DNA of 64,000 nucleotides, taken from Kitasatospora albolonga (GTDB lineage Bacteria > Actinomycetota > Actinomycetes > Streptomycetales > Streptomycetaceae). The notes beneath the pieces are model-generated. The model made no database searches, was not told the DNA's origin, and saw only the letters and a program-made list of their open reading frames with translations. A program made the translations under genes and the position numbers. The stretch's first letter is position 1. Every line of letters begins with the position of its first letter. The stretch covers positions 1,048,001 through 1,112,000 of the forward strand of contig CP020563.1 in the NCBI GenBank assembly GCA_002082585.1, in the 5' to 3' direction. This document shows, piece after piece, positions 1 to 64,000 of the stretch.

Positions 1-414
1 TTCGGATTCCGTCAGACGCGCGGGATCGTTGTCGGGCACCTCGAACCGGCCGGTCAGGTGCGCGAAGGGGGCCACCTGGCGGATGCCGTCGAGGGGTACC
101 CCGTCGTGCCACGCCCGGGCGGCTCCGGCGATCTGCGCCAGGTCGTCCGTCCTGCCGTCGACGAGAGCCATGCCCTGGAACGCTTCCTCGCCCCTGATGG
201 ACCACCCCCGTTCATACGACCACGCGCTGATCACCAGGAGCTTGCGGTGCGGCAGGGTGCTTTCGACGGCCACGTGGCTCAGGGGAGCGGAATCGGAGGA
301 CATGAGGGGGACGGCATCGAGGCAGCCGTCCCCCTCCGCGCGGAGTGCTGCGGCGAGGTCGCCGCAGGCCGCGATGTCGGGGTACAGGACGGCGGGATCG
401 GGAGGAGTGGGCAC
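1..414 (-). CDS. DUF6193-like protein (partial, cut by left edge)
   Basis: The first 138 codons are visible and the rest lies beyond the left edge. The protein starts VPTPPDPAVLYPDIAACGD and includes SWSYERGWSIRGEEAFQG-like and AHLTGRFEVPDND segments. These resemble Streptomyces proteins labelled DUF6193 family natural product biosynthesis protein; that link is from memory. The start chosen is GTG at 414 with GGAG just upstream; the spacing is only 2 nt, so the start is uncertain. It has no signal peptide or membrane segment in the visible part. It lies on the same strand as the next operon but is separated from it by about 215 nt holding a terminator-like hairpin, so it is probably a separate transcript. 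Its function is unknown. Confidence 0.55.
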   Translation of the reverse strand, partial: MPTPPDPAVLYPDIAACGDLAAALRAEGDGCLDAVPLMSSDSAPLSHVAVESTLPHRKLLVISAWSYERGWSIRGEEAFQGMALVDGRTDDLAQIAGAARAWHDGVPLDGIRQVAPFAHLTGRFEVPDNDPARLTESE

Positions 415-571
415 GGCTCCTGATTGTGCCCGAGTCGCCGATTCCCTCAGCGGCTGGGGTGGGTGGACGGGACATAGGGAGGGAGGCAGGCAGGTCCGGA
501 CCCTGGTCGAACAGGTCGTACGTTTCCTGCCTTGGTTTCCCGGACCAGCCCTCCGCCACGGCGCGGACGCC

Positions 572-605
572 CCGGGGCCGTCGCCGCTTTCCTCGACGGC
601 CCCGG
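572..605 (-). terminator. Hairpin after the DUF6002 gene, likely terminator of the four-gene minus operon
   Basis: A perfect 12-bp stem (572-583 pairing with 594-605) closes a 10-nt loop, 23 nt downstream of the stop codon at 629. There is no strong T run, as is common in GC-rich actinomycetes. Nothing else was seen in the 415-628 gap. Confidence 0.6.
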
Positions 606-628
606 TCCGCCCGCACGGTGGCAATCGC

Positions 629-2002
629 TCACAGCAGCGCCGCGGCGATGTCCTCGACCGTCGACACGGGGACGAGCTCCGATGCGGCCGGTGTCCGTAC
701 GTCGGCGTCGGCGTACCAGCCCGAGCCGTGGACCACCACGTCCCGGCCCGCCTCGACCAGTCCTCGGTCGACGGCGTTGAACACTCCGGTCAGCGCCATG
801 ACCAGCGACCATTCGCGCAGCGCCCGCGGATCGGCCGGCAGGGGGCGCGGGTGGTCCGCGGTCCTGTCCCGCAGTGCCGCGTAGCGTTCGAGGCACTCGT
901 GGCGCGAGATCACGATGCCGTCGCCGCCGTGCCGGGTGATGATGGCGTTCATCGCCGGTGAGGTGGCCGGGCGGTGGGTGTAGAAGGTCGGGTCGAGGAT
1001 CTCGTCGACCGCTTCGGTGACCCCGGGGAAGCGCGGGTCCGCCTCCTGCCGCCACAGTCCGTCGGCGCCGCGCCCGTAGTGCGGCAGTCCGGCCCGGTCG
1101 AAGCTGCCCCGGCGCAGGCTGAGCACCATGTCGGGGGTCCCCAGGTGCTGGACGAGCAGGGTCGCCGGGCGGCTCTCCGGGCGCGTCGTCCCGGCGGCCT
1201 CCAGCACGTCCCGGCCCGCGTGGTAGCCGAGCATCCCGAACGCGCTCGACACCGCGTGGGCGTGCAGCCTCGGCCGGGCGGCGTCGGTCGGGTCCGCGTC
1301 CTGCTCGAAGAAGGCCCGCGCGGTGTCGGCGACGACGTAGTTGCGCAGGTCCATCGAGTACCACAGGTTCACACCGTGGCGCCGCTTGAGGTCCGCCGCG
1401 TAGGTGTCGGTGAACTGCCGGGCCAGCGCCTTGACGTCCTCGGCGCGCTCGCCGTCGTACACCATCAGCGGGTTGCGGGACCGGAGTTCCGCGTCCTCGC
1501 TCAGGCCGCCGGTCCGCAGCTTGGAGCGGCCCGAGGCCGGGGCCAGGGTGGCGATCCGCAGCTGGTCGGGGGTGGCGAGGCCCGCGGCCAGGGCCCGTGC
1601 GACGGCGTCGCGGAGCGCGGTGCCCTTGTTCGCCGACGTGGGGGTGAAGATCATGACCGGCTCGCCCGTACGGCGGATGTACTCCACGGCGCGGGCGACG
1701 ATCAGCAGGGAGGGGAAGGTCTTGGTGGTGTGCGTGCCGGGGTTGCCCGCCAGGTCCAGCAGGACCAGCCGGTGGCTGTCGTACGTACCCAGCTCCCGCC
1801 ACTGGGCCCGGGCCGGTTCGAAGAACTCGCGGACGGCGGCGTCCGGTTCGGGCAGCGCGAAGCCCGGGGCGAAGGCGCCCGGTTCGGTGACCGGCGCCGG
1901 GTCGTCCACCAGGGCGGCCACGGCCTGCGGCAGCCGTTCGTAGTAGTCGAGGATCAGGTTGCGTTCGGCTGTGGGTACGGTGGCTGCGGTGGTCGTGGTC
2001 AT
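629..2002 (-). CDS. DUF6002-type protein, fold-type II PLP-enzyme-like
   Basis: 457 residues, starting at ATG 2002, which overlaps the stop of the ketosynthase gene by 4 nt (ATGA). I recognise it as the DUF6002 family seen in Streptomyces NRPS/PKS clusters. Its N-terminal half reads like a threonine-synthase/cysteine-synthase fold: GNPGTHTTK around residues 86-94 is placed like the PLP-lysine segment (Lys94 the candidate Schiff-base lysine), and TPTSANKGTAL at 120-130 is placed like the phosphate-gripping S/T-G-N-T-G loop. The family assignment is from memory; the PLP reading is my inference. As the last gene of an operon with A-T, KS and oxidoreductase genes, it may supply or modify an unusual amino acid. 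SbnA of the diaminopropionate pathway is a functional precedent for a fold-type II enzyme paired with an NAD-dependent partner. Confidence 0.75.
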   Translation of the reverse strand: MTTTTAATVPTAERNLILDYYERLPQAVAALVDDPAPVTEPGAFAPGFALPEPDAAVREFFEPARAQWRELGTYDSHRLVLLDLAGNPGTHTTKTFPSLLIVARAVEYIRRTGEPVMIFTPTSANKGTALRDAVARALAAGLATPDQLRIATLAPASGRSKLRTGGLSEDAELRSRNPLMVYDGERAEDVKALARQFTDTYAADLKRRHGVNLWYSMDLRNYVVADTARAFFEQDADPTDAARPRLHAHAVSSAFGMLGYHAGRDVLEAAGTTRPESRPATLLVQHLGTPDMVLSLRRGSFDRAGLPHYGRGADGLWRQEADPRFPGVTEAVDEILDPTFYTHRPATSPAMNAIITRHGGDGIVISRHECLERYAALRDRTADHPRPLPADPRALREWSLVMALTGVFNAVDRGLVEAGRDVVVHGSGWYADADVRTPAASELVPVSTVEDIAAALL

Positions 2003-3828
2003 GCGGGTCCTCCCCGTGTCGTCGCCCTGCGGTCCGGCGGATCGATCCAGTGCCGTCGGCGCCGGAACGGGTGGGCGGGCAACGTACAGACCCGTCCCGG
2101 GCGGTCCTTGAGGTAACTCGTCCAGTCGGTGGACTCGCCGCGCAGCCAGGAGTCGGCCGCCGCGCGCAGCTCCCCTCCGGCCTCGTCCGGCGGTGGCGGC
2201 CCGGCCTGTGGTCCCGCCGCGACCCGGCGCAGCACCTCGGCCGCCTCGGCGGGCCTCCGGGCGGCGACCGCCGCCCTGTACGGCAGGACGCGGCGGCCCA
2301 CGGCCAGGGTGTAGGCGACGTCCGCCAGGCTCAGGGCGGGTCCTGCGGACTCCAGGTGGGCGGCCAGCCGGTCACAGGCATCGGCGAGCGCCGCCGGGGA
2401 GTGCGCGGAGAGCGGCAGCAGGTGCCAGTCGGTTGGGGGCGGCTTCAGGGAGGGTGGGGGCGGTGGGGCTGGTGTGGTGTGCGGGCCGGGCGTGGTGTCC
2501 GGAGTGGGTGAAGGCGCTTGTTCCAGCACCACGTGGGCGTTGCTGCCGCCGAGTCCGAACGAGCTCACCCCGGCCAGTCGGCTGCCCGCGTGCGGCCAGG
2601 GGCCCCGTACGCGCGGGATCGTGAACGGGCCGGATTCCAGGCCGAGTCCGGGGTGCGGCTCGTGGAACTGCGCATGGGCCGGGACCGTGCCCTCCGTGAC
2701 CGCTCGGACGGCGGCCACCAGTGCGGCGATGCCCGAAGCCGCGTCCAGGTTGCCGATGTTGGCCTTGGCGGTGCCGAGCGCGCAGGACCCGGCGGGTGAC
2801 GGGCCGACCGCCTGCCAGACCTGGTGCAGGGCGGCGAGCTCGATGGCGTCGCCCAGGACCGTGGCGCTGCCGTGCGCCTCCAGATAGCCCAGTTCGTGCG
2901 GGCTCACCCCGGCGCGCGCGAGCGCCTCCGCGACCACCGCCGCCTGGCCGTCCGTCCCCGGCGCGGCGAACCCGGCGCGGTGCGCGCCGTCGTTGTTCAC
3001 CGCCCAGCCGCGCAGGACGGCGTGCACCCGGTCGCGGTCCGGGTCGAGGTCGGCGTACCGCTTGAGGACCACCGCGCCGGTGCCGGAGCCGTACCCGGTT
3101 CCGGCGGCGGACGCGTCGAAGGCCCGGGTCCGCCCGTCCGGCGAGACCAGTCCCCCGGGCGTGTGCCGGTGGCGCGGCAGCGAGACGCTCGCCCCACCGG
3201 CCACGGCGAGGTCGCAGCCGTAGTCGAGCAGGCTCTGCGCGGCGACGCAGACGGCCGTGAGGGAGCTGGAGCACGCGGTCTGGACGGCGATCGCGGGGCC
3301 GCGCAGGCCGAGCCGGTACGCCACCCGCGCGGGCAGGTACTCGGCGCCGGGCCGGATGGCGAGCTGCGCCTCCCAGTCGTCCGGGTCGCCGTCCGCCGCC
3401 TCGGGGTTGCCGAGCAGATGGAAGAGGAAGTACCGGTTGGTGGAGACGCCCGTGAAGACCCCGACATCGCCGTCGTACCGCTGCGGATCGCAGCCCGCGT
3501 CCTCCAGCGCCCCCCACGCCGACTCCAGAAACAGCCGGTGCTGCGGGTCGAGCAGCGCGGCCTCGCGGGCGTCGAAGCCGAAGAGTTCCGCGTCGAACCC
3601 GGCGATGCCGTCGAGCGCTCCGCCGGGCAGCGCCCCGCCGGACCGCACCAGCGCCGGATCGTCCAGCAGCCCCTGGCCGGCGCCGAGTTGACGCAGCTCG
3701 CCGTCGGTGTAGTCGTGTACGGCGTCGACTCCGTCGCGCAGCAGCCGCCAGAATTCCGGCACGCTGTCCGCGCCGGGGAACCGGCCCGCGAGGCCGATGA
3801 CGGCGATGCGGTCGTCGTACTCGCTCAC
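1999..3828 (-). CDS. AT-less polyketide ketosynthase with His-to-Asn change
   Basis: 609 residues from a GTG at 3828 that overlaps the preceding stop (GTGA). Residues 5-436 are a ketosynthase: active-site Cys186 in TACSSS, His319 in EAHGSAT, and KANIGNLDAASG at 355-366 where Asn360 stands in place of the His of the usual NIGH motif. After the KS comes a KS-AT linker (about 460-560) and then directly the post-AT linker near the C terminus (LPAHPFRRRRHWID). The acyltransferase is absent, as if excised, and there is no ACP. A KS lacking this His would be expected to transacylate but not decarboxylate malonyl units. The gene follows an A-T NRPS, so it may accept an aminoacyl group from that T domain. 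Its short N terminus is acidic (SEYDD), facing the Arg-rich tail of the A-T protein. Confidence 0.9.
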   Translation of the reverse strand: MSEYDDRIAVIGLAGRFPGADSVPEFWRLLRDGVDAVHDYTDGELRQLGAGQGLLDDPALVRSGGALPGGALDGIAGFDAELFGFDAREAALLDPQHRLFLESAWGALEDAGCDPQRYDGDVGVFTGVSTNRYFLFHLLGNPEAADGDPDDWEAQLAIRPGAEYLPARVAYRLGLRGPAIAVQTACSSSLTAVCVAAQSLLDYGCDLAVAGGASVSLPRHRHTPGGLVSPDGRTRAFDASAAGTGYGSGTGAVVLKRYADLDPDRDRVHAVLRGWAVNNDGAHRAGFAAPGTDGQAAVVAEALARAGVSPHELGYLEAHGSATVLGDAIELAALHQVWQAVGPSPAGSCALGTAKANIGNLDAASGIAALVAAVRAVTEGTVPAHAQFHEPHPGLGLESGPFTIPRVRGPWPHAGSRLAGVSSFGLGGSNAHVVLEQAPSPTPDTTPGPHTTPAPPPPPSLKPPPTDWHLLPLSAHSPAALADACDRLAAHLESAGPALSLADVAYTLAVGRRVLPYRAAVAARRPAEAAEVLRRVAAGPQAGPPPPDEAGGELRAAADSWLRGESTDWTSYLKDRPGRVCTLPAHPFRRRRHWIDPPDRRATTRGGPA

Positions 3829-5924
3829 CGCCGCCCCCTCCGTTCGCGGCGGGCCCGGCGCGCGGCCCGTTCGGTGACGCGGCGCAGGCCGGGCGCGGCG
3901 GTGGCATCGGGGTCGCCTTCGCCGTCTCCGTCGAGGTGGCGGGCCAGCGCGGCGACGGTCGGGTGCCGGTACAGGTCCGGCAGCGGCACCAGTACACCAA
4001 GGCTGTCCCGCAGCAACCGCTGCACATCGGCCAGCAGAAGCGAATTGCCGCCCAGATCGAAGAAGTTGGCGTCGGTGACGACGGCCTGCGTGTCGAGGGC
4101 CGTGCACCAGGCCCGGGCTATCGCCTCTTCGGTGGGGGTACGCGGCCCGAGGCCCTCTCCGCCCTGTCCCGTGGGCCGGGGCTCCCGCGGAGCGGGCAGC
4201 GCCCGGGTGTCGACCTTTCCGGTGCTGGTCAGCGGCAGGGTGTCGAGGACGGTCAGCAGGCGCGGCACCAGGTGCTCGGGCACCCGGTCCGCCAGCCCGC
4301 GGCGCAGCTCCCCGGGGTCGGGCCGGACGCCCGCGACGGGTTGGACGTACCCCAGCAGCTCCGTACGGCCCGTGCCGTCGGCCACGGCGACCGCCACGGC
4401 CCGCAGGACGCCCGGCAGAGCCGCGAGGTGGTACTCGATCTCACCGAGTTCGACACGGATGCCTCGGACCTTCACCTGGCGGTCGAGCCTGCCCAGATAC
4501 GCCAGCCTGCCGTCCGGCAGCCATCGCCCCAGGTCGCCGGTGCGGTAGCTGGACACCGACATGCGGGGAGCGGCGGAGGCGTGGTCGGTGTGCTCGGCGT
4601 GGTCCGTGACCTCGTCCCGGCCGAACCGGTCGGCGGTCAGCTCGGGCGCCCGCCAGTAGCCCGGCGCGACGAACGGGCTGTGGATGACGATCTCCCCCTC
4701 GTCGGCCGACACCTCGCCCCCGGGGCCGAGGAGCGAGATGGCGTACCCGGGCAGCGGGTGGCCGATGGGCAGGACGTCGTGCTCCAGCTCCGCGTCCGGC
4801 GGCAGGTGGTCCTGTACGGCGAAGCTGGCCTCGGTGGCCCCGTACCCGTTGACGAACACGCAGTCCGGCGCGAAGTGGGCGCGGCAGAGCAACGCGTCGT
4901 GCCGGGTGACGGATTCACCGCCGAGCACCACCGCGCGGACCGTGTCCAGGCGCCGCCCCCCGAGCGCGTCGACGAGGTAGCGGTACACCGTCGGGGTGGA
5001 GTGGAAGAGCGTCGTCCCCCGGTCGGTCAGCGCCTGCGCCAAGTAGGCCGGGCCGTGCCGCCGTACGTCCACGACGACGGCCGCCGCCCCGGCGAGCAGG
5101 GCCGCGAACGTGTCGGTCACCGCCATGTCGAAGCTGAAGGAGGACGCCACGCTCAGCCGGTCCGCCGGGGTGATGCGGAAGTTCTCGATGTGGTTGGCGA
5201 CACCGTGCAGCACATTGCGGTGCGTCTGCGGCACGCCCTTGGGTACGCCCGTGGAGCCGGAGGTGCAGAGCAGGTAGGCCAGGTCGTCGGGGGCGGTCGG
5301 GGGCTCACCGGAGTGAAGTGACCTTTCGCCGAGGCGAGTTGACTGGACGTCAGGTTCGGTCGGCCGGTCGTCGGCGCCCGTCCGGGTCGGTGGCGGTACC
5401 ACGCGCAGCGGTTCCGCCCGCAGTCCGGCCGCCGGGACCGCCTCGTCCGCGATCACGATGCCGATCCCCGCCAGCTCGACCAGTTGGGCCAGGCGCGGTG
5501 CGGGATGGGCCGGGTCCAGTGGTACGTAACAGCCTCCGGCGAACAGCACCCCCAGGATCGCGGCCACGGTCTCCGGCGAGTGCTCCAGCAGGATGCCCAC
5601 ACGGTCGCCGTGCCGGATTCCGGCGGTCCGCAGCGCGGCGGCCGTCCGGTGCGCCGCGGCGTCGAGCATCCGGTACGTCCATGGCTCGCCCTCCCCCAGC
5701 ACCGCCACGGCGTCGGGCCGACGGGCGACCTGCGCGGCGAACGCGGCCGGGATCGTGGCGTGGCCGGTGAGCGGCCGGTATCCGGGCTGCTGCCGGTGCG
5801 GGGCGGCGAAGGGGGCGAGGACGGGGGTGGTACGCGCGCCCTCCTCCGGCCGGGGCGGAAAGCTCCGGTTGTGCGGATGCGGATGTGTCGCGGTCATCTG
5901 TCCCCGCCCTTTCCTTCCGGTCAC
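3825..5924 (-). CDS. NRPS loading-type didomain (A-T)
   Basis: 699 residues from GTG 5924, which overlaps the oxidoreductase stop (GTGA); ATG 5897 is an alternative. The adenylation domain spans about 50-560, with CTSGSTGVPKG near 220-230, YRTGDLG, and a clear GRLDRQVKVRG core. The pocket residues I read by aligning to GrsA are D-M-T-H-V-G-G-F-A, which I cannot assign, though Asp235 indicates an alpha-amino acid. The thiolation domain has FFDLGGNSLL with Ser628 as the phosphopantetheine site. The C terminus is strongly Arg-rich (RRARRERRGRR), a possible docking tail. It lacks a C domain, so it should load a starter or act in trans. The next gene is a KS, so the loaded residue probably passes there. 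Confidence 0.9.
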   Translation of the reverse strand: MTGRKGRGQMTATHPHPHNRSFPPRPEEGARTTPVLAPFAAPHRQQPGYRPLTGHATIPAAFAAQVARRPDAVAVLGEGEPWTYRMLDAAAHRTAAALRTAGIRHGDRVGILLEHSPETVAAILGVLFAGGCYVPLDPAHPAPRLAQLVELAGIGIVIADEAVPAAGLRAEPLRVVPPPTRTGADDRPTEPDVQSTRLGERSLHSGEPPTAPDDLAYLLCTSGSTGVPKGVPQTHRNVLHGVANHIENFRITPADRLSVASSFSFDMAVTDTFAALLAGAAAVVVDVRRHGPAYLAQALTDRGTTLFHSTPTVYRYLVDALGGRRLDTVRAVVLGGESVTRHDALLCRAHFAPDCVFVNGYGATEASFAVQDHLPPDAELEHDVLPIGHPLPGYAISLLGPGGEVSADEGEIVIHSPFVAPGYWRAPELTADRFGRDEVTDHAEHTDHASAAPRMSVSSYRTGDLGRWLPDGRLAYLGRLDRQVKVRGIRVELGEIEYHLAALPGVLRAVAVAVADGTGRTELLGYVQPVAGVRPDPGELRRGLADRVPEHLVPRLLTVLDTLPLTSTGKVDTRALPAPREPRPTGQGGEGLGPRTPTEEAIARAWCTALDTQAVVTDANFFDLGGNSLLLADVQRLLRDSLGVLVPLPDLYRHPTVAALARHLDGDGEGDPDATAAPGLRRVTERAARRARRERRGRR

Positions 5925-7045
5925 GCCGGTCCCGCCGCCGGTACGCCTGACGGCCCCTCCGGCCCGCCCGGCGGCCCCTCCGGTGCCCGGCGCAGGCGTT
6001 CACGCAACGTCAGCAGCCGGGCGCAGACCTCCGGTGTCCGCGCGGCCTCGAACTCCTCGGTCTCCTCGGTCTCCCAGCCCGGTTCGGCCTCCGCCAGGGC
6101 CGCCGCGGCGGCCGGGGCGAACCTCACCCGCCCGTTGCCGACGACGACCCCGTCGGCCCGCGACCACCGCTGGTTGGCGGCCACCGCTTCCTCCGGGCTC
6201 AGGCCGGTCGGCAGACGGAGCGTCAGGCGGCCGCCGCTGATCCGTACCGGGTAGCCGCCGGGCAGTCCGGCCACCCCGGGCAGGCTGGTGTCCAGCTCCG
6301 AGCCGCTCGCCAGCGCGTCGATCACCATCGCCCCCGCCTGGCCGGTCACCTGGTTGAGGGACGGGCGGTCGCAGGCGCGCTGACCGGCCAGCGCCGCCGT
6401 GACGCCGTCCAGCGGCTCGTCGTCCAGCCAGCCGAGGGCCTCGCCCGCCGGGCCCGGCGGGTTCAGGTGGACATGGTGGCCCACCACCCGCAGCCGCCGC
6501 TGGTCGGGCAGGCCGAGGCCGGACTGGAGGCTCGCGGCCAGCAGCGCGACGTTGCCGATGCCGCACAGCACCGGCACCCGCAGCGCGGCCAGCAGCGGGT
6601 TGACCGCGTCCGGGAAGCAAGCGTTGACGAACCAGGAGCCGGACGCGGCCGCCGCCCGGCCCGCCACCACGGCGAGGTCCGCCTGCAACGGGAGCGTCAG
6701 GCCGAAGCCGCCGCGTCCGAGGAGGGCGGTCCAGGCGGAGGGCTCCGCCCGGCGCTCCCACGGCGACTGGTGGGAGGCGCACAGCAGCACCCCGTCCGGG
6801 GCCTCCCCCCGGATCACCTCGGGCAATGCGGCCCGCAGGTCCGGTCCGGTCGTACGGGGCCGGAACCGGACCGCCCGACCGGCCAGCGCGGCGCGCGTTC
6901 CGGCCAGTCGGCATAGGTGGACGGCACTTTCCCCCCGGGCCGCCACGACCACCCGCAGCGGCGGGCCGGACGCGGTCGCCAGGGCCGCGCAGACGGCGGA
7001 GGCCAGGGAACCGCTGCCGATCACCAGGACCGTGGGCGCCGTCAT
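5921..7045 (-). CDS. Rossmann-fold NAD(P)-dependent oxidoreductase-like protein
   Basis: 374 residues from ATG 7045, the first gene of the minus operon. The N terminus VLVIGSGSLASAVCAAL (about 5-21) is a dinucleotide-binding beta-alpha-beta turn. Later segments NACFPDAVNPLL and GHHVHLN are placed roughly like the N-P-D and G-E-H-G elements of lactate/malate dehydrogenases, and a saccharopine- or octopine-dehydrogenase-like enzyme is an alternative; no family is certain. It ends in a Gly/Pro-rich tail. Its stop overlaps the A-T start by 4 nt, so the two are translationally coupled. With the PLP-like gene in the same operon, it may help make an unusual amino acid building block. That role is inferred from context only. 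Confidence 0.6.
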   Translation of the reverse strand: MTAPTVLVIGSGSLASAVCAALATASGPPLRVVVAARGESAVHLCRLAGTRAALAGRAVRFRPRTTGPDLRAALPEVIRGEAPDGVLLCASHQSPWERRAEPSAWTALLGRGGFGLTLPLQADLAVVAGRAAAASGSWFVNACFPDAVNPLLAALRVPVLCGIGNVALLAASLQSGLGLPDQRRLRVVGHHVHLNPPGPAGEALGWLDDEPLDGVTAALAGQRACDRPSLNQVTGQAGAMVIDALASGSELDTSLPGVAGLPGGYPVRISGGRLTLRLPTGLSPEEAVAANQRWSRADGVVVGNGRVRFAPAAAAALAEAEPGWETEETEEFEAARTPEVCARLLTLRERLRRAPEGPPGGPEGPSGVPAAGPA

Positions 7046-7306
7046 GACCGAGCGCCCCGTTCGAGCGCTCGCATGGTTGCAAAAGTGATCGTCGGTATCG
7101 GCACGGCTGGATACTAACGCCCCATCGGCCTTAGTGGGGGCCCGAAAACAAGATACTCGAACACTTCCCAAGCGTCATTCCCATGGTTAGCATGCCCAAA
7201 TCCGTGCGAGATCAAGTCAGTCCTGTCCGGCCGGAATCCCCGGTGCGGGCATGGTGCAGGGGGCGAACCTCCCGACGCCTGTGGGCTTTTCCGGGGGGAG
7301 CTTGAG
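7046..7306. promoter_or_regulatory. Divergent promoter region between the minus operon and the LanB-like operon
   Basis: This 261-nt gap is noticeably less GC-rich than its surroundings. On the plus strand TTCCCA (7165-7170) and TAGCAT (7188-7193) are spaced by 17 nt and could be a sigma-70-type promoter for the LanB-like operon. A perfect 10-bp palindrome lies at 7062-7071, 17 nt upstream of the oxidoreductase start, and could be an operator. Both calls rest on sequence inspection only. Confidence 0.4.
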
Positions 7307-9697
7307 TTGGGTGTGCCGCCGATGTCCGCGCCGGTCGGGGAAGGTGCCGACAACCAGCCGATCGGGTTGGCCGAACTGCCCGGAACCCAGTGGCGAGTGT
7401 GGCGCGAGGGTGTCCTGCGCTCCACGGGTTTTCCGGCGGAGGGGCTGCGCGCGCTGGCGTCGGCGGACGCCGCTTCGGCCGCCGAGGCCCATCTCGCCGG
7501 AGACCTCGACGCGTCCGGCTACCGCGCGGCCTTCGACAAGGCCGCCGCTGCCGCCGGTGCCCAGTTGTACGAGATAGCGGGCGACCCGCTCTTCCGTGAG
7601 GCGATCACCTGGCAGAACCCCGTTCTGCTGGCGTCCCTGGACGGGCTGCGCGCGGCCGGTCCCGATGCCCGCCCGGACCGCAAGACCCGCCGCAGGCAGG
7701 CGGTGGTGGCCCGTTACTGGCAGCGCTACTGCGCCAAGAACGACACCATCGGCTTCTTCGGCCCGGTGTGCTGGGTCCGGCTGACCGACGACGACGCCGT
7801 GGTGACGGCCCGGCCGGGGCCCGGTCTGGTCACCGGGCGGCAGGTGTATCTGGAGTGGTGGGCCCTGGCGGCGTTCGCGGACCGGCTGGCCGCCGATCCG
7901 CTCTTCCGGCCGTACCTGCCCGTCGCACTCCAGCCTCATCTCTCCGTACATGATGGGAAGTTGCACCGGCCGGTGACCCCGCCCGCCGCGCTCTCCCCCG
8001 CCGAGGCGGCGCTCCTCGGCCTGCTGGCGGGGCCGCGCCCGGCCGCCGCCCTGGTGGCCGAACTCGTCGCGGACCGCGGCAACCCCGTCCGCCGCGAAGC
8101 GGACGGGTTCATGCTGCTGGAGCGCCTCACCGAGCGCGGTGTGCTGCGCTGGGGCATCGACCTGCCGCTGAACCTGACCGCCGAACCGGCCCTGCGCGCG
8201 GGCATCGACGCGATCGCGGAGCCCTCCGTACGCGAGGCCGCCCGGGAGGAGTTCGGCCGGCTGGACGCCGCCCGTGCGGAGGTGGCCGCGGCGGCGGGCG
8301 ATCCGGCCGCCCTGCGCGCCGCGACGGTCCGGCTGGACGAGGTGTTCACCGAGCTGACCGGGCACGACAGCCGTCGCAGGGCCGGAGAGACGTACGCGGG
8401 ACGCACGCTGTGCCACGAGGACTCCATGCGCGACCTGGAGCTGTCGTTCGGCCGCCCGCTGCTGGCGGAGCTGGCCCCCGCCCTCGACGTACTCCTCACG
8501 GCCGCGCGCTGGCTCAGCCACACCCTGGCGTCGGCGTACCGGCGGGCGCTGCGGGAGGTCCACGCCGATCTGAGCGCCGAACTCGGCACCCGTGACGTCC
8601 CGTTGGGCGATCTGCGCTATCTCGCCAACGGCCTGTTCTTCGGCTCCGGCAGGAGGCCCGTCGACGACGTCGTGGCCGCCTTCGCCGAACGCTGGGCCGA
8701 GTTGACCGGCGGTACGGAACCGGCGCCGGGCGTCCGCCACGTACGGCTGCGCTCCTCGGAGCTGGCCGCCAGGGCCGCCGAACTGTTCGACGCACCGGGG
8801 CCCGGCTGGTCCACCGCCCGTATCCACAGCCCGGACCTCCAGATCTCCGCACCCAGCCTGGAGAGCCTGGCCGCCGGGGAGTACACGGTGGTGCTCGGGG
8901 AGCTGCACGCGGCATATCTGACCCTGTGCACCGGGGTGTTCAGCTGGGCCCATCCCCGGCCGCGCTCCCTGCGGTCCGCGATCGACCGGGATCTCGGGAT
9001 GGGCCGGGTGCAGGTGCTGCTGCCGGAGGACTTCCCCCGGATGACCGCCCGGGTCGCCGATCTGCTGTGGTCGCCGGACCACTGGCAGCTCGGCTACGCC
9101 CCGGCCCACGGCGCCGAGCACTCCCGGCTGCTCCCGGTCACCGCGATGACGGTGACCGAGCGGGACGGCGACCTGGTGGCGCGCCACGCCGACGGGCAGG
9201 AGTGGCCGCTGCTGGAGGTGTTCGCCGACTTCCTGTCCATGCACACGGCGGACGCGTTCAAGCTGGCCACGGCCGGACCGCATACACCCCGGGTGTCGAT
9301 CGACCGGCTCGTCGTGGAGCGCGAGACCTGGCGCTCCACGGTGGGGGCGACGGGTCTGGCCACGGCCAAGGGCTATGCCGCGCGGTATCTCGCGGCCCGG
9401 CGCTGGGCCGCTGAACTCGGCCTGCCGGACCGGGTGTTCATCCGTCTGGGCACCGAGATCAAGCCCACGTACGCGGATCTGACCAGCCCGGCGCTGATGA
9501 ACTCGCTCGCGTCCATGGCCCGCCGCGCCCAGCAGGACGGAGGGCCCGACGTCGAGGTGGTGGTCACGGAGGCGCTGCCGCTCCCCGAGGAGACCTGGGT
9601 GCCGGACGCCTCCGGCCGTACCTACTGCTCGGAGTTGCGCCTCCAGTTCCGTGATCCGCTCGTCCCTCCGCATGCCGCAGGGGGCACCGATGACTGA
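7307..9697 (+). CDS. LanB-like (lantibiotic dehydratase N-terminal domain) protein 1
   Basis: 796 residues. The start chosen is TTG 7307, 6 nt after a GGGGGGAG ribosome site; GTG 7313 is an alternative. It belongs to the lantibiotic dehydratase family, with the family-type stretch RYWQRYCAKNDTIGFFGP near residues 136-153, shared almost exactly with the second LanB-like protein at 19137-21455. At this length it covers roughly the glutamylation domain of LanB enzymes, which transfers glutamate from glutamyl-tRNA to Ser/Thr. A C-terminal elimination domain is not apparent. No lanthipeptide precursor or cyclase gene is near. Its stop overlaps the A-T-C-T start by 8 nt, so its product is likely made with the assembly line. 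A PEARL-type aminoacyl-tRNA ligase or a dehydration partner for an NRPS intermediate are the two options. Confidence 0.85.
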   Translation: MGVPPMSAPVGEGADNQPIGLAELPGTQWRVWREGVLRSTGFPAEGLRALASADAASAAEAHLAGDLDASGYRAAFDKAAAAAGAQLYEIAGDPLFREAITWQNPVLLASLDGLRAAGPDARPDRKTRRRQAVVARYWQRYCAKNDTIGFFGPVCWVRLTDDDAVVTARPGPGLVTGRQVYLEWWALAAFADRLAADPLFRPYLPVALQPHLSVHDGKLHRPVTPPAALSPAEAALLGLLAGPRPAAALVAELVADRGNPVRREADGFMLLERLTERGVLRWGIDLPLNLTAEPALRAGIDAIAEPSVREAAREEFGRLDAARAEVAAAAGDPAALRAATVRLDEVFTELTGHDSRRRAGETYAGRTLCHEDSMRDLELSFGRPLLAELAPALDVLLTAARWLSHTLASAYRRALREVHADLSAELGTRDVPLGDLRYLANGLFFGSGRRPVDDVVAAFAERWAELTGGTEPAPGVRHVRLRSSELAARAAELFDAPGPGWSTARIHSPDLQISAPSLESLAAGEYTVVLGELHAAYLTLCTGVFSWAHPRPRSLRSAIDRDLGMGRVQVLLPEDFPRMTARVADLLWSPDHWQLGYAPAHGAEHSRLLPVTAMTVTERDGDLVARHADGQEWPLLEVFADFLSMHTADAFKLATAGPHTPRVSIDRLVVERETWRSTVGATGLATAKGYAARYLAARRWAAELGLPDRVFIRLGTEIKPTYADLTSPALMNSLASMARRAQQDGGPDVEVVVTEALPLPEETWVPDASGRTYCSELRLQFRDPLVPPHAAGGTDD

Positions 9698-12600
9698 GGC
9701 CGCGCCCGAGAGCCGGAGCAGCGTGCCCGGGAGCCTGGGCAACGTGTCCGGGAGCCTGGGCAACGTGTCCGGGAGCCTGGGCAGGGGGGAGCCGCTCCCG
9801 GCGGCCGCGCCGACCGTGGGGCATGCCGTCCTGGCGGCGGCGCGGCGGAACCCCGGCGCGATCGCCGTACGCCAGGGCCGCCACGCGGTCACCTACGCCG
9901 AACTGACCGCCTCCGCCGGTCGTTTCGCCCGGACGCTGCGCGATCTCGGCGTGGGGCCGGAGGTCGCGGTCGGGGTGTGCGGCCGACGGGGGCCGCACAC
10001 TGTCGCGGCGATGCTGGGCGTCCTGCTCGCGGGCGGCGCCTATGTGCCGCTGGACCCGACGCACCCGCGTGACCGGCTGCTGGCCGTTCTCGACGACGCC
10101 GGGGCGGAGCTCGTGGTCGTCGACGGCGAGGGGCGCGCGCTGCTCGCCGACGCCGCGCCGGACCGGCTGTTCGTGACCGCACCGGCCGAGGGGCCGGTCG
10201 CGGCGGTCGCGCCGCACGAACCGCACGAACCGTCCCAGGGCCACCACTCGAACCTCGACGCGCTGCTCCCGGATGCCCTGTCCCCGGACAACTCCGCGTA
10301 CGTGATGTACACCTCCGGCTCGACCGGTGCCCCCAAAGGCGTGGTCGTCACCCATCGCAATGTGACGGCGTTCCTCACCGCCGCCGCGCACCGCCTCGGG
10401 ATCGGTACGGACACGGTCGCCCTGGCCACCGCCTCGTTCGGCTTCGACGTGAGCGTCCTGGAGGTCTTCACCACGCTGGCCGTCGGCGGCACCGTCGCCC
10501 TGGTGCCGGAGGCCGACCGACGGTCCCCGGAGCGGCTCGGCCGCTTCGCCGCGGAGCACGGCGTCACCTGGGCCGCCCCGCCCGTGTCGATGCTGCCGCT
10601 GCTGGACCCGGCCGACTTCGCCGCGCTGCGGGTGCTCGTGGCCACCGCCGAGCCGGTCGCGCCCGATCAGGTGCGGCGCTGGGCCGGTACCGCCGACGCG
10701 CCCGGGGTGCGTTTCATCAACGCCTACGGCCCCACCGAGACCACCGTCGAGGCCACCGCCCACGATGCCGTCGGCGACTGGACCCGGCCGGTGCCGATCG
10801 GGCGTCCGCTGCCGAACCTCCGGGTGTACGTGGTGGACGCGGCGCTGCACCGGACGCCCGTGGGTGTGGCGGGCGAGCTGTGGATCGGGGGTGCCGGACC
10901 GGCCCGGGGGTATCTGGGGCGGCCCGGTGCGACCGCGCGGCAGTTCGTCGCCGACCCCTTCTCCGGGTCGGGCGGGCGGCTCTACCGCACCGGTGACCTG
11001 GCGGCCCGGGAGGCCGACGGGACCCTGCGCTACCTCGGCCGTGCCGACCGGCAGCTCAAGGTCCGGGGCCACCGGGTCGAGCCCGGGGAGGTGGAGGCCG
11101 TCCTGACCTCTCATCCCGGGGTCCGCCAGGCGGTCGTCGATCTGGTCCCGGCTCCGGCGGGCCCCCTGCTGACGGCGTTCCTGACGCCCTCGCAGGCCCC
11201 GTCGCAGGCGCCGCCGTCGGAGACGTCCTCGCAGGCACCCTCACAGACCCCGTCGGACGCGGTCCTGCGCGAGCACTGCCGCCGGGTGCTGCCCGCCGCC
11301 CTGGTGCCCGCGCGCTTCGTCCGGCTCGGCACCCTGCCCCGTACCGCCTCCGGCAAGACCGACCGGGCGGCACTGCACGCCCTGGCGGCACCGGCCGACA
11401 ACCCCGGGACCGGCGGCGGCTGGCAGCCGGACGGTGAGGAGGCGGCCGTCCTCGCCCGGGCCTGGGCCGATGTCCTCGGGGTGCCGGTGCGCTCCGGCGA
11501 CGACACCTTCTTCGACGCGGGCGGGCACTCCCTCGGCGCGATGCGGCTGGTCGCCCGGTTACGGTCCGATCTGGACCGGGACGTGCGGATCGAGGACGTC
11601 CTGCGCAGCCGTACGGTCGACGGCATCGCCGCCGTCCTGGCCGCCGCCCCGCCGACCGGCCAGGAGCTGACGCTCGGCAACCCGCCGGCACTGTCGGCGG
11701 CGCAGCGGCGGCTGTGGTTCCTCGACCAGCTCACCACACGGAGCGGCGCGCACAACATCGCGCTGGCGCGGCGGCTGCGCGGCCCACTGGACGGGGAGGC
11801 GCTGCGGTCCGCGCTGGCCGAGGTCGCCCGGCGGCACGAGGTGCTGCGCTGGCGGATACCGACCGCCGACGGTGTGCCGACGGTGGTCGTCGACCCGCCC
11901 GGTGAGATCCCGCTGCCCGTCACCGATCTGACGGCGCTGCCGCCCACGGAGCGCGCCCGCGCTCTGGAGGCGCAGCTCGCGCAGGCCGCCGGAGCCCCCT
12001 TCGACCTGGCCGCCGACCGGCTCTGGCGGGCCCGGCTGCTGCGGGTCGGCGAGGACGAGCACGTCCTCGCGGTCACCGCCCACCACGCCGTGTTCGACGG
12101 CTGGTCGCAGGGGCTGTTCCTGCACGACCTGGGCACGGCCTACGCGCGCCGCACCGCTCCGCTGCCGCCCGTCGCGGCCTCGTTCGCGGACTACGTGGCC
12201 TGGCGGGCGGACCGGGCCGAGCGCCGCGCCGCGAGTGATCTGGCCTGGTGGCGGGGGCATCTGGACGGCGTACCGCCCGTGCTGGAGCTGCCCGCCGACC
12301 ATCCCCGCCCGGCCGAACAGTCCTTCCGGGGCGGGCGCGTGGAGACGCTGCTCGGTACGGAGACCACGGCGGCGGTGCACGCGCTGGCCCGGGAGTGCGG
12401 GGCGACGCCGTCGGCGGTGCTGCTGGCCGTGCTCGGCCGGCTCGCCGGACTGCTCGCCGGACGCGAGGACGTGGTCATCGGCACGCCCGCCGTGGACCGG
12501 CGGCACCCCGCGTTCCTGGATCTCGTGGGCTTCTTCATCGAGGTGGTGCCGCTGCGGCTGCGCCCGGCCGCCGACCGGAGCTTCCGGGCGCAGCTGCTGG

Positions 12601-13370
12601 GGGCCCGCGATGAGCTGCTGGACGCCCTGGCCCACCCCGAGGCACCGGTCGAACGCCTGGTGGAGGAGTTGCGGCTGCCCCGCGATCCGTCCCGCCAGCC
12701 GCTGGTCCAGGTGCTGTTCAACGCCTACAACTTCCCGCAGCCACGGCTGGAAATGCCCGGTCTCGGTGTCACGGCGGAGCCCGTGCCCGTGCCCGGGGCG
12801 CCGTTCGACCTGACCGTGTACGCCACCGAGTCCGCGGGCCGTTACCGGATCGAGCTCGTCCACAGCACCGATCTGTTCACGGCCGCCCGCGCGGAGCGGC
12901 TCCTCGCCGCCTATGTCCACCTGCTGAACGCCTTCCTCGACGCGCCGGACCGTCCGGCCGGGGAGACCGGCCTCGGCCCGTACGCCGATCTGCTGAAGGG
13001 CACGGCCGCCGGTCCCGCCCCCGCCCCGGCCGCCCCGCAACAGCCCGCCGTCCCCGGAGGCGGCAGCGAGGCGGCCGTCCTGTCCGTGTGGCGGCAGGTC
13101 CTGGGGCGCGACGACATCAGGGCCACCGACAACTTCTTCGACGTCGGCGGAACGTCACTGCTGCTCGTCGCCGTGCGGCAGCGGCTCGAGGACGTGCTCG
13201 GACGGCCGCTGCGGGTCGTGGACCTGTTCCACCACCCGAACGTCCGCGCCTTCGCCGCCCATCTCGACGGCGTCGCCCCGACGGCCGGTGCGGACCGGGG
13301 CACCGACCGTGCGCTGGCACGCCGCCGCCGTACCCCCTCCCGCGCCGCCCGCCGACGCGGCACCGACTGA
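9690..13370 (+). CDS. NRPS, A-T-C-T
   Basis: 1226 residues from ATG 9690 with GGGGG upstream. The order is a low-complexity N terminus (three repeats of a 7-residue unit), an A domain (about 45-560; YTSGSTG at 207-213), T1 with Ser614, a C domain (HHAVFDG, His798), and T2 with FFDVGGTSL, Ser1156. The A pocket as I read it is D-V-L-A-V-T-A-V-E, unassigned. A loop before the A10 core holds [12 protein letters not shown] repeats. T2 has no adenylation domain in cis, so it must be loaded in trans or by the single A domain. Residue 624 is a TTA codon (11559-11561), implying bldA dependence. The C terminus is Arg-rich. The PKS gene follows after 40 nt, so T2 probably hands its chain to that KS. Confidence 0.9.
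9723..9784 (+). repeat. Three tandem 21-nt repeats in the 5' end of the A-T-C-T gene
   Basis: Two near-identical 21-nt units and a third of 20 nt run in frame and encode a Gly/Ser-rich 7-residue unit (SGSLGNV). They lie before the adenylation domain and are likely a flexible, slippage-prone linker. Confidence 0.85.
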
Positions 13371-13410
13371 CACCGCACCGCCCGGCTTCCGAACCCGAAG
13401 AGGCAGAAAC

Positions 13411-16400
13411 ATGACGACCCCGTACGACTCTCCCGGCGGCGCTCACGACGTCCTCGGCGGCGCCGACGACATCGAACCGATCGCGATCGTGGGCATGGCC
13501 TGCAGGCTGCCCGGCGCGGCCGACGTGGACGCCCTGTGGCGCAACCTGGTCGACGGTGTCGTGTCGACCCGGACCCTGTCGCGTGCCGAGCTGCTCGCCG
13601 CCGGGGTGCCGCCGGAGACAGCCGACGACCCGTCGTACGTACCCGTGGTGTCCGCCCTGGACCACCCCGAGTCGTTCGACCCCGGTTTCTTCGGCATGAC
13701 CCGCCGTGAGGCGGAGCTCGCCGATCCGCAGATCCGGCTCTTCATGGAGCTGGCGAACACCGCGCTGGAGCACGGCGGTTACGACCCGAAGCGCTTCGAG
13801 GGGGACATCGGCGTCTGGGGCGGGGTGGGGCCGACCCGGTACTTCTACCGGCACCTCGGCGGCAACCGTGCCGTGCTCGACGCCCTGGACGGGTCGATGG
13901 CCCTGTCCAACGCCAACCTGGCGGACTACGTCACGACCACCACCTCGTACCACCTCGACCTGCGCGGGCCGAGCATCAGCGTGCACACGGCCTGCTCCAC
14001 CTCACTGGTCGCCGTGCACACCGCGTGCGAGTCGCTGCGCGGCGGCGAGTGCGATCTCGCGCTGGCGGGCGGCGCCTCCATCGAGCTGCCGCTCCACCAC
14101 GGCTACCGGCACACCGAGGGCGGGGTCGAGTCCGAGGACGGCCGCTGCCGCCCGTTCGACGCCGCCGCGACGGGCACCGTCTGGGCCTCCGGGGGCGCCA
14201 TGGTGCTGCTCAAGCGGCTCTCCGACGCCCTGGCGGACGGCGATCACGTGCACGCGGTGATCCGGGGCAGCGCGGTCAACAACGACGGCGCCGACAAGGT
14301 GGGGTTCACCGCGCCCAGCGTGGAGGGGCAGGCCGCGGCGGTGACGACGGCGCTCTCCGTGGCCGGGGTCGACCCCCGGACGGTGGGCTATGTCGAGGCG
14401 CACGGCACGGCCACCGGTCTCGGCGACCCGATCGAGGTGCGGGCGCTCTCGCAGGCGTACGGGCGCGGGACCGGCGACCGGGGCTGGTGCGGGCTGAGCT
14501 CCCTCAAGTCCAACATGGGCCACCTGAGCCAGGCGGCGGGGGCCGCCGGGCTGATCAAGGCGGCGCTGTCGCTGCGCCACCGGATGATCCCGGCCAGCGT
14601 CGGCTACGAGTCGCCCAACCCGGCCATCGACTTCGACAGCGGCCCGTTCTACGTCAACGCCACCCTGGCCAAGTGGGACACCGACGGCACCCCGCGCCGG
14701 GCCGGGGTCAGCTCGTTCGGCATCGGCGGCACCAACGCGCACGTCATCCTGGAGGAGGCGCCGCCGGTCCCGGCGGGCACCCCGTCGGAGCGGTCCGCGC
14801 ATCTGCTGCAATTGTCCGCGCGGACCCCCGAGGCCCTGGCGACCGCTGTGGACGAACTCGCCGCGCACCTGGCCGACCGGCCCGGACTGGCTCTCGCCGA
14901 CGTGGCGCACACCCTGCGGACCGGCCGCCGCGAGCACCGGCACCGTACGGCGGTCGTCGCCACCGACACCGCGAGCGCGGTGGCCGCGCTCCGGGCGGGC
15001 AAACGCCGGCCGACCGGGGAGGCGGCCCGCCAACGCCCGCAGCTGGCCTGGCTGTTCTCCGGGCAGGGCTCCCAGTACGCGGGCATGGGGGCGGAGCTCT
15101 ACCGCACCGAGCCCGTCTTCCGGGACGCCGTCGACGCCTGCGCCGCCCTTCTCGTACCGGAACTGGGCCTGGACATAAGAGAGTTGCTGTTCGCCGACGG
15201 CGGCGGCCCGGACGCGGAGGCGGCGCGGGCCGAACAGGAGGCTGCCGACGAGAAGTTGCGCCGCACCCGGTACACCCAGCCGGCGCTGTTCACCGTGGAG
15301 TACGCGCTCGCCGTGCTCTGGCGCTCGTGGGGCCACTCCCCCGACGCGATGGCCGGCCACTCCATCGGGGAGTACGTCGCCGCCACCCTGGCCGGGGTCT
15401 TCGAACTGCCCGACGCGCTGCGGCTGGTGGCGCTGCGCGGGCGGCTGATGGACGCCCTGCCGGCCGGTGCGATGCTCGCCGTGCAGCTGGGGGCGGACGA
15501 GGTGGCGCCCCGGCTGCCCGCCGCCCTGTCGGTGGCCACCGTGAACGGGCCGGGCGTGTGCGTGGTGGCCGGTCCGCCCGAGGCGGTCGAGGCGTTCGCG
15601 GCGGAGCTGAAGGCGGACGGCCACCGCAGCCGTGAGCTGCGCACCTCGCACGCCTTCCACTCCGCGATGATGGAGCCGGTGCTCGCCGAGTTCACCGCCG
15701 CCGTGGCCTCGGTGGAGCGGCGGGCCCCGCAACTGCCCTTCCTGTCCAATGTGACGGGTACGTGGTTCACCGAAGAAGACGCCGCCGACCCGGCGTACTG
15801 GTCGCGGCACCTGCGCTCCACCGTCCTCTTCGGGGAGTGCGTCGCCACCCTGCTGGCCGGGGGCGCGTGGGCGTTCGTGGAGTGCGGGCCGGGCCGTCAG
15901 CTCGCCGGACTGGTGCGGATGCAGACCGGGCGCGACGCGCTGGTGCTGCCGAGCCTGCCCGGGTCGGCCGAGTCCGCCGACGGCGCGGCCGTCTGCTACA
16001 CGGCCGCCGGGACGCTGTGGACCCGTGGATTCCCGCTGGACCCGGAGGCGTTCGGGCAGCGGGCGGCCCGGGTGCCGCTGCCCGTCTACCCGTACGAGAG
16101 GGTCCGCTGCTGGATCGAGCCCGATCCGCCGCAGGCCGTGGCCGCGACGGCTGGGGACACTATCGCCGCCGACGCCGCCGACCTGGTTCCGGCCGAACCC
16201 GCCGAGTGGTTCCAGGTGCCGGTGTGGCGGCGGCTGGCCCCCACGCCCGGTGCCCGGCCGGCCCCCGCCTGCGTGCTCTTCGACCCCGAGGGCGGCTCCG
16301 ACGGCCACGGCGGCGGGGACGGGCTGTACGCCGCTCTGACCCGGGGCGGTACGGCGGTGACCCGCGTACGCCCCGGCAGCGGCTACGCCCACGACGGGGC

Positions 16401-19071
16401 GGGCACGCACACCGTGCGCCCCGCCGATCCGGACGACTATCTGGCGCTCGTACGGGCCCTGAAGACCGACGGGGTTCTCACCGGGGCCGAGGGCGTACGG
16501 ATCGTGCACGCCTGGCCGTTGGCCCCCGCAGCCGGTGAGGAGCCCGTGGCGGCGGCCTGGGCGGCCCAGGAGCGCGGCTATCTCAGCCTCGTCTGCCTGG
16601 CCCGGGCGCTCGCCGCCGAGGCCGCCGACCTCCCCGTCCACCTCGATGTGGTCACCGCCGGGGTGCACGACGTCGTCGGGGGCGACGCCCGGCACCCCGA
16701 GCACGCGACCGTGGCCGGGGCCGTGCTCGCCGTCAACCGGGAGCTGCCCGCCGTCACCGCCCGCCACCTCGACCTGGACGCCGGGCAGGCCCTGTCGGCC
16801 CGGGGCGCGGAGCAGGCGGTCGCGGCGCTGTGGCGCGACCCCGGCCCCGACCGGGACCGGCCGCTCGCCCTGCGCGGCGGCAGGCTCTGGGTGCGCGGCT
16901 TCGACCGGGCCCCGCTGCCGGAGGCCGGGGACGGGCCGTGGCGGACCGGCGGGGTCTACCTGGTCACCGGCGGCTACGACGGCCTCGGCCTGGCGGTGGC
17001 GGAGGAGCTGGCGAGCCGCTTCCGGGCCCGGCTCGTCCTGCTCGGCCGCTCCGGGCTGCCGCCGAGGGACCGGTGGGACGCGCTGCGCTCCACCTCCGGC
17101 CGCGCGGGCACGGCGGTCGCGGCGGTGGAGCGAATGGAGGCGGCGGGTGCGGAGGTGCTGACGGTGGCCGCCGACGTGTGCGACCCGGCGGCCCTGCGGC
17201 GGGTCCGCGCGGAGCTCCTGGAGCGTTTCGGGCGGCTGGACGGTGTCATCCACGCGGCGGGGCTGCCGGGCGACGGGATGCTGGAGGTCAAGCCGCTCGA
17301 CGTGGCGCGCGCGGTGCTCGCCCCGAAGATGGCCGGAACGCTGGCCCTGGAGGCCGTGTTCGGGGACCTTCCCCTGGACACCGTGGTCCTCTTCTCCTCG
17401 CTGTCCTCGGTGGTCGGTGGTATCGGGGACACGGACTACATCGGCGCCAACGCCTTCCTGGACGCCTACGCCGCCTCGGCGCACGGCTGGTCGGCCCCGG
17501 TGTCGTCGCTGGGCTGGGGCGCCTGGGCGCGGATCGGGATGGCCGCCCGCTCCACCGCGCGCGCGTTCCTGGAGCGGCCGACGGCCTCCGGCGGCGTACC
17601 GGTCGCCCACCCGGTGCTGACCGAGCTGGTACCGGCCTCCGACGGCTCGCCCGCGTACTGCCGGGGCGTCATCTCGGCCGAACAGCACTGGCTGCTCGAC
17701 GAGCACCGCATCGGCGGAGTGCCCGTCATGCCCGGCACCGGGCAGCTCGAACTCGTCCGCGCGGCGGTGGCCGCCTGGCGGCCCGCACCGGACGAGGACA
17801 GCGAACTGGAGCTGACCGACATCGCGTTCACCGAACCGGTCACCGCCCCGGACGGCACCCGGACGGAGGTACGGGTCGCCCTGTGGGCGGACGCCGACGG
17901 GACGGAGTTCGCCCTGTCCACCGTGCGCGACGGCACCCTGCGCTCCCACACCCGGGGCCGTGCCGCCTGGGTGCGGCCGGAACCCGCCGCGCCGGTCGAC
18001 ACCGTCGCGGTCCGCGAGCGGTGCGTGGCGGTGGAGCGGGCGGCCGACCTCTTCAACTCCCGGCTCGACGAGAACCCGGTCCTGACGTTCGGTCCGCGCT
18101 GGCGCTGTCTGCGCGAGGCGTGGATCGGTGACGACGAGGAGATCGTGCGCCTGGCCCCGGCCGGGGCGGACGGCCTGGGCTGGCCGCTGCATCCGGTGCT
18201 GCTGGACGTGGCGACCATGCCGCTCGGGCCGGGCGGCGGCGGCAGCCGGCTGCCGATCGGCTACGGCCGCGTACGCGTCCACGCCCCGCTCGACACGGCG
18301 GTGTGGGTCTACCGGTCGCGCGACGGCGCCCACGCCGACGACGCCTCGGTCATCTCCTGGGACTTCACCGTCACCGACGCCGCCGGACGGCCGCTCGTCA
18401 CGGTCGGCGACTTCATGCTGCGCATCGTCCGGCCGGAGGCGTCCCGCGCGGCCGTCGCTGCGCCGCCGGAGCCGGTGACGCAGGACACCGGTCCGGCGGA
18501 CCCCTGGGCGATCCTGCCCGCCGACGGCCTGGAGGCGCTCCACCGCGTGGTGGCCGCGACCCCCGCGGCCCATGTGCTGATCGCGCCCGGGCGGTACGAC
18601 GGCATGCTGCGCGGCAGCGCCGAACGGGCCGAGCGGGCCCTTGCCGTGCTGCGCGGCGAGAGCGTCGAACCGGCCGCCGCGACCGCCGCCTCCGGCCTGC
18701 CGGGCAGCTCCGGCCCGTCCGGCGCGGACGCGGCGGACGGTGACGACCTGGTGGCGGTCATCGGCCGGATCTGGTCGGCGGTCCTCGGTGAGCAGGACCT
18801 CTCGGAGGACGACGACTTCTTCGAGCTGGGCGGGAACTCGCTCGTGGCCGTGCAGCTGGTCGCGCAGATCCGCAGGGCGACGGGGGTGCGGATGCCGATA
18901 CGGACGCTGTTCGACGCCCCCACGATCGCGGGCATGGCCGCGCGCATCGCGGAACTGCGGGAACGGGACGCGCAGGAGCGGGACGCAGCGGACCGGCCGG
19001 AGCGTCCGACGCCGCCCCCGCCCGCCGCTCCGGGGGGCATGACGATTCCGGTCCTGCCGCGTCCGAGCTGA
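13411..19071 (+). CDS. Type I polyketide synthase module, KS-AT-KR-DH-ACP
   Basis: 1886 residues from ATG 13411 (AGAGG upstream). The KS (about 24-450) has the full triad: Cys195 in TACSTS, EAHGTAT and NMGH. The AT (about 545-880) has GHSIGEY with Ser651 and a HAFH motif, which predicts malonyl-CoA. A ketoreductase near 1150-1400 has the NADPH motif TGGYDGLG and the catalytic Ser/Tyr region ending YIGANAF; the LDD motif of B-type KRs is absent. A dehydratase follows, with [11 protein letters not shown] and a second-half HPVLLD motif. The ACP has FFELGGNSL with Ser1810. The DH lies after the KR, the reverse of the usual DH-KR order. The module should add one acetate and leave an alpha,beta-unsaturated unit for the first C domain of the large NRPS. 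It ends at a bidirectional terminator. Confidence 0.93.
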
Positions 19072-19076
19072 GGAGA

Positions 19077-19120
19077 GGGTGGGGCGGCCCGGGGCACTTC
19101 TGCCCCGGGCCGCCCCACCC
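19077..19120. terminator. Bidirectional terminator between PKS and LanB-like 2
   Basis: A perfect 20-bp stem (19077-19096 with 19101-19120) closes a CTTC tetraloop, right between the convergent PKS stop and the stop of the second LanB-like gene. It is one of the strongest hairpins in the window. Confidence 0.9.
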
Positions 19121-19136
19121 CCACCCCCGACCGGCG

Positions 19137-21455
19137 TCAGCCCCGGCCGGACGGCTCCGGGTCGATGATCTGGAGCCGGAGCTCGGAGGAGTACCGCCGC
19201 CCCTCCCCGTCCGCCAGCCACGCGTGCTCGGCCGTGGGCAGCGCCTCCGTGACGATCACCTCGACGTCGTCGCCGCCCTTCGTCCGGGCCGCGCGCAGCA
19301 TGGTGCAGAGCAGGCGTACGTACACCGGGCTGGTGAAGTCGACGAACTGCGGCTTGATGTCGGTGGCGACCCGGACGTACACCTGCTCGGGCATGTCCGC
19401 CGCCAGCCGCCAGCGGCGGGCCGCCACATACCGCTGCTGCTCGCCGGTGACGTCGGCCAGTCCGCCCGCGCCGACCGTGGTGCGCCAGGTGCGGCGTACG
19501 AGTACGAGGTCGTCGACCGTGATCCGGGGGGTGTGGCCGCCCGCCCCGGCCAGCTTCCAGGTGTCGAACGCCTGGAGGCCCAGCATGTTCGCGAAGACCT
19601 CCAGGACCGGCCATCGCCGTCCGTCGTCCGTGCGGGCGACGAGCCCGTCCGGACCGTCCTCGACGGTCAGGTCCGTGACCGGTACGAGCCGGTCGGGGTC
19701 CGCGCCGGGGGCCGGGGCGAAGCCCAGTTCCACATCGTGCGGCCCGTGCATCCAGTACGCGTTGCGGGAGCAGTGCCGGGGCCAGTCGTGCGGCAGCAGC
19801 AGGCGGACCCGGCTGCCGGGGAGGTCGGCGGCCAGGGCGTCGCGCAGCGCCTGCGGTTCGGGGTGGCCGAGCGCGAAGAACTGCGTGTCGAACGCGGCGG
19901 AGGCGATGTGCAGTTCACCGAGGACGAGGGTGTAGTCGCCACGCGCCAGCGCGTCGGCGTCGGCGGCGCAGAGGTGGACGTCGGGGCTGTGCACCCGCGC
20001 CTCGGACCAGCCCGGCCGGTCGGCGGGGAACGCCCGGGCGGTACGGGCTCCGAGCTCCTCGGCGGTGAAGCGGAGTTCGGCGGTCCCGTGGGGGACGTCC
20101 GCCAGTCCGAGCACCTCCGTCCAGCGGTCCAGGAAGTCCGCGACCACCGGGTCGGCGGGCCGTTCGTCGCCGAAGACGAGTGCCTGGGCCATGAACCACA
20201 TTTCGCGCAGGGGCACATGGGGGCTGCCCGCGTCGGCGGCCAGCTCGCGGTACAGCCCGGTGAGCGCCGCCGTGTACACCTCCGCGATCCGGGCGGTCAG
20301 CCAGCGCGCGGACTGGAGCAGCGGTGCCAGACCGGCCATCCGGGCCAGCACGTCCCCGCCGATGGTGACGTCCAGGTCGCGGACGGTGTCCAGGTGGCAG
20401 AGGGTGCGGCTCGCGTACGTCTCGCCGGGCCGCCGCCGGGCGTCCCGGCCGGTGACGGCCGTGAAGGTCTCCTCCAACGCGGCCATGGCCGAGGCGAGTT
20501 CGTCCGGTCCGGTGGCGGCGGCCACCGTGTCGCGGGCACCGCACAGCCGGTCCATCGTCTCCAGCGCCCACGCCCGCGCCCCGGTGTCCCCGATGCCTTC
20601 CAGCAGCTCGCGCAGGAGCCGTTCGGCCCCCAGGTCCATCGGCAGGTCGAAGCCTGACCGGAGGGCCCCGGCGGCGGTGAGCCCGTCGAGCTGGGCGTAC
20701 ACGTCGGCCTCGCGGCGGAACGTACCGGCCCCGGTCAGCTCCGCCGCGAGCTCACCGGCCCGTCGGCGCCCGTCGCAGCGGGCCACCAGCGCGGCGGCGC
20801 CGGCCGTCAGGTCCTGCGCGGGCCGGTTCGGCCACACCAGCCGGCGGCCCTCCAGGCGCAGTTGCGGCTGGCGGGCCACGGGCAGCCAGGGGCGGAGCCG
20901 GTCGTCGGTGGCGAGGTGGGCGGCCAGCGCGTCGAGCGCCCACCACTCGAAGTGCACCGCCGCGTCCCGGACGAGCGCCGGTCCGTGCCGGACCGCCAGC
21001 CGTGGACCGCCGTTGTCCACCGTCGACCAGCTCATGGGGCCGAAGAAACCGATCGTGTCGTTCTTGGTGCAGTAGCGCTGCCAGTACTTGGCGACGATCT
21101 CCTCCCGCCGTCGGCGGCGCTCGTTGCGCCGGGCCGTGGGCCCGTCGCGGAGCACCCCGGCCACAGAGCTGAGGACGCCGGGGTTCTGCCAGGTGACGGC
21201 CTGGCGGAACAGCGGGTCGGCGCACACGTCGTGGACGGCCCGGCCCAGGCCGGTCATCGCGGCGGCGAACGCCTCGTCCACCCGGTCGGCCCCGGCGGAG
21301 CCCTCCAGGTGCCGGTCCACGGTCCGGGCCAGCTCCGGGGCGGCGAACGCGGCGATGCCGTCGGCGGGGAACCCGGCGGAGCGCACCAGGGTGTGCCGCC
21401 ACACGCTCCACGGGGTGCCGGGCAGGGGGACGAGATGGTCGGACAAGGCGGTCAC
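19137..21455 (-). CDS. LanB-like (lantibiotic dehydratase N-terminal domain) protein 2
   Basis: 772 residues from GTG 21455 with AGGAG 3 nt upstream. It is a paralogue of the protein at 7307-9697, with the same arrangement and the near-identical stretch KYWQRYCTKNDTIGFFGP at about 122-139. It also shares a closing segment VEVIVTEALP followed by a YSSELRLQ strand. As with its paralogue, only the glutamylation-type domain appears to be present. It is the last gene of the large-NRPS operon, after an MbtH gene. Two diverged copies in two separate operons suggest different substrates or a heteromeric pair rather than redundancy. No precursor peptide is visible nearby. Confidence 0.85.
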   Translation of the reverse strand: MTALSDHLVPLPGTPWSVWRHTLVRSAGFPADGIAAFAAPELARTVDRHLEGSAGADRVDEAFAAAMTGLGRAVHDVCADPLFRQAVTWQNPGVLSSVAGVLRDGPTARRNERRRRREEIVAKYWQRYCTKNDTIGFFGPMSWSTVDNGGPRLAVRHGPALVRDAAVHFEWWALDALAAHLATDDRLRPWLPVARQPQLRLEGRRLVWPNRPAQDLTAGAAALVARCDGRRRAGELAAELTGAGTFRREADVYAQLDGLTAAGALRSGFDLPMDLGAERLLRELLEGIGDTGARAWALETMDRLCGARDTVAAATGPDELASAMAALEETFTAVTGRDARRRPGETYASRTLCHLDTVRDLDVTIGGDVLARMAGLAPLLQSARWLTARIAEVYTAALTGLYRELAADAGSPHVPLREMWFMAQALVFGDERPADPVVADFLDRWTEVLGLADVPHGTAELRFTAEELGARTARAFPADRPGWSEARVHSPDVHLCAADADALARGDYTLVLGELHIASAAFDTQFFALGHPEPQALRDALAADLPGSRVRLLLPHDWPRHCSRNAYWMHGPHDVELGFAPAPGADPDRLVPVTDLTVEDGPDGLVARTDDGRRWPVLEVFANMLGLQAFDTWKLAGAGGHTPRITVDDLVLVRRTWRTTVGAGGLADVTGEQQRYVAARRWRLAADMPEQVYVRVATDIKPQFVDFTSPVYVRLLCTMLRAARTKGGDDVEVIVTEALPTAEHAWLADGEGRRYSSELRLQIIDPEPSGRG

Positions 21456-21486
21456 CGGCTCCTGATCAGTGGAGGTGCTGGGCGGT

Positions 21487-21537
21487 GGGACGGACGGCTC
21501 GGAGGGACGGACGGCTCGGAGGGACGGACGGCTCGGA
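21487..21537. repeat. Three perfect 17-nt tandem repeats upstream of LanB-like 2
   Basis: Three exact copies of a 17-nt unit beginning GGGACGGACGG occupy most of the 93-nt gap between the MbtH stop (21549) and the LanB-like start (21455). The period is not a multiple of three, so the tract is not coding. It could set spacing in the polycistronic message or simply be a slippage product. Confidence 0.8.
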
Positions 21538-21548
21538 CGGCGGCGGTC

Positions 21549-21782
21549 TCAGGACGCGGCCGGTGGCGGTCCGGCGTCCTCCATCGCCCGCACCAGGCTC
21601 AGGGGCCGCAGGTCCGTCCAGTGGGTCTCGACGTAGTCCAGGCACGCCTGGCGGCTGTCCTCCGGGTGCGCCACGGTCCAGCCCTCGGGCACCTCGGCGA
21701 AGGCGGGCCACAGCGAGTGCTGGCCCTCGTCGTTGACCAGGACCAGGAAGCGGCCTTCGGGGTCGTCGAACGGGTTGGTCAT
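21549..21782 (-). CDS. MbtH-family NRPS accessory protein
   Basis: 77 residues from ATG 21782 with a strong GAGGAGAGG ribosome site. The MbtH signature is complete: [10 protein letters not shown] near residue 17-26, then P-x-G-W, a Cys-x-x-Y-V segment and W-T-D-L-R-P-L-S. MbtH proteins bind adenylation domains and are needed for solubility or activity of some of them. The gene lies 121 nt after the large NRPS gene in the same operon, so its partner A domains are probably in that protein, with those of the two other NRPS proteins also possible clients. Nothing in it is unusual. Confidence 0.97.
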
Positions 21783-21903
21783 GGTGGTCCTCTCCTCAGG
21801 GTCGTTCAGGGCTGTCGGTCGAAGTGGTCGTCGGAGTTCTCGTCGGAGCTCTCATCGGGAGCTCTCATCGGAAATGCCGTTGGAAATGTCGTCGGAGATG
21901 TCT
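21783..21903 (-). other. Intergenic gap with degenerate short repeats
   Basis: The 121 nt between the NRPS stop and the MbtH start hold about five degenerate copies of a 12-15 nt unit around GTCGGAG/ATCGGAA. No promoter-like pair or terminator hairpin is evident, so read-through from NRPS to mbtH is expected. Confidence 0.5.
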
Positions 21904-24900
21904 TCAGGGCCGCTGTCTCAGCAGGTCGTCGAGTGCGGCGCCGATGCGGCGCAGCGGCTCGGGCCGGGTCATGTCGTCGTGCACGCACGCGATCGGGTGG
22001 ACGCGCAGCTCGCCGGTGGTGTGTCCGGTCCAGGCCGCGGGCCGGGCCGGTTCGGGTTCGCCGGTCGCCGGGAACAGGTCCAGGTCCCCGTCGAAGCGCC
22101 CCGGGCGGTGCGCGGCGGCCAGCCGGGCGTTGTTGGCGACCACCCCGGCCAGTTCGGGGGCCAGTTCGGCGCCGGTCTCCGGGCCGAGCAGGCGGTGCAG
22201 CGCGGCCACCGGGTCGACGGGGGCGGCCAGTCGGCCGTCGTCCACCGGCTGGGCGTCGAGCAGGGCCAGCAGCCCGACCGGGGCTCCCTCCTGGCGGAGC
22301 CGTACGGCGATCTCGTGCGCCACCAGTCCGCCGTAGGACCAGCCGAGCAGGTGGTACGGGCCGGTGGGCCGGACGGAGCGGATCTGTTCGAGGTGGTCGG
22401 CGGCGACCTCGGCGAGCGAGCCGGGCAGCGGGCGGCCGGGGGCCGCGATCCGGGACTGGAGGCCGTAGACGGGCCGTTCGGGGTGCAGATGCCGCAGCAG
22501 GCCGGTGTAGCACCAGGCGAGTCCGGCGATCGGGGCCACGCAGAACAGGGGCGCGAGGCTCCCCGTCGTACGGATCGGGAGCAGCACGTCCAGTCCCCGT
22601 CCGCCGTCTCCCCCGCCGTCGCCGCTCTCCAGCCGGGCGGCGAGCGTGCCCGGGGTCGGGCTCTCGAAGAGCAGGCCGACCCCGAGTTCCACGCCGAGCC
22701 CGTCCCTGATCCGGCCGGCCAGCGCGGCGGCCAGCAGCGAATGGCCGCCGAGGTCGAAGAAGTTGTCGTCGGCGCCGACGTGTTCCACGCCCAGCACCTC
22801 CGCGAAGAGCTGGCGGAGCAGTTCCTCGCGGTGGCTGCGGGCGGGGAGGCCGGGGCGGGCGGGCGACGGGGCGGGCAGTGCCCGGTGGTCGAGCTTGCCG
22901 TTCGGCGTACGCGGGAGCGCGGCGAGTTCGACCACCGCGCCGGGCACCATGTACGGCGGCAGGGTGCGGGCCGCGTGCGCGCGCAGCGCCGCGTGGTCGA
23001 GGCCGCCTCCCTCCGCTGGCCCCCCTGCCGGTCCTTCCGCCGGTACGACGTAGGCCACCAGCCGCCGGTCGCCGGGCCGGTCCTCCCGTACGAGGACCGC
23101 CGCCCGGGCCACCCGGGGATGGGAGAGCAGGGCCGCCTCGACCTCGCCCGGCTCGATGCGGTAGCCCCGGAGCTTGATCTGCCGGTCGGCCCGGCCGAGG
23201 TACTCCAGCCTGCCCGCGGCCGTCCAGCGGGCCAGGTCGCCCGTGCGGTACATGCGTGCGCCGGGCGGCCCCCACGGGCAGGCCGTGAACCGTTCGGCGG
23301 TCGGCACCGGGCGGCGCAGATAGCCCTGGGCGAGGCCCGCCCCGGCGAGGTACAGCTCCCCGGTGACGCCGGGCGGGACCGGCCGGAGCCGTTCGTCCAG
23401 CACATAGGCCCGGGTGTTGGCCAGCGGGGTGCCGATGGGCTGTCCGGTGACCGGGCCGGTGAGGCGGGCGGCGGTGGACCACACGGTGGTCTCGGTCGGG
23501 CCATACAGGTTGGTGAGCTCGCCGCCGGGGCCGGACAGCCGGTCGGCCAGACCGGCGGGCAGCGCCTCCGCCCCGGTGAACTTCCTCAGTACGGGGAGGA
23601 GTTCGGGCGCGGATTCGGCGAGCGACTGCCACAGCGAGGGCGTGGCGTGCACGACGGTGACCGAGGTCTCCGCGCACCGCCGGGCCAGCGCCACCGGGTC
23701 GCGGACCGTGCCGGGACCGGCCAGGACGACGGCCGCGCCGCTCAGCAGCGGGCCGTAGAGCTCGGGCACCGACATGTCGAAGGCGGCGGTGGTCACCGAC
23801 AGCATCCGGTCGCCGGGGGCCAGCCGCAGGAGGCCGCTCAGGGCACCCATCAGGTTGGCGAGGGCGCCCCGGCCGATGACAACGCCCTTGGGCGGGCCGG
23901 TGGTGGCCGAGGTGTAGATGACGTACGCCGGGTCCGAGGCGGACGGCGGCCGGACCGGGCCGTCCGCCTCGGACCCGGGGGCGGTGAGGTCGTCCTCGTA
24001 CGGCACCGCCTCCAGCACCAGGTCGGGTGCGGCGTCGTCGAGCACCTGGCGCAGCCGGTCGGCGGGGTGGCCGGGGTCCAGCGGCAGGTACGCGGCCCCG
24101 GCCTTGAGCACCGCGAGCACGGCCACGAGGAACTTCTCGGTGCGCGGCAGCGGCAGGGCGACCAGGGAGCCCGGTCCGATGCCCCGGCCGGTCAGATGGT
24201 GCGCGAGCCGGTCGGACCACCGGTCGAGGTCCGCGTAACCGAGGCTGCCGTTCTCGCCGATGACGGCGTCGGCCCGCGGGGTGCGCCGGGCCTGGCGGCG
24301 GAACGCGGTGACGACGTCCGGGGCCGCCGGGGTCCCGGTGTCGTTCCACTCGTGGAGCAGCCGGTGGCGCTCGGGGGCGGTGAGCAGCCGGGGGCGGCCG
24401 ATGGGCTGGTCGATGTCGGCGGCCATGGCGCGCAGCAGTGTCCCGAACCACTGGTGGAACGCGTGCGCGGTGTCACGGTCGTAGAGGTCGCCCCGGTAGC
24501 CGAGGTGGCAGTCCAGGCCCTGCGGTGCGCCGTCGCCCGCCCGCCGCTCGGTGACCTCGAAGAACAGGTCGAACTGGGCGGTGGCCGGTTCGACGGGCAC
24601 CTCCTCGAAGCCGCCGTCCGCCGCCGTGGCCGTCTGGAGCGACAGCACCACCTGGAAGAGCGGGTGGCGGGCGGGGGTCCGGGCCGGGTTGAGCGCCTCG
24701 ACCAGGGACTCGAAGGGCAGGTCCGCGTGCGCGTAGGCGGCCAGGTCCGTTTCCCGTACGCGCTCCAGCAGTCGGCGGAACGTCGGATCGCCGCCCGTGT
24801 CGGCGCGCAGCACCAGGAAGTTGACGAAGCAGCCGACGAGCCGGTCCAGGGACGCGTCGCCCCGGCCGGAGACGGGGGTGCCGAGCGGGATGTCGGTGCC

Positions 24901-27900
24901 CGCGCCCAGCCGGGTCAGCAGGGCGCTCAGCGCGGTCTGGAGGACCATGAACAGGGTGGTCCCGGTGCGCCGGGCGACGCCCAGCAGCCGGGCGTGCAGT
25001 CCGGCGTCGAGGCCGAGGGTGACGGTGCCGCCGTGGTCGCCGGTCGCGGCGGTGCGCGGCCGGTCCGTGGGGAGCGGTGTGCAGTCGGGCAGTCCGGCGA
25101 GCGTGCGGCGCCAGTGCTCCAGCTGGCGGGCGTGCGTGCTGCCGGGGGCGTCCGGCGCACCGAGCAGGCCCTGCTGCCACAGAGTCACATCGGCGTACTG
25201 GACCGGCAGCGGCTGCCACCCGGGGGCGCGGCCCGCCCGCCGGGCGGTGTACGCGGTGTACAGGTCCTCGGCGAGGACGCCCAGCGACCAGCCGTCCCCG
25301 GCGATGTGGTGCAGCACGAGCAGGACGACGGAATCGCCGGGCCCGGTGGTGAACAGGTGCGCGCGCAGCGGGGTCCGGGTCGCGAGGTCGAAGCCGTGGC
25401 CGAGCGCCTCGGCCATCGCCCCCGCCAGTTCCTCGGGGGCGCACGCGAGGGTGGTGAGCGGCGGGCGGCCCTCGGCCCGTATGTGCTGGTGGGGGACGCC
25501 GTCCGGCCCGGTGGGGAAGACCGTGCGCAGGCTCTCGTGCCGGTCCGCCACATCGTCGAGGGCCTGCCGCAGCGCGGTGGTGTCCGCTCCGCCGGGCAGC
25601 CGCAGCGCCAGCGGCATGCTGTTGTTGACCGCGCCCCCGGCGAGCTCGTTGAGGAACCAGAACCGCCGCTGCCCGTACGAGAGCGGCAGCCGCTCCGGCC
25701 GGGCGGCGGGCTCCGGGCGGGGGCGGACGGGGATGCCCGCGCGGCCGGCCAGCTCCGCCGCCAGGGCGGCCGGGGTGGGGTGCTCGAAGAGCGTACGGAT
25801 GTCCGTCTCCACCCCGAGGGCGTCCCGTACCCGGCCGGTCAGCCGGGTGGCGAGCAGGGAGTGGCCGCCGAGGTCGAAGAAGTCGTCGTCGGCACCGGCC
25901 ACGGGCACGCCCAGGACGTCGGCGAAGAGTTCGCACAGCACCTGTTCGGCCGGGGTGCGGGCCGCCCGGGCTCCGGCGGCGGCGGGCGGCGGCGCGGGCA
26001 GCGCCGCGCGGTCGAGCTTGCCGTTGGGGGTGAAGGGCAGCTCGGGGAGCGCCACCACGGCGGCCGGTACGAGGGCGCGCGGCAGCGTCCGGGCCAGGCT
26101 CCCGCGTACGGCGGCCCCCTCCAGCCGGGCCCCGGGCGCCGGTACGGCGTAGGCCACCAGCCGGACGTCGCCGGACCGGTCCTCGCGGACGACCACGACG
26201 GCCCGTGCCACCTCGGGGAGCGCGCCGATGGCGGCCTCGATCTCCGCGGGCTCCACGCGGACCCCGCGGATCTTCACCTGCTGGTCGGCGCGGCCGAGGA
26301 ACTCCAGCTGTCCGTCCGCCCGGCGGCGGACCAGGTCGCCGGTGCGGTACATCCGCTCCCCCGGCGCCCCGAACGGGCAGGCGGTGAAGCGCTCCGCCGT
26401 CCGCGCGGACCGGCCGAGATAGCCCCGGGCGAGCCCGGCCCCGGTGACGTGCAGCTCCCCGGCCGCGCCCTCTGCGACGGGCTGCAGGGCGGCGTCGAGC
26501 ACATACGCCCCGACGCGCGGCACCGGGCGGCCGATGGGGGCGACGGCCGCACCGCCGACGGGGCCGCAGTCGGCGAGGGTGACGGTGTCGGCGGCCTCGG
26601 TCGGCCCGTAGGTGTTGAGCATGCGGCGCCCGGCGGACCAGCGTTCCGCGAGCTCCCCGGGGCACGCCTCGCCGCCGACCACGAGGGTGGTGACCCCGGC
26701 CAGCGCGCCGTCGGGCAGGGTGCCGAGGACGGCGGGCGTCAGCTGGACGTGGCTGACCTTGCTCTGCTCGATCCAGTGGGCGAGGGGTTCGCCCACGAGG
26801 ACGGCCCCGGCGGGGGGCAGGACGAGGGCCGCCCCGGTGAGCAGGGCGGTGCACAGCTCGGACATGGCCGCGTCGAAGCTCCAGGACGCCAGCTGCGACA
26901 CCCGGGAGTCGGCGTCCACGCCGAACCGGTCGATCTGTACGGCCGCCATGTTCGCCACCCCGGTGTGGGTGACGGCGACCGCCTTGGGCCTTCCGGTGGA
27001 GCCCGAGGTGAACAGGACGTAGACCGGGTGCTCCGGGCGGAGCGGGGCGAGCCGGTCGGCATCGGTGAGGTCGGTGTCCGACAGGGGGAGGCCGGTGAGG
27101 CCGGTGTCCGCCGAGGGGAGGGCATCGGGGCCGACGTCGTACGGCACGGAGGCGGCGGCGCCGGTGAGGCCGACGAGGTGTCCGGCCTCGGACGGGCGGG
27201 TGGTGAACGCCTTGTCGAGCAGCAGCGGTTCGATCTCCGGCGGCAGGACTCCGGCCGTCGCGGCGGTGGCCACCGCCAGGCACGGGCGCGCGTCGGCCAG
27301 CATGACCGCCACCCGCCGCGCCGGGTAGTCCAGGTCGACGGGGAGGAACGCGGCCCCGGTCTTCGCCACCGCGAGGACCGCCACGACCGCGTCCACGGAG
27401 CGCGGCACCGCCACGGCCACCACCTGCTCGGGCCCGGCCCCCCGGGCGACCAGCAGCCGGGCCAGCCGGTTGGCGCGGGCGTTGAGTTCGGCGTAGCTGT
27501 AGGAGCGGTCGCCGTCCGCCACGGCGGTGCGCTCGGCGCAGTCGGCGGCCCGGGCCTGGAACAGGTCCGGCAGGAGGCCGTCCGAAGGCAGCGGCGGAGT
27601 GGCGGCCCAGGGCCGGGCCGCGCTCCCGGCGAGCCGCCGGGACCGTTCGGCGTCGGCGGGCGCCCGCAACCGCCCCACCGGGGCCTCCGGTTCGGCGACG
27701 AGGGTGTGGAGCAGCTCCACCACCTGGTCGAGGACGGCAGCGGCGGCGGCCTCTCCGAAGGTGTCCGGCCGGTGGCGGAGCACGATCCGCAGCCGCTCGT
27801 GCGGCACCACGGTGAGGTCGAGGGTGTAGTGGGTGGCGTCGTAGCCGCCCGCCCCGGCGATCCGGGGGGCGTCCGCGGGAGCGGTGCCGTCGTCGTCCGG

Positions 27901-30900
27901 GTCCGCCGGGAAGTTCTCCACCACGACGGCGGTGTCGAAGAGGGCGTCGTGCCCGGTGGTCCGCTGGATCTCGCTGAGCGGTACGTGGTGGTGGGCGAGC
28001 AGCTCCGCCTGTCCGGCGGCGATGTCCCGGAGGAGCCGGGTGACGGTGTCCCCGGGGCGCGAACGGACGCGGACCGGGACCGTGTTGATGAACAGTCCGA
28101 GCATCTCGCCCGATCCGTCGAGCTCGCCGGGGCGGCCCGAGACCGTGGCGCCGAACACCACGTCGTCGCGGCCGGTGAGCCGGGCGAGGACCGTGGCCCA
28201 GACGCCGAGTACGGCGGTGTGGAGGGTCAGCCCGTGCTCGCGGAGGGCCGTGGTGAGGGCCGCGGTGGTGTCCGCGTCCAGTTCGGCCGTCAACTCCCTC
28301 GGGCGGACGGGGAGATGACGCTTTCCGCTGTCCTCGGCCACCAGGGTGGGGCCGTCCAGCTCCGCCAGCGCCTCGGTCCAGGCCGCGAGGGACGCCTCGG
28401 TGTCCTGGGCGTCGAGCCAGGCGAGGAAGTCGCGGTACGGGCGGACCGGCGGGAGTGCGCCGGTGTCGCCCCCGTCGGCGGCGAGCCGGAGCAGTTCCCG
28501 TACGAACAGGGGGGTGGACCAGCCGTCGATCAGGGTGTGGTGGTGGGTCACCAGCAGCCGGTGGCGGTCGGGGGCGAGGCGGATGAAGGCCATCCGCATC
28601 AGGGGCGCCCGGGTGAGGTCGAACCGCCGGTCGCGGTCGGCGGCCTCCAGCCGGTCCAGCGCGGCCCGGCGCTCGCTCGCGTCCAGGGCGCCGAGATCGG
28701 TCTCCCGCCACGCGAAGTCCTCGTGGTCCGTGATCACCTGGACCGGGCGGCGCAGTCCCTGCCAGTGGAACGCGGCCCGCAGGTTGGGGTGGCGGCGCAG
28801 CATCAGCCGGCCCGCGCGGCGGACGGCGTCGGCGTCCACGGGGCCGACGAGGTCGACGTACAGCTGCAGGGTGTAGAGGTCGGGGCCGTCGTCGTAGCCG
28901 CTGTGGAAGAGCAGGCCCTCCTGGAGCGGGGTGAGCGGCAGGATGTCCAGGACGTCCGGGTGCTCGCGGGTCAGGAGGTCGACCTCGTCCTGGTCGAGCC
29001 GGGCGAGCGGGAAGTCCGAGGGGGTGCGGCCGCCGCCGTGGGTGCGGACGTGGGCGCACAGCACGTGCAGCGCCCGCTGCCAGCCCTCGGCGAGCTGTTC
29101 GGCGGTCCGGTCGTCGAGCGCGCCGGGGGCCCAGCTCCAGGTCGCGGACAGGGCGGGGCCGGACGGGCCGTCGACGACCATGGCGTTGAGCTCCAGGGCG
29201 TGCGGCATCGCCATGTCCGGGGCGAGCCCGCCGGCCGGTCCGCCCGGCTCCACCGTCGGGCTCCACGCCCCGGTGTCCGTCTGCCCGTCGAACCGGCCCA
29301 GGTAGTTGAAGAGGATCTCGGCCCGGGCGCGGTCCCTGAGGGCGGCGGCCGTGCCGGGGTCGAGGTGGCGGAGCATGCCGTAGCCGAGGCCGCCGTCCGG
29401 GGCGGAGCGCACCTGCTCCTTGACCCGCTTCAGGGCGCGGCCGGTGGCGGGGCCGCCGTCGGACAGCTCGGCCGGATCGTGCTCGCCGAGGTCCAGCCGT
29501 ACGGGGTACATGCTGGTGAACCAGCCCACGGTACGGGTGAGGTCGACGCCTTCCGCGATCTCCTCGCGGCCGTGGCCCTCGACATCGACCAGCAGGGCTG
29601 CGCCACCGGGTTCCCCGCGCTCCCGGCGGTGTTCGGCCACGGCCATGGCCAGGGCGGTCAGCAGCACGTCCTGGACGGTGCCTCCGAAGGCGGCCGGGAC
29701 GCCGGTCAGCAGGTCGGCGGTCAGTTCGGCGGGGACGAATCCGGTACGGAACCGGGCCCGGCCGTAGGTGTCGCGGGCCGGGTCCAGCGGTCGCCGGGCG
29801 AGGGCGGGGGCGGTGACCGGTTCCGTGACCCGGAGCCAGTACGGGAGTTCCGCCCGGCGGCGCGGTCCGGCGGCCTGCTCGTGGAGGAGCCGCGTCCAGC
29901 GGCGCAGCGAGGTGCCCACCTCGGGCAGCCGCACCTCCTCCCCGGCCGCCGCCGAGGTGACGGCGGCGATCAGATCGGGGACGAGCACCCGCCAGGAGTA
30001 CCCGTCGACGGCCAGGTGGTGGACGGTCAGCAGCAGATGGCCGGGCTCGCCCGGACCGGCGTCGAACCACACCGCCCGCAGCACCACACCGGCTTCCAGG
30101 TCGAACCCGCCCCCGTCGCCCGCCCGTTCGGCCTCGACGGCGGTCCGCAGGGCCTCCCGGTCCAGCCCGGCCACGTCCACGCGCCGCCAGCAGTCGGCCG
30201 CGGACACCGCGCCGCGCGGGGCGATGTCCAGGGCCCACCCCGGCGAGAGCCGCAGCCGCAGGGCGTCGTGCCGGTCGAGCAGCGCGCCGATCCCCGCCCG
30301 CAACCGCGCCTCGGTGGTACCGGCGGGGGTGCCGAGGACGGTCGACTGGGCGAAGCCGTCCAGGGGCGCTCCCTGTTCGCGCAGCCAGGCGGCGATGGGC
30401 CACGCCGCCAGCGGGCCGACCGGCACGTCGGCGCCGTCCTCGGCGCGCAGGGCGGAGGCGACCGCCGCGAGGGCCGCGGGCGTCCGGTGCTCGAAGATCT
30501 GCCGGGCGGTCAGCCGCAGTCCGGCCGCCCGCGCCCGGGCCACCAGCTGGATCGAGGAGATGCTGTCGCCGCCGATCCCGAAGAAGTCGTCGTCCGGTCC
30601 CACGGCGTCCAGGCACAGGGTGTCCGCGACGGCGGCGCAGAGCACCCGTTCGCGTTCGGTGCCCGGCTCCCGGCGCGTACCGCCGCGCGGCGCCCCCGGG
30701 TCCGGCAGCGCCTGCCGGTCGACCTTCCCGTGGGCGTTGAGGGGCAGCGCGGCCAGCGGGACCACCACCGACGGCACCAGGTGGCGGGGCAGCACTCCGG
30801 CGAGCCGGGCGATCAGGTCAGCGGGCGACGGCAGCTCCCGGCCCGCGCCGGGCGCGGCGTACGCCACCAGCCGGGGCGGTTCGCCCACCGCGAGCACGGC

Positions 30901-33900
30901 GGCCTGGCCGACCCCGGGGCACTCGGCGAGGGCGGCCTCGGCCTCGGCCTCGGCCGGTTCGACCCGCACACCGTGCGCCTGCACCTGCCGGTCGGCCCGG
31001 CCGAGGAACTCCAGCTCTCCCCCGGCTCTCCGGCACGCCAGGTCCCCGGTGCGGTACATGCGGGCGCCCGGCTCCCCGAACGGACAGGCCATGAAGCGCT
31101 CCGAGGTGTCCGCCGGGCGGCCGAGGTAGCCGCGTGCCACGCCGGGGCCCGCCACGTACACCTCACCGGGCGCGCCGGGCGGGACCGGCCGCAGCGCGGC
31201 GTCGAGGACATGGACCGAGACGTTCGCCACCGGGGTGCCGATCGGCACCCCCGCTCCGGGGTGCTCCGGCAGACAGTCGGCGAGCGTCACCGTGTCGCCC
31301 GCCTCGGTGGGACCGTACGCGTTGACCATCCGCCGCCCGGGCGCCCAGCGCGCCACGAGCTCCGGCGGGCAGGACTCCCCGCCGACGACCAGGGTCCGCA
31401 CGCCCGTGAGGGAGCCCTCGGGCAGGGTGGCCAGAACGGCGGGCGTGAGCTGGAGGTGCGTCACCCCGGCCGCGACGGCCCAGCGCGCCAGCGCCTCGCC
31501 CACCAGGGGCTCGCCCTGGGGCGGCAGTACGAGAGCGGCACCGGCCGCCATGGCGGTGAGCCACTCGGACATCGCGGCGTCGAAGGTCCAGGGGGCGAGC
31601 TGCGCCATCCGGCTGCGGGAGTCGAGCCCGAAGCGGTCCACCTGGGCGCGGACCATCGTGTGCGTGGCGCGCCGGGTGACGGCCACCGGTTTGGGGGTCC
31701 CGGTCGATCCGGAGGTGTGGAGCACGTAGGAGAGGTGGTCGGGGAGGGACGGGGGCGCGGCGGCGCGGTGGTGCGGGGCGCCGGGGAGGGCGTACGGCTC
31801 CGGGCGCTCGGCCGTGCCCGCCCTGTCGGCGACTGCGCCCCGGACGCCGTCCGGCCTCGGGGCTCCGGCCCGGTCCACCGCGTCCCAGGTGATGTCTCCC
31901 TCCGTGCCTGCGTACGTATTCGGGACGTACGACTCCGGGTCCCCGGGCCCGCCCACCGCGTCCCATGCGGTATCCCCGTCCGTGCCTGCGTACGTATTCG
32001 GGACGTACGGCTCCGGGTCCCCGGCCCCGCCCGCCGCGTCAACGTCTGCGTACGCGTCCGGGACGGCAACCGGCTCCGCGCCCCTGCCCCCGTCTGCGTA
32101 CGCGTCCACGTCCGGGACGAGAGCCGCACCGTCCAGGCCGTCATCCACGTCCGGGACGAGGCCCGCACCGTCCACGCCGTCATCCACGTCCGGGACGAGA
32201 CCTGCACCGTCCACGCCGTCATCCGCGTCCGGGACGGAGTCCATGTCCAGGACCGGCAGCCCGGGCGGCAGCCCCCCGCCGTGCCCCGCCGCCGTCACGG
32301 CGAGCAGCGCCCGCGCGCCGGACACCAGCAGGGCCTGCCGTGGCTTCGGCAGGGCGGGGTCCGCCCACAGGAACGCCGCGCCCGTCTTCGCCACGGCCAG
32401 CGCGGCCACGACCAGACCGGCCGACCGGGGCAGCGCCAGTGCCACGACGCGGTCCGGTCCGGCGCCGCGTGCGGCGAGAAACCGGGCGAGGCGGTCGGCG
32501 CGCCGGTCGAGTTCCGCGTAGCCGAGGACCGTGTCACCGTCGCTCACGGCGGTACGGTCGCCCGCGGCCGCGGCCCACCGGGCCACCAGTTCGGCGGGCC
32601 CCTCGACGGGGGCGGCCGGCCGGACCGGACCGGCTGCCAGGGCCAGGGCCGCCGTGACCTCGGCGGGGCCGGACAGCTCCACCCGGCCGACCGCCGTGTC
32701 CGGCGCGCCGGACACGGCGGCGACGACGCTCCGGAGCCGGGCGAGGATCGCGCGGGCCTCGGCGGCGGTGCGGAGGTCGGGCCGGTACTGCAGGCGCAGC
32801 AGCAGCCGGGGGCCGGGCACCACGGTGAGGCTCAACGGGTAGTGGGTGGCGTCCTCGACGGTCACTCCGGTGAGCCGCAGGCCGTCCGCCGCACCGCCGG
32901 CCGGGAGCTTTCCGGCGTCGGGGTAGTTCTCGACTGCCGTCATCGTGTCGAACAGGTCGCCGCCCGCGTCGCGCTGGATGTCGGCGAGGGCCGTGTGCTG
33001 GTGGGCCAGGAGTTCGGACTGCTCGTCCTGGACGCGCCGGAGCAGGGCGGCCAGGGTCTCCCCGGGCCGGATACGGACGCGTACCGGCACGGTGTTGGTG
33101 AACAGGCCGATCATGCGGTCGATGCCGGGGACCTCCGGCGGGCGTCCCGCCACCGAGCCGCCGAAGACAACGTCGTCGCGGCCGGTGAGCTGCCCGAGCA
33201 CCATCGCCCAGGCGGTCTGCGCCAGGGTGTTGAGGGTGACCCCGGTGGCACGCAGCGCGGCCGTGAGCGCGGTGGTGTCCGCCTCGGAGAACGGCAGGTC
33301 CACCCTCCGGGGGGTTGCGGGCAGCCGGGTGGCGGCCTCGGCCGGTGCGACGGCGCAGGGGCGCGCTCCGTCCAGGGCGCGGCGCCAGGCCGCCCGGGAC
33401 CGTTCCGGGTCCTGTGCGGCCAGCCAGGCGAGGTAGTCCCGGAAGGCGGGCGGCGGCGGGAGCTGCGGGGTTCCCGCGTAGCCGGTGAGCAGTTCGTCGA
33501 GGAGCATCGGCATGGACCAGCCGTCCATGAGGATGTGGTGGCAGGTGAGGACGAGCCGGTGCCGGTCGTCGGCCGGCCGCAGCAGGCTCATGCGGATCAG
33601 CGGGGGTGCGGAGAGGTCGAACCGGCGTGCCCGGTCCTCGGCGAGGAAGGAGCGTGCCGCCTCCTCCCGGCGGGCTCCGTCGAGCGGGCGCAGGTCGAGC
33701 TCCTGCCAGGGCATGGGCCCGGGGGCAGGGATCACCTGCACCAGCTGCGAGCCCTCGGTCCAGAACCCCGCGCGCAGGTTGGGGTGGCGGTCCAGCAGGG
33801 CGGTTCCGGCGGCGCGCAGCCGGTCGGTGTCCGGGCGGCCGGCGAGGTCGAGGACCAGCTGCACGGTGTAGACGTCGGGGGACCCGTCGTCGTACTGGGC

Positions 33901-36900
33901 GTGGAAGAGCAGCCCCTGTTGCAACGGCGAGAGCGGCAGTACGTCGTGGTGGCCGGGGTGGCGGGCGGCCAGCCGGTCGCGGTCGGCGGCGTCCAGGCGG
34001 ACGAGCGGGGCCTCTTCGCCGCCGGTCCGCGCGTGCTCGTCGGCCCGGACCGCGACCCGGGCCAGGGCGGCGGGGGTGCGGTGCTGGAAGACCTGGCGTG
34101 CGGTGATCCGCAGTCCGGCGGCGCGCGCCCGGGCCACCAGGCTGATCGCGGTGATGCTGTCGCCGCCGAGCTGGAAGAAGTCGTCGTCGTGGCCTGCCCC
34201 GTCCAGTCGCAGGGCCTGCGCCACGGCGGCGCAGAGCACCGCCTCCTGTTCGGTGGCGGGCCTGCGGCCGGTCGCGGGGCGGGCGGGGGGCGGGGTGGGC
34301 AGCGCGGCCCGGTCGAGCTTGCCGTTGGGGAGCAACGGCAGCGCCTCCAGTACGGTGATCCGCGCCGGTACCAGGTAGCGGGGCAGCACCTCGGCCAGCT
34401 CGTCGCGGAGCCCCTCGGCATCCAGCCGGACCCCGGGTTCGGGCACCACGTGGGCGATCAGCCGTCGCGGGGCATCGGCGACGACGGCGACGGCCTGCCG
34501 GACCCCGGCGCGTTCGGTCAGCGCGGTCTCGATCTCGCCCGGTTCGATCCGGTAGCCCCGGATCTTGACCTGCCGGTCGGTCCGGCCGAGGAACTCCAGC
34601 TCGCCGTCGTGGTTGCGGCGCACCCGGTCGCCGGTCCGGTACATGCGGGCGCCCGGCCCGCCGAACGGGTCGGCCACGAACCGCCCGGCGGTCAGCCCCG
34701 CCCGGCCGGTGTAGCCGCGGGCGACATGGGGGCCCGCGACGTACAGCTCGCCGGGGACACCGGGCGGCACCGGGCGCAGCCGGTCGTCCAGGACATGGCA
34801 GGCGGTGTTCGGCAGCGGTCGCCCGATCGGCGCGACGGCGGTCGGCGGCTGCCTGCGGCCCGGCCAGGTGGTGGCGACGACGGTGGTCTCGGTCGGGCCG
34901 TAGCCGTTGACGAACGACACATCGGACCCCAGCCGTGCGACGAGCTCGGCCGGGCACGCCTCACCGCCGGTGAAGACCACCCGGAGCGCGGGCGGCGGAC
35001 CGGCCGGGAGGGTGGTCACGACGGGGGTCGGGGCCAGCAGGTGCGTCACCTCGTACCGGCGCAGCCAGTCGGCCAACTCCGTTCCGAGCAGAGCTGGTTC
35101 GTGCCGGGTCACGACGAGCGCGGCACCGGCGACGAGGGTCGAGACGAGCTCCAGCACCGAGATGTCGAAGGACCAGGCCGAGCGGTTGGCCACGCGGTCG
35201 TGCGGCCCGATGGAGAGCAGGTCGATATGGGCGTGGGCGAGGTTGCTCAGCCCGGAGTGCGGGACCATCACACCCTTCGGGCGGCCGGTCGACCCGGAGG
35301 TGTACAGCACGTAGGCGAGGCCGTCCGGCCGCAGCGGGGCGCCCCGGTCGGCATCGGTGAGGTCGGCCGCAGCGGTCCCGGACGCAACGGCCCGGGGGTC
35401 GGCGGTCCGGGGGGCGCCGGTCCCGGCCGCGTCGATACCGGACGCACCGGCCCCAGCCACATCGGTCCCAGCCGCACAGGCCCCGACCACATCAGCCCCG
35501 GCCGCGCCCGCCAGCTCGGCGAGCACCGCCGGGTCGTCCAGCGCCAGCACCGGGACCCCGGACACCTCCCGGTCCGCCGTCGCGGTGCGGGTGAGGACGA
35601 GTGCGGGCGCGGAGTCGGTGAGCAGGAACTCCTTCCGGGCGGCCGGGAGTTCGGGGTCGATCGGTACGTAGGCGGCACCGGCCTTGAACACGGCGAGCAC
35701 CGCGACGACCATCTCCGCGGACCTCGGGAGGATCAGGGCGATCCGCCGTTCGGGGCCCGCGCCACGCCGGACGAGCAGCCGGGCGAGCCGGTTGGCGCGG
35801 CCGTTCAGCTCGGCGTAGCTCAGCCGGAGGCCGCCGTCGACCAGTGCCGGGGCGTCGGGGTGCGCGGCGGCGCGGGCCTCGAACAGCTCCGGCACCAGCC
35901 CGGGCGGCAGCTCCCGGCGCGGCCCCCGGGCGTCCGTCGACCGCTCCTCACCGGGGCCGGTCAGCGGCAGCTCCGACAGCCGGGTGCCCGGCGAGGCGGC
36001 GGCCAGGAACCTGACGTAACGCTCCGCCAGCGCCTGGGCGGTACGGCGGTCGAACAGATCGGTGCGGAAGCTCAACCGCCCGTCCCCCGGCCCCAGTTCC
36101 AGGACGAGTTCGTCCTTGGCGGTGCCGGTGTCGATCAGCTCGCTCCCGGATTCGGGGAGGTAGTTGAACATGATCTGGCAGAGCGGGGAGACGCTGGGGT
36201 CGCGTTCCGGCGCCAGCTCCTCGGCCAGCTTCTGGAACGGCAGTTCGGCGTGTTCCAGCGCGTCGGCCACCGCGTCGCGGGTACGGGCCACCAGTTCGCC
36301 GAAGGCAGGGTCACCGGAGGCGTCGGTGCGCAGCACGACCGTGTTGACGAACATGCCGATCAGCGGGGCGACTTCGGGCAGCACGCGCCCGGACACGGGG
36401 ACGCCGACCACCACGTCCGTACTGCCCGAGGTGCGCGCCAGCAGGGCCGTGAACGCCGCGAGCAGCACCGTGAACGGTGTGGTGCCGCCGTGCCGGGCGA
36501 GCGCGGCGACCGCGGCGGCGGCCTCCTCGGGCACGGCGAACCGCACGGTGTCACCGGCGTCGCTCCGGACCGGGGGGCGCCGCCGGTCCAGCGGCAGGGC
36601 GTGCACGGGCGGCAGTCCGGCCAGCCGCTCGCGCCAGTGGGCGAGCTCCGGCGCCAACTCGCCGTTGTCGTACCGGGAGCGCTGCCAGGCGGAGTAGTCG
36701 GCGTACTGCACGGGCAGGTGCGGGAGTTCGGCGGGGCGGCCCTCCGCCGCCGCCCGGCACAGCTCGGTGATCTCGTGGTCCAGCAGGGCCACCGACGCGG
36801 CGTCGAACGCGCTGTGGTGGACCACCATCAGCAGCTGCCGGTCCGTCTCGGAGAGGCGGACCAGCCGGGCCCGGAACAGCGGGGCCCGGCCCAGGTCGAA

Positions 36901-37236
36901 GGGTGCCGCGGCCAGCTCGGCGAGCAGCTCCCCGACCCGCCGCCCGGCCGCCGCCCGGCCCAGTGAGCGTAAGTCCTCCTCGTCCAGGGCCACTTCCACG
37001 TGTTCGTGCACGGTCTGATGGAGCGAGCCGTCCGCCGTCTCCGCCAGGGAGGTGCGCAGGGACTCGTGGCGGCGTACGACGGTACTCAGGGCCGCCGCCA
37101 CGTCCTGGGCGCCGAGCGCCGCGCCGGACAGCCCGACGACGGCGGGGACGTTGAACGCCGGGGAGTGCGGATCGAGCCGGCTCGCCAGCCACACCCGCTC
37201 CTGGCCGAAGGAGGCCGGAGTACTCCAACCCGTCAT
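21904..37236 (-). CDS. Four-module NRPS: C-A-T / C-A-T-E / C-A-T / C-A-T-TE
   Basis: 5110 residues from ATG 37236, set by the C-domain N terminus. Module 1: C (HHSAFDA, His140), A (motif at 645), T Ser1027. Module 2: C (HHILMDG, His1233), A (motif near 1840) with a repetitive insertion at about 1660-1815, T Ser2225, E ([10 protein letters not shown], His2406). Module 3: C (His2899), A (3409), T Ser3793. Module 4: C (His3976), A (4441; unusual TSATTG core), T Ser4833, TE with GWSYGG Ser4967. Pockets as I read them: D-I-L-L-F-G-G-V-V, D-A-S-Q-V-G-A-D-T, D-A-S-Q-V-G-T-D-T, D-M-P-H-F-G-L-V-W; none assigned. Modules 2 and 3 look like duplicates. The E domain predicts a D-residue at module 2. Codon 89 is TTA (36970-36972). 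The TE releases the product by hydrolysis or cyclisation. MbtH and LanB-like 2 follow in the operon. Confidence 0.95.
31871..32238 (-). repeat. In-frame 39-nt and 78-nt tandem repeats inside an A domain of the NRPS
   Basis: At 32107-32238 a 39-nt unit (13 residues, DGxDGAxLVPDVD) is repeated three times plus a partial copy. At 31871-32026 a 78-nt unit (26 residues, with PNTYAGTxGD) occurs twice. Both periods are multiples of 13 codons. They sit between the A2 and A3 core motifs, where adenylation domains normally have a short loop. The insertion is acidic, low in complexity and probably disordered. Confidence 0.88.
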
Positions 37237-37741
37237 GAAAGCCAACCCCCGATTTGCATATGCCCATCCGTCACACACCAGCCCCATCGGCCGGGCGACG
37301 CCCTGCACGCATCCGAACACGCATGCCCGGACGCATGGTTCCACCTGACAAAGCGCTCCCACAAGATCTGAGCACCCACAGAATCCCAGCCGTTCACGGA
37401 ACCCGGTACGTTCGCAGGGGCTGGCCGAATTGCACTTAGATAATGAGCAAAACCAAAACGGTTGGCGCGCCCGACCCCGTGGGCTACTCTCCGACGCAGG
37501 GTCTGCGCCTCCGCCTCTCGGGGGCGTCCGGCGGGTCATGACGGGGGTCACGACGCCTGGGACGGCACCCTGCCGTGTTGCCGAAATGTCCGCATCGCGC
37601 TCCGCGGTGAGGGCGCTCCGGCGCCTTGCGACGCACCGCACCGGACGCCCACCCCTGCCTGGCCCTCATCCGGTGCCCGGCCCTCATCCGGCCTGCCCCA
37701 AACGGAAGGCCCCAGTCCTCCTCGCCGACGCGGAGTGCCTC
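37237..37741. promoter_or_regulatory. 505-nt divergent control region between the large NRPS and the radical SAM gene
   Basis: No convincing gene is present. The segment at about 37425-37460 is the most AT-rich in the neighbourhood and includes TAGATAAT (37437-37444), a possible plus-strand -10 element; no good -35 was found. A partial dyad (CCAA-N5-TTGG) follows at about 37453. The minus side has an AT-rich GCATATGC stretch 20-30 nt upstream of the NRPS start. All calls are tentative. Confidence 0.4.
37661..37691 (+). repeat. Two 13-nt direct repeats upstream of the radical SAM gene
   Basis: GGCCCTCATCCGG occurs at 37661-37673 and 37679-37691, a spacing of 18 nt, 50-81 nt upstream of the chosen GTG. 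Direct repeats at such a position can be activator sites, but a chance duplication is equally possible. Confidence 0.4.
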
Positions 37742-39826
37742 GTGAACATCACGATCGTCTTTCCCCCTGCCGCCGACCCTTCGCTGCCGTACGGCGCTCT
37801 GCCGCTGCTCGGCGCGGTCCTGAAGCGGGGCGGCTACACGGATGTGTCCCTGCGCGATGTGAACCTGGAGGCGTTCGACGACCTCTGGCGGCCCGACGCC
37901 CTGTCAGAAGCCCTTCGGCGAGAGGATGTTCCCGGTCGGACGAGCAGTACGGCGGCCGAGCTGATCACCGACATCGACGCGGCGCGCGCCATCCTGCGCG
38001 ACCCGGTCGACTTCTACGATCCGATGAAGCTCCTGTTCGCCAAGCGCCTGTTCCACCTCGCCGGCGACCTGCTCTCCGCCTCGCATCCGCAGGTCCGGTT
38101 CGGCAAGTACTCGTACTCGCCGAGCTCCTACGACTCCTACGAGGAGATCGAGGCGGCCGTCCGGTCCGACGCGGGCCCGCTCGCCCGGTACTTCGAGACG
38201 GCGACCGTCCCCTCGCTGCTGGCCGCGGCCCCGAAGGTGATCGGCCTGTCCGTCCCGTACTTCTCCCAGCTGATCCCCGCGTTCATCCTGGCCGACCGCA
38301 TCCGCGCGGCGGACCCCGGCATCCACCTCACCTTCGGCGGCCCGGTGATCACCTGGGGCAAGGAGGTGCTGATGTCGGACGGCCGGTTCGGACGCTGGCT
38401 GGACTCCTTCTTCGTCGGTGAGGCCGACGAGACGTTCCTGCACTTCGTCGACGCGCTGCACGGCAAGCGCGACCTCTCCGCCGTCGCCAACATGGTCCGT
38501 TACGAGAACGGCCATGTCGTCAGCCAGCTCGACGACAGCTACCAGCTCCATCTGGACTGGTCGCCCACACCGGACTTCACGATGATGCCGATGGACCGCT
38601 ACTTCGCGCCGAAGCGGATCATCTGCCTGATGCCCACACGCGGCTGCTACTTCAACAAATGCGCCTTCTGCAACTACGCGTTCATCAAGATGACGCCGTA
38701 CCGGATGCGCTCGCCGCAGCTCATCGCCGAGGACGTGGCCACCATCCGGAAGGCCACCGGCGAGGACGTGTTCTCGTTCGAGTCCGACGTCATGCTGCCC
38801 CTGCACCTGCGACGGATATCCGAGGCCCTGATCGACCGGGGCACGGACATCAAGTGGCACGGTGTGGCCCGCTTCGAGAAGGGGATGACGGACGAACTCT
38901 TCGCCACCATGCGCAAGGCGGGCTGCGTACGTCTGTACATGGGGATGGAGAGCGCCAACGAGCGCGTGCTGGAGGCGATGGTCAAGGGCACCGACCGGCA
39001 GCGCATGTCGAACATCCTGCGCATGTGCAGCTCGGCGGGCATCTCCGTGGAGGCAGGGGTGTTCAGCGGCTTCCCGTCCGAGACGGCGGAGGAGGCGGAC
39101 GACACCTACCGCTTCGTCCGCGACCACCGGCACGTCATCGCCCGTGCGGACGTGGGCACGTTCCGGCTGCTCAAGGGCGCGCCCATCGCCGACACCCCGG
39201 AGAAGTACGGGATCGTCGTCCTCGGCGACCCCAGGAAACGCTGGTACCACCTGGACTTCCGGCACACCTCACCGGAGAAGGTGTCGGACGGCGCGGCGGC
39301 CATGGAACGCATCCAGCGCCTCTACCCGGAGGTCGCCCTGATCGACGTACCGGAGGACATCCTCTACAACGCCGACGTGGGCCCGGACGCGTTCCGCCGG
39401 TTCTTCGCCGCCGCCGACGAACCGGCGGGCCCGGCGGAGGCCGTACCGGACACGGCGACGGTCGCCCTGTCCACCGACTGCGAGCTCCAGCGGGTCCATG
39501 TGGCCAACTCCGGGGCCGTGCACTTCGACGCCCCCGCCACGCAGGACACCCGCCCCGTCTTCGAGGTGTCACGCATGACGCTGACCATCGCCGTCGACCG
39601 GGCGGCCTCGGCCCTGTACCCGCTGAGCCGGGCGGAGGAGTTCGTCCTGAACCGTCTCGCGGAGGGCCCGATGTCCGCCGCCGATGTGCGCACCGAGATC
39701 GAGCGGTACGCCGCATCCGCACCCGACCGCGACGACACGGCCGACCCGAGCCTCCTGGACCATCTGGTGGCCCTGGGGGTCGTGGTCGTCCGCGCGGCGG
39801 AGGTCGTCACCGCGGCTCCCCGTTGA
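37742..39826 (+). CDS. Radical SAM protein with N-terminal B12-binding-like domain
   Basis: 694 residues. I chose GTG 37742, 6 nt after GGAG; upstream in-frame codons look non-coding. Residues about 1-270 resemble the cobalamin-binding-like Rossmann domain of class B radical SAM enzymes, without a DxHxxG motif. Cys302, Cys307 and Cys310 in RGCYFNKCAFC form a CX4CX2C cluster motif rather than CX3CX2C. The C terminus (about 600-690) looks like a small winged-helix domain (AEEFVLNRLAEG then a second helix pair), reminiscent of PqqD/RRE-like modules; this is an inference. It is divergent from the large NRPS gene and probably tailors the product, by methylation or C-C/C-X bond formation. Its membership of the cluster rests on position. 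Confidence 0.82.
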   Translation: MNITIVFPPAADPSLPYGALPLLGAVLKRGGYTDVSLRDVNLEAFDDLWRPDALSEALRREDVPGRTSSTAAELITDIDAARAILRDPVDFYDPMKLLFAKRLFHLAGDLLSASHPQVRFGKYSYSPSSYDSYEEIEAAVRSDAGPLARYFETATVPSLLAAAPKVIGLSVPYFSQLIPAFILADRIRAADPGIHLTFGGPVITWGKEVLMSDGRFGRWLDSFFVGEADETFLHFVDALHGKRDLSAVANMVRYENGHVVSQLDDSYQLHLDWSPTPDFTMMPMDRYFAPKRIICLMPTRGCYFNKCAFCNYAFIKMTPYRMRSPQLIAEDVATIRKATGEDVFSFESDVMLPLHLRRISEALIDRGTDIKWHGVARFEKGMTDELFATMRKAGCVRLYMGMESANERVLEAMVKGTDRQRMSNILRMCSSAGISVEAGVFSGFPSETAEEADDTYRFVRDHRHVIARADVGTFRLLKGAPIADTPEKYGIVVLGDPRKRWYHLDFRHTSPEKVSDGAAAMERIQRLYPEVALIDVPEDILYNADVGPDAFRRFFAAADEPAGPAEAVPDTATVALSTDCELQRVHVANSGAVHFDAPATQDTRPVFEVSRMTLTIAVDRAASALYPLSRAEEFVLNRLAEGPMSAADVRTEIERYAASAPDRDDTADPSLLDHLVALGVVVVRAAEVVTAAPR

Positions 39827-39866
39827 CGCCCGGGACCACGACCGCCCTGGTGGGGACCCGCCCCGG

Positions 39867-39932
39867 GTGGGACGGCAGGACCGCCCCGGTGGGACGGCAG
39901 GACTGCCCTGGTGGGACGGCAGGACCGACGGG
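39867..39932. repeat. Three tandem 22-nt repeats downstream of the radical SAM gene
   Basis: Three copies of a 22-nt unit starting GTGGGACGGCAGGAC run without spacers 40 nt past the radical SAM stop. The period is not a multiple of three. The rest of the 39827-40149 gap (323 nt) shows no gene; a weak in-frame upstream GTG (40063) for the next gene exists. Confidence 0.8.
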
Positions 39933-40149
39933 GTAGCATTCCTGATCGCGCCGACTTCCGGGGGCCCCGCGAGGGGGAAGCCTCGGCGCACCCGACCGGA
40001 CCGGCGGAACGCCTTCCACGCTTCCGGTCCTCCGGCCCCTCCGGCTGTGCGCACCACGGCCGGTGACCGTTCCGGAACCCTCCCCCGCCTGTCCACCGGC
40101 CGCGCGTCGCGGTCGTCGCACCGCTATCCCGAGGGTCGGAACAACGTTC

Positions 40150-41604
40150 ATGGCATCTCCCCCGGCCGCCCTTCGCCGTCGTGTTCCCGTCTGGCTGATC
40201 CCGGTGCTGTGGACGGTGGCCCTCGGTCTGTGGGGGCTCTCCCGGCAGAACAGCCTGTGGCGGGACGAGGCCGCGACCTGGCAGGTGGCCCAGCGCTCCA
40301 CCGCCGAGACGGTGCACCTGCTGGGGAACGTCGATGTCGTCCACGGGTGCTACTACCTGCTGATGCACGGGCTGTTCGAGTGCTTCGGCCCCGGTACCAC
40401 CACCCTGCGGCTGCCGTCCGTGCTGGCCACGGCGGTGGCGGCGGCCTGTGTCGCGGTCATCGGCGAGCGCTTGGCCGGGAAGCAGGCGGGTCTGGCGGGC
40501 GGGCTGGTCCTCGGGCTGCTCCCGGCGGTGCAGTTCTACCTCCAGGAGGGGCGGCCGTACGCGCTGGTCGCGGCCGGGGCCGGAATCTCCACCCTGCTGC
40601 TCGTGACCGCGCTCCAGGGGCGGGCGCGGACCGCGCACTGGATCGCGTACGGCTCCGCCGTCCTGGCGTGCGCGCTGCTGAACTGGCTCTCGCTGATGAT
40701 CCTGCCCGCGCATCTGGTGACCCTGCTGTGGACGCGGGCCGGACGCGAGGTGTGGTCCCGGTGGGCCGTGGCCTCCGCCACCGCCACGGCGGGTGCGCTG
40801 CCGTTGGTCCTCTTCAGCCGCGGCCAGTCCGGGCAGGTGTCGTGGATACCGCCCCTGACCTGGCACATGCTGATCGGCCCGGCGGTCCTGCTGGCGATCG
40901 GCGGCCTCGGCGCACTGCTGGACCGCCCCCGGACGGGACAGCTGTCGGTGGCGGCGGTCGGGCTGCCGCTGCTGGCGGTGCCCCAGCTCGGCCTCCTCGG
41001 CCTGTCCCTGGTCCAGCCGCTCTTCCTGGACCGGTACGTCCTCTTCAGCCTGCTGGGCCTCGCCCTGCTGATCGGTACCACCGTCGGCCGGGCCGTGCGG
41101 GCGGCCGGAACCCGGTTCCCCCGGGCGTCGGTCTGGGTCCTCCCCGCGGTGGTCGCCGTGGCGGCGGTGGGGCTGCTGCCGCAGTCGCTGGCCAAGCGGT
41201 CCCCGGAGAGCCGGGTCGACGACGTACTGGCCATAGCGTCGGACGTACGGAGGATGAAGGCGCCCGGCAGCGCGGTGCTGTTCCTGCCCGCGGCCCGCCG
41301 GGACACCGCGTCCGTCTCCCCCGACGCGTTCTCCGGCCTGCGGGACATCGCCCTGGAGCAGAGCCCGAAGGACTCCGGAACGCTGAAGGGCGTGGAGGCC
41401 GACGCCGACCGCATACGCACCGCGATGCTGGCCCAGCGGCGGATACTGCTGGTGACCGACGCACCCCGGGTGGCACGGCCGGTGCGGGGCGCCCGGGACC
41501 GGACGAAGGCCGCCGTGCTGGAGAAGTACTTCGCGGTGGTGGGTGACCAGCAGGTACGCGGCCGGAGGGTGACGGTGTACGAGCGGCGGGCACCGGCCGG
41601 ATGA
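40150..41604 (+). CDS. GT-C type membrane glycosyltransferase (GT39/ArnT-like)
   Basis: 484 residues from ATG 40150; GTG 40063 would add 29 poor residues. The N terminus holds a first membrane helix followed by SLWRDEAATW, whose Asp-Glu pair is the acidic catalytic motif typical of GT-C enzymes that use polyprenyl-phosphate sugars. About nine to ten hydrophobic segments follow, up to about residue 350, and then a soluble C-terminal domain. The likely role is transfer of a sugar to a membrane or secreted acceptor on the outer face. It lies 323 nt past the radical SAM gene, across repeats, so a role in the cluster is doubtful. The acceptor is unknown. Confidence 0.75.
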   Translation: MASPPAALRRRVPVWLIPVLWTVALGLWGLSRQNSLWRDEAATWQVAQRSTAETVHLLGNVDVVHGCYYLLMHGLFECFGPGTTTLRLPSVLATAVAAACVAVIGERLAGKQAGLAGGLVLGLLPAVQFYLQEGRPYALVAAGAGISTLLLVTALQGRARTAHWIAYGSAVLACALLNWLSLMILPAHLVTLLWTRAGREVWSRWAVASATATAGALPLVLFSRGQSGQVSWIPPLTWHMLIGPAVLLAIGGLGALLDRPRTGQLSVAAVGLPLLAVPQLGLLGLSLVQPLFLDRYVLFSLLGLALLIGTTVGRAVRAAGTRFPRASVWVLPAVVAVAAVGLLPQSLAKRSPESRVDDVLAIASDVRRMKAPGSAVLFLPAARRDTASVSPDAFSGLRDIALEQSPKDSGTLKGVEADADRIRTAMLAQRRILLVTDAPRVARPVRGARDRTKAAVLEKYFAVVGDQQVRGRRVTVYERRAPAG

Positions 41605-41685
41605 CGGGCGGAGCCCCGGGCCGGGACGGCGTACTACGGATACGGGCCGGGGAACTCCGCCGCGCTACCGCCCGCTACCCGCCCC

Positions 41686-42477
41686 CTACCGCCCGCGCGG
41701 CTTTCCGCGCTTGCCGCCACCGGCCTTGGGGGCGCCCGCGCGTCGGCCGCCGCCGCTCTGCTTACCGCCGGGTGCGGGCTTGCGCCCGGAGCCGCCCGCC
41801 GTACCGGCCCGCTTGGCCTTCGCCTTCGCCTTCTCCTTGGCCGTCGGCTGCGGAGGGGTGGCCGCGCGGCCCCGGGTGCTGTTGACCGTGCGCCCCCGGA
41901 CGATGCCGATGAACTCCTCCACCAGGTCGGGGGTGGGCTCCGCCTGCGGCCACGACAGGGCGACGCGGGACTCGGGGGCTTCCAGGACCGGCCGGTAGGT
42001 GAGGTCCTTGCGGTGGTGCAGACGGGCCAGGGACTGCGGGACGAGGAGCACGCCCACACCCGCCGCCACCAGCTCGATCGCGTCCGCCGTGGTGGCCGGG
42101 CGCTCGATCGCGGGGCGGCCGGGGAGGGCCTCCCAGTCCAGGACGTCGTCGAGCGGGTGCAGGACGGTCTCGTCGGCCAGATCGGGGAGCGTGACCTCCT
42201 CCGCGGCCGTGGCGGCGTGGTCCTTGGGGATCACGACGACGGTCGTCTCGGTGTAGAGGGGGATCGCGCTGAGGACGTCCCGGTCGACCGGGAGCCGTAC
42301 GAGCCCGGCCTCCGCACCGCCGTCCGCCAGCAGCGGGCCGGCCTCGGCTGCGGGGACCTGGACGAGCTCCAGGGGGGTGCCGGGCAGCCGCTCGTGCCAG
42401 ACCCTCACCCACTTGGTGGGCGTCACGCCGGGGACGTACGCGAGCCTGAAGGATGAGGGGATGTCCGAGCCTGTCAC
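41686..42477 (-). CDS. LysR-type substrate-binding-domain protein without HTH
   Basis: 263 residues from GTG 42477. Residues about 10-200 match the effector-binding domain of LysR regulators (LVRLPVDRDVLSAIPLY and LVAAGVGVLLVPQS segments). The N-terminal DNA-binding helix-turn-helix is missing. The last 60 residues are Lys/Arg/Gly-rich and probably bind nucleic acid or are disordered. It is divergent from the DUF5997 gene 95 nt away, an arrangement I recall as common in Streptomyces. It may bind a ligand and act through the basic tail. Its function is unknown. It converges on the glycosyltransferase gene with an 81-nt gap in which I see no clear terminator. Confidence 0.85.
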   Translation of the reverse strand: MTGSDIPSSFRLAYVPGVTPTKWVRVWHERLPGTPLELVQVPAAEAGPLLADGGAEAGLVRLPVDRDVLSAIPLYTETTVVVIPKDHAATAAEEVTLPDLADETVLHPLDDVLDWEALPGRPAIERPATTADAIELVAAGVGVLLVPQSLARLHHRKDLTYRPVLEAPESRVALSWPQAEPTPDLVEEFIGIVRGRTVNSTRGRAATPPQPTAKEKAKAKAKRAGTAGGSGRKPAPGGKQSGGGRRAGAPKAGGGKRGKPRGR

Positions 42478-42560
42478 GGCTCCAGGCTACCGCCAGGCGG
42501 TCGGCCGCCCCGCCGCTGGCCGGCCGCGGGTGCGTGGTCGGAGGTATGTCCTGTGGTCGA

Positions 42561-42566
42561 TACCCT
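42561..42566 (+). promoter_or_regulatory. -10-like TACCCT 6 nt before the DUF5997 start (leaderless candidate)
   Basis: A TAnnnT hexamer lies 6 nt upstream of ATG 42573 and no ribosome site is seen. This spacing is typical of leaderless actinomycete transcripts. Confidence 0.5.
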
Positions 42567-42572
42567 GGACCC

Positions 42573-42977
42573 ATGACGTCGCACAAGACCACCCAGACCA
42601 TGAAGCCCGCCACCGCGGCGAAGAAGCTGGGTGTGTACCTCCAGGCCACCCCCGCCGAGTTCCAGGAGGGTGCCGTCTCGCGCACCGAGCTCAACGCCCT
42701 CCAGACCGACCCGCCCGCATGGCTGGTCGAGCTGCGCCGCACCGGACCGCACCCCCGTCCGGTGGTCGCGGCGAAGCTCGGCGTCTCCATCGCGGGGCTC
42801 GCCCGGGGCGGGGTCACCGAGGCCCTCACCACCGAGCAGATCGACGCCCTCAAGGACGAGATGCCCGAATGGCTCCAGAAGGAGCGGGCCACCCAGGCGG
42901 AGGTCCGCAAGGAGGCCGCCCGGATCAAGGAGCGCAACGCGGAGCGGGCCGCACAGTCCGACGCAGAGCGCGCCTGA
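42573..42977 (+). CDS. DUF5997 family protein
   Basis: 134 residues from ATG 42573. The protein begins MTSHKTTQTMKPATAAKKLG and has a compact helical domain with PPAWLVELRRTGPHPRPVVAAKL, which I recognise as DUF5997. The C-terminal third is a charged helix (KERATQAEVRKEAARIKER) that may form a coiled coil. No catalytic residues are evident. It may bind DNA, given the HTH-like helices around residues 45-80, but this is speculative. It is divergent from the LysR-substrate-domain protein, which may regulate or be regulated with it. It appears to lack a Shine-Dalgarno sequence, and a -10-like hexamer sits 6 nt before the start. Confidence 0.85.
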   Translation: MTSHKTTQTMKPATAAKKLGVYLQATPAEFQEGAVSRTELNALQTDPPAWLVELRRTGPHPRPVVAAKLGVSIAGLARGGVTEALTTEQIDALKDEMPEWLQKERATQAEVRKEAARIKERNAERAAQSDAERA

Positions 42978-43013
42978 GTCCCGTAAGCAACGGATACCGG
43001 GCCGCCCCGTCCG

Positions 43014-43553
43014 TCAGGGGCGGCGGCCCCGGCCCCGGGGGAACTGGCCCAGGCCGACCGCGCGGTGGATCGTCCCGGCCAGTTCCCGCGCGTCCTCGGT
43101 GAACGTGTCCACCCGGATCTTCCGCGCGTTCCGGAGTTCGATGGTGAAGCCGAAGCCCACCCCCCGGGCCTCGGCCAGCAGGCTGCCGTCGTCGGCCGGG
43201 GCGGCGTCGATGCCCGCGATGTCCGTCCAGGGGATCAGGGTCGCGGTGCCCGCGACCCGGTGGGTCAGCCCCCGCTCATGGACGTCGAAGCACTGTTGCC
43301 TCGTACGTAACGCCTGCTTGAGCCGCCACCCTCCGAGACTCAGCCCGACCAGCCCCACCCCCAGCAGCAGGCCCGCCAGTTGGGGCGCGCCGTCGGTGGC
43401 GCCGAAGGAGGCGATGGTCACGGGTACGCCGAAGGCGAGGCCGACACCGCCGATGGCCAGCAGGATGCCGGCCAGCCGCAGGCGTCTGGCGCCGTCGGTG
43501 CGATGCTCCCGGACGAATCCCCCGAGCTCCCGCGCGGCCTCGGTGCGTCGCAT
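43014..43553 (-). CDS. PH-like membrane protein
   Basis: 179 residues from ATG 43553, which has GGGGGAG upstream; GTG 43577 would add eight residues but has a poor ribosome site. A short N-terminal cytoplasmic segment is followed by two membrane helices (about residues 25-75), then a soluble domain with alternating strands resembling a bacterial pleckstrin-homology-like domain, including LIPWTDIAGIDAAP and IELRNARKIRVDT. Its role is unknown; such proteins are often membrane-associated accessory factors. It is downstream of the cyclophilin on the same strand, across a 160-nt gap holding a 14-nt palindrome at 43681-43694. Confidence 0.7.
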   Translation of the reverse strand: MRRTEAARELGGFVREHRTDGARRLRLAGILLAIGGVGLAFGVPVTIASFGATDGAPQLAGLLLGVGLVGLSLGGWRLKQALRTRQQCFDVHERGLTHRVAGTATLIPWTDIAGIDAAPADDGSLLAEARGVGFGFTIELRNARKIRVDTFTEDARELAGTIHRAVGLGQFPRGRGRRP

Positions 43554-43715
43554 CGGCTCCCCCGCAGTCGTGGACACCTCAAATTTTACGAGCGGCGGGA
43601 GCGTGTGTCAGCGAAACGGCCGGGCACATGCGGACGGGCCCGCGGCCGGTCCGCCGACGCGCAGGTCGGGGAACGGCGTGCGACGGGCCCGTCGGATGTG
43701 CCGGATGCGGTTCGG

Positions 43716-44213
43716 TCAGAGAACGCCGGACTCGGCGATGGTGACCTTGGCGCTGGTACGGCCGCTGGAGGAGCCGAGGGCCTCGATCTTGCGGACCAGG
43801 GCCATGCTGTCGTCGTCGGCGACCTCGCCGAAGACGACGTGCTTGCCGTCGAGCCACGGGGTGAGCACCGTGGTGATGAAGAACTGCGAACCGTTGGTGT
43901 TCGGTCCGGCGTTGGCCATCGAGAGCAGGCCCACGCGGTCGTGCTTGAGCTTGAAGTTCTCGTCGGCGAACTTCTCGCCGTAGATGCTCTTGCCGCCGGT
44001 GCCGTCACCGCGGGTGAAGTCGCCGCCCTGGAGCATGAAGTCGGTGATGACGCGGTGGAAGGACGAACCGGCGTAGCCGAAACCCTTCTCGCCGGTGGCG
44101 AGCGCGCGGAAGTTCTCCGTCGTCTTGGGGACGACGTCGTCGAACAGGTTGAACGTGATCCGCCCTGCGGGCGCGTCGTCGATGGTGATGTCGAAGTAGA
44201 CCTTGGTTGTCAT
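43716..44213 (-). CDS. Peptidyl-prolyl cis-trans isomerase, cyclophilin type
   Basis: 165 residues from ATG 44213 with AGGAT upstream. The single-domain cyclophilin fold is complete, with catalytic [19 protein letters not shown], and [11 protein letters not shown] and [13 protein letters not shown] strands, including the Trp that binds cyclosporin. It has no signal peptide, so it acts in the cytoplasm on proline isomerisation in folding proteins. It is a conserved single gene rather than part of the cluster. The upstream gene at 44319-44894 is on the same strand with about 105 nt between. A 14-nt palindrome follows the stop at 43681-43694. Confidence 0.97.
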
Positions 44214-44318
44214 GGTGACATCCTCACATTCCTGGCAACCGCAGGGGAAACCCGGGTTGGGTCGACACTGCGGAATGCTCTGTTCCGACCACCTCCGGAG
44301 CACCGGAGTCAACCGGAG

Positions 44319-44894
44319 TCAGCGGATGCCGGACTCCAGGCTCAGGCTCCAGCGGCCGGGCGAGCCCGCGAGCGTGATGGTGGAGAGCGGGCGGACGTCG
44401 ATGTTCCAGTACGCCGTCGGCGGCACGTTCAGCGCGTAGACGAGGGCGGCGCGGATCACGGCGGGTTCGGCGACCGCGACGATGAGGCCGTCGCAGGCCG
44501 GGCGGGTGTCCAGCCAGCCCCCGATCCGCCCGATGAAGCCGAGGAGGGGCTCCCCGCCGTGCGGGGCGCTGCCCGGGTCGGCGAACCAGGCGTCGACGGC
44601 GGCCGGTTCACGGGCGGCCACCTCGGCCAGGGTCATCCCGCGCCAACGCCCCATGTCGCAGTCGCGCAGGGCGGGCTGGGCCATCGGGGCGTAGCCGAGC
44701 GCGTCGCCGGTGGCACGGCTGCGCGGGGTGGGCGAGCAGTAGCGCAGTTCGGCCGCCCCGAGCGGAACCAGCGTGTGAGCGACGAGCTGCACCTCGTGCC
44801 AGCCCGCGTGATCGAGCGGCCGGTCGTCGTCGAAGCGCTCGGCCAGACGGGGCGAGGTACGCGCCGCCGCGACCAGGGTGACCCGATGCGTCAT
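44319..44894 (-). CDS. Histidine-phosphatase-fold protein lacking catalytic histidines
   Basis: 191 residues from ATG 44894. It has the shape of the phosphoglycerate mutase/histidine phosphatase family: a first strand VTLVAAARTS, a YCSPTPRSRATGDALG segment matching the second-arginine region, and VAVAEPAVIRAAL near the C terminus. The RHG motif of the first strand is replaced by AAR, and the late His of the family (VxxHxxxIR) is replaced by Glu. It therefore looks like a pseudophosphatase, possibly a ligand sensor or a protein with altered chemistry. It lies 105 nt upstream of the cyclophilin gene. The start is supported by the family N terminus rather than a strong ribosome site. Confidence 0.75.
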   Translation of the reverse strand: MTHRVTLVAAARTSPRLAERFDDDRPLDHAGWHEVQLVAHTLVPLGAAELRYCSPTPRSRATGDALGYAPMAQPALRDCDMGRWRGMTLAEVAAREPAAVDAWFADPGSAPHGGEPLLGFIGRIGGWLDTRPACDGLIVAVAEPAVIRAALVYALNVPPTAYWNIDVRPLSTITLAGSPGRWSLSLESGIR

Positions 44895-45067
44895 GGCCGG
44901 ATGGTGGTGCCGAACGCGTGTCCGGTCAAGAGGGCGCCGGTGGGCGGGGCCGGGGAAAGCGCCCGATCGGCGCCGGGTGCACGGCCCGTACGCGGGCTCC
45001 GCTCGGCCCAGGCACACCCCGCTCCCCCGGGCCCGCAGCCCGAACGCGCCCCGCCCGGCCCGCCCCG

Positions 45068-46528
45068 TCAGCTCCCGGGCGTCCCCAGCCCGTCGTACGC
45101 CGTACGGAGCCGGCGCACGCCCTCCGCGATCTCGGCCGCTCCGGAGACCGCCGCGAAGCTCAGCCGTACGTGCCCGGCCGGGGGTTCGGCGCAGAAGTAC
45201 GCGCTGCCCGGGGCGATGGCGACCGAGGCCCGCAGGGCGGCGGAGGTGAGGGCGGACTCGTCGGGGCCGGTTCCCGCGCCGGTCGCGGGGATGCGGAGCC
45301 AGAGGCTGCCGCCGCCCGCCGGGACGTGGGGCAGCGCGAGGGCGGGCAGGGCGGAGCGGAGGGCGGCGGCCATCACCGTACGGCGGTTCCGCAGCTCCGC
45401 CGCCACCGCCGACAGGTGGCGGCCCCAGGACGGGGAGCCGACGAGTTCGAGCGCGGCCTCCTGGAGCGGCCTCGGTACGAAGAAGCTGTCGACGACCTGG
45501 ATGGCGCGGAGGCGTTCGAGGACCGGGCCCCGGGCGGCCAGGGCGCCGACCCGGAGGCTGGGCGAGGTGACCTTGGTGAGGGAGCAGACGTGGACGACCA
45601 CCCCGTCCGGGTCCTCGGCGGCCAGCGGCGGCGGGAGCGGTCCGGCGTCCTCGTGGACGAGCCGCCGGGCGAAGTCGTCCTCGATGACGAACGCCCCGGC
45701 CGCCCGTGCGATCGCCAGCACCTCGGGTCTGCGGGCGGGGGCGAGGGTGGCCCCGGTGGGGTTCTGGAAGAGCGGCTGGGTGACGAGGACCCGGGCTCCG
45801 GTGGCGCGGAACGCGTCGGCGAGCAGCTCGGGGCGGACCCCGTCCGCGTCCATGGGGACCGGGATGGGCCGCAGCCCCGTGGCGCGGGCGACCGCGAGCA
45901 TCCCGGGGTAGGTGGGCGACTCGACGAGGACCGGGGCGCCGGGCGGGGCGAGGGCGCGCAGGGCGGTGGCCAGCGCGCTCTGGCCGCCCGCGGTGATGAG
46001 GACGTCGGCGCCGGAGACGGCGGGGCCGATCTCGCGGGCGAACCAGGAGCGCAGTTCGGGCAGCCCGTCCGTGGGCGGGCGGCCCCAGGCGCCGGGGCGG
46101 CGGCCGGCCCTCGCCAGCGCGGCGGAGAGGGCCCGCTCGGGCTGGAGGTCGGCGTGGAGATAGCCGCCGTTGAACTCGATGGTGCCGGGCGGTGGCGCGG
46201 CGAGGGTGGCCAGGACTCCGGAGGCGTCGACCGTACGGGGCACGACCTCGGGTCCGCCGTCGCCGCTGAGGGACACCTCCTGCCAGGACGTGTCACCGGG
46301 TGCGGGCACCTCGGCACGCGGTTCGGCCCGGAAGGCGCCGGAGCCGGGCCGGGTGGTGACGAGCCCCTCGGCCGCGAGCTGGGCGATGGCACGGGAGACG
46401 GTGACCGGGCTGACCCGGAACCGCTCGACGAGCGCACGACTGGACGGCAGCTTTCCACCAGGTGAGTAGCGGTTGAGCTCGGCCCGCAGGGAGGCGGCCA
46501 GTTCGGCGACGCTGCTACGCTCTTGCAT
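45068..46528 (-). CDS. MocR-type regulator (GntR HTH fused to aminotransferase domain)
   Basis: 486 residues from ATG 46528. An N-terminal GntR winged helix (about 5-75, LPSSRALVERFRVSPVTVSRAI) is joined to a fold-type I aminotransferase domain with TAGGQSALATAL, SPTYPGMLAVAR, and the PLP lysine Lys319 in SLTKVTSP. MocR proteins use PLP or aminated substrates as effectors and usually regulate a neighbouring gene. Here the neighbour is the divergent EamA transporter; their ATGs overlap by 2 nt. A -10-like TATCCT lies at 46542-46537, 8 nt upstream, with no ribosome site, so the transcript is probably leaderless. It may repress or activate both genes from the shared start region. Confidence 0.9.
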   Translation of the reverse strand: MQERSSVAELAASLRAELNRYSPGGKLPSSRALVERFRVSPVTVSRAIAQLAAEGLVTTRPGSGAFRAEPRAEVPAPGDTSWQEVSLSGDGGPEVVPRTVDASGVLATLAAPPPGTIEFNGGYLHADLQPERALSAALARAGRRPGAWGRPPTDGLPELRSWFAREIGPAVSGADVLITAGGQSALATALRALAPPGAPVLVESPTYPGMLAVARATGLRPIPVPMDADGVRPELLADAFRATGARVLVTQPLFQNPTGATLAPARRPEVLAIARAAGAFVIEDDFARRLVHEDAGPLPPPLAAEDPDGVVVHVCSLTKVTSPSLRVGALAARGPVLERLRAIQVVDSFFVPRPLQEAALELVGSPSWGRHLSAVAAELRNRRTVMAAALRSALPALALPHVPAGGGSLWLRIPATGAGTGPDESALTSAALRASVAIAPGSAYFCAEPPAGHVRLSFAAVSGAAEIAEGVRRLRTAYDGLGTPGS

Positions 46529-46548
46529 GAGAGCACAGGATAGCGCTA
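46511..46548. promoter_or_regulatory. Overlapping leaderless promoters and dyad at the MocR/EamA starts
   Basis: TACGCT (46516-46521) lies 5 nt before the EamA ATG; TATCCT (minus, 46542-46537) lies 8 nt before the MocR ATG. A GCTCT-N6-AGAGC dyad (46519-46534) is centred on the overlapping starts, and a TAGCGCTA palindrome is at 46541-46548. MocR operators would fit here. Confidence 0.55.
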
Positions 46549-47669
46549 CCGGTTCCGGAACGATAGCGGTCGACGGTGGTACGGAGACCGCCCCGGCCTC
46601 GGCCACAGCCCCGGCGCCGACCGCGGGCACCGCCCCGGCTCCGGGCACGACCCCACCCCCGTACGCGCCGCCTCACACCGCCGAGGCACCCGCCCTCCCC
46701 GGTACGGAGACCTCACCGACGCCCGGCACGGACACACCGGCACCCACCGCCAAGGACCCCGCCCGCCGCCAGGGCACGCTCCTCGCCGCACTCGGGGTCG
46801 TGGCGTTCTCGCTGACCTTCCCCTCCACCGCCTGGGGCCTGGAGAGCTTCGGCCCCTGGTCCCTCGTCGCCCTGCGCTCCACGCTCGCCGCCCTGATCGC
46901 GGGCGGCTTTCTGCTGGCCGTCCGGGCCCCGGTGCCCGAGCGCCGCCACTGGGGCGGGCTCGCGGTGGTGGCGGGCGGGGTGGTGGTGGGGTTCCCGCTG
47001 CTGACGACACTGGCCCTCCAGACCTCCACCACCTCGCACGCGGCCGTGGTCGTGGGGCTGCTGCCGCTGACCACGGCGGTGCTGGGGTCCCTGCGTACCG
47101 GGGAGCGCCCCTCCCGTACGTTCTGGGTCGCGGCCCTCGCCGGTGCGGCCGTCGTCATCGGCTTCACCGTGCAGCAGAGCGGCGGGGCCCTGGCCCCGGG
47201 CGATCTGTATCTCTTCGGCGCGCTGCTGGTCTGCGCGGCCGGGTACACCGAGGGCGGCCGGCTGGCGCGGGTGATGCCGGGGTGGCAGGTGATCGGCTGG
47301 GCGCTGATGCTGTGCCTGCCGTTCGCGGTGGCGGGCAGCGCGGTGGCCCTGCCGCTGGAGCCGGTCCACCTCACCGCCCACGGCGTCCTGGGCCTGGTCT
47401 GGGTGGCCGCCGGATCGACCTTCTTCGGGCTGTACGTCTGGTACAAGGGCATGGCCCGGATCGGTGTCCCCCGGGCCAGCCAACTCCAGCTCGCCCAGCC
47501 GCTGCTGACGCTCGCGTGGTCCGTCCTGCTGCTCGGCGAGGAGGTGTCGGCGGCGGCTCCCCTCGCGGCGGTCGCGGTGCTGGTGTGCATCGCCGCCACC
47601 CAGCGGACGGGCCGGAGCAGGGCGGCCCGGGCCCGGCGGGCAGGGGAAAGCGGGCCCGTACGGTCATAG
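46527..47669 (+). CDS. EamA-family (DMT) membrane transporter
   Basis: 380 residues from ATG 46527. The first 80 residues are a low-complexity Pro/Ala/Thr tail. Ten hydrophobic helices follow from about 82 to 350 in the two-repeat EamA pattern typical of drug/metabolite transporters. The ATG shares two bases with the divergent MocR start and has no ribosome site; it is the only ATG before the first helix. The transporter likely exports a small metabolite or amino acid whose level is sensed by the adjacent PLP-binding regulator, an inference from context. It is not obviously tied to the NRPS/PKS cluster. It is followed after 74 nt by the DUF1918 gene. Confidence 0.85.
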   Translation: MRAQDSATGSGTIAVDGGTETAPASATAPAPTAGTAPAPGTTPPPYAPPHTAEAPALPGTETSPTPGTDTPAPTAKDPARRQGTLLAALGVVAFSLTFPSTAWGLESFGPWSLVALRSTLAALIAGGFLLAVRAPVPERRHWGGLAVVAGGVVVGFPLLTTLALQTSTTSHAAVVVGLLPLTTAVLGSLRTGERPSRTFWVAALAGAAVVIGFTVQQSGGALAPGDLYLFGALLVCAAGYTEGGRLARVMPGWQVIGWALMLCLPFAVAGSAVALPLEPVHLTAHGVLGLVWVAAGSTFFGLYVWYKGMARIGVPRASQLQLAQPLLTLAWSVLLLGEEVSAAAPLAAVAVLVCIAATQRTGRSRAARARRAGESGPVRS

Positions 47670-47743
47670 ACTTGGCCGTACGGACACGCGGACACGCGGG
47701 ACATGCGGATACGCAGACCGCCACCCCGTGAGGAGGTCACCCC

Positions 47744-47953
47744 ATGGAGGCACACGCGGGCGACCGGCTGCTGATGCACGGCAGGACCGTGGGACAGCAC
47801 GACCGGGTCGCCGAGATCATCGAGGTACTCGGGGACGGGGGCGCTCCTCCGTACCGGCTCCGCTTCCCCGACGGCCATGAACACCTGATGTCCCCCGGAC
47901 CCGACAGCGTCGTCCAGCACATCGAGGCGCTCAGGGACCGGCCGCAGCAGTAG
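47744..47953 (+). CDS. DUF1918 family small protein
   Basis: 69 residues from ATG 47744 with GAGGAGGTCACCCC just upstream, a strong ribosome site. The DUF1918 pattern is clear: GDRLLMHGRTVGQHDRVAEI, then PYRLRFPDGHEHLMSPGPDS. These proteins are small beta-barrel SH3-like folds of unknown role that are common in actinomycetes. It is cytoplasmic and has no membrane segment. It lies after the EamA gene and converges on the hydrolase gene, with a 107-nt gap containing GC-rich inverted segments but no clear terminator. Confidence 0.92.
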   Translation: MEAHAGDRLLMHGRTVGQHDRVAEIIEVLGDGGAPPYRLRFPDGHEHLMSPGPDSVVQHIEALRDRPQQ

Positions 47954-48060
47954 CGAGGCAGCGGGGACAGGGACCGGGGTCCGAGCGGCCCCGGCCCCTC
48001 TCCTGCCGACTCAGTCCCGGCCCCTCCCCGGTCAGCGCGGCCCGGCCCCCGCCCCACGGA

Positions 48061-49332
48061 TCAGCGCGGCGCGCGCACCCGGTCCTGGTAGTGGTCGGCG
48101 ACCACCCGGGCCAGCGCGCCGATCCGGTCCGTCGCCGCGTGTTTGGCGGAGAAGAAGATGTGCCCGCCCGCCTCCTCGTGGTCCCGGGCGAGGGTGAGGT
48201 GGCGGGAGAGCTCCGCCGGGTCCTGCCAGGCGGCGGCCTGGGCCGGGTCGCCCGCCTTGTACAGCGCCTCCCCCACGTACAGCCCCACGCCCGTGCCCCG
48301 CACGGTCCGGCTCCACCAGGCGAGGACCTTGGCGTAGTCGGCGGCGGACTGGCCGATGTGCCAGTAGATCTGCGGGCAGATGTAGTCGAGCCACCCCTCC
48401 CGGACCCACTTGCGGGTGTCGGCGTACAGGTCGTCGTAGGTCTCCACGCCCGCCCGGGTGTCGGAGCCCAGCGGGTCGGTGGCCTTGTTGCGCCAGACGG
48501 CGAAGGGGCTGATCCCGAAGCGGACGCCCTGCCGGGTCGCCCGGATGCGTTCGCCCATCTCGCGCACCAGCCGGTCCACGTTGTCGCGGCGCCAGGCGGC
48601 CCGGTCCGGGAAGCCGGAGCCGTACCGCTCATAGGCGTCACCGTCCTCGAACTCCTGGCCCGCCACCGGGTACGGGTAGAAGTAGTCGTCCCAGTGCACC
48701 GCGTCGATCTCGTAGCGGCGCACGGCGTCCAGCATCGCGTCCTGGACGAAGCGGCGGACCTCCGGCAGCCCGGGGTTGTAGTAGAGCTTCCCGCCGTACG
48801 GCAGGACCCACTCCGGATGGAGCCGGGCCGGATGGGAGGCGGCGAGGCGGGCGGGGTCCGTGTGGTTCGCCACCCGGTACGGGTTGAACCAGGCGTGCAG
48901 TTCGAGCCCCCGGTCGTGCGCCTCGCGGACGGCGGTGGCGAGCGGGTCCCAGCCCGGGTCCTTGCCCTGGACCCCGGTGAGGCAGTCGGCCCACGGCTCG
49001 TACGGGGAGGGCCACAGGGCGTCCGCCGTCGGCCGGACCTGGAGCACCACCGCGTTGAGCCGGTGCTCGACGGCCCGGTCCAGATGGGCGACGAGCTCGG
49101 CCCGCTGGGCCGCCGCCGTCAGGCCGGGCCTGGAGGGCCAGTCCAGGTTGGCGACCGTGGCGATCCACACACCGCGCATCTCGCCCCGCGCGAAGGCGTC
49201 CTCGCCGCCGCCCCCGCCCCGTTCGGAACGGGCCCGCCGCGAGGCCGCCGCGTCACCGCCCGTCGCCATCGCCGCCACCAGCCCTGCCGCGCTCGCCACC
49301 AGCGCTCTGCGGGTCATCCCTCTACGTCCCAT
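48061..49332 (-). CDS. Tat-exported GHL10/DUF187-type glycoside hydrolase-like protein
   Basis: 423 residues from ATG 49332. The N terminus MGRRGMTRRALVASAAGLVA is a twin-arginine-like export signal followed by an Ala-rich region. The catalytic-like domain starts at about residue 50 with RGVWIATVANLDWPSRPGL, then LNAVVLQVRPTADALWPSPYEPW, IDAVHWDDYFYPYP and a late WLDYICPQIYWHIG, all typical of the YngK/GHL10 family of putative polysaccharide hydrolases. The substrate is unknown, perhaps a cell-wall or extracellular glycan. It is divergent from the 3-hydroxybutyryl-CoA dehydrogenase gene. Start alternatives are ATG 49371 and ATG 49317. Not linked to the cluster. Confidence 0.87.
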   Translation of the reverse strand: MGRRGMTRRALVASAAGLVAAMATGGDAAASRRARSERGGGGGEDAFARGEMRGVWIATVANLDWPSRPGLTAAAQRAELVAHLDRAVEHRLNAVVLQVRPTADALWPSPYEPWADCLTGVQGKDPGWDPLATAVREAHDRGLELHAWFNPYRVANHTDPARLAASHPARLHPEWVLPYGGKLYYNPGLPEVRRFVQDAMLDAVRRYEIDAVHWDDYFYPYPVAGQEFEDGDAYERYGSGFPDRAAWRRDNVDRLVREMGERIRATRQGVRFGISPFAVWRNKATDPLGSDTRAGVETYDDLYADTRKWVREGWLDYICPQIYWHIGQSAADYAKVLAWWSRTVRGTGVGLYVGEALYKAGDPAQAAAWQDPAELSRHLTLARDHEEAGGHIFFSAKHAATDRIGALARVVADHYQDRVRAPR

Positions 49333-49515
49333 GCGCCACACTCGTCCCTTCACGTCGACCACGACCCCCATCGCTTTACGTAACAGGATCATGCCCGTCC
49401 GTAGCCGGATGACCCGCAGGTCACCGAGGCGGGCTCGCGGAGTAACGTCGTGGGGTCGAGGCGGGCACCGGAATCAGACGGACCCTGCACTGCGGAGAAC
49501 AGCGAAAGGCACGAG

Positions 49516-50388
49516 GTGACGGACTCTATGGCCGACATTGCACGCGTCGGGGTGGTGGGCTGTGGCCAGATGGGCGCAGGTATCGCGGAGGTGTGCGCCC
49601 GCAGCGGCCTCGAGGTGAAGGTCGCCGAGACCACCGGCGAGGCGCTGGAGATCGGCCGCACCCGGCTGCACAACTCCCTCTCCAAGGCCGCCGAGCGCGG
49701 CAAGATCACCGAGCAGGAGCGGGACGAGACCCTCGGCCGCCTCAGCTTCACCACCGACCTCGGGGAGTTCGCCGACCGCGACCTCGTCATCGAGGCCGTC
49801 GTGGAGAACGAGCAGGTCAAGACGGAGATTTTCCAGGTTCTGGACCAGGTGGTGGTCCGGCAGGACGCGATCCTGGCCTCCAACACCTCCTCCATCCCGC
49901 TGGTGAAGCTGGCCGTCGCGACCTCGCGCCCGGACCGGGTCATCGGCATCCACTTCTTCAACCCGGCGCCCGTCCAGAAGCTGGTGGAGCTGATCCCGGC
50001 GCTGACCACGTCGGACGAGACGATCAAGCGCGCCGAGGCCGTGGTCCATGACGTGCTGGGCAAGCACGCGATCCGCGCCCAGGACCGGTCCGGCTTCGTC
50101 GTCAACGCGCTGCTGATCCCGTATCTGCTCTCCGCGATCCGGATGTTCGAGTCGGGCATCGCGAGCCGTGAGGACATCGACAACGGCATGGAGATGGGCT
50201 GTGCCCACCCGATGGGCCCGCTGAAGCTCGCGGACCTGATCGGCCTGGACACCGTGGCCTCGGTCGCGGACTCGATGTACGCGGAGTACAAGGAGCCGCT
50301 GTACGCCGCTCCCCCGCTGCTCCAGCGCATGGTCGACGCGGGCCGCCTCGGCCGCAAGACGGGCTCGGGCTTCTACCCGTACGACTGA
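49516..50388 (+). CDS. hbd: 3-hydroxybutyryl-CoA dehydrogenase
   Basis: 290 residues from GTG 49516, with AAAGG 6 nt upstream. The NAD-binding fingerprint GCGQMG is at 15-20, the catalytic His146 lies in IGIHFFNP, and the C-terminal domain includes GMEMGCAHPMGPLKLADLIGLD and a closing GRKTGSGFYPYD. It oxidises (S)-3-hydroxybutyryl-CoA to acetoacetyl-CoA, or acts in reverse, in butyrate/acetoacetate and polyhydroxybutyrate-linked metabolism and in supplying butyryl-CoA-type precursors in Streptomyces. It is cytoplasmic and single-copy in the window. A hairpin terminator follows the stop. It is divergent from the hydrolase gene with 183 nt between. Confidence 0.95.
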   Translation: MTDSMADIARVGVVGCGQMGAGIAEVCARSGLEVKVAETTGEALEIGRTRLHNSLSKAAERGKITEQERDETLGRLSFTTDLGEFADRDLVIEAVVENEQVKTEIFQVLDQVVVRQDAILASNTSSIPLVKLAVATSRPDRVIGIHFFNPAPVQKLVELIPALTTSDETIKRAEAVVHDVLGKHAIRAQDRSGFVVNALLIPYLLSAIRMFESGIASREDIDNGMEMGCAHPMGPLKLADLIGLDTVASVADSMYAEYKEPLYAAPPLLQRMVDAGRLGRKTGSGFYPYD

Positions 50389-50404
50389 GCCCGCCCCGGT
50401 GCTT

Positions 50405-50444
50405 CGAGGAGCCGGTCCCGGACGGTCCCGGGGCCGGCTCCTCG
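50405..50444 (+). terminator. Hairpin terminator after the 3-hydroxybutyryl-CoA dehydrogenase gene
   Basis: An 11-bp perfect stem (50405-50415 with 50434-50444), probably extended by inner pairing of CCCGG/CCCGG, lies 16 nt past the stop at 50388. It may also serve the convergent Nudix gene (stop at 50501). Confidence 0.75.
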
Positions 50445-50500
50445 TGCGTACGGGAGCGGGCCGGTGCCCTCCTCGCGTACGGGAGGGAGGCACGGGCCCC

Positions 50501-51028
50501 TCAGCCCAGCCGCAGGTGGTGCAGCATCAGCAGCCCGGCCGCCATGTTCGCTGCGGGCACCTCGCCCCGGGCGATCATGTCCGGGATCAGCTTCAGCGGT
50601 ATCCACTCACGGCGCGAGGACTCGAAGGCGTCCTGCGGCGGGCCCGTGTACTGCCCCTCCTCCGCCCAGTAGAGGTGGTGGCGGGCGTCGGTGAGGCCGT
50701 TGGCGGGCTCCACGGTGAGCAGCGGGCGCAGTTCGCCGGGGCGCCAGCCGGTCTCCTCCTCCATCTCCCGGGCCGCCGCCGTGATGTCCTCGCCGTCGTC
50801 CACGACCCCGGCGGCCAGCTCCCATCCCCAGCTGTCGGTGATGAAGCGGTGGCGCCAGAGCAGCAGCACCTCGTCCGCCGCGTTGACGACGGTGGCCGCC
50901 GCGACCGGCCGCAGCCGGATGACGTAGTGGTCGAGGTGGCTGCCGTCGGGCAGCTCCACATCCGCCAGGTTCACCCGGAACCAACGGTTCTGATACACAT
51001 TCTGTTCGCTTAAGTTCGTCCACTGCAC
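50501..51028 (-). CDS. Nudix hydrolase with a TTA codon
   Basis: 175 residues from GTG 51028 (VQWTNLSEQNVYQN, GGCGG 7 nt upstream); ATG 51049 is an alternative. The Nudix box reads GVVDDGEDITAAAREMEEETGW, with the G-x5-E and REMEEETG core. The loop between Glu and Arg is one residue shorter than the canonical x7. It hydrolyses a nucleoside-diphosphate-type substrate; which one is unknown. Codon 6 is TTA (51013-51011), so translation probably depends on the bldA tRNA and is developmental. A perfect dyad (51047-51064) lies just upstream, suggesting control by a regulator. It converges on the dehydrogenase gene with a terminator between. Confidence 0.9.
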   Translation of the reverse strand: MQWTNLSEQNVYQNRWFRVNLADVELPDGSHLDHYVIRLRPVAAATVVNAADEVLLLWRHRFITDSWGWELAAGVVDDGEDITAAAREMEEETGWRPGELRPLLTVEPANGLTDARHHLYWAEEGQYTGPPQDAFESSRREWIPLKLIPDMIARGEVPAANMAAGLLMLHHLRLG

Positions 51029-51046
51029 GGTTCTGCCGCCTTTCGA

Positions 51047-51064
51047 CATGTTGAGGGCAACATG
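51047..51064 (-). promoter_or_regulatory. Perfect 7-bp dyad upstream of the Nudix start
   Basis: CATGTTG (51047-51053) and CAACATG (51058-51064) form an inverted repeat with a 4-nt spacer, centred about 27 nt upstream of GTG 51028. It overlaps the alternative ATG. A repressor site is plausible. Confidence 0.5.
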
Positions 51065-51125
51065 CCAGCAGGGTCGGCCATGCAGGGGAACGAACGGCGC
51101 GTGCGTGGCGGGTGCGCCGCGGAGC

Positions 51126-52475
51126 TCACAGAGGCACGCGGAGCGCCCCGCCGATGAGATCGGCCGTCTGTACGGCGTCGGCGCAGCCGCTCTCCGCCAG
51201 CTCCCGCCGCACCTGACGCAGCCGGTCGCGCAGCCGCTGGGACTCCATGCCCCGGGCCCGCTCGGCCATTTCGGCCGCCGTACCTGCGGCCCGGTCCGGC
51301 TCGCCCTGGAGCAGCTCGATATGGCTGAGCATCGCGAGCCGGTGCACGCGCCCCCGGTCGTGCGCCGGGGCGCGCACGGCGGAGGCCGCGTGCTCCCGTG
51401 CCGCGTCCAGATCCCCGAGGCTGAGCAGCGCCTCCGCCACCTGGACGTCGACCAGGCCCGGCTGGACGTACCCGGTCTCGTCCGGTTCCCGCCCGGTGTG
51501 GATGCGGCCCGCCTGCGCCTCGGCCCGCGCGATGCGGGCGCGGGCGCCCGCCGCGTCACCGAGCTGCGCGTACGCCTTGGCCTGCATGGCGTGGAGGTCG
51601 GCGGCGAGCGCCGGGGTGATGTGGTCCCCGGCGGCCCGCAGCGCGGCCTCGGCGAAGGCGATGGAGCGGCGGTGCTCCCCGAGGAAGAGGGACTGGGTGG
51701 TCAGCAGGGCGATCACATAGCCGCCGAGCGCCCGGTCACCGCTGGACTTGGCGAGCCGCAGCGCCTGGTGGAAGTAGCGCTGGGCGAGGCCGTGGGCGTC
51801 GGAGTCGTACGCGCAGATGCCCGCCACCGCCACCAGCGCCGCCGTCGCCCGGTGGAGCCGTCGGCCGAGCGCGTCGCTGTGGCCGCCGCGCAGCAGGGGC
51901 GCGGCCTCGGCGTTGAGGAAGCGGACGATCCGGGGTCTGGTCGCGATGCCGCCCGCCTTGCGGTACATCTGCTCGTAGTGGTCGCGCGCGGCCCGGAGCG
52001 TCTCTATGTCGGCCATGCTGACCCGGCCGGGACCGGGGCGGGAGACATCGGTGTCCTCGGGCGGGTTCTCCCACTCCCAGACCGGCATCACCGCCGTCGT
52101 CCCGGTGACGGCGGGCACGGTGGCCAGGTCGGGGCGCTGCTGTTCGTCCGAGCGCCACAGGGCGGTGGCCCGGTCCACGAAGCCGGAGAGGGAGGCGGGG
52201 TGGGCGGCCGTCTCCGTGCCGCAGCCGCCGGAGGTCCCCATGCCGATGTCGTCGAGCGTGACCGGGCGGGCCAGCCGGGCGCCCAGCACCTCGCAGATCA
52301 GGTCGGGCACCTGGCCGCGCGGGCGCTGGCCCTTGAGCCAGCGGGAGACCGCCGTATGTTCGTACCGCAGGCTCAGGCCCCTGGCCCTCCCCGCCCGGTT
52401 GACATGACCGGCGAGCCCCGCCCGGGACATCCCGGCCTCGTCGATCAGGGATTCGAGCAGGACATTCGGCTCCAT
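51126..52475 (-). CDS. NsdA-like regulator (HTH plus TPR repeats)
   Basis: 449 residues from ATG 52475 with a GGGGGG ribosome site. The N terminus MEPNVLLESLIDEAGMSRAG and GQRPRGQVPDLICEVL form the HTH-like domain of NsdA/NsdB-type proteins of Streptomyces, which repress sporulation and antibiotic production. Residues about 170-420 hold tetratricopeptide-like helical repeats (ALVAVAGICAYDSDAHGLAQRYFHQ and further repeats). I leave the symbol empty because more than one NsdA-like paralogue exists in these genomes. It is divergent from nothing on the plus strand; the 413-nt upstream region (52476-52888) holds only a dyad at 52519-52535 and the pheT terminator. It could modulate secondary metabolism. 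Confidence 0.8.
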   Translation of the reverse strand: MEPNVLLESLIDEAGMSRAGLAGHVNRAGRARGLSLRYEHTAVSRWLKGQRPRGQVPDLICEVLGARLARPVTLDDIGMGTSGGCGTETAAHPASLSGFVDRATALWRSDEQQRPDLATVPAVTGTTAVMPVWEWENPPEDTDVSRPGPGRVSMADIETLRAARDHYEQMYRKAGGIATRPRIVRFLNAEAAPLLRGGHSDALGRRLHRATAALVAVAGICAYDSDAHGLAQRYFHQALRLAKSSGDRALGGYVIALLTTQSLFLGEHRRSIAFAEAALRAAGDHITPALAADLHAMQAKAYAQLGDAAGARARIARAEAQAGRIHTGREPDETGYVQPGLVDVQVAEALLSLGDLDAAREHAASAVRAPAHDRGRVHRLAMLSHIELLQGEPDRAAGTAAEMAERARGMESQRLRDRLRQVRRELAESGCADAVQTADLIGGALRVPL

Positions 52476-52518
52476 GGACCCCCCAGGTGCGTGTCGCAAT
52501 GAGCCTAGTGGAGCACGA

Positions 52519-52535
52519 TTCACACGGGGTGTGAA
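52519..52535. promoter_or_regulatory. Perfect 7-bp dyad upstream of the NsdA-like gene
   Basis: TTCACAC (52519-52525) and GTGTGAA (52529-52535) form an inverted repeat with a 3-nt spacer, about 50 nt upstream of the start at 52475. It is well placed for an operator, perhaps autoregulatory. Confidence 0.55.
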
Positions 52536-52833
52536 CGGAATGCCCGAACCCTCCTGCTGTGCACTCTGCCGCGCCGGGCCGGGGCTCGGTTGAATGAGCT
52601 CCTCGCAAGAGGCGGCCGGGTCGTCGGCTCCCCCTCGTAACGGTTGACGACCCGCACCGCACCGTCCGCACCGCCGGCCTGCCCGACACTCCGTGGCCGT
52701 GCGGACGACGCCGGATCGCACGACCCACTGCCCAACGACGAAGGAGGGTGGCTGCGGGCCGGGGCCGGAACCGCGCTTCCTCCCGGTTCCGTATCCGGTC
52801 CGCGCGCGATCCCCCGCCGCCCGCGAGAGAAGA

Positions 52834-52872
52834 GAGAAGGGGCGTATCCGGTGGCCGGATACGCCCCTTCTC
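52834..52872 (-). terminator. Terminator of the pheST operon
   Basis: An 18-bp perfect stem (52834-52851 with 52855-52872) closes a 3-nt loop just past the pheT stop at 52889. On the minus strand it is followed by a pyrimidine-rich run, as for an intrinsic terminator. Confidence 0.88.
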
Positions 52873-52888
52873 GACGCCTTCGCGGGTA

Positions 52889-55401
52889 CTACGCCCCGCG
52901 CAGCACCGCGCCCGTGCGCTCGGCGGCCAGGGCCACCGCGCTGTCGCGGGCGGCCGACGCCTCGTCCACGGTCAGCGTGCGGTCGGCGGCGCGGAAGCGG
53001 AGCGCGTACGCCAGGGACTTGTTGCCCCCGCCGATCTGCTCACCGGTGAAGACGTCGAACAGCCGCAGCGATTCGAGGAGTTCACCCGCGCCCTCGCGGA
53101 GCGCCCGCTCCACGTCGGCGGCCGGGACGTCCCCGGCGACGACGAGCGCCACGTCCTGGGTCGCCACCGGGAAGGTGGAGATCCGGGGTGCCTGGAGCGC
53201 TCCGTCGACGGCCTGCTCCAGGACGTCGAGCTCGACCTCGGCGGCGCAGGTCCGCTCGGGCAGGTGGAGTGCCTTGATGACGCGCGGGTGGAGTTCGCCC
53301 GCGTGTCCGAAGAGGGTCTCCTCGCCGTTCACGGTGACGTACAGCGCGGCGCAGCGGCCCGGGTGCCACGGGGCGTGCTGGTCGGCGCGGACGGTGACCT
53401 CCACACCGGCCTCGGCGGCGATGGAGCGGGCCGCCTCGATGGCGTCCGCCCAGGTGGCCGGGGTGCCCTTGCCCCACCAGCCGGCCTGCTCGCGGGCGCC
53501 CGCGAGGACGACGGCGGCGCGGCGCGGCTGACGCGGCAGGGCCGCGTCGAGTGCGGCGATCTCCTCGTCGGTGGGACGGCGGTCGACGGGCAGCCGGACG
53601 GCGGGCGTCTCCTCGCCGGTGGGCCGGAAGACCAGCCCGGTCTCGAAGAGCGCCAGGTCGTGGCTGCCGCGCCCGTCGTTGCGCCGCAGTGCGCCGAGGA
53701 GGCCCGGCAGCAGCGTGGTGCGGAGCGCGGGCTCCTCGTCGGAGAGCGGGTTGACGAGCTTGACCGTACGGCGGCGGGCGTCGTCCGCCTCCAGGCCGAG
53801 CTGGTCCAGGGCGGCGTCCCCGATGAACGGGTAGCTGAGCGCCTCGACGTAACCGGCTCCGGCCAGCACCCGGCCGATGCGGCGGTGCAGCCGCTGGCGG
53901 TCGGTGAGGCCCCGGCCGGAGGGGGGTGTCGGCAGGGTGGAGGGCAGGTTCTCGTAGCCCTCCAGCCGGATGACCTCTTCGGCCAGGTCGTTCGGCTCGT
54001 TGAGGTCCGGCCGCCAGGACGGGACGGTGACGATCAGCTCGTCCTGCCCGTAGACGTCGCAGCCGACCTCCTGGAGGCGGCGGACGACGGTCTCGCGCCC
54101 GTACTCCACACCGGCCACCTTGTCGGGGTGGTTCGCAGGCATGGCGATGGTGCGCGGCGCGTGCGGCGCGGTGATCTCGGTGACCCCGGCCTCGGCGGTG
54201 CCGCCCGCGAGGAGGACCAGCAGGTCGACCGTGCGCTGCGCGGCAGCGGCGGCGGCCTGCGGGTCGACGCCGCGCTCGAAGCGCTTGGACGCCTCGGAGG
54301 ACAGCTTGTGGCGGCGCGCGGTGCGGGCGATGGAGATCGCGTCGAAGTGCGCGGCCTCGATGACGACCTCGGTGGTGAGGGCGGACTCGCCCTCCGCGTC
54401 GGCGATCTCGGTGTTGGCGCCGCCCATGACGCCCGCGAGGCCGATCGGCCCCCGGTCGTCGGTGATGACCAGGTCCTCGGCGTCCAGCACCCGGACGGTG
54501 CCGTCCAGCGTGGTGAGCTTCTCGCCCTGGGTGGCGCGGCGCACGCCGATGGGGCCCTCGACCCGGGTGCGGTCGTAGGCGTGCAGCGGCTGGCCCAGCT
54601 CCAGCATCACGTAGTTGGTGATGTCGACGGCGAGCGAGATCGGGCGCATCCCGGCCTTCTGCAGGCGGCGCTGCATCCAGATCGGGGAGCGGGCCTCGGG
54701 CTGGAGTCCGGTGACGGTGCGGGCGGTGAAGCGGTCGCAGCCGATCGGGTCGCTGATCTGGACCGGGTAGCCGTACGCGTTGGGCGCGGGCACGTCCAGG
54801 AGCGCCGGGTCGCGCAGCGGCAGCCCGTACGCGATGGCGGTCTCGCGGGCGACCCCGCGCATCGACAGGCAGTAGCCCCGGTCGGGGGTGACGGCGATGT
54901 CGAGGACCTCGTCGACGAGCTGGAGCAGCTCGATGGCGTCGGTGCCGACCTCGTGCTCCGGCGGCAGCACGATGATGCCGTGCGTGCCGTCGTCGCCCAT
55001 GCCCAGCTCGTCGGTGGAGCAGATCATGCCGTGCGAGGTCTTGCCGTACGTCTTGCGCGCGGCGATCGCGAAGTCGCCGGGCAGGACCGCGCCCGGGAGG
55101 ACCACGACGACCTTGTCGCCGACCGAGAAGTTACGGGCGCCGCAGACGATCTCCTGCGGCTCGCCGGTGCCGTTGGCGGTGCCGACGTCGACGGTGCAGA
55201 AGCGGATGGGCTTCTTGAACCCCTCCAGCTCCTCGATGGTCAGGACCTGTCCGACGACCAGGGGGCCCTTGAGGCCCGCGCCGATCTGCTCGACGGTCTC
55301 GACCTCGAGCCCGACGGAGACGAGCTTGGCCTGTACGTCACGGCCGGTCTCCGTCTCCGGCAGGTCGACGTACTCCCGCAGCCAGGAAAGCGGGACGCGC
55401 A

Positions 55402-55402
<1 letters not shown>
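52889..55402 (-). CDS. pheT: Phenylalanyl-tRNA synthetase beta subunit
   Basis: 837 residues from ATG 55402, which shares one nucleotide with the pheS stop (TGATG). The N terminus [15 protein letters not shown] is the standard PheT start, followed by a tRNA-binding OB fold ([24 protein letters not shown]), the B3/B4 editing region with [16 protein letters not shown], a B5 domain and a C-terminal anticodon-binding ferredoxin-like domain ([14 protein letters not shown]). With PheS it forms the (alpha-beta)2 enzyme that charges tRNA-Phe, with the beta subunit editing mischarged Tyr-tRNA. Length is normal. It is cotranscribed with pheS and ends at a strong terminator. Confidence 0.99.
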
Positions 55403-56619
<1,217 letters not shown>

Positions 56620-56657
56620 CTAAAGGCCGCAGGACGGTCGGGGCGCCCGTGGGCCGC

Positions 56658-58019
56658 TCACGCCAGGTAGGCGGGCGTGCTCACGGGCAGGATAAATCGG
56701 AACTCGGCCCCGCCTCCGGGCCCCCGGTCGACGGTGATGGTGCCGCCGTGCGCCTCGACGATGCCCTTGACGATGTAGAGGCCGAGGCCGGTGCCACCGC
56801 GCTTGCTCCCCCGCCAGAAGCGGGTGAAGACACGGCCCATCGACTCCTCGGGGATGCCGGGGCCCTCGTCGCTCACCGTGACCGCCGTTCCCGTCTCGTC
56901 GCAGGTGCCCGGCGCGGGTGCGGGGGCGATATCGATGGTGACGGTTCCCTCGCCGTGGCGCACCGCGTTTTCCAGGAGGTTCCCGAGGACCTGGTCGACC
57001 TTGTCGGGGTCGGCCCACAGATCGGGCAGCGGTCCCCGGGCGCGGACCCGGAAGCGTTCGGGGGCCTGGCCGCCCGCGATGAGGGCCTGGATGTGGCGGG
57101 CGACGGCGGCGGAGATGTCGACGGGCTGGCGGCGCAGCTCCAGACGGCCGGAGTCGATCCGGGAGATGTCGAGCAGCTCGGCGATGAGCCGGGTGACCCG
57201 GCCCGCGTCCGCGTCGACGGTCTCCAGCATCAGCCGCTTCTGGTCGTCGGTGAAGCGCTCCCATTTGGCGAGCAGGGTGGCGGTGAACCCTTTCACCGAG
57301 GTGAGCGGGGAGCGCAGCTCGTGGGCGACGGTGGCGATGAGCTCGGCGTGGCTGCGTTCGGTACGCCGACGGGCCTCGGTGCCGCGCAGCGAGACCACGA
57401 CCCGGCGTACGGGGCCGGTGGGGTGCTCGCGTACGTAACGGGCGGAGACCAGCACCTCACGGCCGCCGGGCAGCAGCAGGTTCCGCTCGGGCTGGCCGCC
57501 CCGGGTGGCGAGCCCGCCGTACGGATCGGTCAGCGCCCACCAGCGCTTGCCCTTGAGGTCCTCCAGCGGGAGGGCCGCCGCCAGGGGGCGGCCGATCGCC
57601 TCGGCGCGGGGGGTGGCGGTGATCCGGACGGCGGCGGCGTTGAAGCAGATGACACGGCCGCTCTCGTCGGCGACGACGAGCCCGTCGGGAAGGTCGTCGG
57701 GGTCGATGCCGACGGAGGGGGCACCGACGTGTGCGGTGCCGGTGGTGTCCGGGGTGCCGTGGGCGGTTTCGGGACCGGCGGTGTCCGGGGTGGTCGCGGT
57801 GCCGGTGGGAGCCGGAACGGGTTCGGCGCCGGTGGTGTCGGTGATGCCGTGGGCGGCTTCGGGACCGGTGGAATGCGGATGGGCCTCGCCGTCGGCGGTG
57901 TCCGGGACGGCTTCGGGGCCGGTGGTGTCCCGGGCGGCCGAAATCCCGCCCTGGTCCCCGCCCCCGTCGCGCGCGGCGGCGGTGTGCGCCGGTCGCGGCG
58001 AGCTCATGCCGACAGCCAT
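56658..58019 (-). CDS. Orphan PAS sensor histidine kinase
   Basis: 453 residues from ATG 58019. The first 100 residues are low-complexity, with degenerate TGPEAxHGxxDTTG repeats. A PAS-like domain (PDGLVVADESGRVICFNAAAVRIT) follows at about 105-215. The HisKA domain has His233 in VAHELRSPLTSVKGF, and the HATPase has NLLENAVRHG, VSDEGPGIP and GTGLGLYIVKGIVEAHGG motifs. No transmembrane helix is seen, so it is probably cytoplasmic. No response regulator is adjacent, so it is an orphan kinase. It lies between pheS and the SpoU methyltransferase on the same strand, a position that I recall is conserved in Streptomyces. The signal and partner are unknown. Confidence 0.92.
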   Translation of the reverse strand: MAVGMSSPRPAHTAAARDGGGDQGGISAARDTTGPEAVPDTADGEAHPHSTGPEAAHGITDTTGAEPVPAPTGTATTPDTAGPETAHGTPDTTGTAHVGAPSVGIDPDDLPDGLVVADESGRVICFNAAAVRITATPRAEAIGRPLAAALPLEDLKGKRWWALTDPYGGLATRGGQPERNLLLPGGREVLVSARYVREHPTGPVRRVVVSLRGTEARRRTERSHAELIATVAHELRSPLTSVKGFTATLLAKWERFTDDQKRLMLETVDADAGRVTRLIAELLDISRIDSGRLELRRQPVDISAAVARHIQALIAGGQAPERFRVRARGPLPDLWADPDKVDQVLGNLLENAVRHGEGTVTIDIAPAPAPGTCDETGTAVTVSDEGPGIPEESMGRVFTRFWRGSKRGGTGLGLYIVKGIVEAHGGTITVDRGPGGGAEFRFILPVSTPAYLA

Positions 58020-58192
58020 TATCCCGTAACCCCACCTCTCGAACCGGTGCAGTGGGCCCCCGAGTTCGTCACCCTACTAGTCGGTGGTGAACCGGCGACA
58101 CCCTGCGGGGGCGCGCGGAGGGAGTGCGCCGGTGGGCGCGGAAGCGGAATGGCCGGGACCGATCGGTGACGGGCCGTCGGACGGGCGTTCCG

Positions 58193-59038
58193 CTACGCGT
58201 CGGGGGCGCGGCGCGGGCGTTGTGCGCGGGCGGACGCGTAGAGGCAGACGGCGGCGGCGGTGGCGAGGTTGAGGCTCTCCGCCTTGCCGTGGATCGGGAC
58301 GCGGACGACGGCGTCGGCGAGCGCGCGGGTCTCCTCGGGGAGCCCCCACGCCTCGTTGCCGAAGACCCAGGCGGTGGGCCCCCCCATGGTGCCCGCGTCC
58401 AGCTCGTCGTCCAGGTCGTCGGCACCGGCCCCGTCGGCGGCGAGGATGCGCACCCCGGCGTCCCGGAGCCCCTGCACGGCCTGCTCGACGGGGACGCCGA
58501 CGGCGACGGGCAGGTGGAAGATCGAACCGACCGACGCCCGTACGGACTTGGGGTTGTAGAGGTCCACCGAGGCATCGGTCAGCACCACGGCGTCGGCACC
58601 GGCCGCGTCCGCGCAGCGCAGTACCGTACCGGCGTTCCCGGGGTCGCGGACGTTGGCCAGAACCGCCACCAGGGTCGGCTTCGCGGCCAGGATCTCCGGG
58701 AAGGGGGAGTCCAGGAAGCGGCAGACGCCGATCAGGCCCTGCGGGGTGACGGTCTGCGAGACGTCGGCGAGGACGTCGGCACCGGCCAGGTGGACCCGGG
58801 CGCCCGCCGTGTGGGCGGCGCCGATGATGTCGGCGTACCGCTCGGCGGCCTCGGGGGTGGCGAACAGCTCGATGAGGGTGGGCTCGCCGTCACCGCCCCG
58901 GTGGGCGGCGGCCTCGCGCACGGCCTGGGGCCCCTCGGCGATGAACCTGCGCTCCTTGCCGCGGAAGTTGCGGCGGGCCAGCCGACGGGCGGCGGCGACG
59001 CGCGGGGAGCGCGGGGAGATCAGTTCGGGGGTGCCCAT
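58193..59038 (-). CDS. SpoU/TrmH-family RNA 2'-O-methyltransferase
   Basis: 281 residues from ATG 59038. The N-terminal region (RRLARRNFRGKERRFIAEGPQAV) is the substrate-binding part of 23S rRNA/tRNA 2'-O-methyltransferases. The SPOUT knot motifs are all present: NVRDPGNAGTVLRCADAAGA, VFGNEAWGLP and VPIHGKAESLNLATAAAV. It uses SAM to methylate a ribose in rRNA, most likely 23S. It is a neighbour of rplT and belongs to the conserved translation block. A thiostrepton-resistance type (TsnR) function is a family possibility but cannot be told from sequence. Confidence 0.94.
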   Translation of the reverse strand: MGTPELISPRSPRVAAARRLARRNFRGKERRFIAEGPQAVREAAAHRGGDGEPTLIELFATPEAAERYADIIGAAHTAGARVHLAGADVLADVSQTVTPQGLIGVCRFLDSPFPEILAAKPTLVAVLANVRDPGNAGTVLRCADAAGADAVVLTDASVDLYNPKSVRASVGSIFHLPVAVGVPVEQAVQGLRDAGVRILAADGAGADDLDDELDAGTMGGPTAWVFGNEAWGLPEETRALADAVVRVPIHGKAESLNLATAAAVCLYASARAQRPRRAPDA

Positions 59039-59090
59039 GGTCGGCGGCGAGCCTCTCTGCGTACGGGATGGGGGTCAGGGGGGTCAACGC

Positions 59091-59127
59091 ACCGGACCCG
59101 CAGACGGCGTGCGCCTGCGGGTCCGGT
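59091..59127 (-). terminator. Terminator after rplT
   Basis: A perfect 13-bp stem (59091-59103 with 59115-59127) with an 11-nt loop lies 28 nt past the rplT stop at 59155, ending the infC-rpmI-rplT operon. Confidence 0.85.
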
Positions 59128-59154
59128 TCACATACCTGGAAGGTGGGGCCTGGA

Positions 59155-59538
59155 TCAGGCGGCCTTCGGGGCGTTGACGTCGCTCGGGAGGGCCTTCTGA
59201 GCGACCTCGACGAGAGCGGCGAACGCGTTGGCGTCGTTGACCGCGAGCTCGGCCAGGATCTTGCGGTCCACCTCGATGTTGGCGGCCTTCAGACCCTGGA
59301 TGAGGCGGTTGTACGTCATGCCGTTCTGGCGGGCAGCGGCGTTGATGCGCTGGATCCACAGCTGACGGAAGTCGCCCTTGCGCTTCTTGCGGTCGTTGTA
59401 GTTGTAGACCAGGGAGTGGGTGACCTGCTCCTTGGCCTTGCGGTACAGGCGCGAGCGCTGCCCGCGGTAGCCCTTGGCCGCCTCGAGGATTGCCCGGCGC
59501 TTCTTGTGGGCGTTGACTGCCCGCTTGACGCGTGCCAC
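59155..59538 (-). CDS. rplT: 50S ribosomal protein L20
   Basis: 127 residues from GTG 59538, with AAGGAG 7 nt upstream. The protein starts [24 protein letters not shown] and has the full basic L20 sequence through [36 protein letters not shown] segments. It binds domain II of 23S rRNA early in 50S assembly. In other bacteria L20 represses its own operon. It follows rpmI after 108 nt that contain a hairpin (59618-59640). The C terminus is slightly extended compared with E. coli, as is normal in actinomycetes. Confidence 0.99.
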
Positions 59539-59617
59539 TTGTTAACTCCTTGTAGCGGGGCCGTGGGTGTCTTCACACGGCCCGGAAACGAATTGGTCCC
59601 GGTGTGATCGAGGTCGT

Positions 59618-59640
59618 GCCCCCGGAGAAGGTCCGGGGGC
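59618..59640 (-). terminator. Hairpin between rpmI and rplT
   Basis: A 9-bp perfect stem (59618-59626 with 59632-59640) with a 5-nt loop lies 7 nt past the rpmI stop. It may attenuate, process or stabilise the message; no T run follows on the minus strand. Confidence 0.55.
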
Positions 59641-59646
59641 CGAGCC

Positions 59647-59841
59647 TCACTTGCCGAGAAGCTTCTTGATCTTCTTGGCGTCGGCCGGAGCCACGACGAC
59701 CGTGCCGGTCAGCGAGCGGGTCTTCTTGGACGACTTGTGCTCGAGCAGGTGGCGCTTGCCGGCCCTCTCGCGGAGCACCTTGCCGGAGCCGGTGATCTTG
59801 AAGCGCTTGCTGGCACCGCTGTGCGTCTTGTTCTTCGGCAT
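59647..59841 (-). CDS. rpmI: 50S ribosomal protein L35
   Basis: 64 residues from ATG 59841, with GAGGAG upstream. The sequence [20 protein letters not shown] and the SKKTRSLTG and KKIKKLLGK ends match L35 in full. It is the second gene of the infC-rpmI-rplT operon. A hairpin lies between it and rplT. Confidence 0.99.
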
Positions 59842-59962
59842 CGCGCCGTTCTCTCCTCGTCAGTGGCGCCCCTCGCGGTGCGGGGCACCGGACTGCAGGG
59901 GCGTCAGATCTCTATGGGGTTCCGGGGGGACCCGGGGGCGCCTGGATGGCGGCCCCCGAAGG

Positions 59963-60622
59963 TCACGCCTCGGAAGGTGTGTCGGCCGGAGCCTCGGCCG
60001 CCGCTGCCGGGGCATCGGCGGAGTCACCCTGGGACGCGGCGTCGGTCGAGCCCTGACGCCCCGCCTTGCGGGCGGCCTGGGCCTCGCGGGCCTCGGCCAT
60101 GGCTTCGGTCTTCTTCTTGTGCGGGCCCAGAACCATGATCATGTTCCGGCCGTCCTGCTTCGGGTTGGACTCGATGAAGCCCAGGTCCTCCACGTCCGAA
60201 GCGAGACGCTGGAGCAGTCGGAAGCCCAGCTCGGGGCGGGACTGCTCACGACCACGGAACATGATCGTGATCTTGACCTTGTCGCCCTGCTTGAGGAACC
60301 GGACGACGTGACCCTTCTTGGTGTCATAGTCGTGCGGGTCGATCTTCGGCCGGAGCTTCATCTCCTTGATGACCGTGTGCGCCTGGTTCTTGCGCGCCTC
60401 ACGGGCCTTCATGGCCGACTCGTACTTGAACTTCCCGTAGTCCATGAGCTTGCACACGGGCGGACGGGCTGTCGCCGCCACCTCGACCAGGTCGAGGTCG
60501 TACTCCTGTGCGAGTTCCAGGGCCTTGGCAAGCGGAACAATCCCGACCTGCTCGCCGCTGGGACCGACAAGTCGGACCTCGGGAACGCGAATCCGGTCGT
60601 TGATGCGGGGCTCGGCGCTGAT
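59963..60622 (-). CDS. infC: Translation initiation factor IF-3 with an ATC start codon
   Basis: 219 residues. The start is ATC at 60622, 4 nt after AGGAGG, giving [20 protein letters not shown], the usual IF-3 N terminus. An in-frame ATG at 60739 would add 39 residues unlike IF-3 and is rejected. The N domain (about 1-75), the linker and C domain ([22 protein letters not shown] and an [13 protein letters not shown] region) are complete, followed by an Ala/Asp-rich tail of about 40 residues. IF-3 keeps the 30S subunit free and checks start codons; it rejects unusual starts such as ATC, so it represses its own synthesis. A long leader contains an attenuator-like hairpin (60705-60735). Confidence 0.97.
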
Positions 60623-60925
60623 GGATCCTCCTCGGTAGCACCACGCGACCGCCTGGCGGACAGCCGCGTTACGTGGATAACGTCGACCACCGCACCGGAA
60701 CGGCAAAAAGCCCCGGACGGGACACAGGCGGGGCTCCATGAACTACCGGAACACCGCCACGGTCAACCGCGGGGCGCATCGAACGGCTCCATCGTCCGTA
60801 CGGAACGATGGGGACCGTCTGACCGGTGACCCGCCGTCCGCGAGGACGGTCAGGTGGGAGATCGGAGCCTCCACTTGTGGGCCGAGCACATAGGTGTCCG
60901 GCCGGTCGTTACACAAGGTTAGCAT
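60623..60925 (-). promoter_or_regulatory. infC leader region
   Basis: About 300 nt lie upstream of infC before the DUF1844 gene. A weak candidate promoter on the minus strand is TTGTGT (60916-60911) and TATGTG (60892-60887), 18 nt apart, giving a leader of about 260 nt. An open frame from ATG 60739 runs through to infC and spans the hairpin. Confidence 0.4.
60705..60735 (-). terminator. Attenuator-like hairpin with T5 in the infC leader
   Basis: AGCCCCG and CGGGGCT arms (60729-60735 and 60709-60715 read on the minus strand) enclose a 13-nt loop and are followed directly by TTTTT. This is a rare classical intrinsic terminator in this GC-rich window, 83 nt before the infC start codon, and fits transcription attenuation. 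Confidence 0.72.
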
Positions 60926-61014
60926 CCCGCTCGCCGGTGCACCAATCCTCCGTCACCCGCCCCCTACGGGCTCCCGGCGACGGGGCGGCCCGGGCCTGGC
61001 CTTATCGTGTGGGC

Positions 61015-61377
61015 ATGAGCGACGCGACCCCCAGCAGTGAGAACCCCGGCTTCGACGACATGGCCCGCGACATCGCGGAGGTCCCCGCCGTCGAGGTCAT
61101 CGTGACGGTCGCCGTCAACCTGATGAGCGCCGCCGCGGTGAAGCTCGGCCTGACCGAGGAGGGCGAGGCCCACAAGGACCTCGACGAGGCCCGCAAGCTG
61201 GTCCACGCCCTGGCCGGACTGCTGGACGCGAGCACCACGGAGATCAGCACCTTCCACGCCTCCCCGCTGCGCGACGGCCTGAAGTCCCTCCAGCTCGCCT
61301 TCCGCGAGGCGTCGCTGGTACCGGACGAGCCCGGCCAGGGCCCCGGCGAGAAGTACACGGGTCCGGTCTACGGCTAG
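61015..61377 (+). CDS. DUF1844 family protein
   Basis: 120 residues from ATG 61015. TATCGT (61003-61008) lies 6 nt upstream with no ribosome site, so the mRNA is probably leaderless. The protein includes EVIVTVAVNLMSAAAVKLGLTEEGEAHKDLDEARKLVHALAGLLD, the DUF1844 core of two amphipathic helices, then a short Pro/Gly tail. Its role is unknown. It is divergent from infC, an arrangement that I recall is conserved in Streptomyces. It converges on the SseB gene with a terminator between. Confidence 0.9.
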   Translation: MSDATPSSENPGFDDMARDIAEVPAVEVIVTVAVNLMSAAAVKLGLTEEGEAHKDLDEARKLVHALAGLLDASTTEISTFHASPLRDGLKSLQLAFREASLVPDEPGQGPGEKYTGPVYG

Positions 61378-61401
61378 GTCTCCGACCGTACGTACATGGC
61401 A

Positions 61402-61441
61402 TGAGCCCGCCGCCCCTGCGTCTGCCGGGGCGGCGGGCTCA
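61402..61441. terminator. Bidirectional terminator between DUF1844 and SseB genes
   Basis: A perfect 15-bp stem (61402-61416 with 61427-61441) with a 10-nt loop lies between the convergent stops at 61377 and 61465. Confidence 0.9.
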
Positions 61442-61464
61442 CACGTGTACCTGCACCCGCGGCC

Positions 61465-62193
61465 TCAGCGGCTGAACAGCGGCTCCCCCGGCGCACCGGC
61501 TCCGGCCGGCAGCAGGGCCAGGTCCAGTCCGCCGACGAGCCGGGCCCGGAGCGCCTCGCTGCCGGAGAGCGCCTCGGCGACCCGGCGGGCCGCCTCGGCG
61601 GGAACAGCGTCCGGGGCGAGCACGAGGGCGAGGGTGCCGTCCGCGCGGCCCGGGCCGAGGTGGGCGCGGAGCACGGCGGGCTCGGCGGCGACGACCTCCC
61701 GTACGGCATCGAGCACCACCGGGTCCTGGAGCGGGTCGGTGCTGGTGCGGTTCTCGGCGAGGGCCAGCAGCGCCTGACCGCTCAGCTCGAAGGCGACGGG
61801 CCCGGCGAGGTCCAGCACCACGGTGTCGGCCTTCTCGTGCGCGGCGGCCTGGAGGGCCTGGTGCAGCGGTACGGCGACGGGGCGGGCCTCGGGGTCCCAG
61901 CGGGCCAGCGAGTCGGTCGAGGTGAAGGCGGGCAGCGCGCGCCGGTCGCCCGCCTGAAGGGTGGGGACGGCCATGTCGCTGGTCTTCTCGCGCCGCAGCC
62001 CCTTCTCGTCCTCCTCCACCTCACCGAGGACGGCGACGACAGGGACCAGGAGCCGGGCGTCGCGGAGCGCCGCGAGGACCGGGCCGACGGCGCTCCGGTC
62101 CCGCGACCAGGCGTCGAGCGCGCTGGTCAGGGCGGGGGAGGCCGAGCCGTCGTCGTCGGAGAAACCGGAGTCCGGGATGTTCTTGAGGGCCAC
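61465..62193 (-). CDS. SseB-family protein
   Basis: 242 residues from GTG 62193. A TACGCT hexamer (62205-62200) lies 6 nt upstream and no ribosome site is visible, so it is a leaderless candidate. The protein begins MALKNIPDSGFSDDDG and contains the SseB N-terminal fold (ARLLVPVVAVLGEVEEDEKGLRREKTSDMAVPTLQAGDRRALPAFTS and LARWDPEARPVAVPLHQALQAA segments) and a C-terminal domain. Its function is unknown; related proteins are associated with stress or secretion. Highly conserved in Streptomyces. Confidence 0.9.
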   Translation of the reverse strand: MALKNIPDSGFSDDDGSASPALTSALDAWSRDRSAVGPVLAALRDARLLVPVVAVLGEVEEDEKGLRREKTSDMAVPTLQAGDRRALPAFTSTDSLARWDPEARPVAVPLHQALQAAAHEKADTVVLDLAGPVAFELSGQALLALAENRTSTDPLQDPVVLDAVREVVAAEPAVLRAHLGPGRADGTLALVLAPDAVPAEAARRVAEALSGSEALRARLVGGLDLALLPAGAGAPGEPLFSR

Positions 62194-62242
62194 GGGACGA
62201 GCGTAGTGCCTGGGGGCCGGTGCCCCGGCCGCAGGGCGGGGC

Positions 62243-62860
62243 TCAGGCGCGACGCCCCGGCGCGGCCCCTCGCCCGGCCGCGGCGAGAAGGGCGCGCGCC
62301 TCTTCGCGGGCGCGTGCGAAGGGATCGGGGAAGACGTTCAGACCGTGGGCGACCAGCGCGCCCTCGTGGAGCAGCATGAGCGTCCGGGCCAGGCGGTCGG
62401 CGCCGTCGGGCGCGGCCTCCTCGGCGAGCCGGGTGAACAGGGCCAGCATCCACTGCTTCTGTCCGGTGATGATCGCGTGGGCCGGGTGGGCCGGGTCGCT
62501 GATCTCGGCGTGGGCGTTGACCATGCTGCACCCCTTGGGGCCGTTCTCCGACGACCACGCCCGCGAGGCGTCGAAGACGGCCAGGACGCGCTCCGCCGGA
62601 CCCGGCCCGGCGGCGTCGAGGCGCTCGGCGAGAAAGGCCCGCCAGCGCTCGTCGCGGTGGGCGAGGTACTCCACGACGATCTGCTCCTTGGAGCCGAACC
62701 GGTCGTAGAGGGTCTTCTTGGTGACCCCGGCCTCGGCGGCGATCAGATCCACCCCGACCGCGTGGATGCCGCGCTCGTAGAACAGCCTCTCGGCCGCCGC
62801 CAGAGCGCGTCGCGCGGCAGGCGTCATCGTGATCCGTCGCGTCTTCTCCGTACTGCCCAT
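62243..62860 (-). CDS. TetR-family repressor of the divergent EamA gene
   Basis: 205 residues from ATG 62860. The N-terminal HTH (RRALAAAERLFYERGIHAVGVDLIAAEAGVTKKTLYDRFGSKEQIV) is a classic TetR domain, followed by a helical ligand-binding domain with a TetR-like C terminus. Two dyad operators lie in the 66-nt gap to the divergent transporter start, so it probably represses both itself and the EamA gene and is released by the transporter's substrate or another ligand. This is a typical exporter-control pair and is not tied to the NRPS/PKS cluster by position. Confidence 0.95.
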   Translation of the reverse strand: MGSTEKTRRITMTPAARRALAAAERLFYERGIHAVGVDLIAAEAGVTKKTLYDRFGSKEQIVVEYLAHRDERWRAFLAERLDAAGPGPAERVLAVFDASRAWSSENGPKGCSMVNAHAEISDPAHPAHAIITGQKQWMLALFTRLAEEAAPDGADRLARTLMLLHEGALVAHGLNVFPDPFARAREEARALLAAAGRGAAPGRRA

Positions 62861-62869
62861 GAAGGCGAG

Positions 62870-62915
62870 TATACCGATCTGTATAGTCGAGAGCGGGTAT
62901 ACCGATCTGTTTACC
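62870..62915. promoter_or_regulatory. Two TetR operators in the TetR/EamA intergenic gap
   Basis: TATAC-N6-GTATA (62870-62885) and GGTATAC-like 20-nt imperfect dyad (62896-62915) both share a core TACCGATCTGT and are about 28 bp apart centre to centre. They overlap the expected promoters of both divergent genes. Confidence 0.85.
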
Positions 62916-62926
62916 GGAGGTGCGGC

Positions 62927-63925
62927 GTGAACGTCCTTCTCTCGGCCGCCTTCGTGCTGTGCTGGAGCTCCGGGTTCATCGGGGCCAAGCTCGGTGCGGG
63001 CAGCGCGTCCGCCGTCACGGTCCTGATGTGGCGGTTCCTGCCGCTGACCGTGGTCCTGATCGCCGTCGCGGTGACCGTCACACGGGCGTCCTGGCGGGGC
63101 CTTTCGGCCCGGGACGTGGGGCGGCAGGCCGTGATCGGCGCGCTGTCGCAGAGCGGCTATCTGCTCACCGTCTACTACGCGATCCAGCTCGGCGTCTCCA
63201 CCGGCACCACGGCTCTGATCGACGGGGTCCAGCCCCTGGTGGCCGGGGCGCTCGCCGGGCCCCTGCTCCATCAGTTCGTCTCGCGGAGGCAGTGGCTGGG
63301 CCTGGGCCTGGGGGCGGCCGGTGTGGCCGTGGTGACCCTGGCCGACGCCTCGGCCGGCCCCGGGGTCGCCCGGTGGGCCTACGCGGTGCCGTTCGTCGGG
63401 ATGCTGGCGCTGGTGGCGGCCACGTTCCTCGAGGGCCGCTCCCCTGCGCGGGTCGCGCCCTCGGTGTCGCTGACCGTCCACTGCGCCACCAGCACCGTCG
63501 TCTTCACGGCGCTCGCCGTGGGTACGGGAGCCGCGCGGCCGCCCGCCGAGGCGTCGTTCTGGGTCGCGATCGGCTGGCTGGTCGCGCTGTCCACCTTCGG
63601 CGGGTACGGGCTGTACTGGCTGATCCTGAGGCGCTCCGGAGTCACCGCGGTCAATACGCTCATGTTTCTCATGGCCCCGGTCACGGCGGTGTGGGGAGCG
63701 CTGATGTTCGATGAACCGTTCGGCCCCCGGACCGCGCTCGGCCTGGCCCTGGGCCTGGCCGCCGTCGTCATCGTGCGGCGCGGTGACCGGTCGTCCGGCG
63801 GCGGGCGCGACCGGCCGTGCGGTCCGGTCAGCGTCGGCCGGGGGCGTTCCGGCCCCGCCACAGGACGACGGCCGCCGCCAGCAGGGCCGCGCCGAGGCCG
63901 CCCGCCAGCGGGGCGGCCCAGTTGA
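62927..63925 (+). CDS. EamA-family transporter
   Basis: 332 residues from GTG 62927, with GGAGG 6 nt upstream. About ten hydrophobic helices run from residue 3 to about 285, in the two-repeat EamA/DMT pattern (FVLCWSSGFIGAKLG near the start, TGTTALIDGVQPLVAG later). The last 45 residues are an Arg/Gly/Pro tail of low complexity. It is an exporter of a small molecule, controlled by the divergent TetR repressor. Its 3' end overlaps the minus-strand gene at the right edge by about 98 nt, so the C-terminal tail may be spurious or the overlap is real and convergent. Confidence 0.92.
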   Translation: MNVLLSAAFVLCWSSGFIGAKLGAGSASAVTVLMWRFLPLTVVLIAVAVTVTRASWRGLSARDVGRQAVIGALSQSGYLLTVYYAIQLGVSTGTTALIDGVQPLVAGALAGPLLHQFVSRRQWLGLGLGAAGVAVVTLADASAGPGVARWAYAVPFVGMLALVAATFLEGRSPARVAPSVSLTVHCATSTVVFTALAVGTGAARPPAEASFWVAIGWLVALSTFGGYGLYWLILRRSGVTAVNTLMFLMAPVTAVWGALMFDEPFGPRTALGLALGLAAVVIVRRGDRSSGGGRDRPCGPVSVGRGRSGPATGRRPPPAGPRRGRPPAGRPS

Positions 63926-64000
63926 CCGCATCGTCCTCGGCGGGCGGCGGGGTGGGGCCCGGGCCGAAGTACTTCTTGCGGTGGCCCGCCGTGGCCGCCT
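63828..64000 (-). CDS. C terminus of a membrane-anchored protein (partial, cut by right edge)
   Basis: 57 residues are visible, ending at TGA 63828. The sequence includes HRKKYFGPGPTPPPAEDDAV, a membrane helix of about 20 residues (PLAGGLGAALLAAAVVLW) and a short basic tail, RGRNAPGRR. This is a typical C-terminal single-span anchor of an actinomycete exported protein. The rest lies beyond the window, so the family cannot be told. It overlaps the end of the EamA gene on the other strand. Confidence 0.6.
   Translation of the reverse strand, partial: AATAGHRKKYFGPGPTPPPAEDDAVNWAAPLAGGLGAALLAAAVVLWRGRNAPGRR

Follow-up and report, generated by a model that had tools for sequence, protein, structure and literature searches.

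This locus of Kitasatospora albolonga raises the question of what two LanB-like proteins without an elimination domain do inside an NRPS/PKS cluster. In the window, by which we mean the whole stretch of 64,000 nucleotides that was analyzed, both open reading frames have the coordinates and lengths given in the initial annotation, and the second lies on the minus strand, which that annotation left unstated:

7307 to 9697, plus strand: P1, putative PEARL-like ligase with Lant_dehydr_N only, 796 aa
19137 to 21455, minus strand: P2, putative PEARL-like ligase with Lant_dehydr_N only, 772 aa

Judging from its sequence, P1 would more likely start at the Met at residue 6 than at the annotated TTG. 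The two proteins share the WQRYC-x-KNDTIGFFGP stretch, as had been noticed before, and show 47% identity across 764 aa. Both belong to the LanB fold family: P1 matched the Pfam profile Lant_dehydr_N (PF04738) with an E of 3.9e-34, its best stretch running up to profile position 428 of 649, P2 matched it with an E of 1e-39 over the entire profile (1-649), and hhalign aligned the P1/P2 family with the full-length LanB of the same genome over 594 columns (probability 87.7, E 3.4e-6). Lant_dehydr_C was not matched in either protein up to an E of 1, which bears out the claim that the elimination domain is missing and leaves, as in a PEARL, a domain like the one for glutamylation in LanB. No NCBIfam family was matched by P1 or P2, and no PDB sequence by P1 (up to E 1) or by a two-row profile of P1 and P2 (up to E 10). 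Searching the genome with P1 at E <= 0.001 returned only the places of P1 and P2 themselves.

The two genes are surrounded in the window by the following:

629 to 2002, minus strand: DUF6002 protein (PF19465, E 5.9e-191), by eye only a fold-type-II PLP enzyme
1999 to 4107, minus strand: stand-alone ketosynthase (KS), Cys and first His retained, second His replaced by Asn (KANIGNLDAASG)
3825 to 5924, minus strand: A-T protein
5921 to 7171, minus strand: Rossmann-like protein (by eye), conservedly adjoining DUF6002
9651 to 13370, plus strand: A-T-C-T NRPS protein in which the second T has no A domain, C motif HHAVFDG
13288 to 19071, plus strand: KS-AT-KR-DH-T polyketide synthase module
21549 to 21782, minus strand: MbtH-like protein
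21904 to 37641, minus strand: large NRPS with a terminal thioesterase, start approximate
37430 to 39826, plus strand: radical SAM protein beside the NRPS start, its own start uncertain

Examined over 21904 to 36900, the large NRPS has Pfam stretches for five Condensation, five AMP-binding and four PP-binding domains and one thioesterase, and the radical SAM protein is a possible member of the cluster. In the DUF6002 protein PF00291 was not reported up to E 10, and its one match among PDB sequences was to a ribosomal protein (E 0.44); the Rossmann-like protein had no match in Pfam, NCBIfam or PDB. The upstream flank of the window holds arginine biosynthesis genes, with Pfam matches to argC-, argJ-, argR- and argH-type families, and the downstream flank holds pheT. 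In the titles, abstracts and passages covered, our literature search found no description of this cassette or its product, and DUF6002 was not found in any paper of the library searched.

An enzyme with a comparable setting was published in 2024: SnaE, the PEARL-like ligase of the NRPS/PKS threopeptin cluster of Stackebrandtia nassauensis, for which ATP activation of a free carboxylate, attack by an aminoacyl-tRNA and hydrolytic release are proposed (PMC11212132). According to that report, such genes are encoded in about two thousand NRPS/PKS clusters, with fusion to a thiolation or thioesterase domain in some of them (PMC11212132). On the evidence of sequence, we consider it probable that P1 and P2 are SnaE-type PEARL-like amide ligases, which add tRNA-borne amino acids to the free carboxylate of an assembly-line intermediate. 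P1 and P2 would phosphorylate the free carboxylate of a substrate made by the assembly line with ATP, the amine of an aminoacyl-tRNA would attack the activated carboxylate, and the tRNA would be released by hydrolysis, with one amino acid gained at an end that the NRPS/PKS cannot activate. A PEARL-type interpretation had been put forward in the initial annotation; it is partly supported by the missing elimination domain, the ATP-site residues, the Arg for the tRNA CCA end and the assembly-line setting, but its novelty falls away, as the ligation idea is largely in print for SnaE (PMC11212132), and what sets the present case apart is a conserved cassette that lacks the ureido motif and carries one to three ligases. 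Compared by description, P1 and P2 resemble SnaE in being stand-alone Lant_dehydr_N proteins in an NRPS-PKS cluster that has neither a precursor peptide nor, close by, a PF14028 (elimination domain) match. The sna system obtains its free carboxylate from a ureido-forming C domain (EHHXXHDG) and has a single ligase, which adds Thr (PMC11212132), whereas the K. albolonga cluster has two ligases, the A-T-C-T protein, the stand-alone KS and DUF6002, and EHHXXHDG is absent among the C motifs of both NRPS genes in the window. A sna-like ureido chain reversal was rejected on this ground; the ureido C domain belongs to the sna pathway and need not define the enzyme class.

The published active-site residues of BhaBC-Trp (PMC11962472, PMC12945691) were placed on P1 by motif spacing, from which we infer the correspondences below:

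7724 to 7726, plus strand: P1 Arg140, by Tyr-x2-Arg spacing BhaBC-Trp Arg208 (tRNA CCA end)
8834 to 8836, plus strand: P1 Asp510, by spacing BhaBC-Trp Asp558, in 71/71 relatives
8900 to 8908, plus strand: P1 Glu532-x-His534, by spacing BhaBC-Trp Glu575-x-His577, each in 71/71 relatives
9632 to 9640, plus strand: P1 Glu776-x-Arg778, by spacing Glu813-x-Arg815, Glu in 66/71 and Arg in 67/71 relatives
19980 to 19982, minus strand: P2 Asp492, column invariant in the family alignment
19908 to 19916, minus strand: P2 Glu514-x-His516, columns invariant in the family alignment
19176 to 19184, minus strand: P2 Glu758-x-Arg760, columns nearly invariant in the family alignment

By the same spacing, Tyr137-x2-Arg140 of P1 corresponds to Tyr205-x2-Arg208 and Phe711-x7-Lys719 to Phe755-x7-Lys763 of BhaBC-Trp, so that Phe/Tyr-x7-Lys and Glu-x-Arg are additional spacings in agreement. 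The ATP/carboxylate-site quartet Asp/Glu/His/Arg (D558, E575, H577, R815) is, by spacing, present with all four members in P1 and P2. Over the 71 relatives its Asp, Glu and His are kept throughout (71/71 each), and its Arg in all rows except four gaps; the Glu776 column likewise has four gaps, and one other letter.

A balanced alignment set a subset of the 71 family rows (25, made up of every third row and of P1 and P2) beside LanB controls and seven proteins of the locus L083, which are counted as PEARLs by genomic context only. The controls came to 22, namely three references and 19 of 20 Streptomyces loci chosen around a PF14028 match, the remaining locus (L129) having given no N-terminal domain. 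The complete quartet was found in 23 of the 25 relatives, five of the seven PEARL-context proteins and none of the LanBs (0/13 fused and 0/9 split, one split row being truncated at the Arg). At the Arg column the two incomplete relatives have a His and a gap, respectively. Of the quartet, the PEARL-context proteins have Asp, His and Arg in all seven and Glu in only five. At the four ATP-site positions P1 and P2 are set apart from the LanB controls, and the distribution of the quartet speaks for amide ligation with ATP more than for glutamylation and dehydration. The tRNA-binding Arg, which the initial annotation had proposed to check, is there by spacing, but because the Arg140 column is conserved in all classes (71/71 relatives, 7/7 PEARL-context proteins, 22/22 LanB rows) it does not discriminate between them. 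Neither do Lys719 and Phe711 with respect to split LanB, since they are common to 9/9 of those, nor Glu776 with respect to LanB, among which it is general.

It is very unlikely that P1 and P2 use Glu-tRNA to glutamylate a Ser/Thr hydroxyl of an assembly-line intermediate, with another protein then carrying out the elimination that gives a dehydroamino acid, even though the PF04738 match itself is compatible with such a role. Split LanBs, too, stand alone without an elimination domain; the one beside a thiopeptide-type protein in L084 (9664-12396) resembles P1 and P2 in its Pfam domain, its size class, the lack of a fused elimination domain and Lys144, but its elimination partner is adjacent and split LanBs lack the quartet (9/9). 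PF14028 proteins are also encoded elsewhere in the K. albolonga genome, at ~2.90, ~3.92 (two) and ~5.74 Mb, and PF04738 marks further LanB-like genes at ~2.9, ~3.9 and ~5.7 Mb. As the cluster lies at ~1.05 Mb, the nearest elimination domain is ~1.8 Mb off, and none is fused or adjacent to P1 or P2, as would be expected for a class I LanB. The mere presence of PF14028 in the genome carries little weight, because 44 of 61 Streptomyces genomes have matches. The two-step dehydration named earlier as the main alternative is disfavored by the quartet, the distance to PF14028 and the lack of a PLALA-like ORF in the window and 20 kb upstream, and we rejected it as the main reading; likewise, an elimination partner with a precursor peptide, which was to count against a ligase if it lay near the cluster, was not found there. 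If the ligase reading is right, a dehydratase annotation is wrong for P1 and P2.

The PEARLs that act on scaffold peptides (TglB, AmmB, BhaBC; PMC11962472, PMC12945691) have active-site residues that are alike by spacing, and a PLALA end is described as conserved in several PEARL substrate peptides (PMC11962472). P1 and P2 might accordingly be thought to act on a ribosomal scaffold peptide in a pearlin pathway, with the NRPS genes as mere neighbors, which we hold to be very improbable. L083, on a Kitasatospora plasmid (13590-33851), is a likely pearlin cluster, in which several LanB-like proteins are encoded between an upstream ORF whose product ends in APLALA and a downstream TldD/PmbA gene; the active-site set of its proteins is the same as that of P1 and P2, whereas KNDTIGFFGP is replaced by a KNETTSFFGP-like stretch in several of them. 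However, none of the 378 ORFs of 20-120 aa in the window and 20 kb upstream fitted as a PLALA-like scaffold peptide, the one loose C-terminal match being antisense to P1. For this reason the scaffold-peptide pathway was rejected and P1 and P2 were not filed as scaffold-peptide PEARLs. The company of these ligases in other genomes speaks against such a pathway as well: in 29 of 66 loci they are accompanied by A-T-C-T and PKS genes.

These 66 loci came from a scan of bacterial genomes with two short peptide patterns, by which distant relatives without the patterns are missed. In 29 of them, as determined with domain queries derived from the window, the ligase occurs together with an A-T-C-T protein lacking a second A domain, and the same gene arrangement was found in other genera. 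Each locus extends no further than 10 kb from its match or to the contig end, so ligase copies are lower bounds: at least one in 18 of the 29 loci, two in 9 and three in 2, with partial second or third copies in L005, L008, L020, L021 and L030 (the last with 2320 masked bases). L041 has a longer C-A-T-C-T protein in addition. Seven loci have a fused A-T-KS, with no DUF6002 or Rossmann gene in view. Across 30 loci, the position of the second catalytic His of the stand-alone KS reads GN in 20 and GH in 6 (all fused A-T-KS), with no pattern match in 4, and the EAHG motif was unmatched in 11. At what we take to be the A-domain code positions, the stand-alone A-T protein reads DMT in the window and in 17 locus rows, DLT and DAT in a single case each, and DAP in the seven fused proteins; against this near-constant code that of the A-T-C-T protein is variable, and no named amino acid was obtained from the codes. 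Four Actinomadura loci (L036, L037, L038, L040) carry ligases ~45-48% identical with only A-like proteins nearby, and no A-T-C-T or PKS match within the retrieved stretch. Among 295 Streptomyces genomes, P2 was matched at E <= 1e-30 in 28, with identity >41% in its own genome only, DUF6002 in 21, and two ligase matches ~5 kb apart in 10. In the tree, P2 groups with copies of L032, L034 and L035 (SH-aLRT 99) and P1 with L005 and L006 (SH-aLRT 100), both groups lying within a single 47-row clade (SH-aLRT 100). That the two ligase genes come from two separate clades suggests two additions or two different amino acids.

The retention in 29 of 66 loci of an A-T-C-T protein with no second A domain also brings up the reading that it is a carrier, for example the A-free second T, and not a free carboxylate, onto which the ligases would load or transfer amino acids. 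Two further loci point the same way: in L048 (2-5239) a single open frame of 1746 aa encodes both an A-T stretch and a LanB domain, and a plasmid of S. fungicidicus (L109, 11505-19562) has a minimal cluster of MbtH, ligase, A protein, PALP enzyme, carrier protein and ligase. We nevertheless regard carrier loading as unlikely, as the stand-alone A-T protein (a fused A-T-KS in seven loci) could serve the second T in trans, the retained ATP/carboxylate residues are better suited to carboxylate activation, and L013 and L017 still have one ligase despite a second A domain. L047, L048, L109 and the ~5-kb ligase pairs link the enzymes to carrier-protein chemistry without naming the acceptor. LanB-like gene pairs resembling those of L109 occur in other Streptomyces.

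For P1 and P2 as SnaE-type amide ligases, SnaE's source of the free carboxylate is missing, because neither NRPS gene in the window has a ureido-type C motif. L047, whose ligase is 36% identical to P1, is the only related locus with EHHXXHDG, in the form of EHHLIHDG (the published ureido signature) in a neighboring NRPS C domain. This setting, like the joint A-T/LanB frame of L048, speaks for the SnaE model, but L047 falls outside the 47-row clade of P1 and P2, which counts against it. Candidate sources would be a dicarboxylic carrier-bound unit, the DUF6002/Rossmann branch or the product after release. DUF6002 has an aspartate decarboxylase-like gene nearby in four cassette loci (L018, L019, L027, L056) and also in three Streptomyces genomes, and such a neighbor hints at beta-alanine in the DUF6002/Rossmann branch. 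DUF6002 and the Rossmann-like protein are also paired outside the cassette (L136, L137, L138), sometimes with an aspartate decarboxylase-like gene, which in L138 has a Pfam match. We propose, as a doubtful extension, that the cassette performs tRNA-fed elongation coupled to an assembly line, in which the carrier-bound chain would keep a carboxylate free without any ureido chemistry, possibly via the A-T/KS and the beta-alanine-linked DUF6002-Rossmann branch, and one to three ligase genes would set the count of ribosomal-type amino acids that are attached there in the reverse direction. If P1 and P2 are ligases, structure prediction from the NRPS alone would miss the tRNA-derived residues. The cassette would then join ureido chain reversal as another setting in which assembly lines are combined with tRNA-dependent ligation, and its versions with one, two and three ligases form a natural series for comparison.
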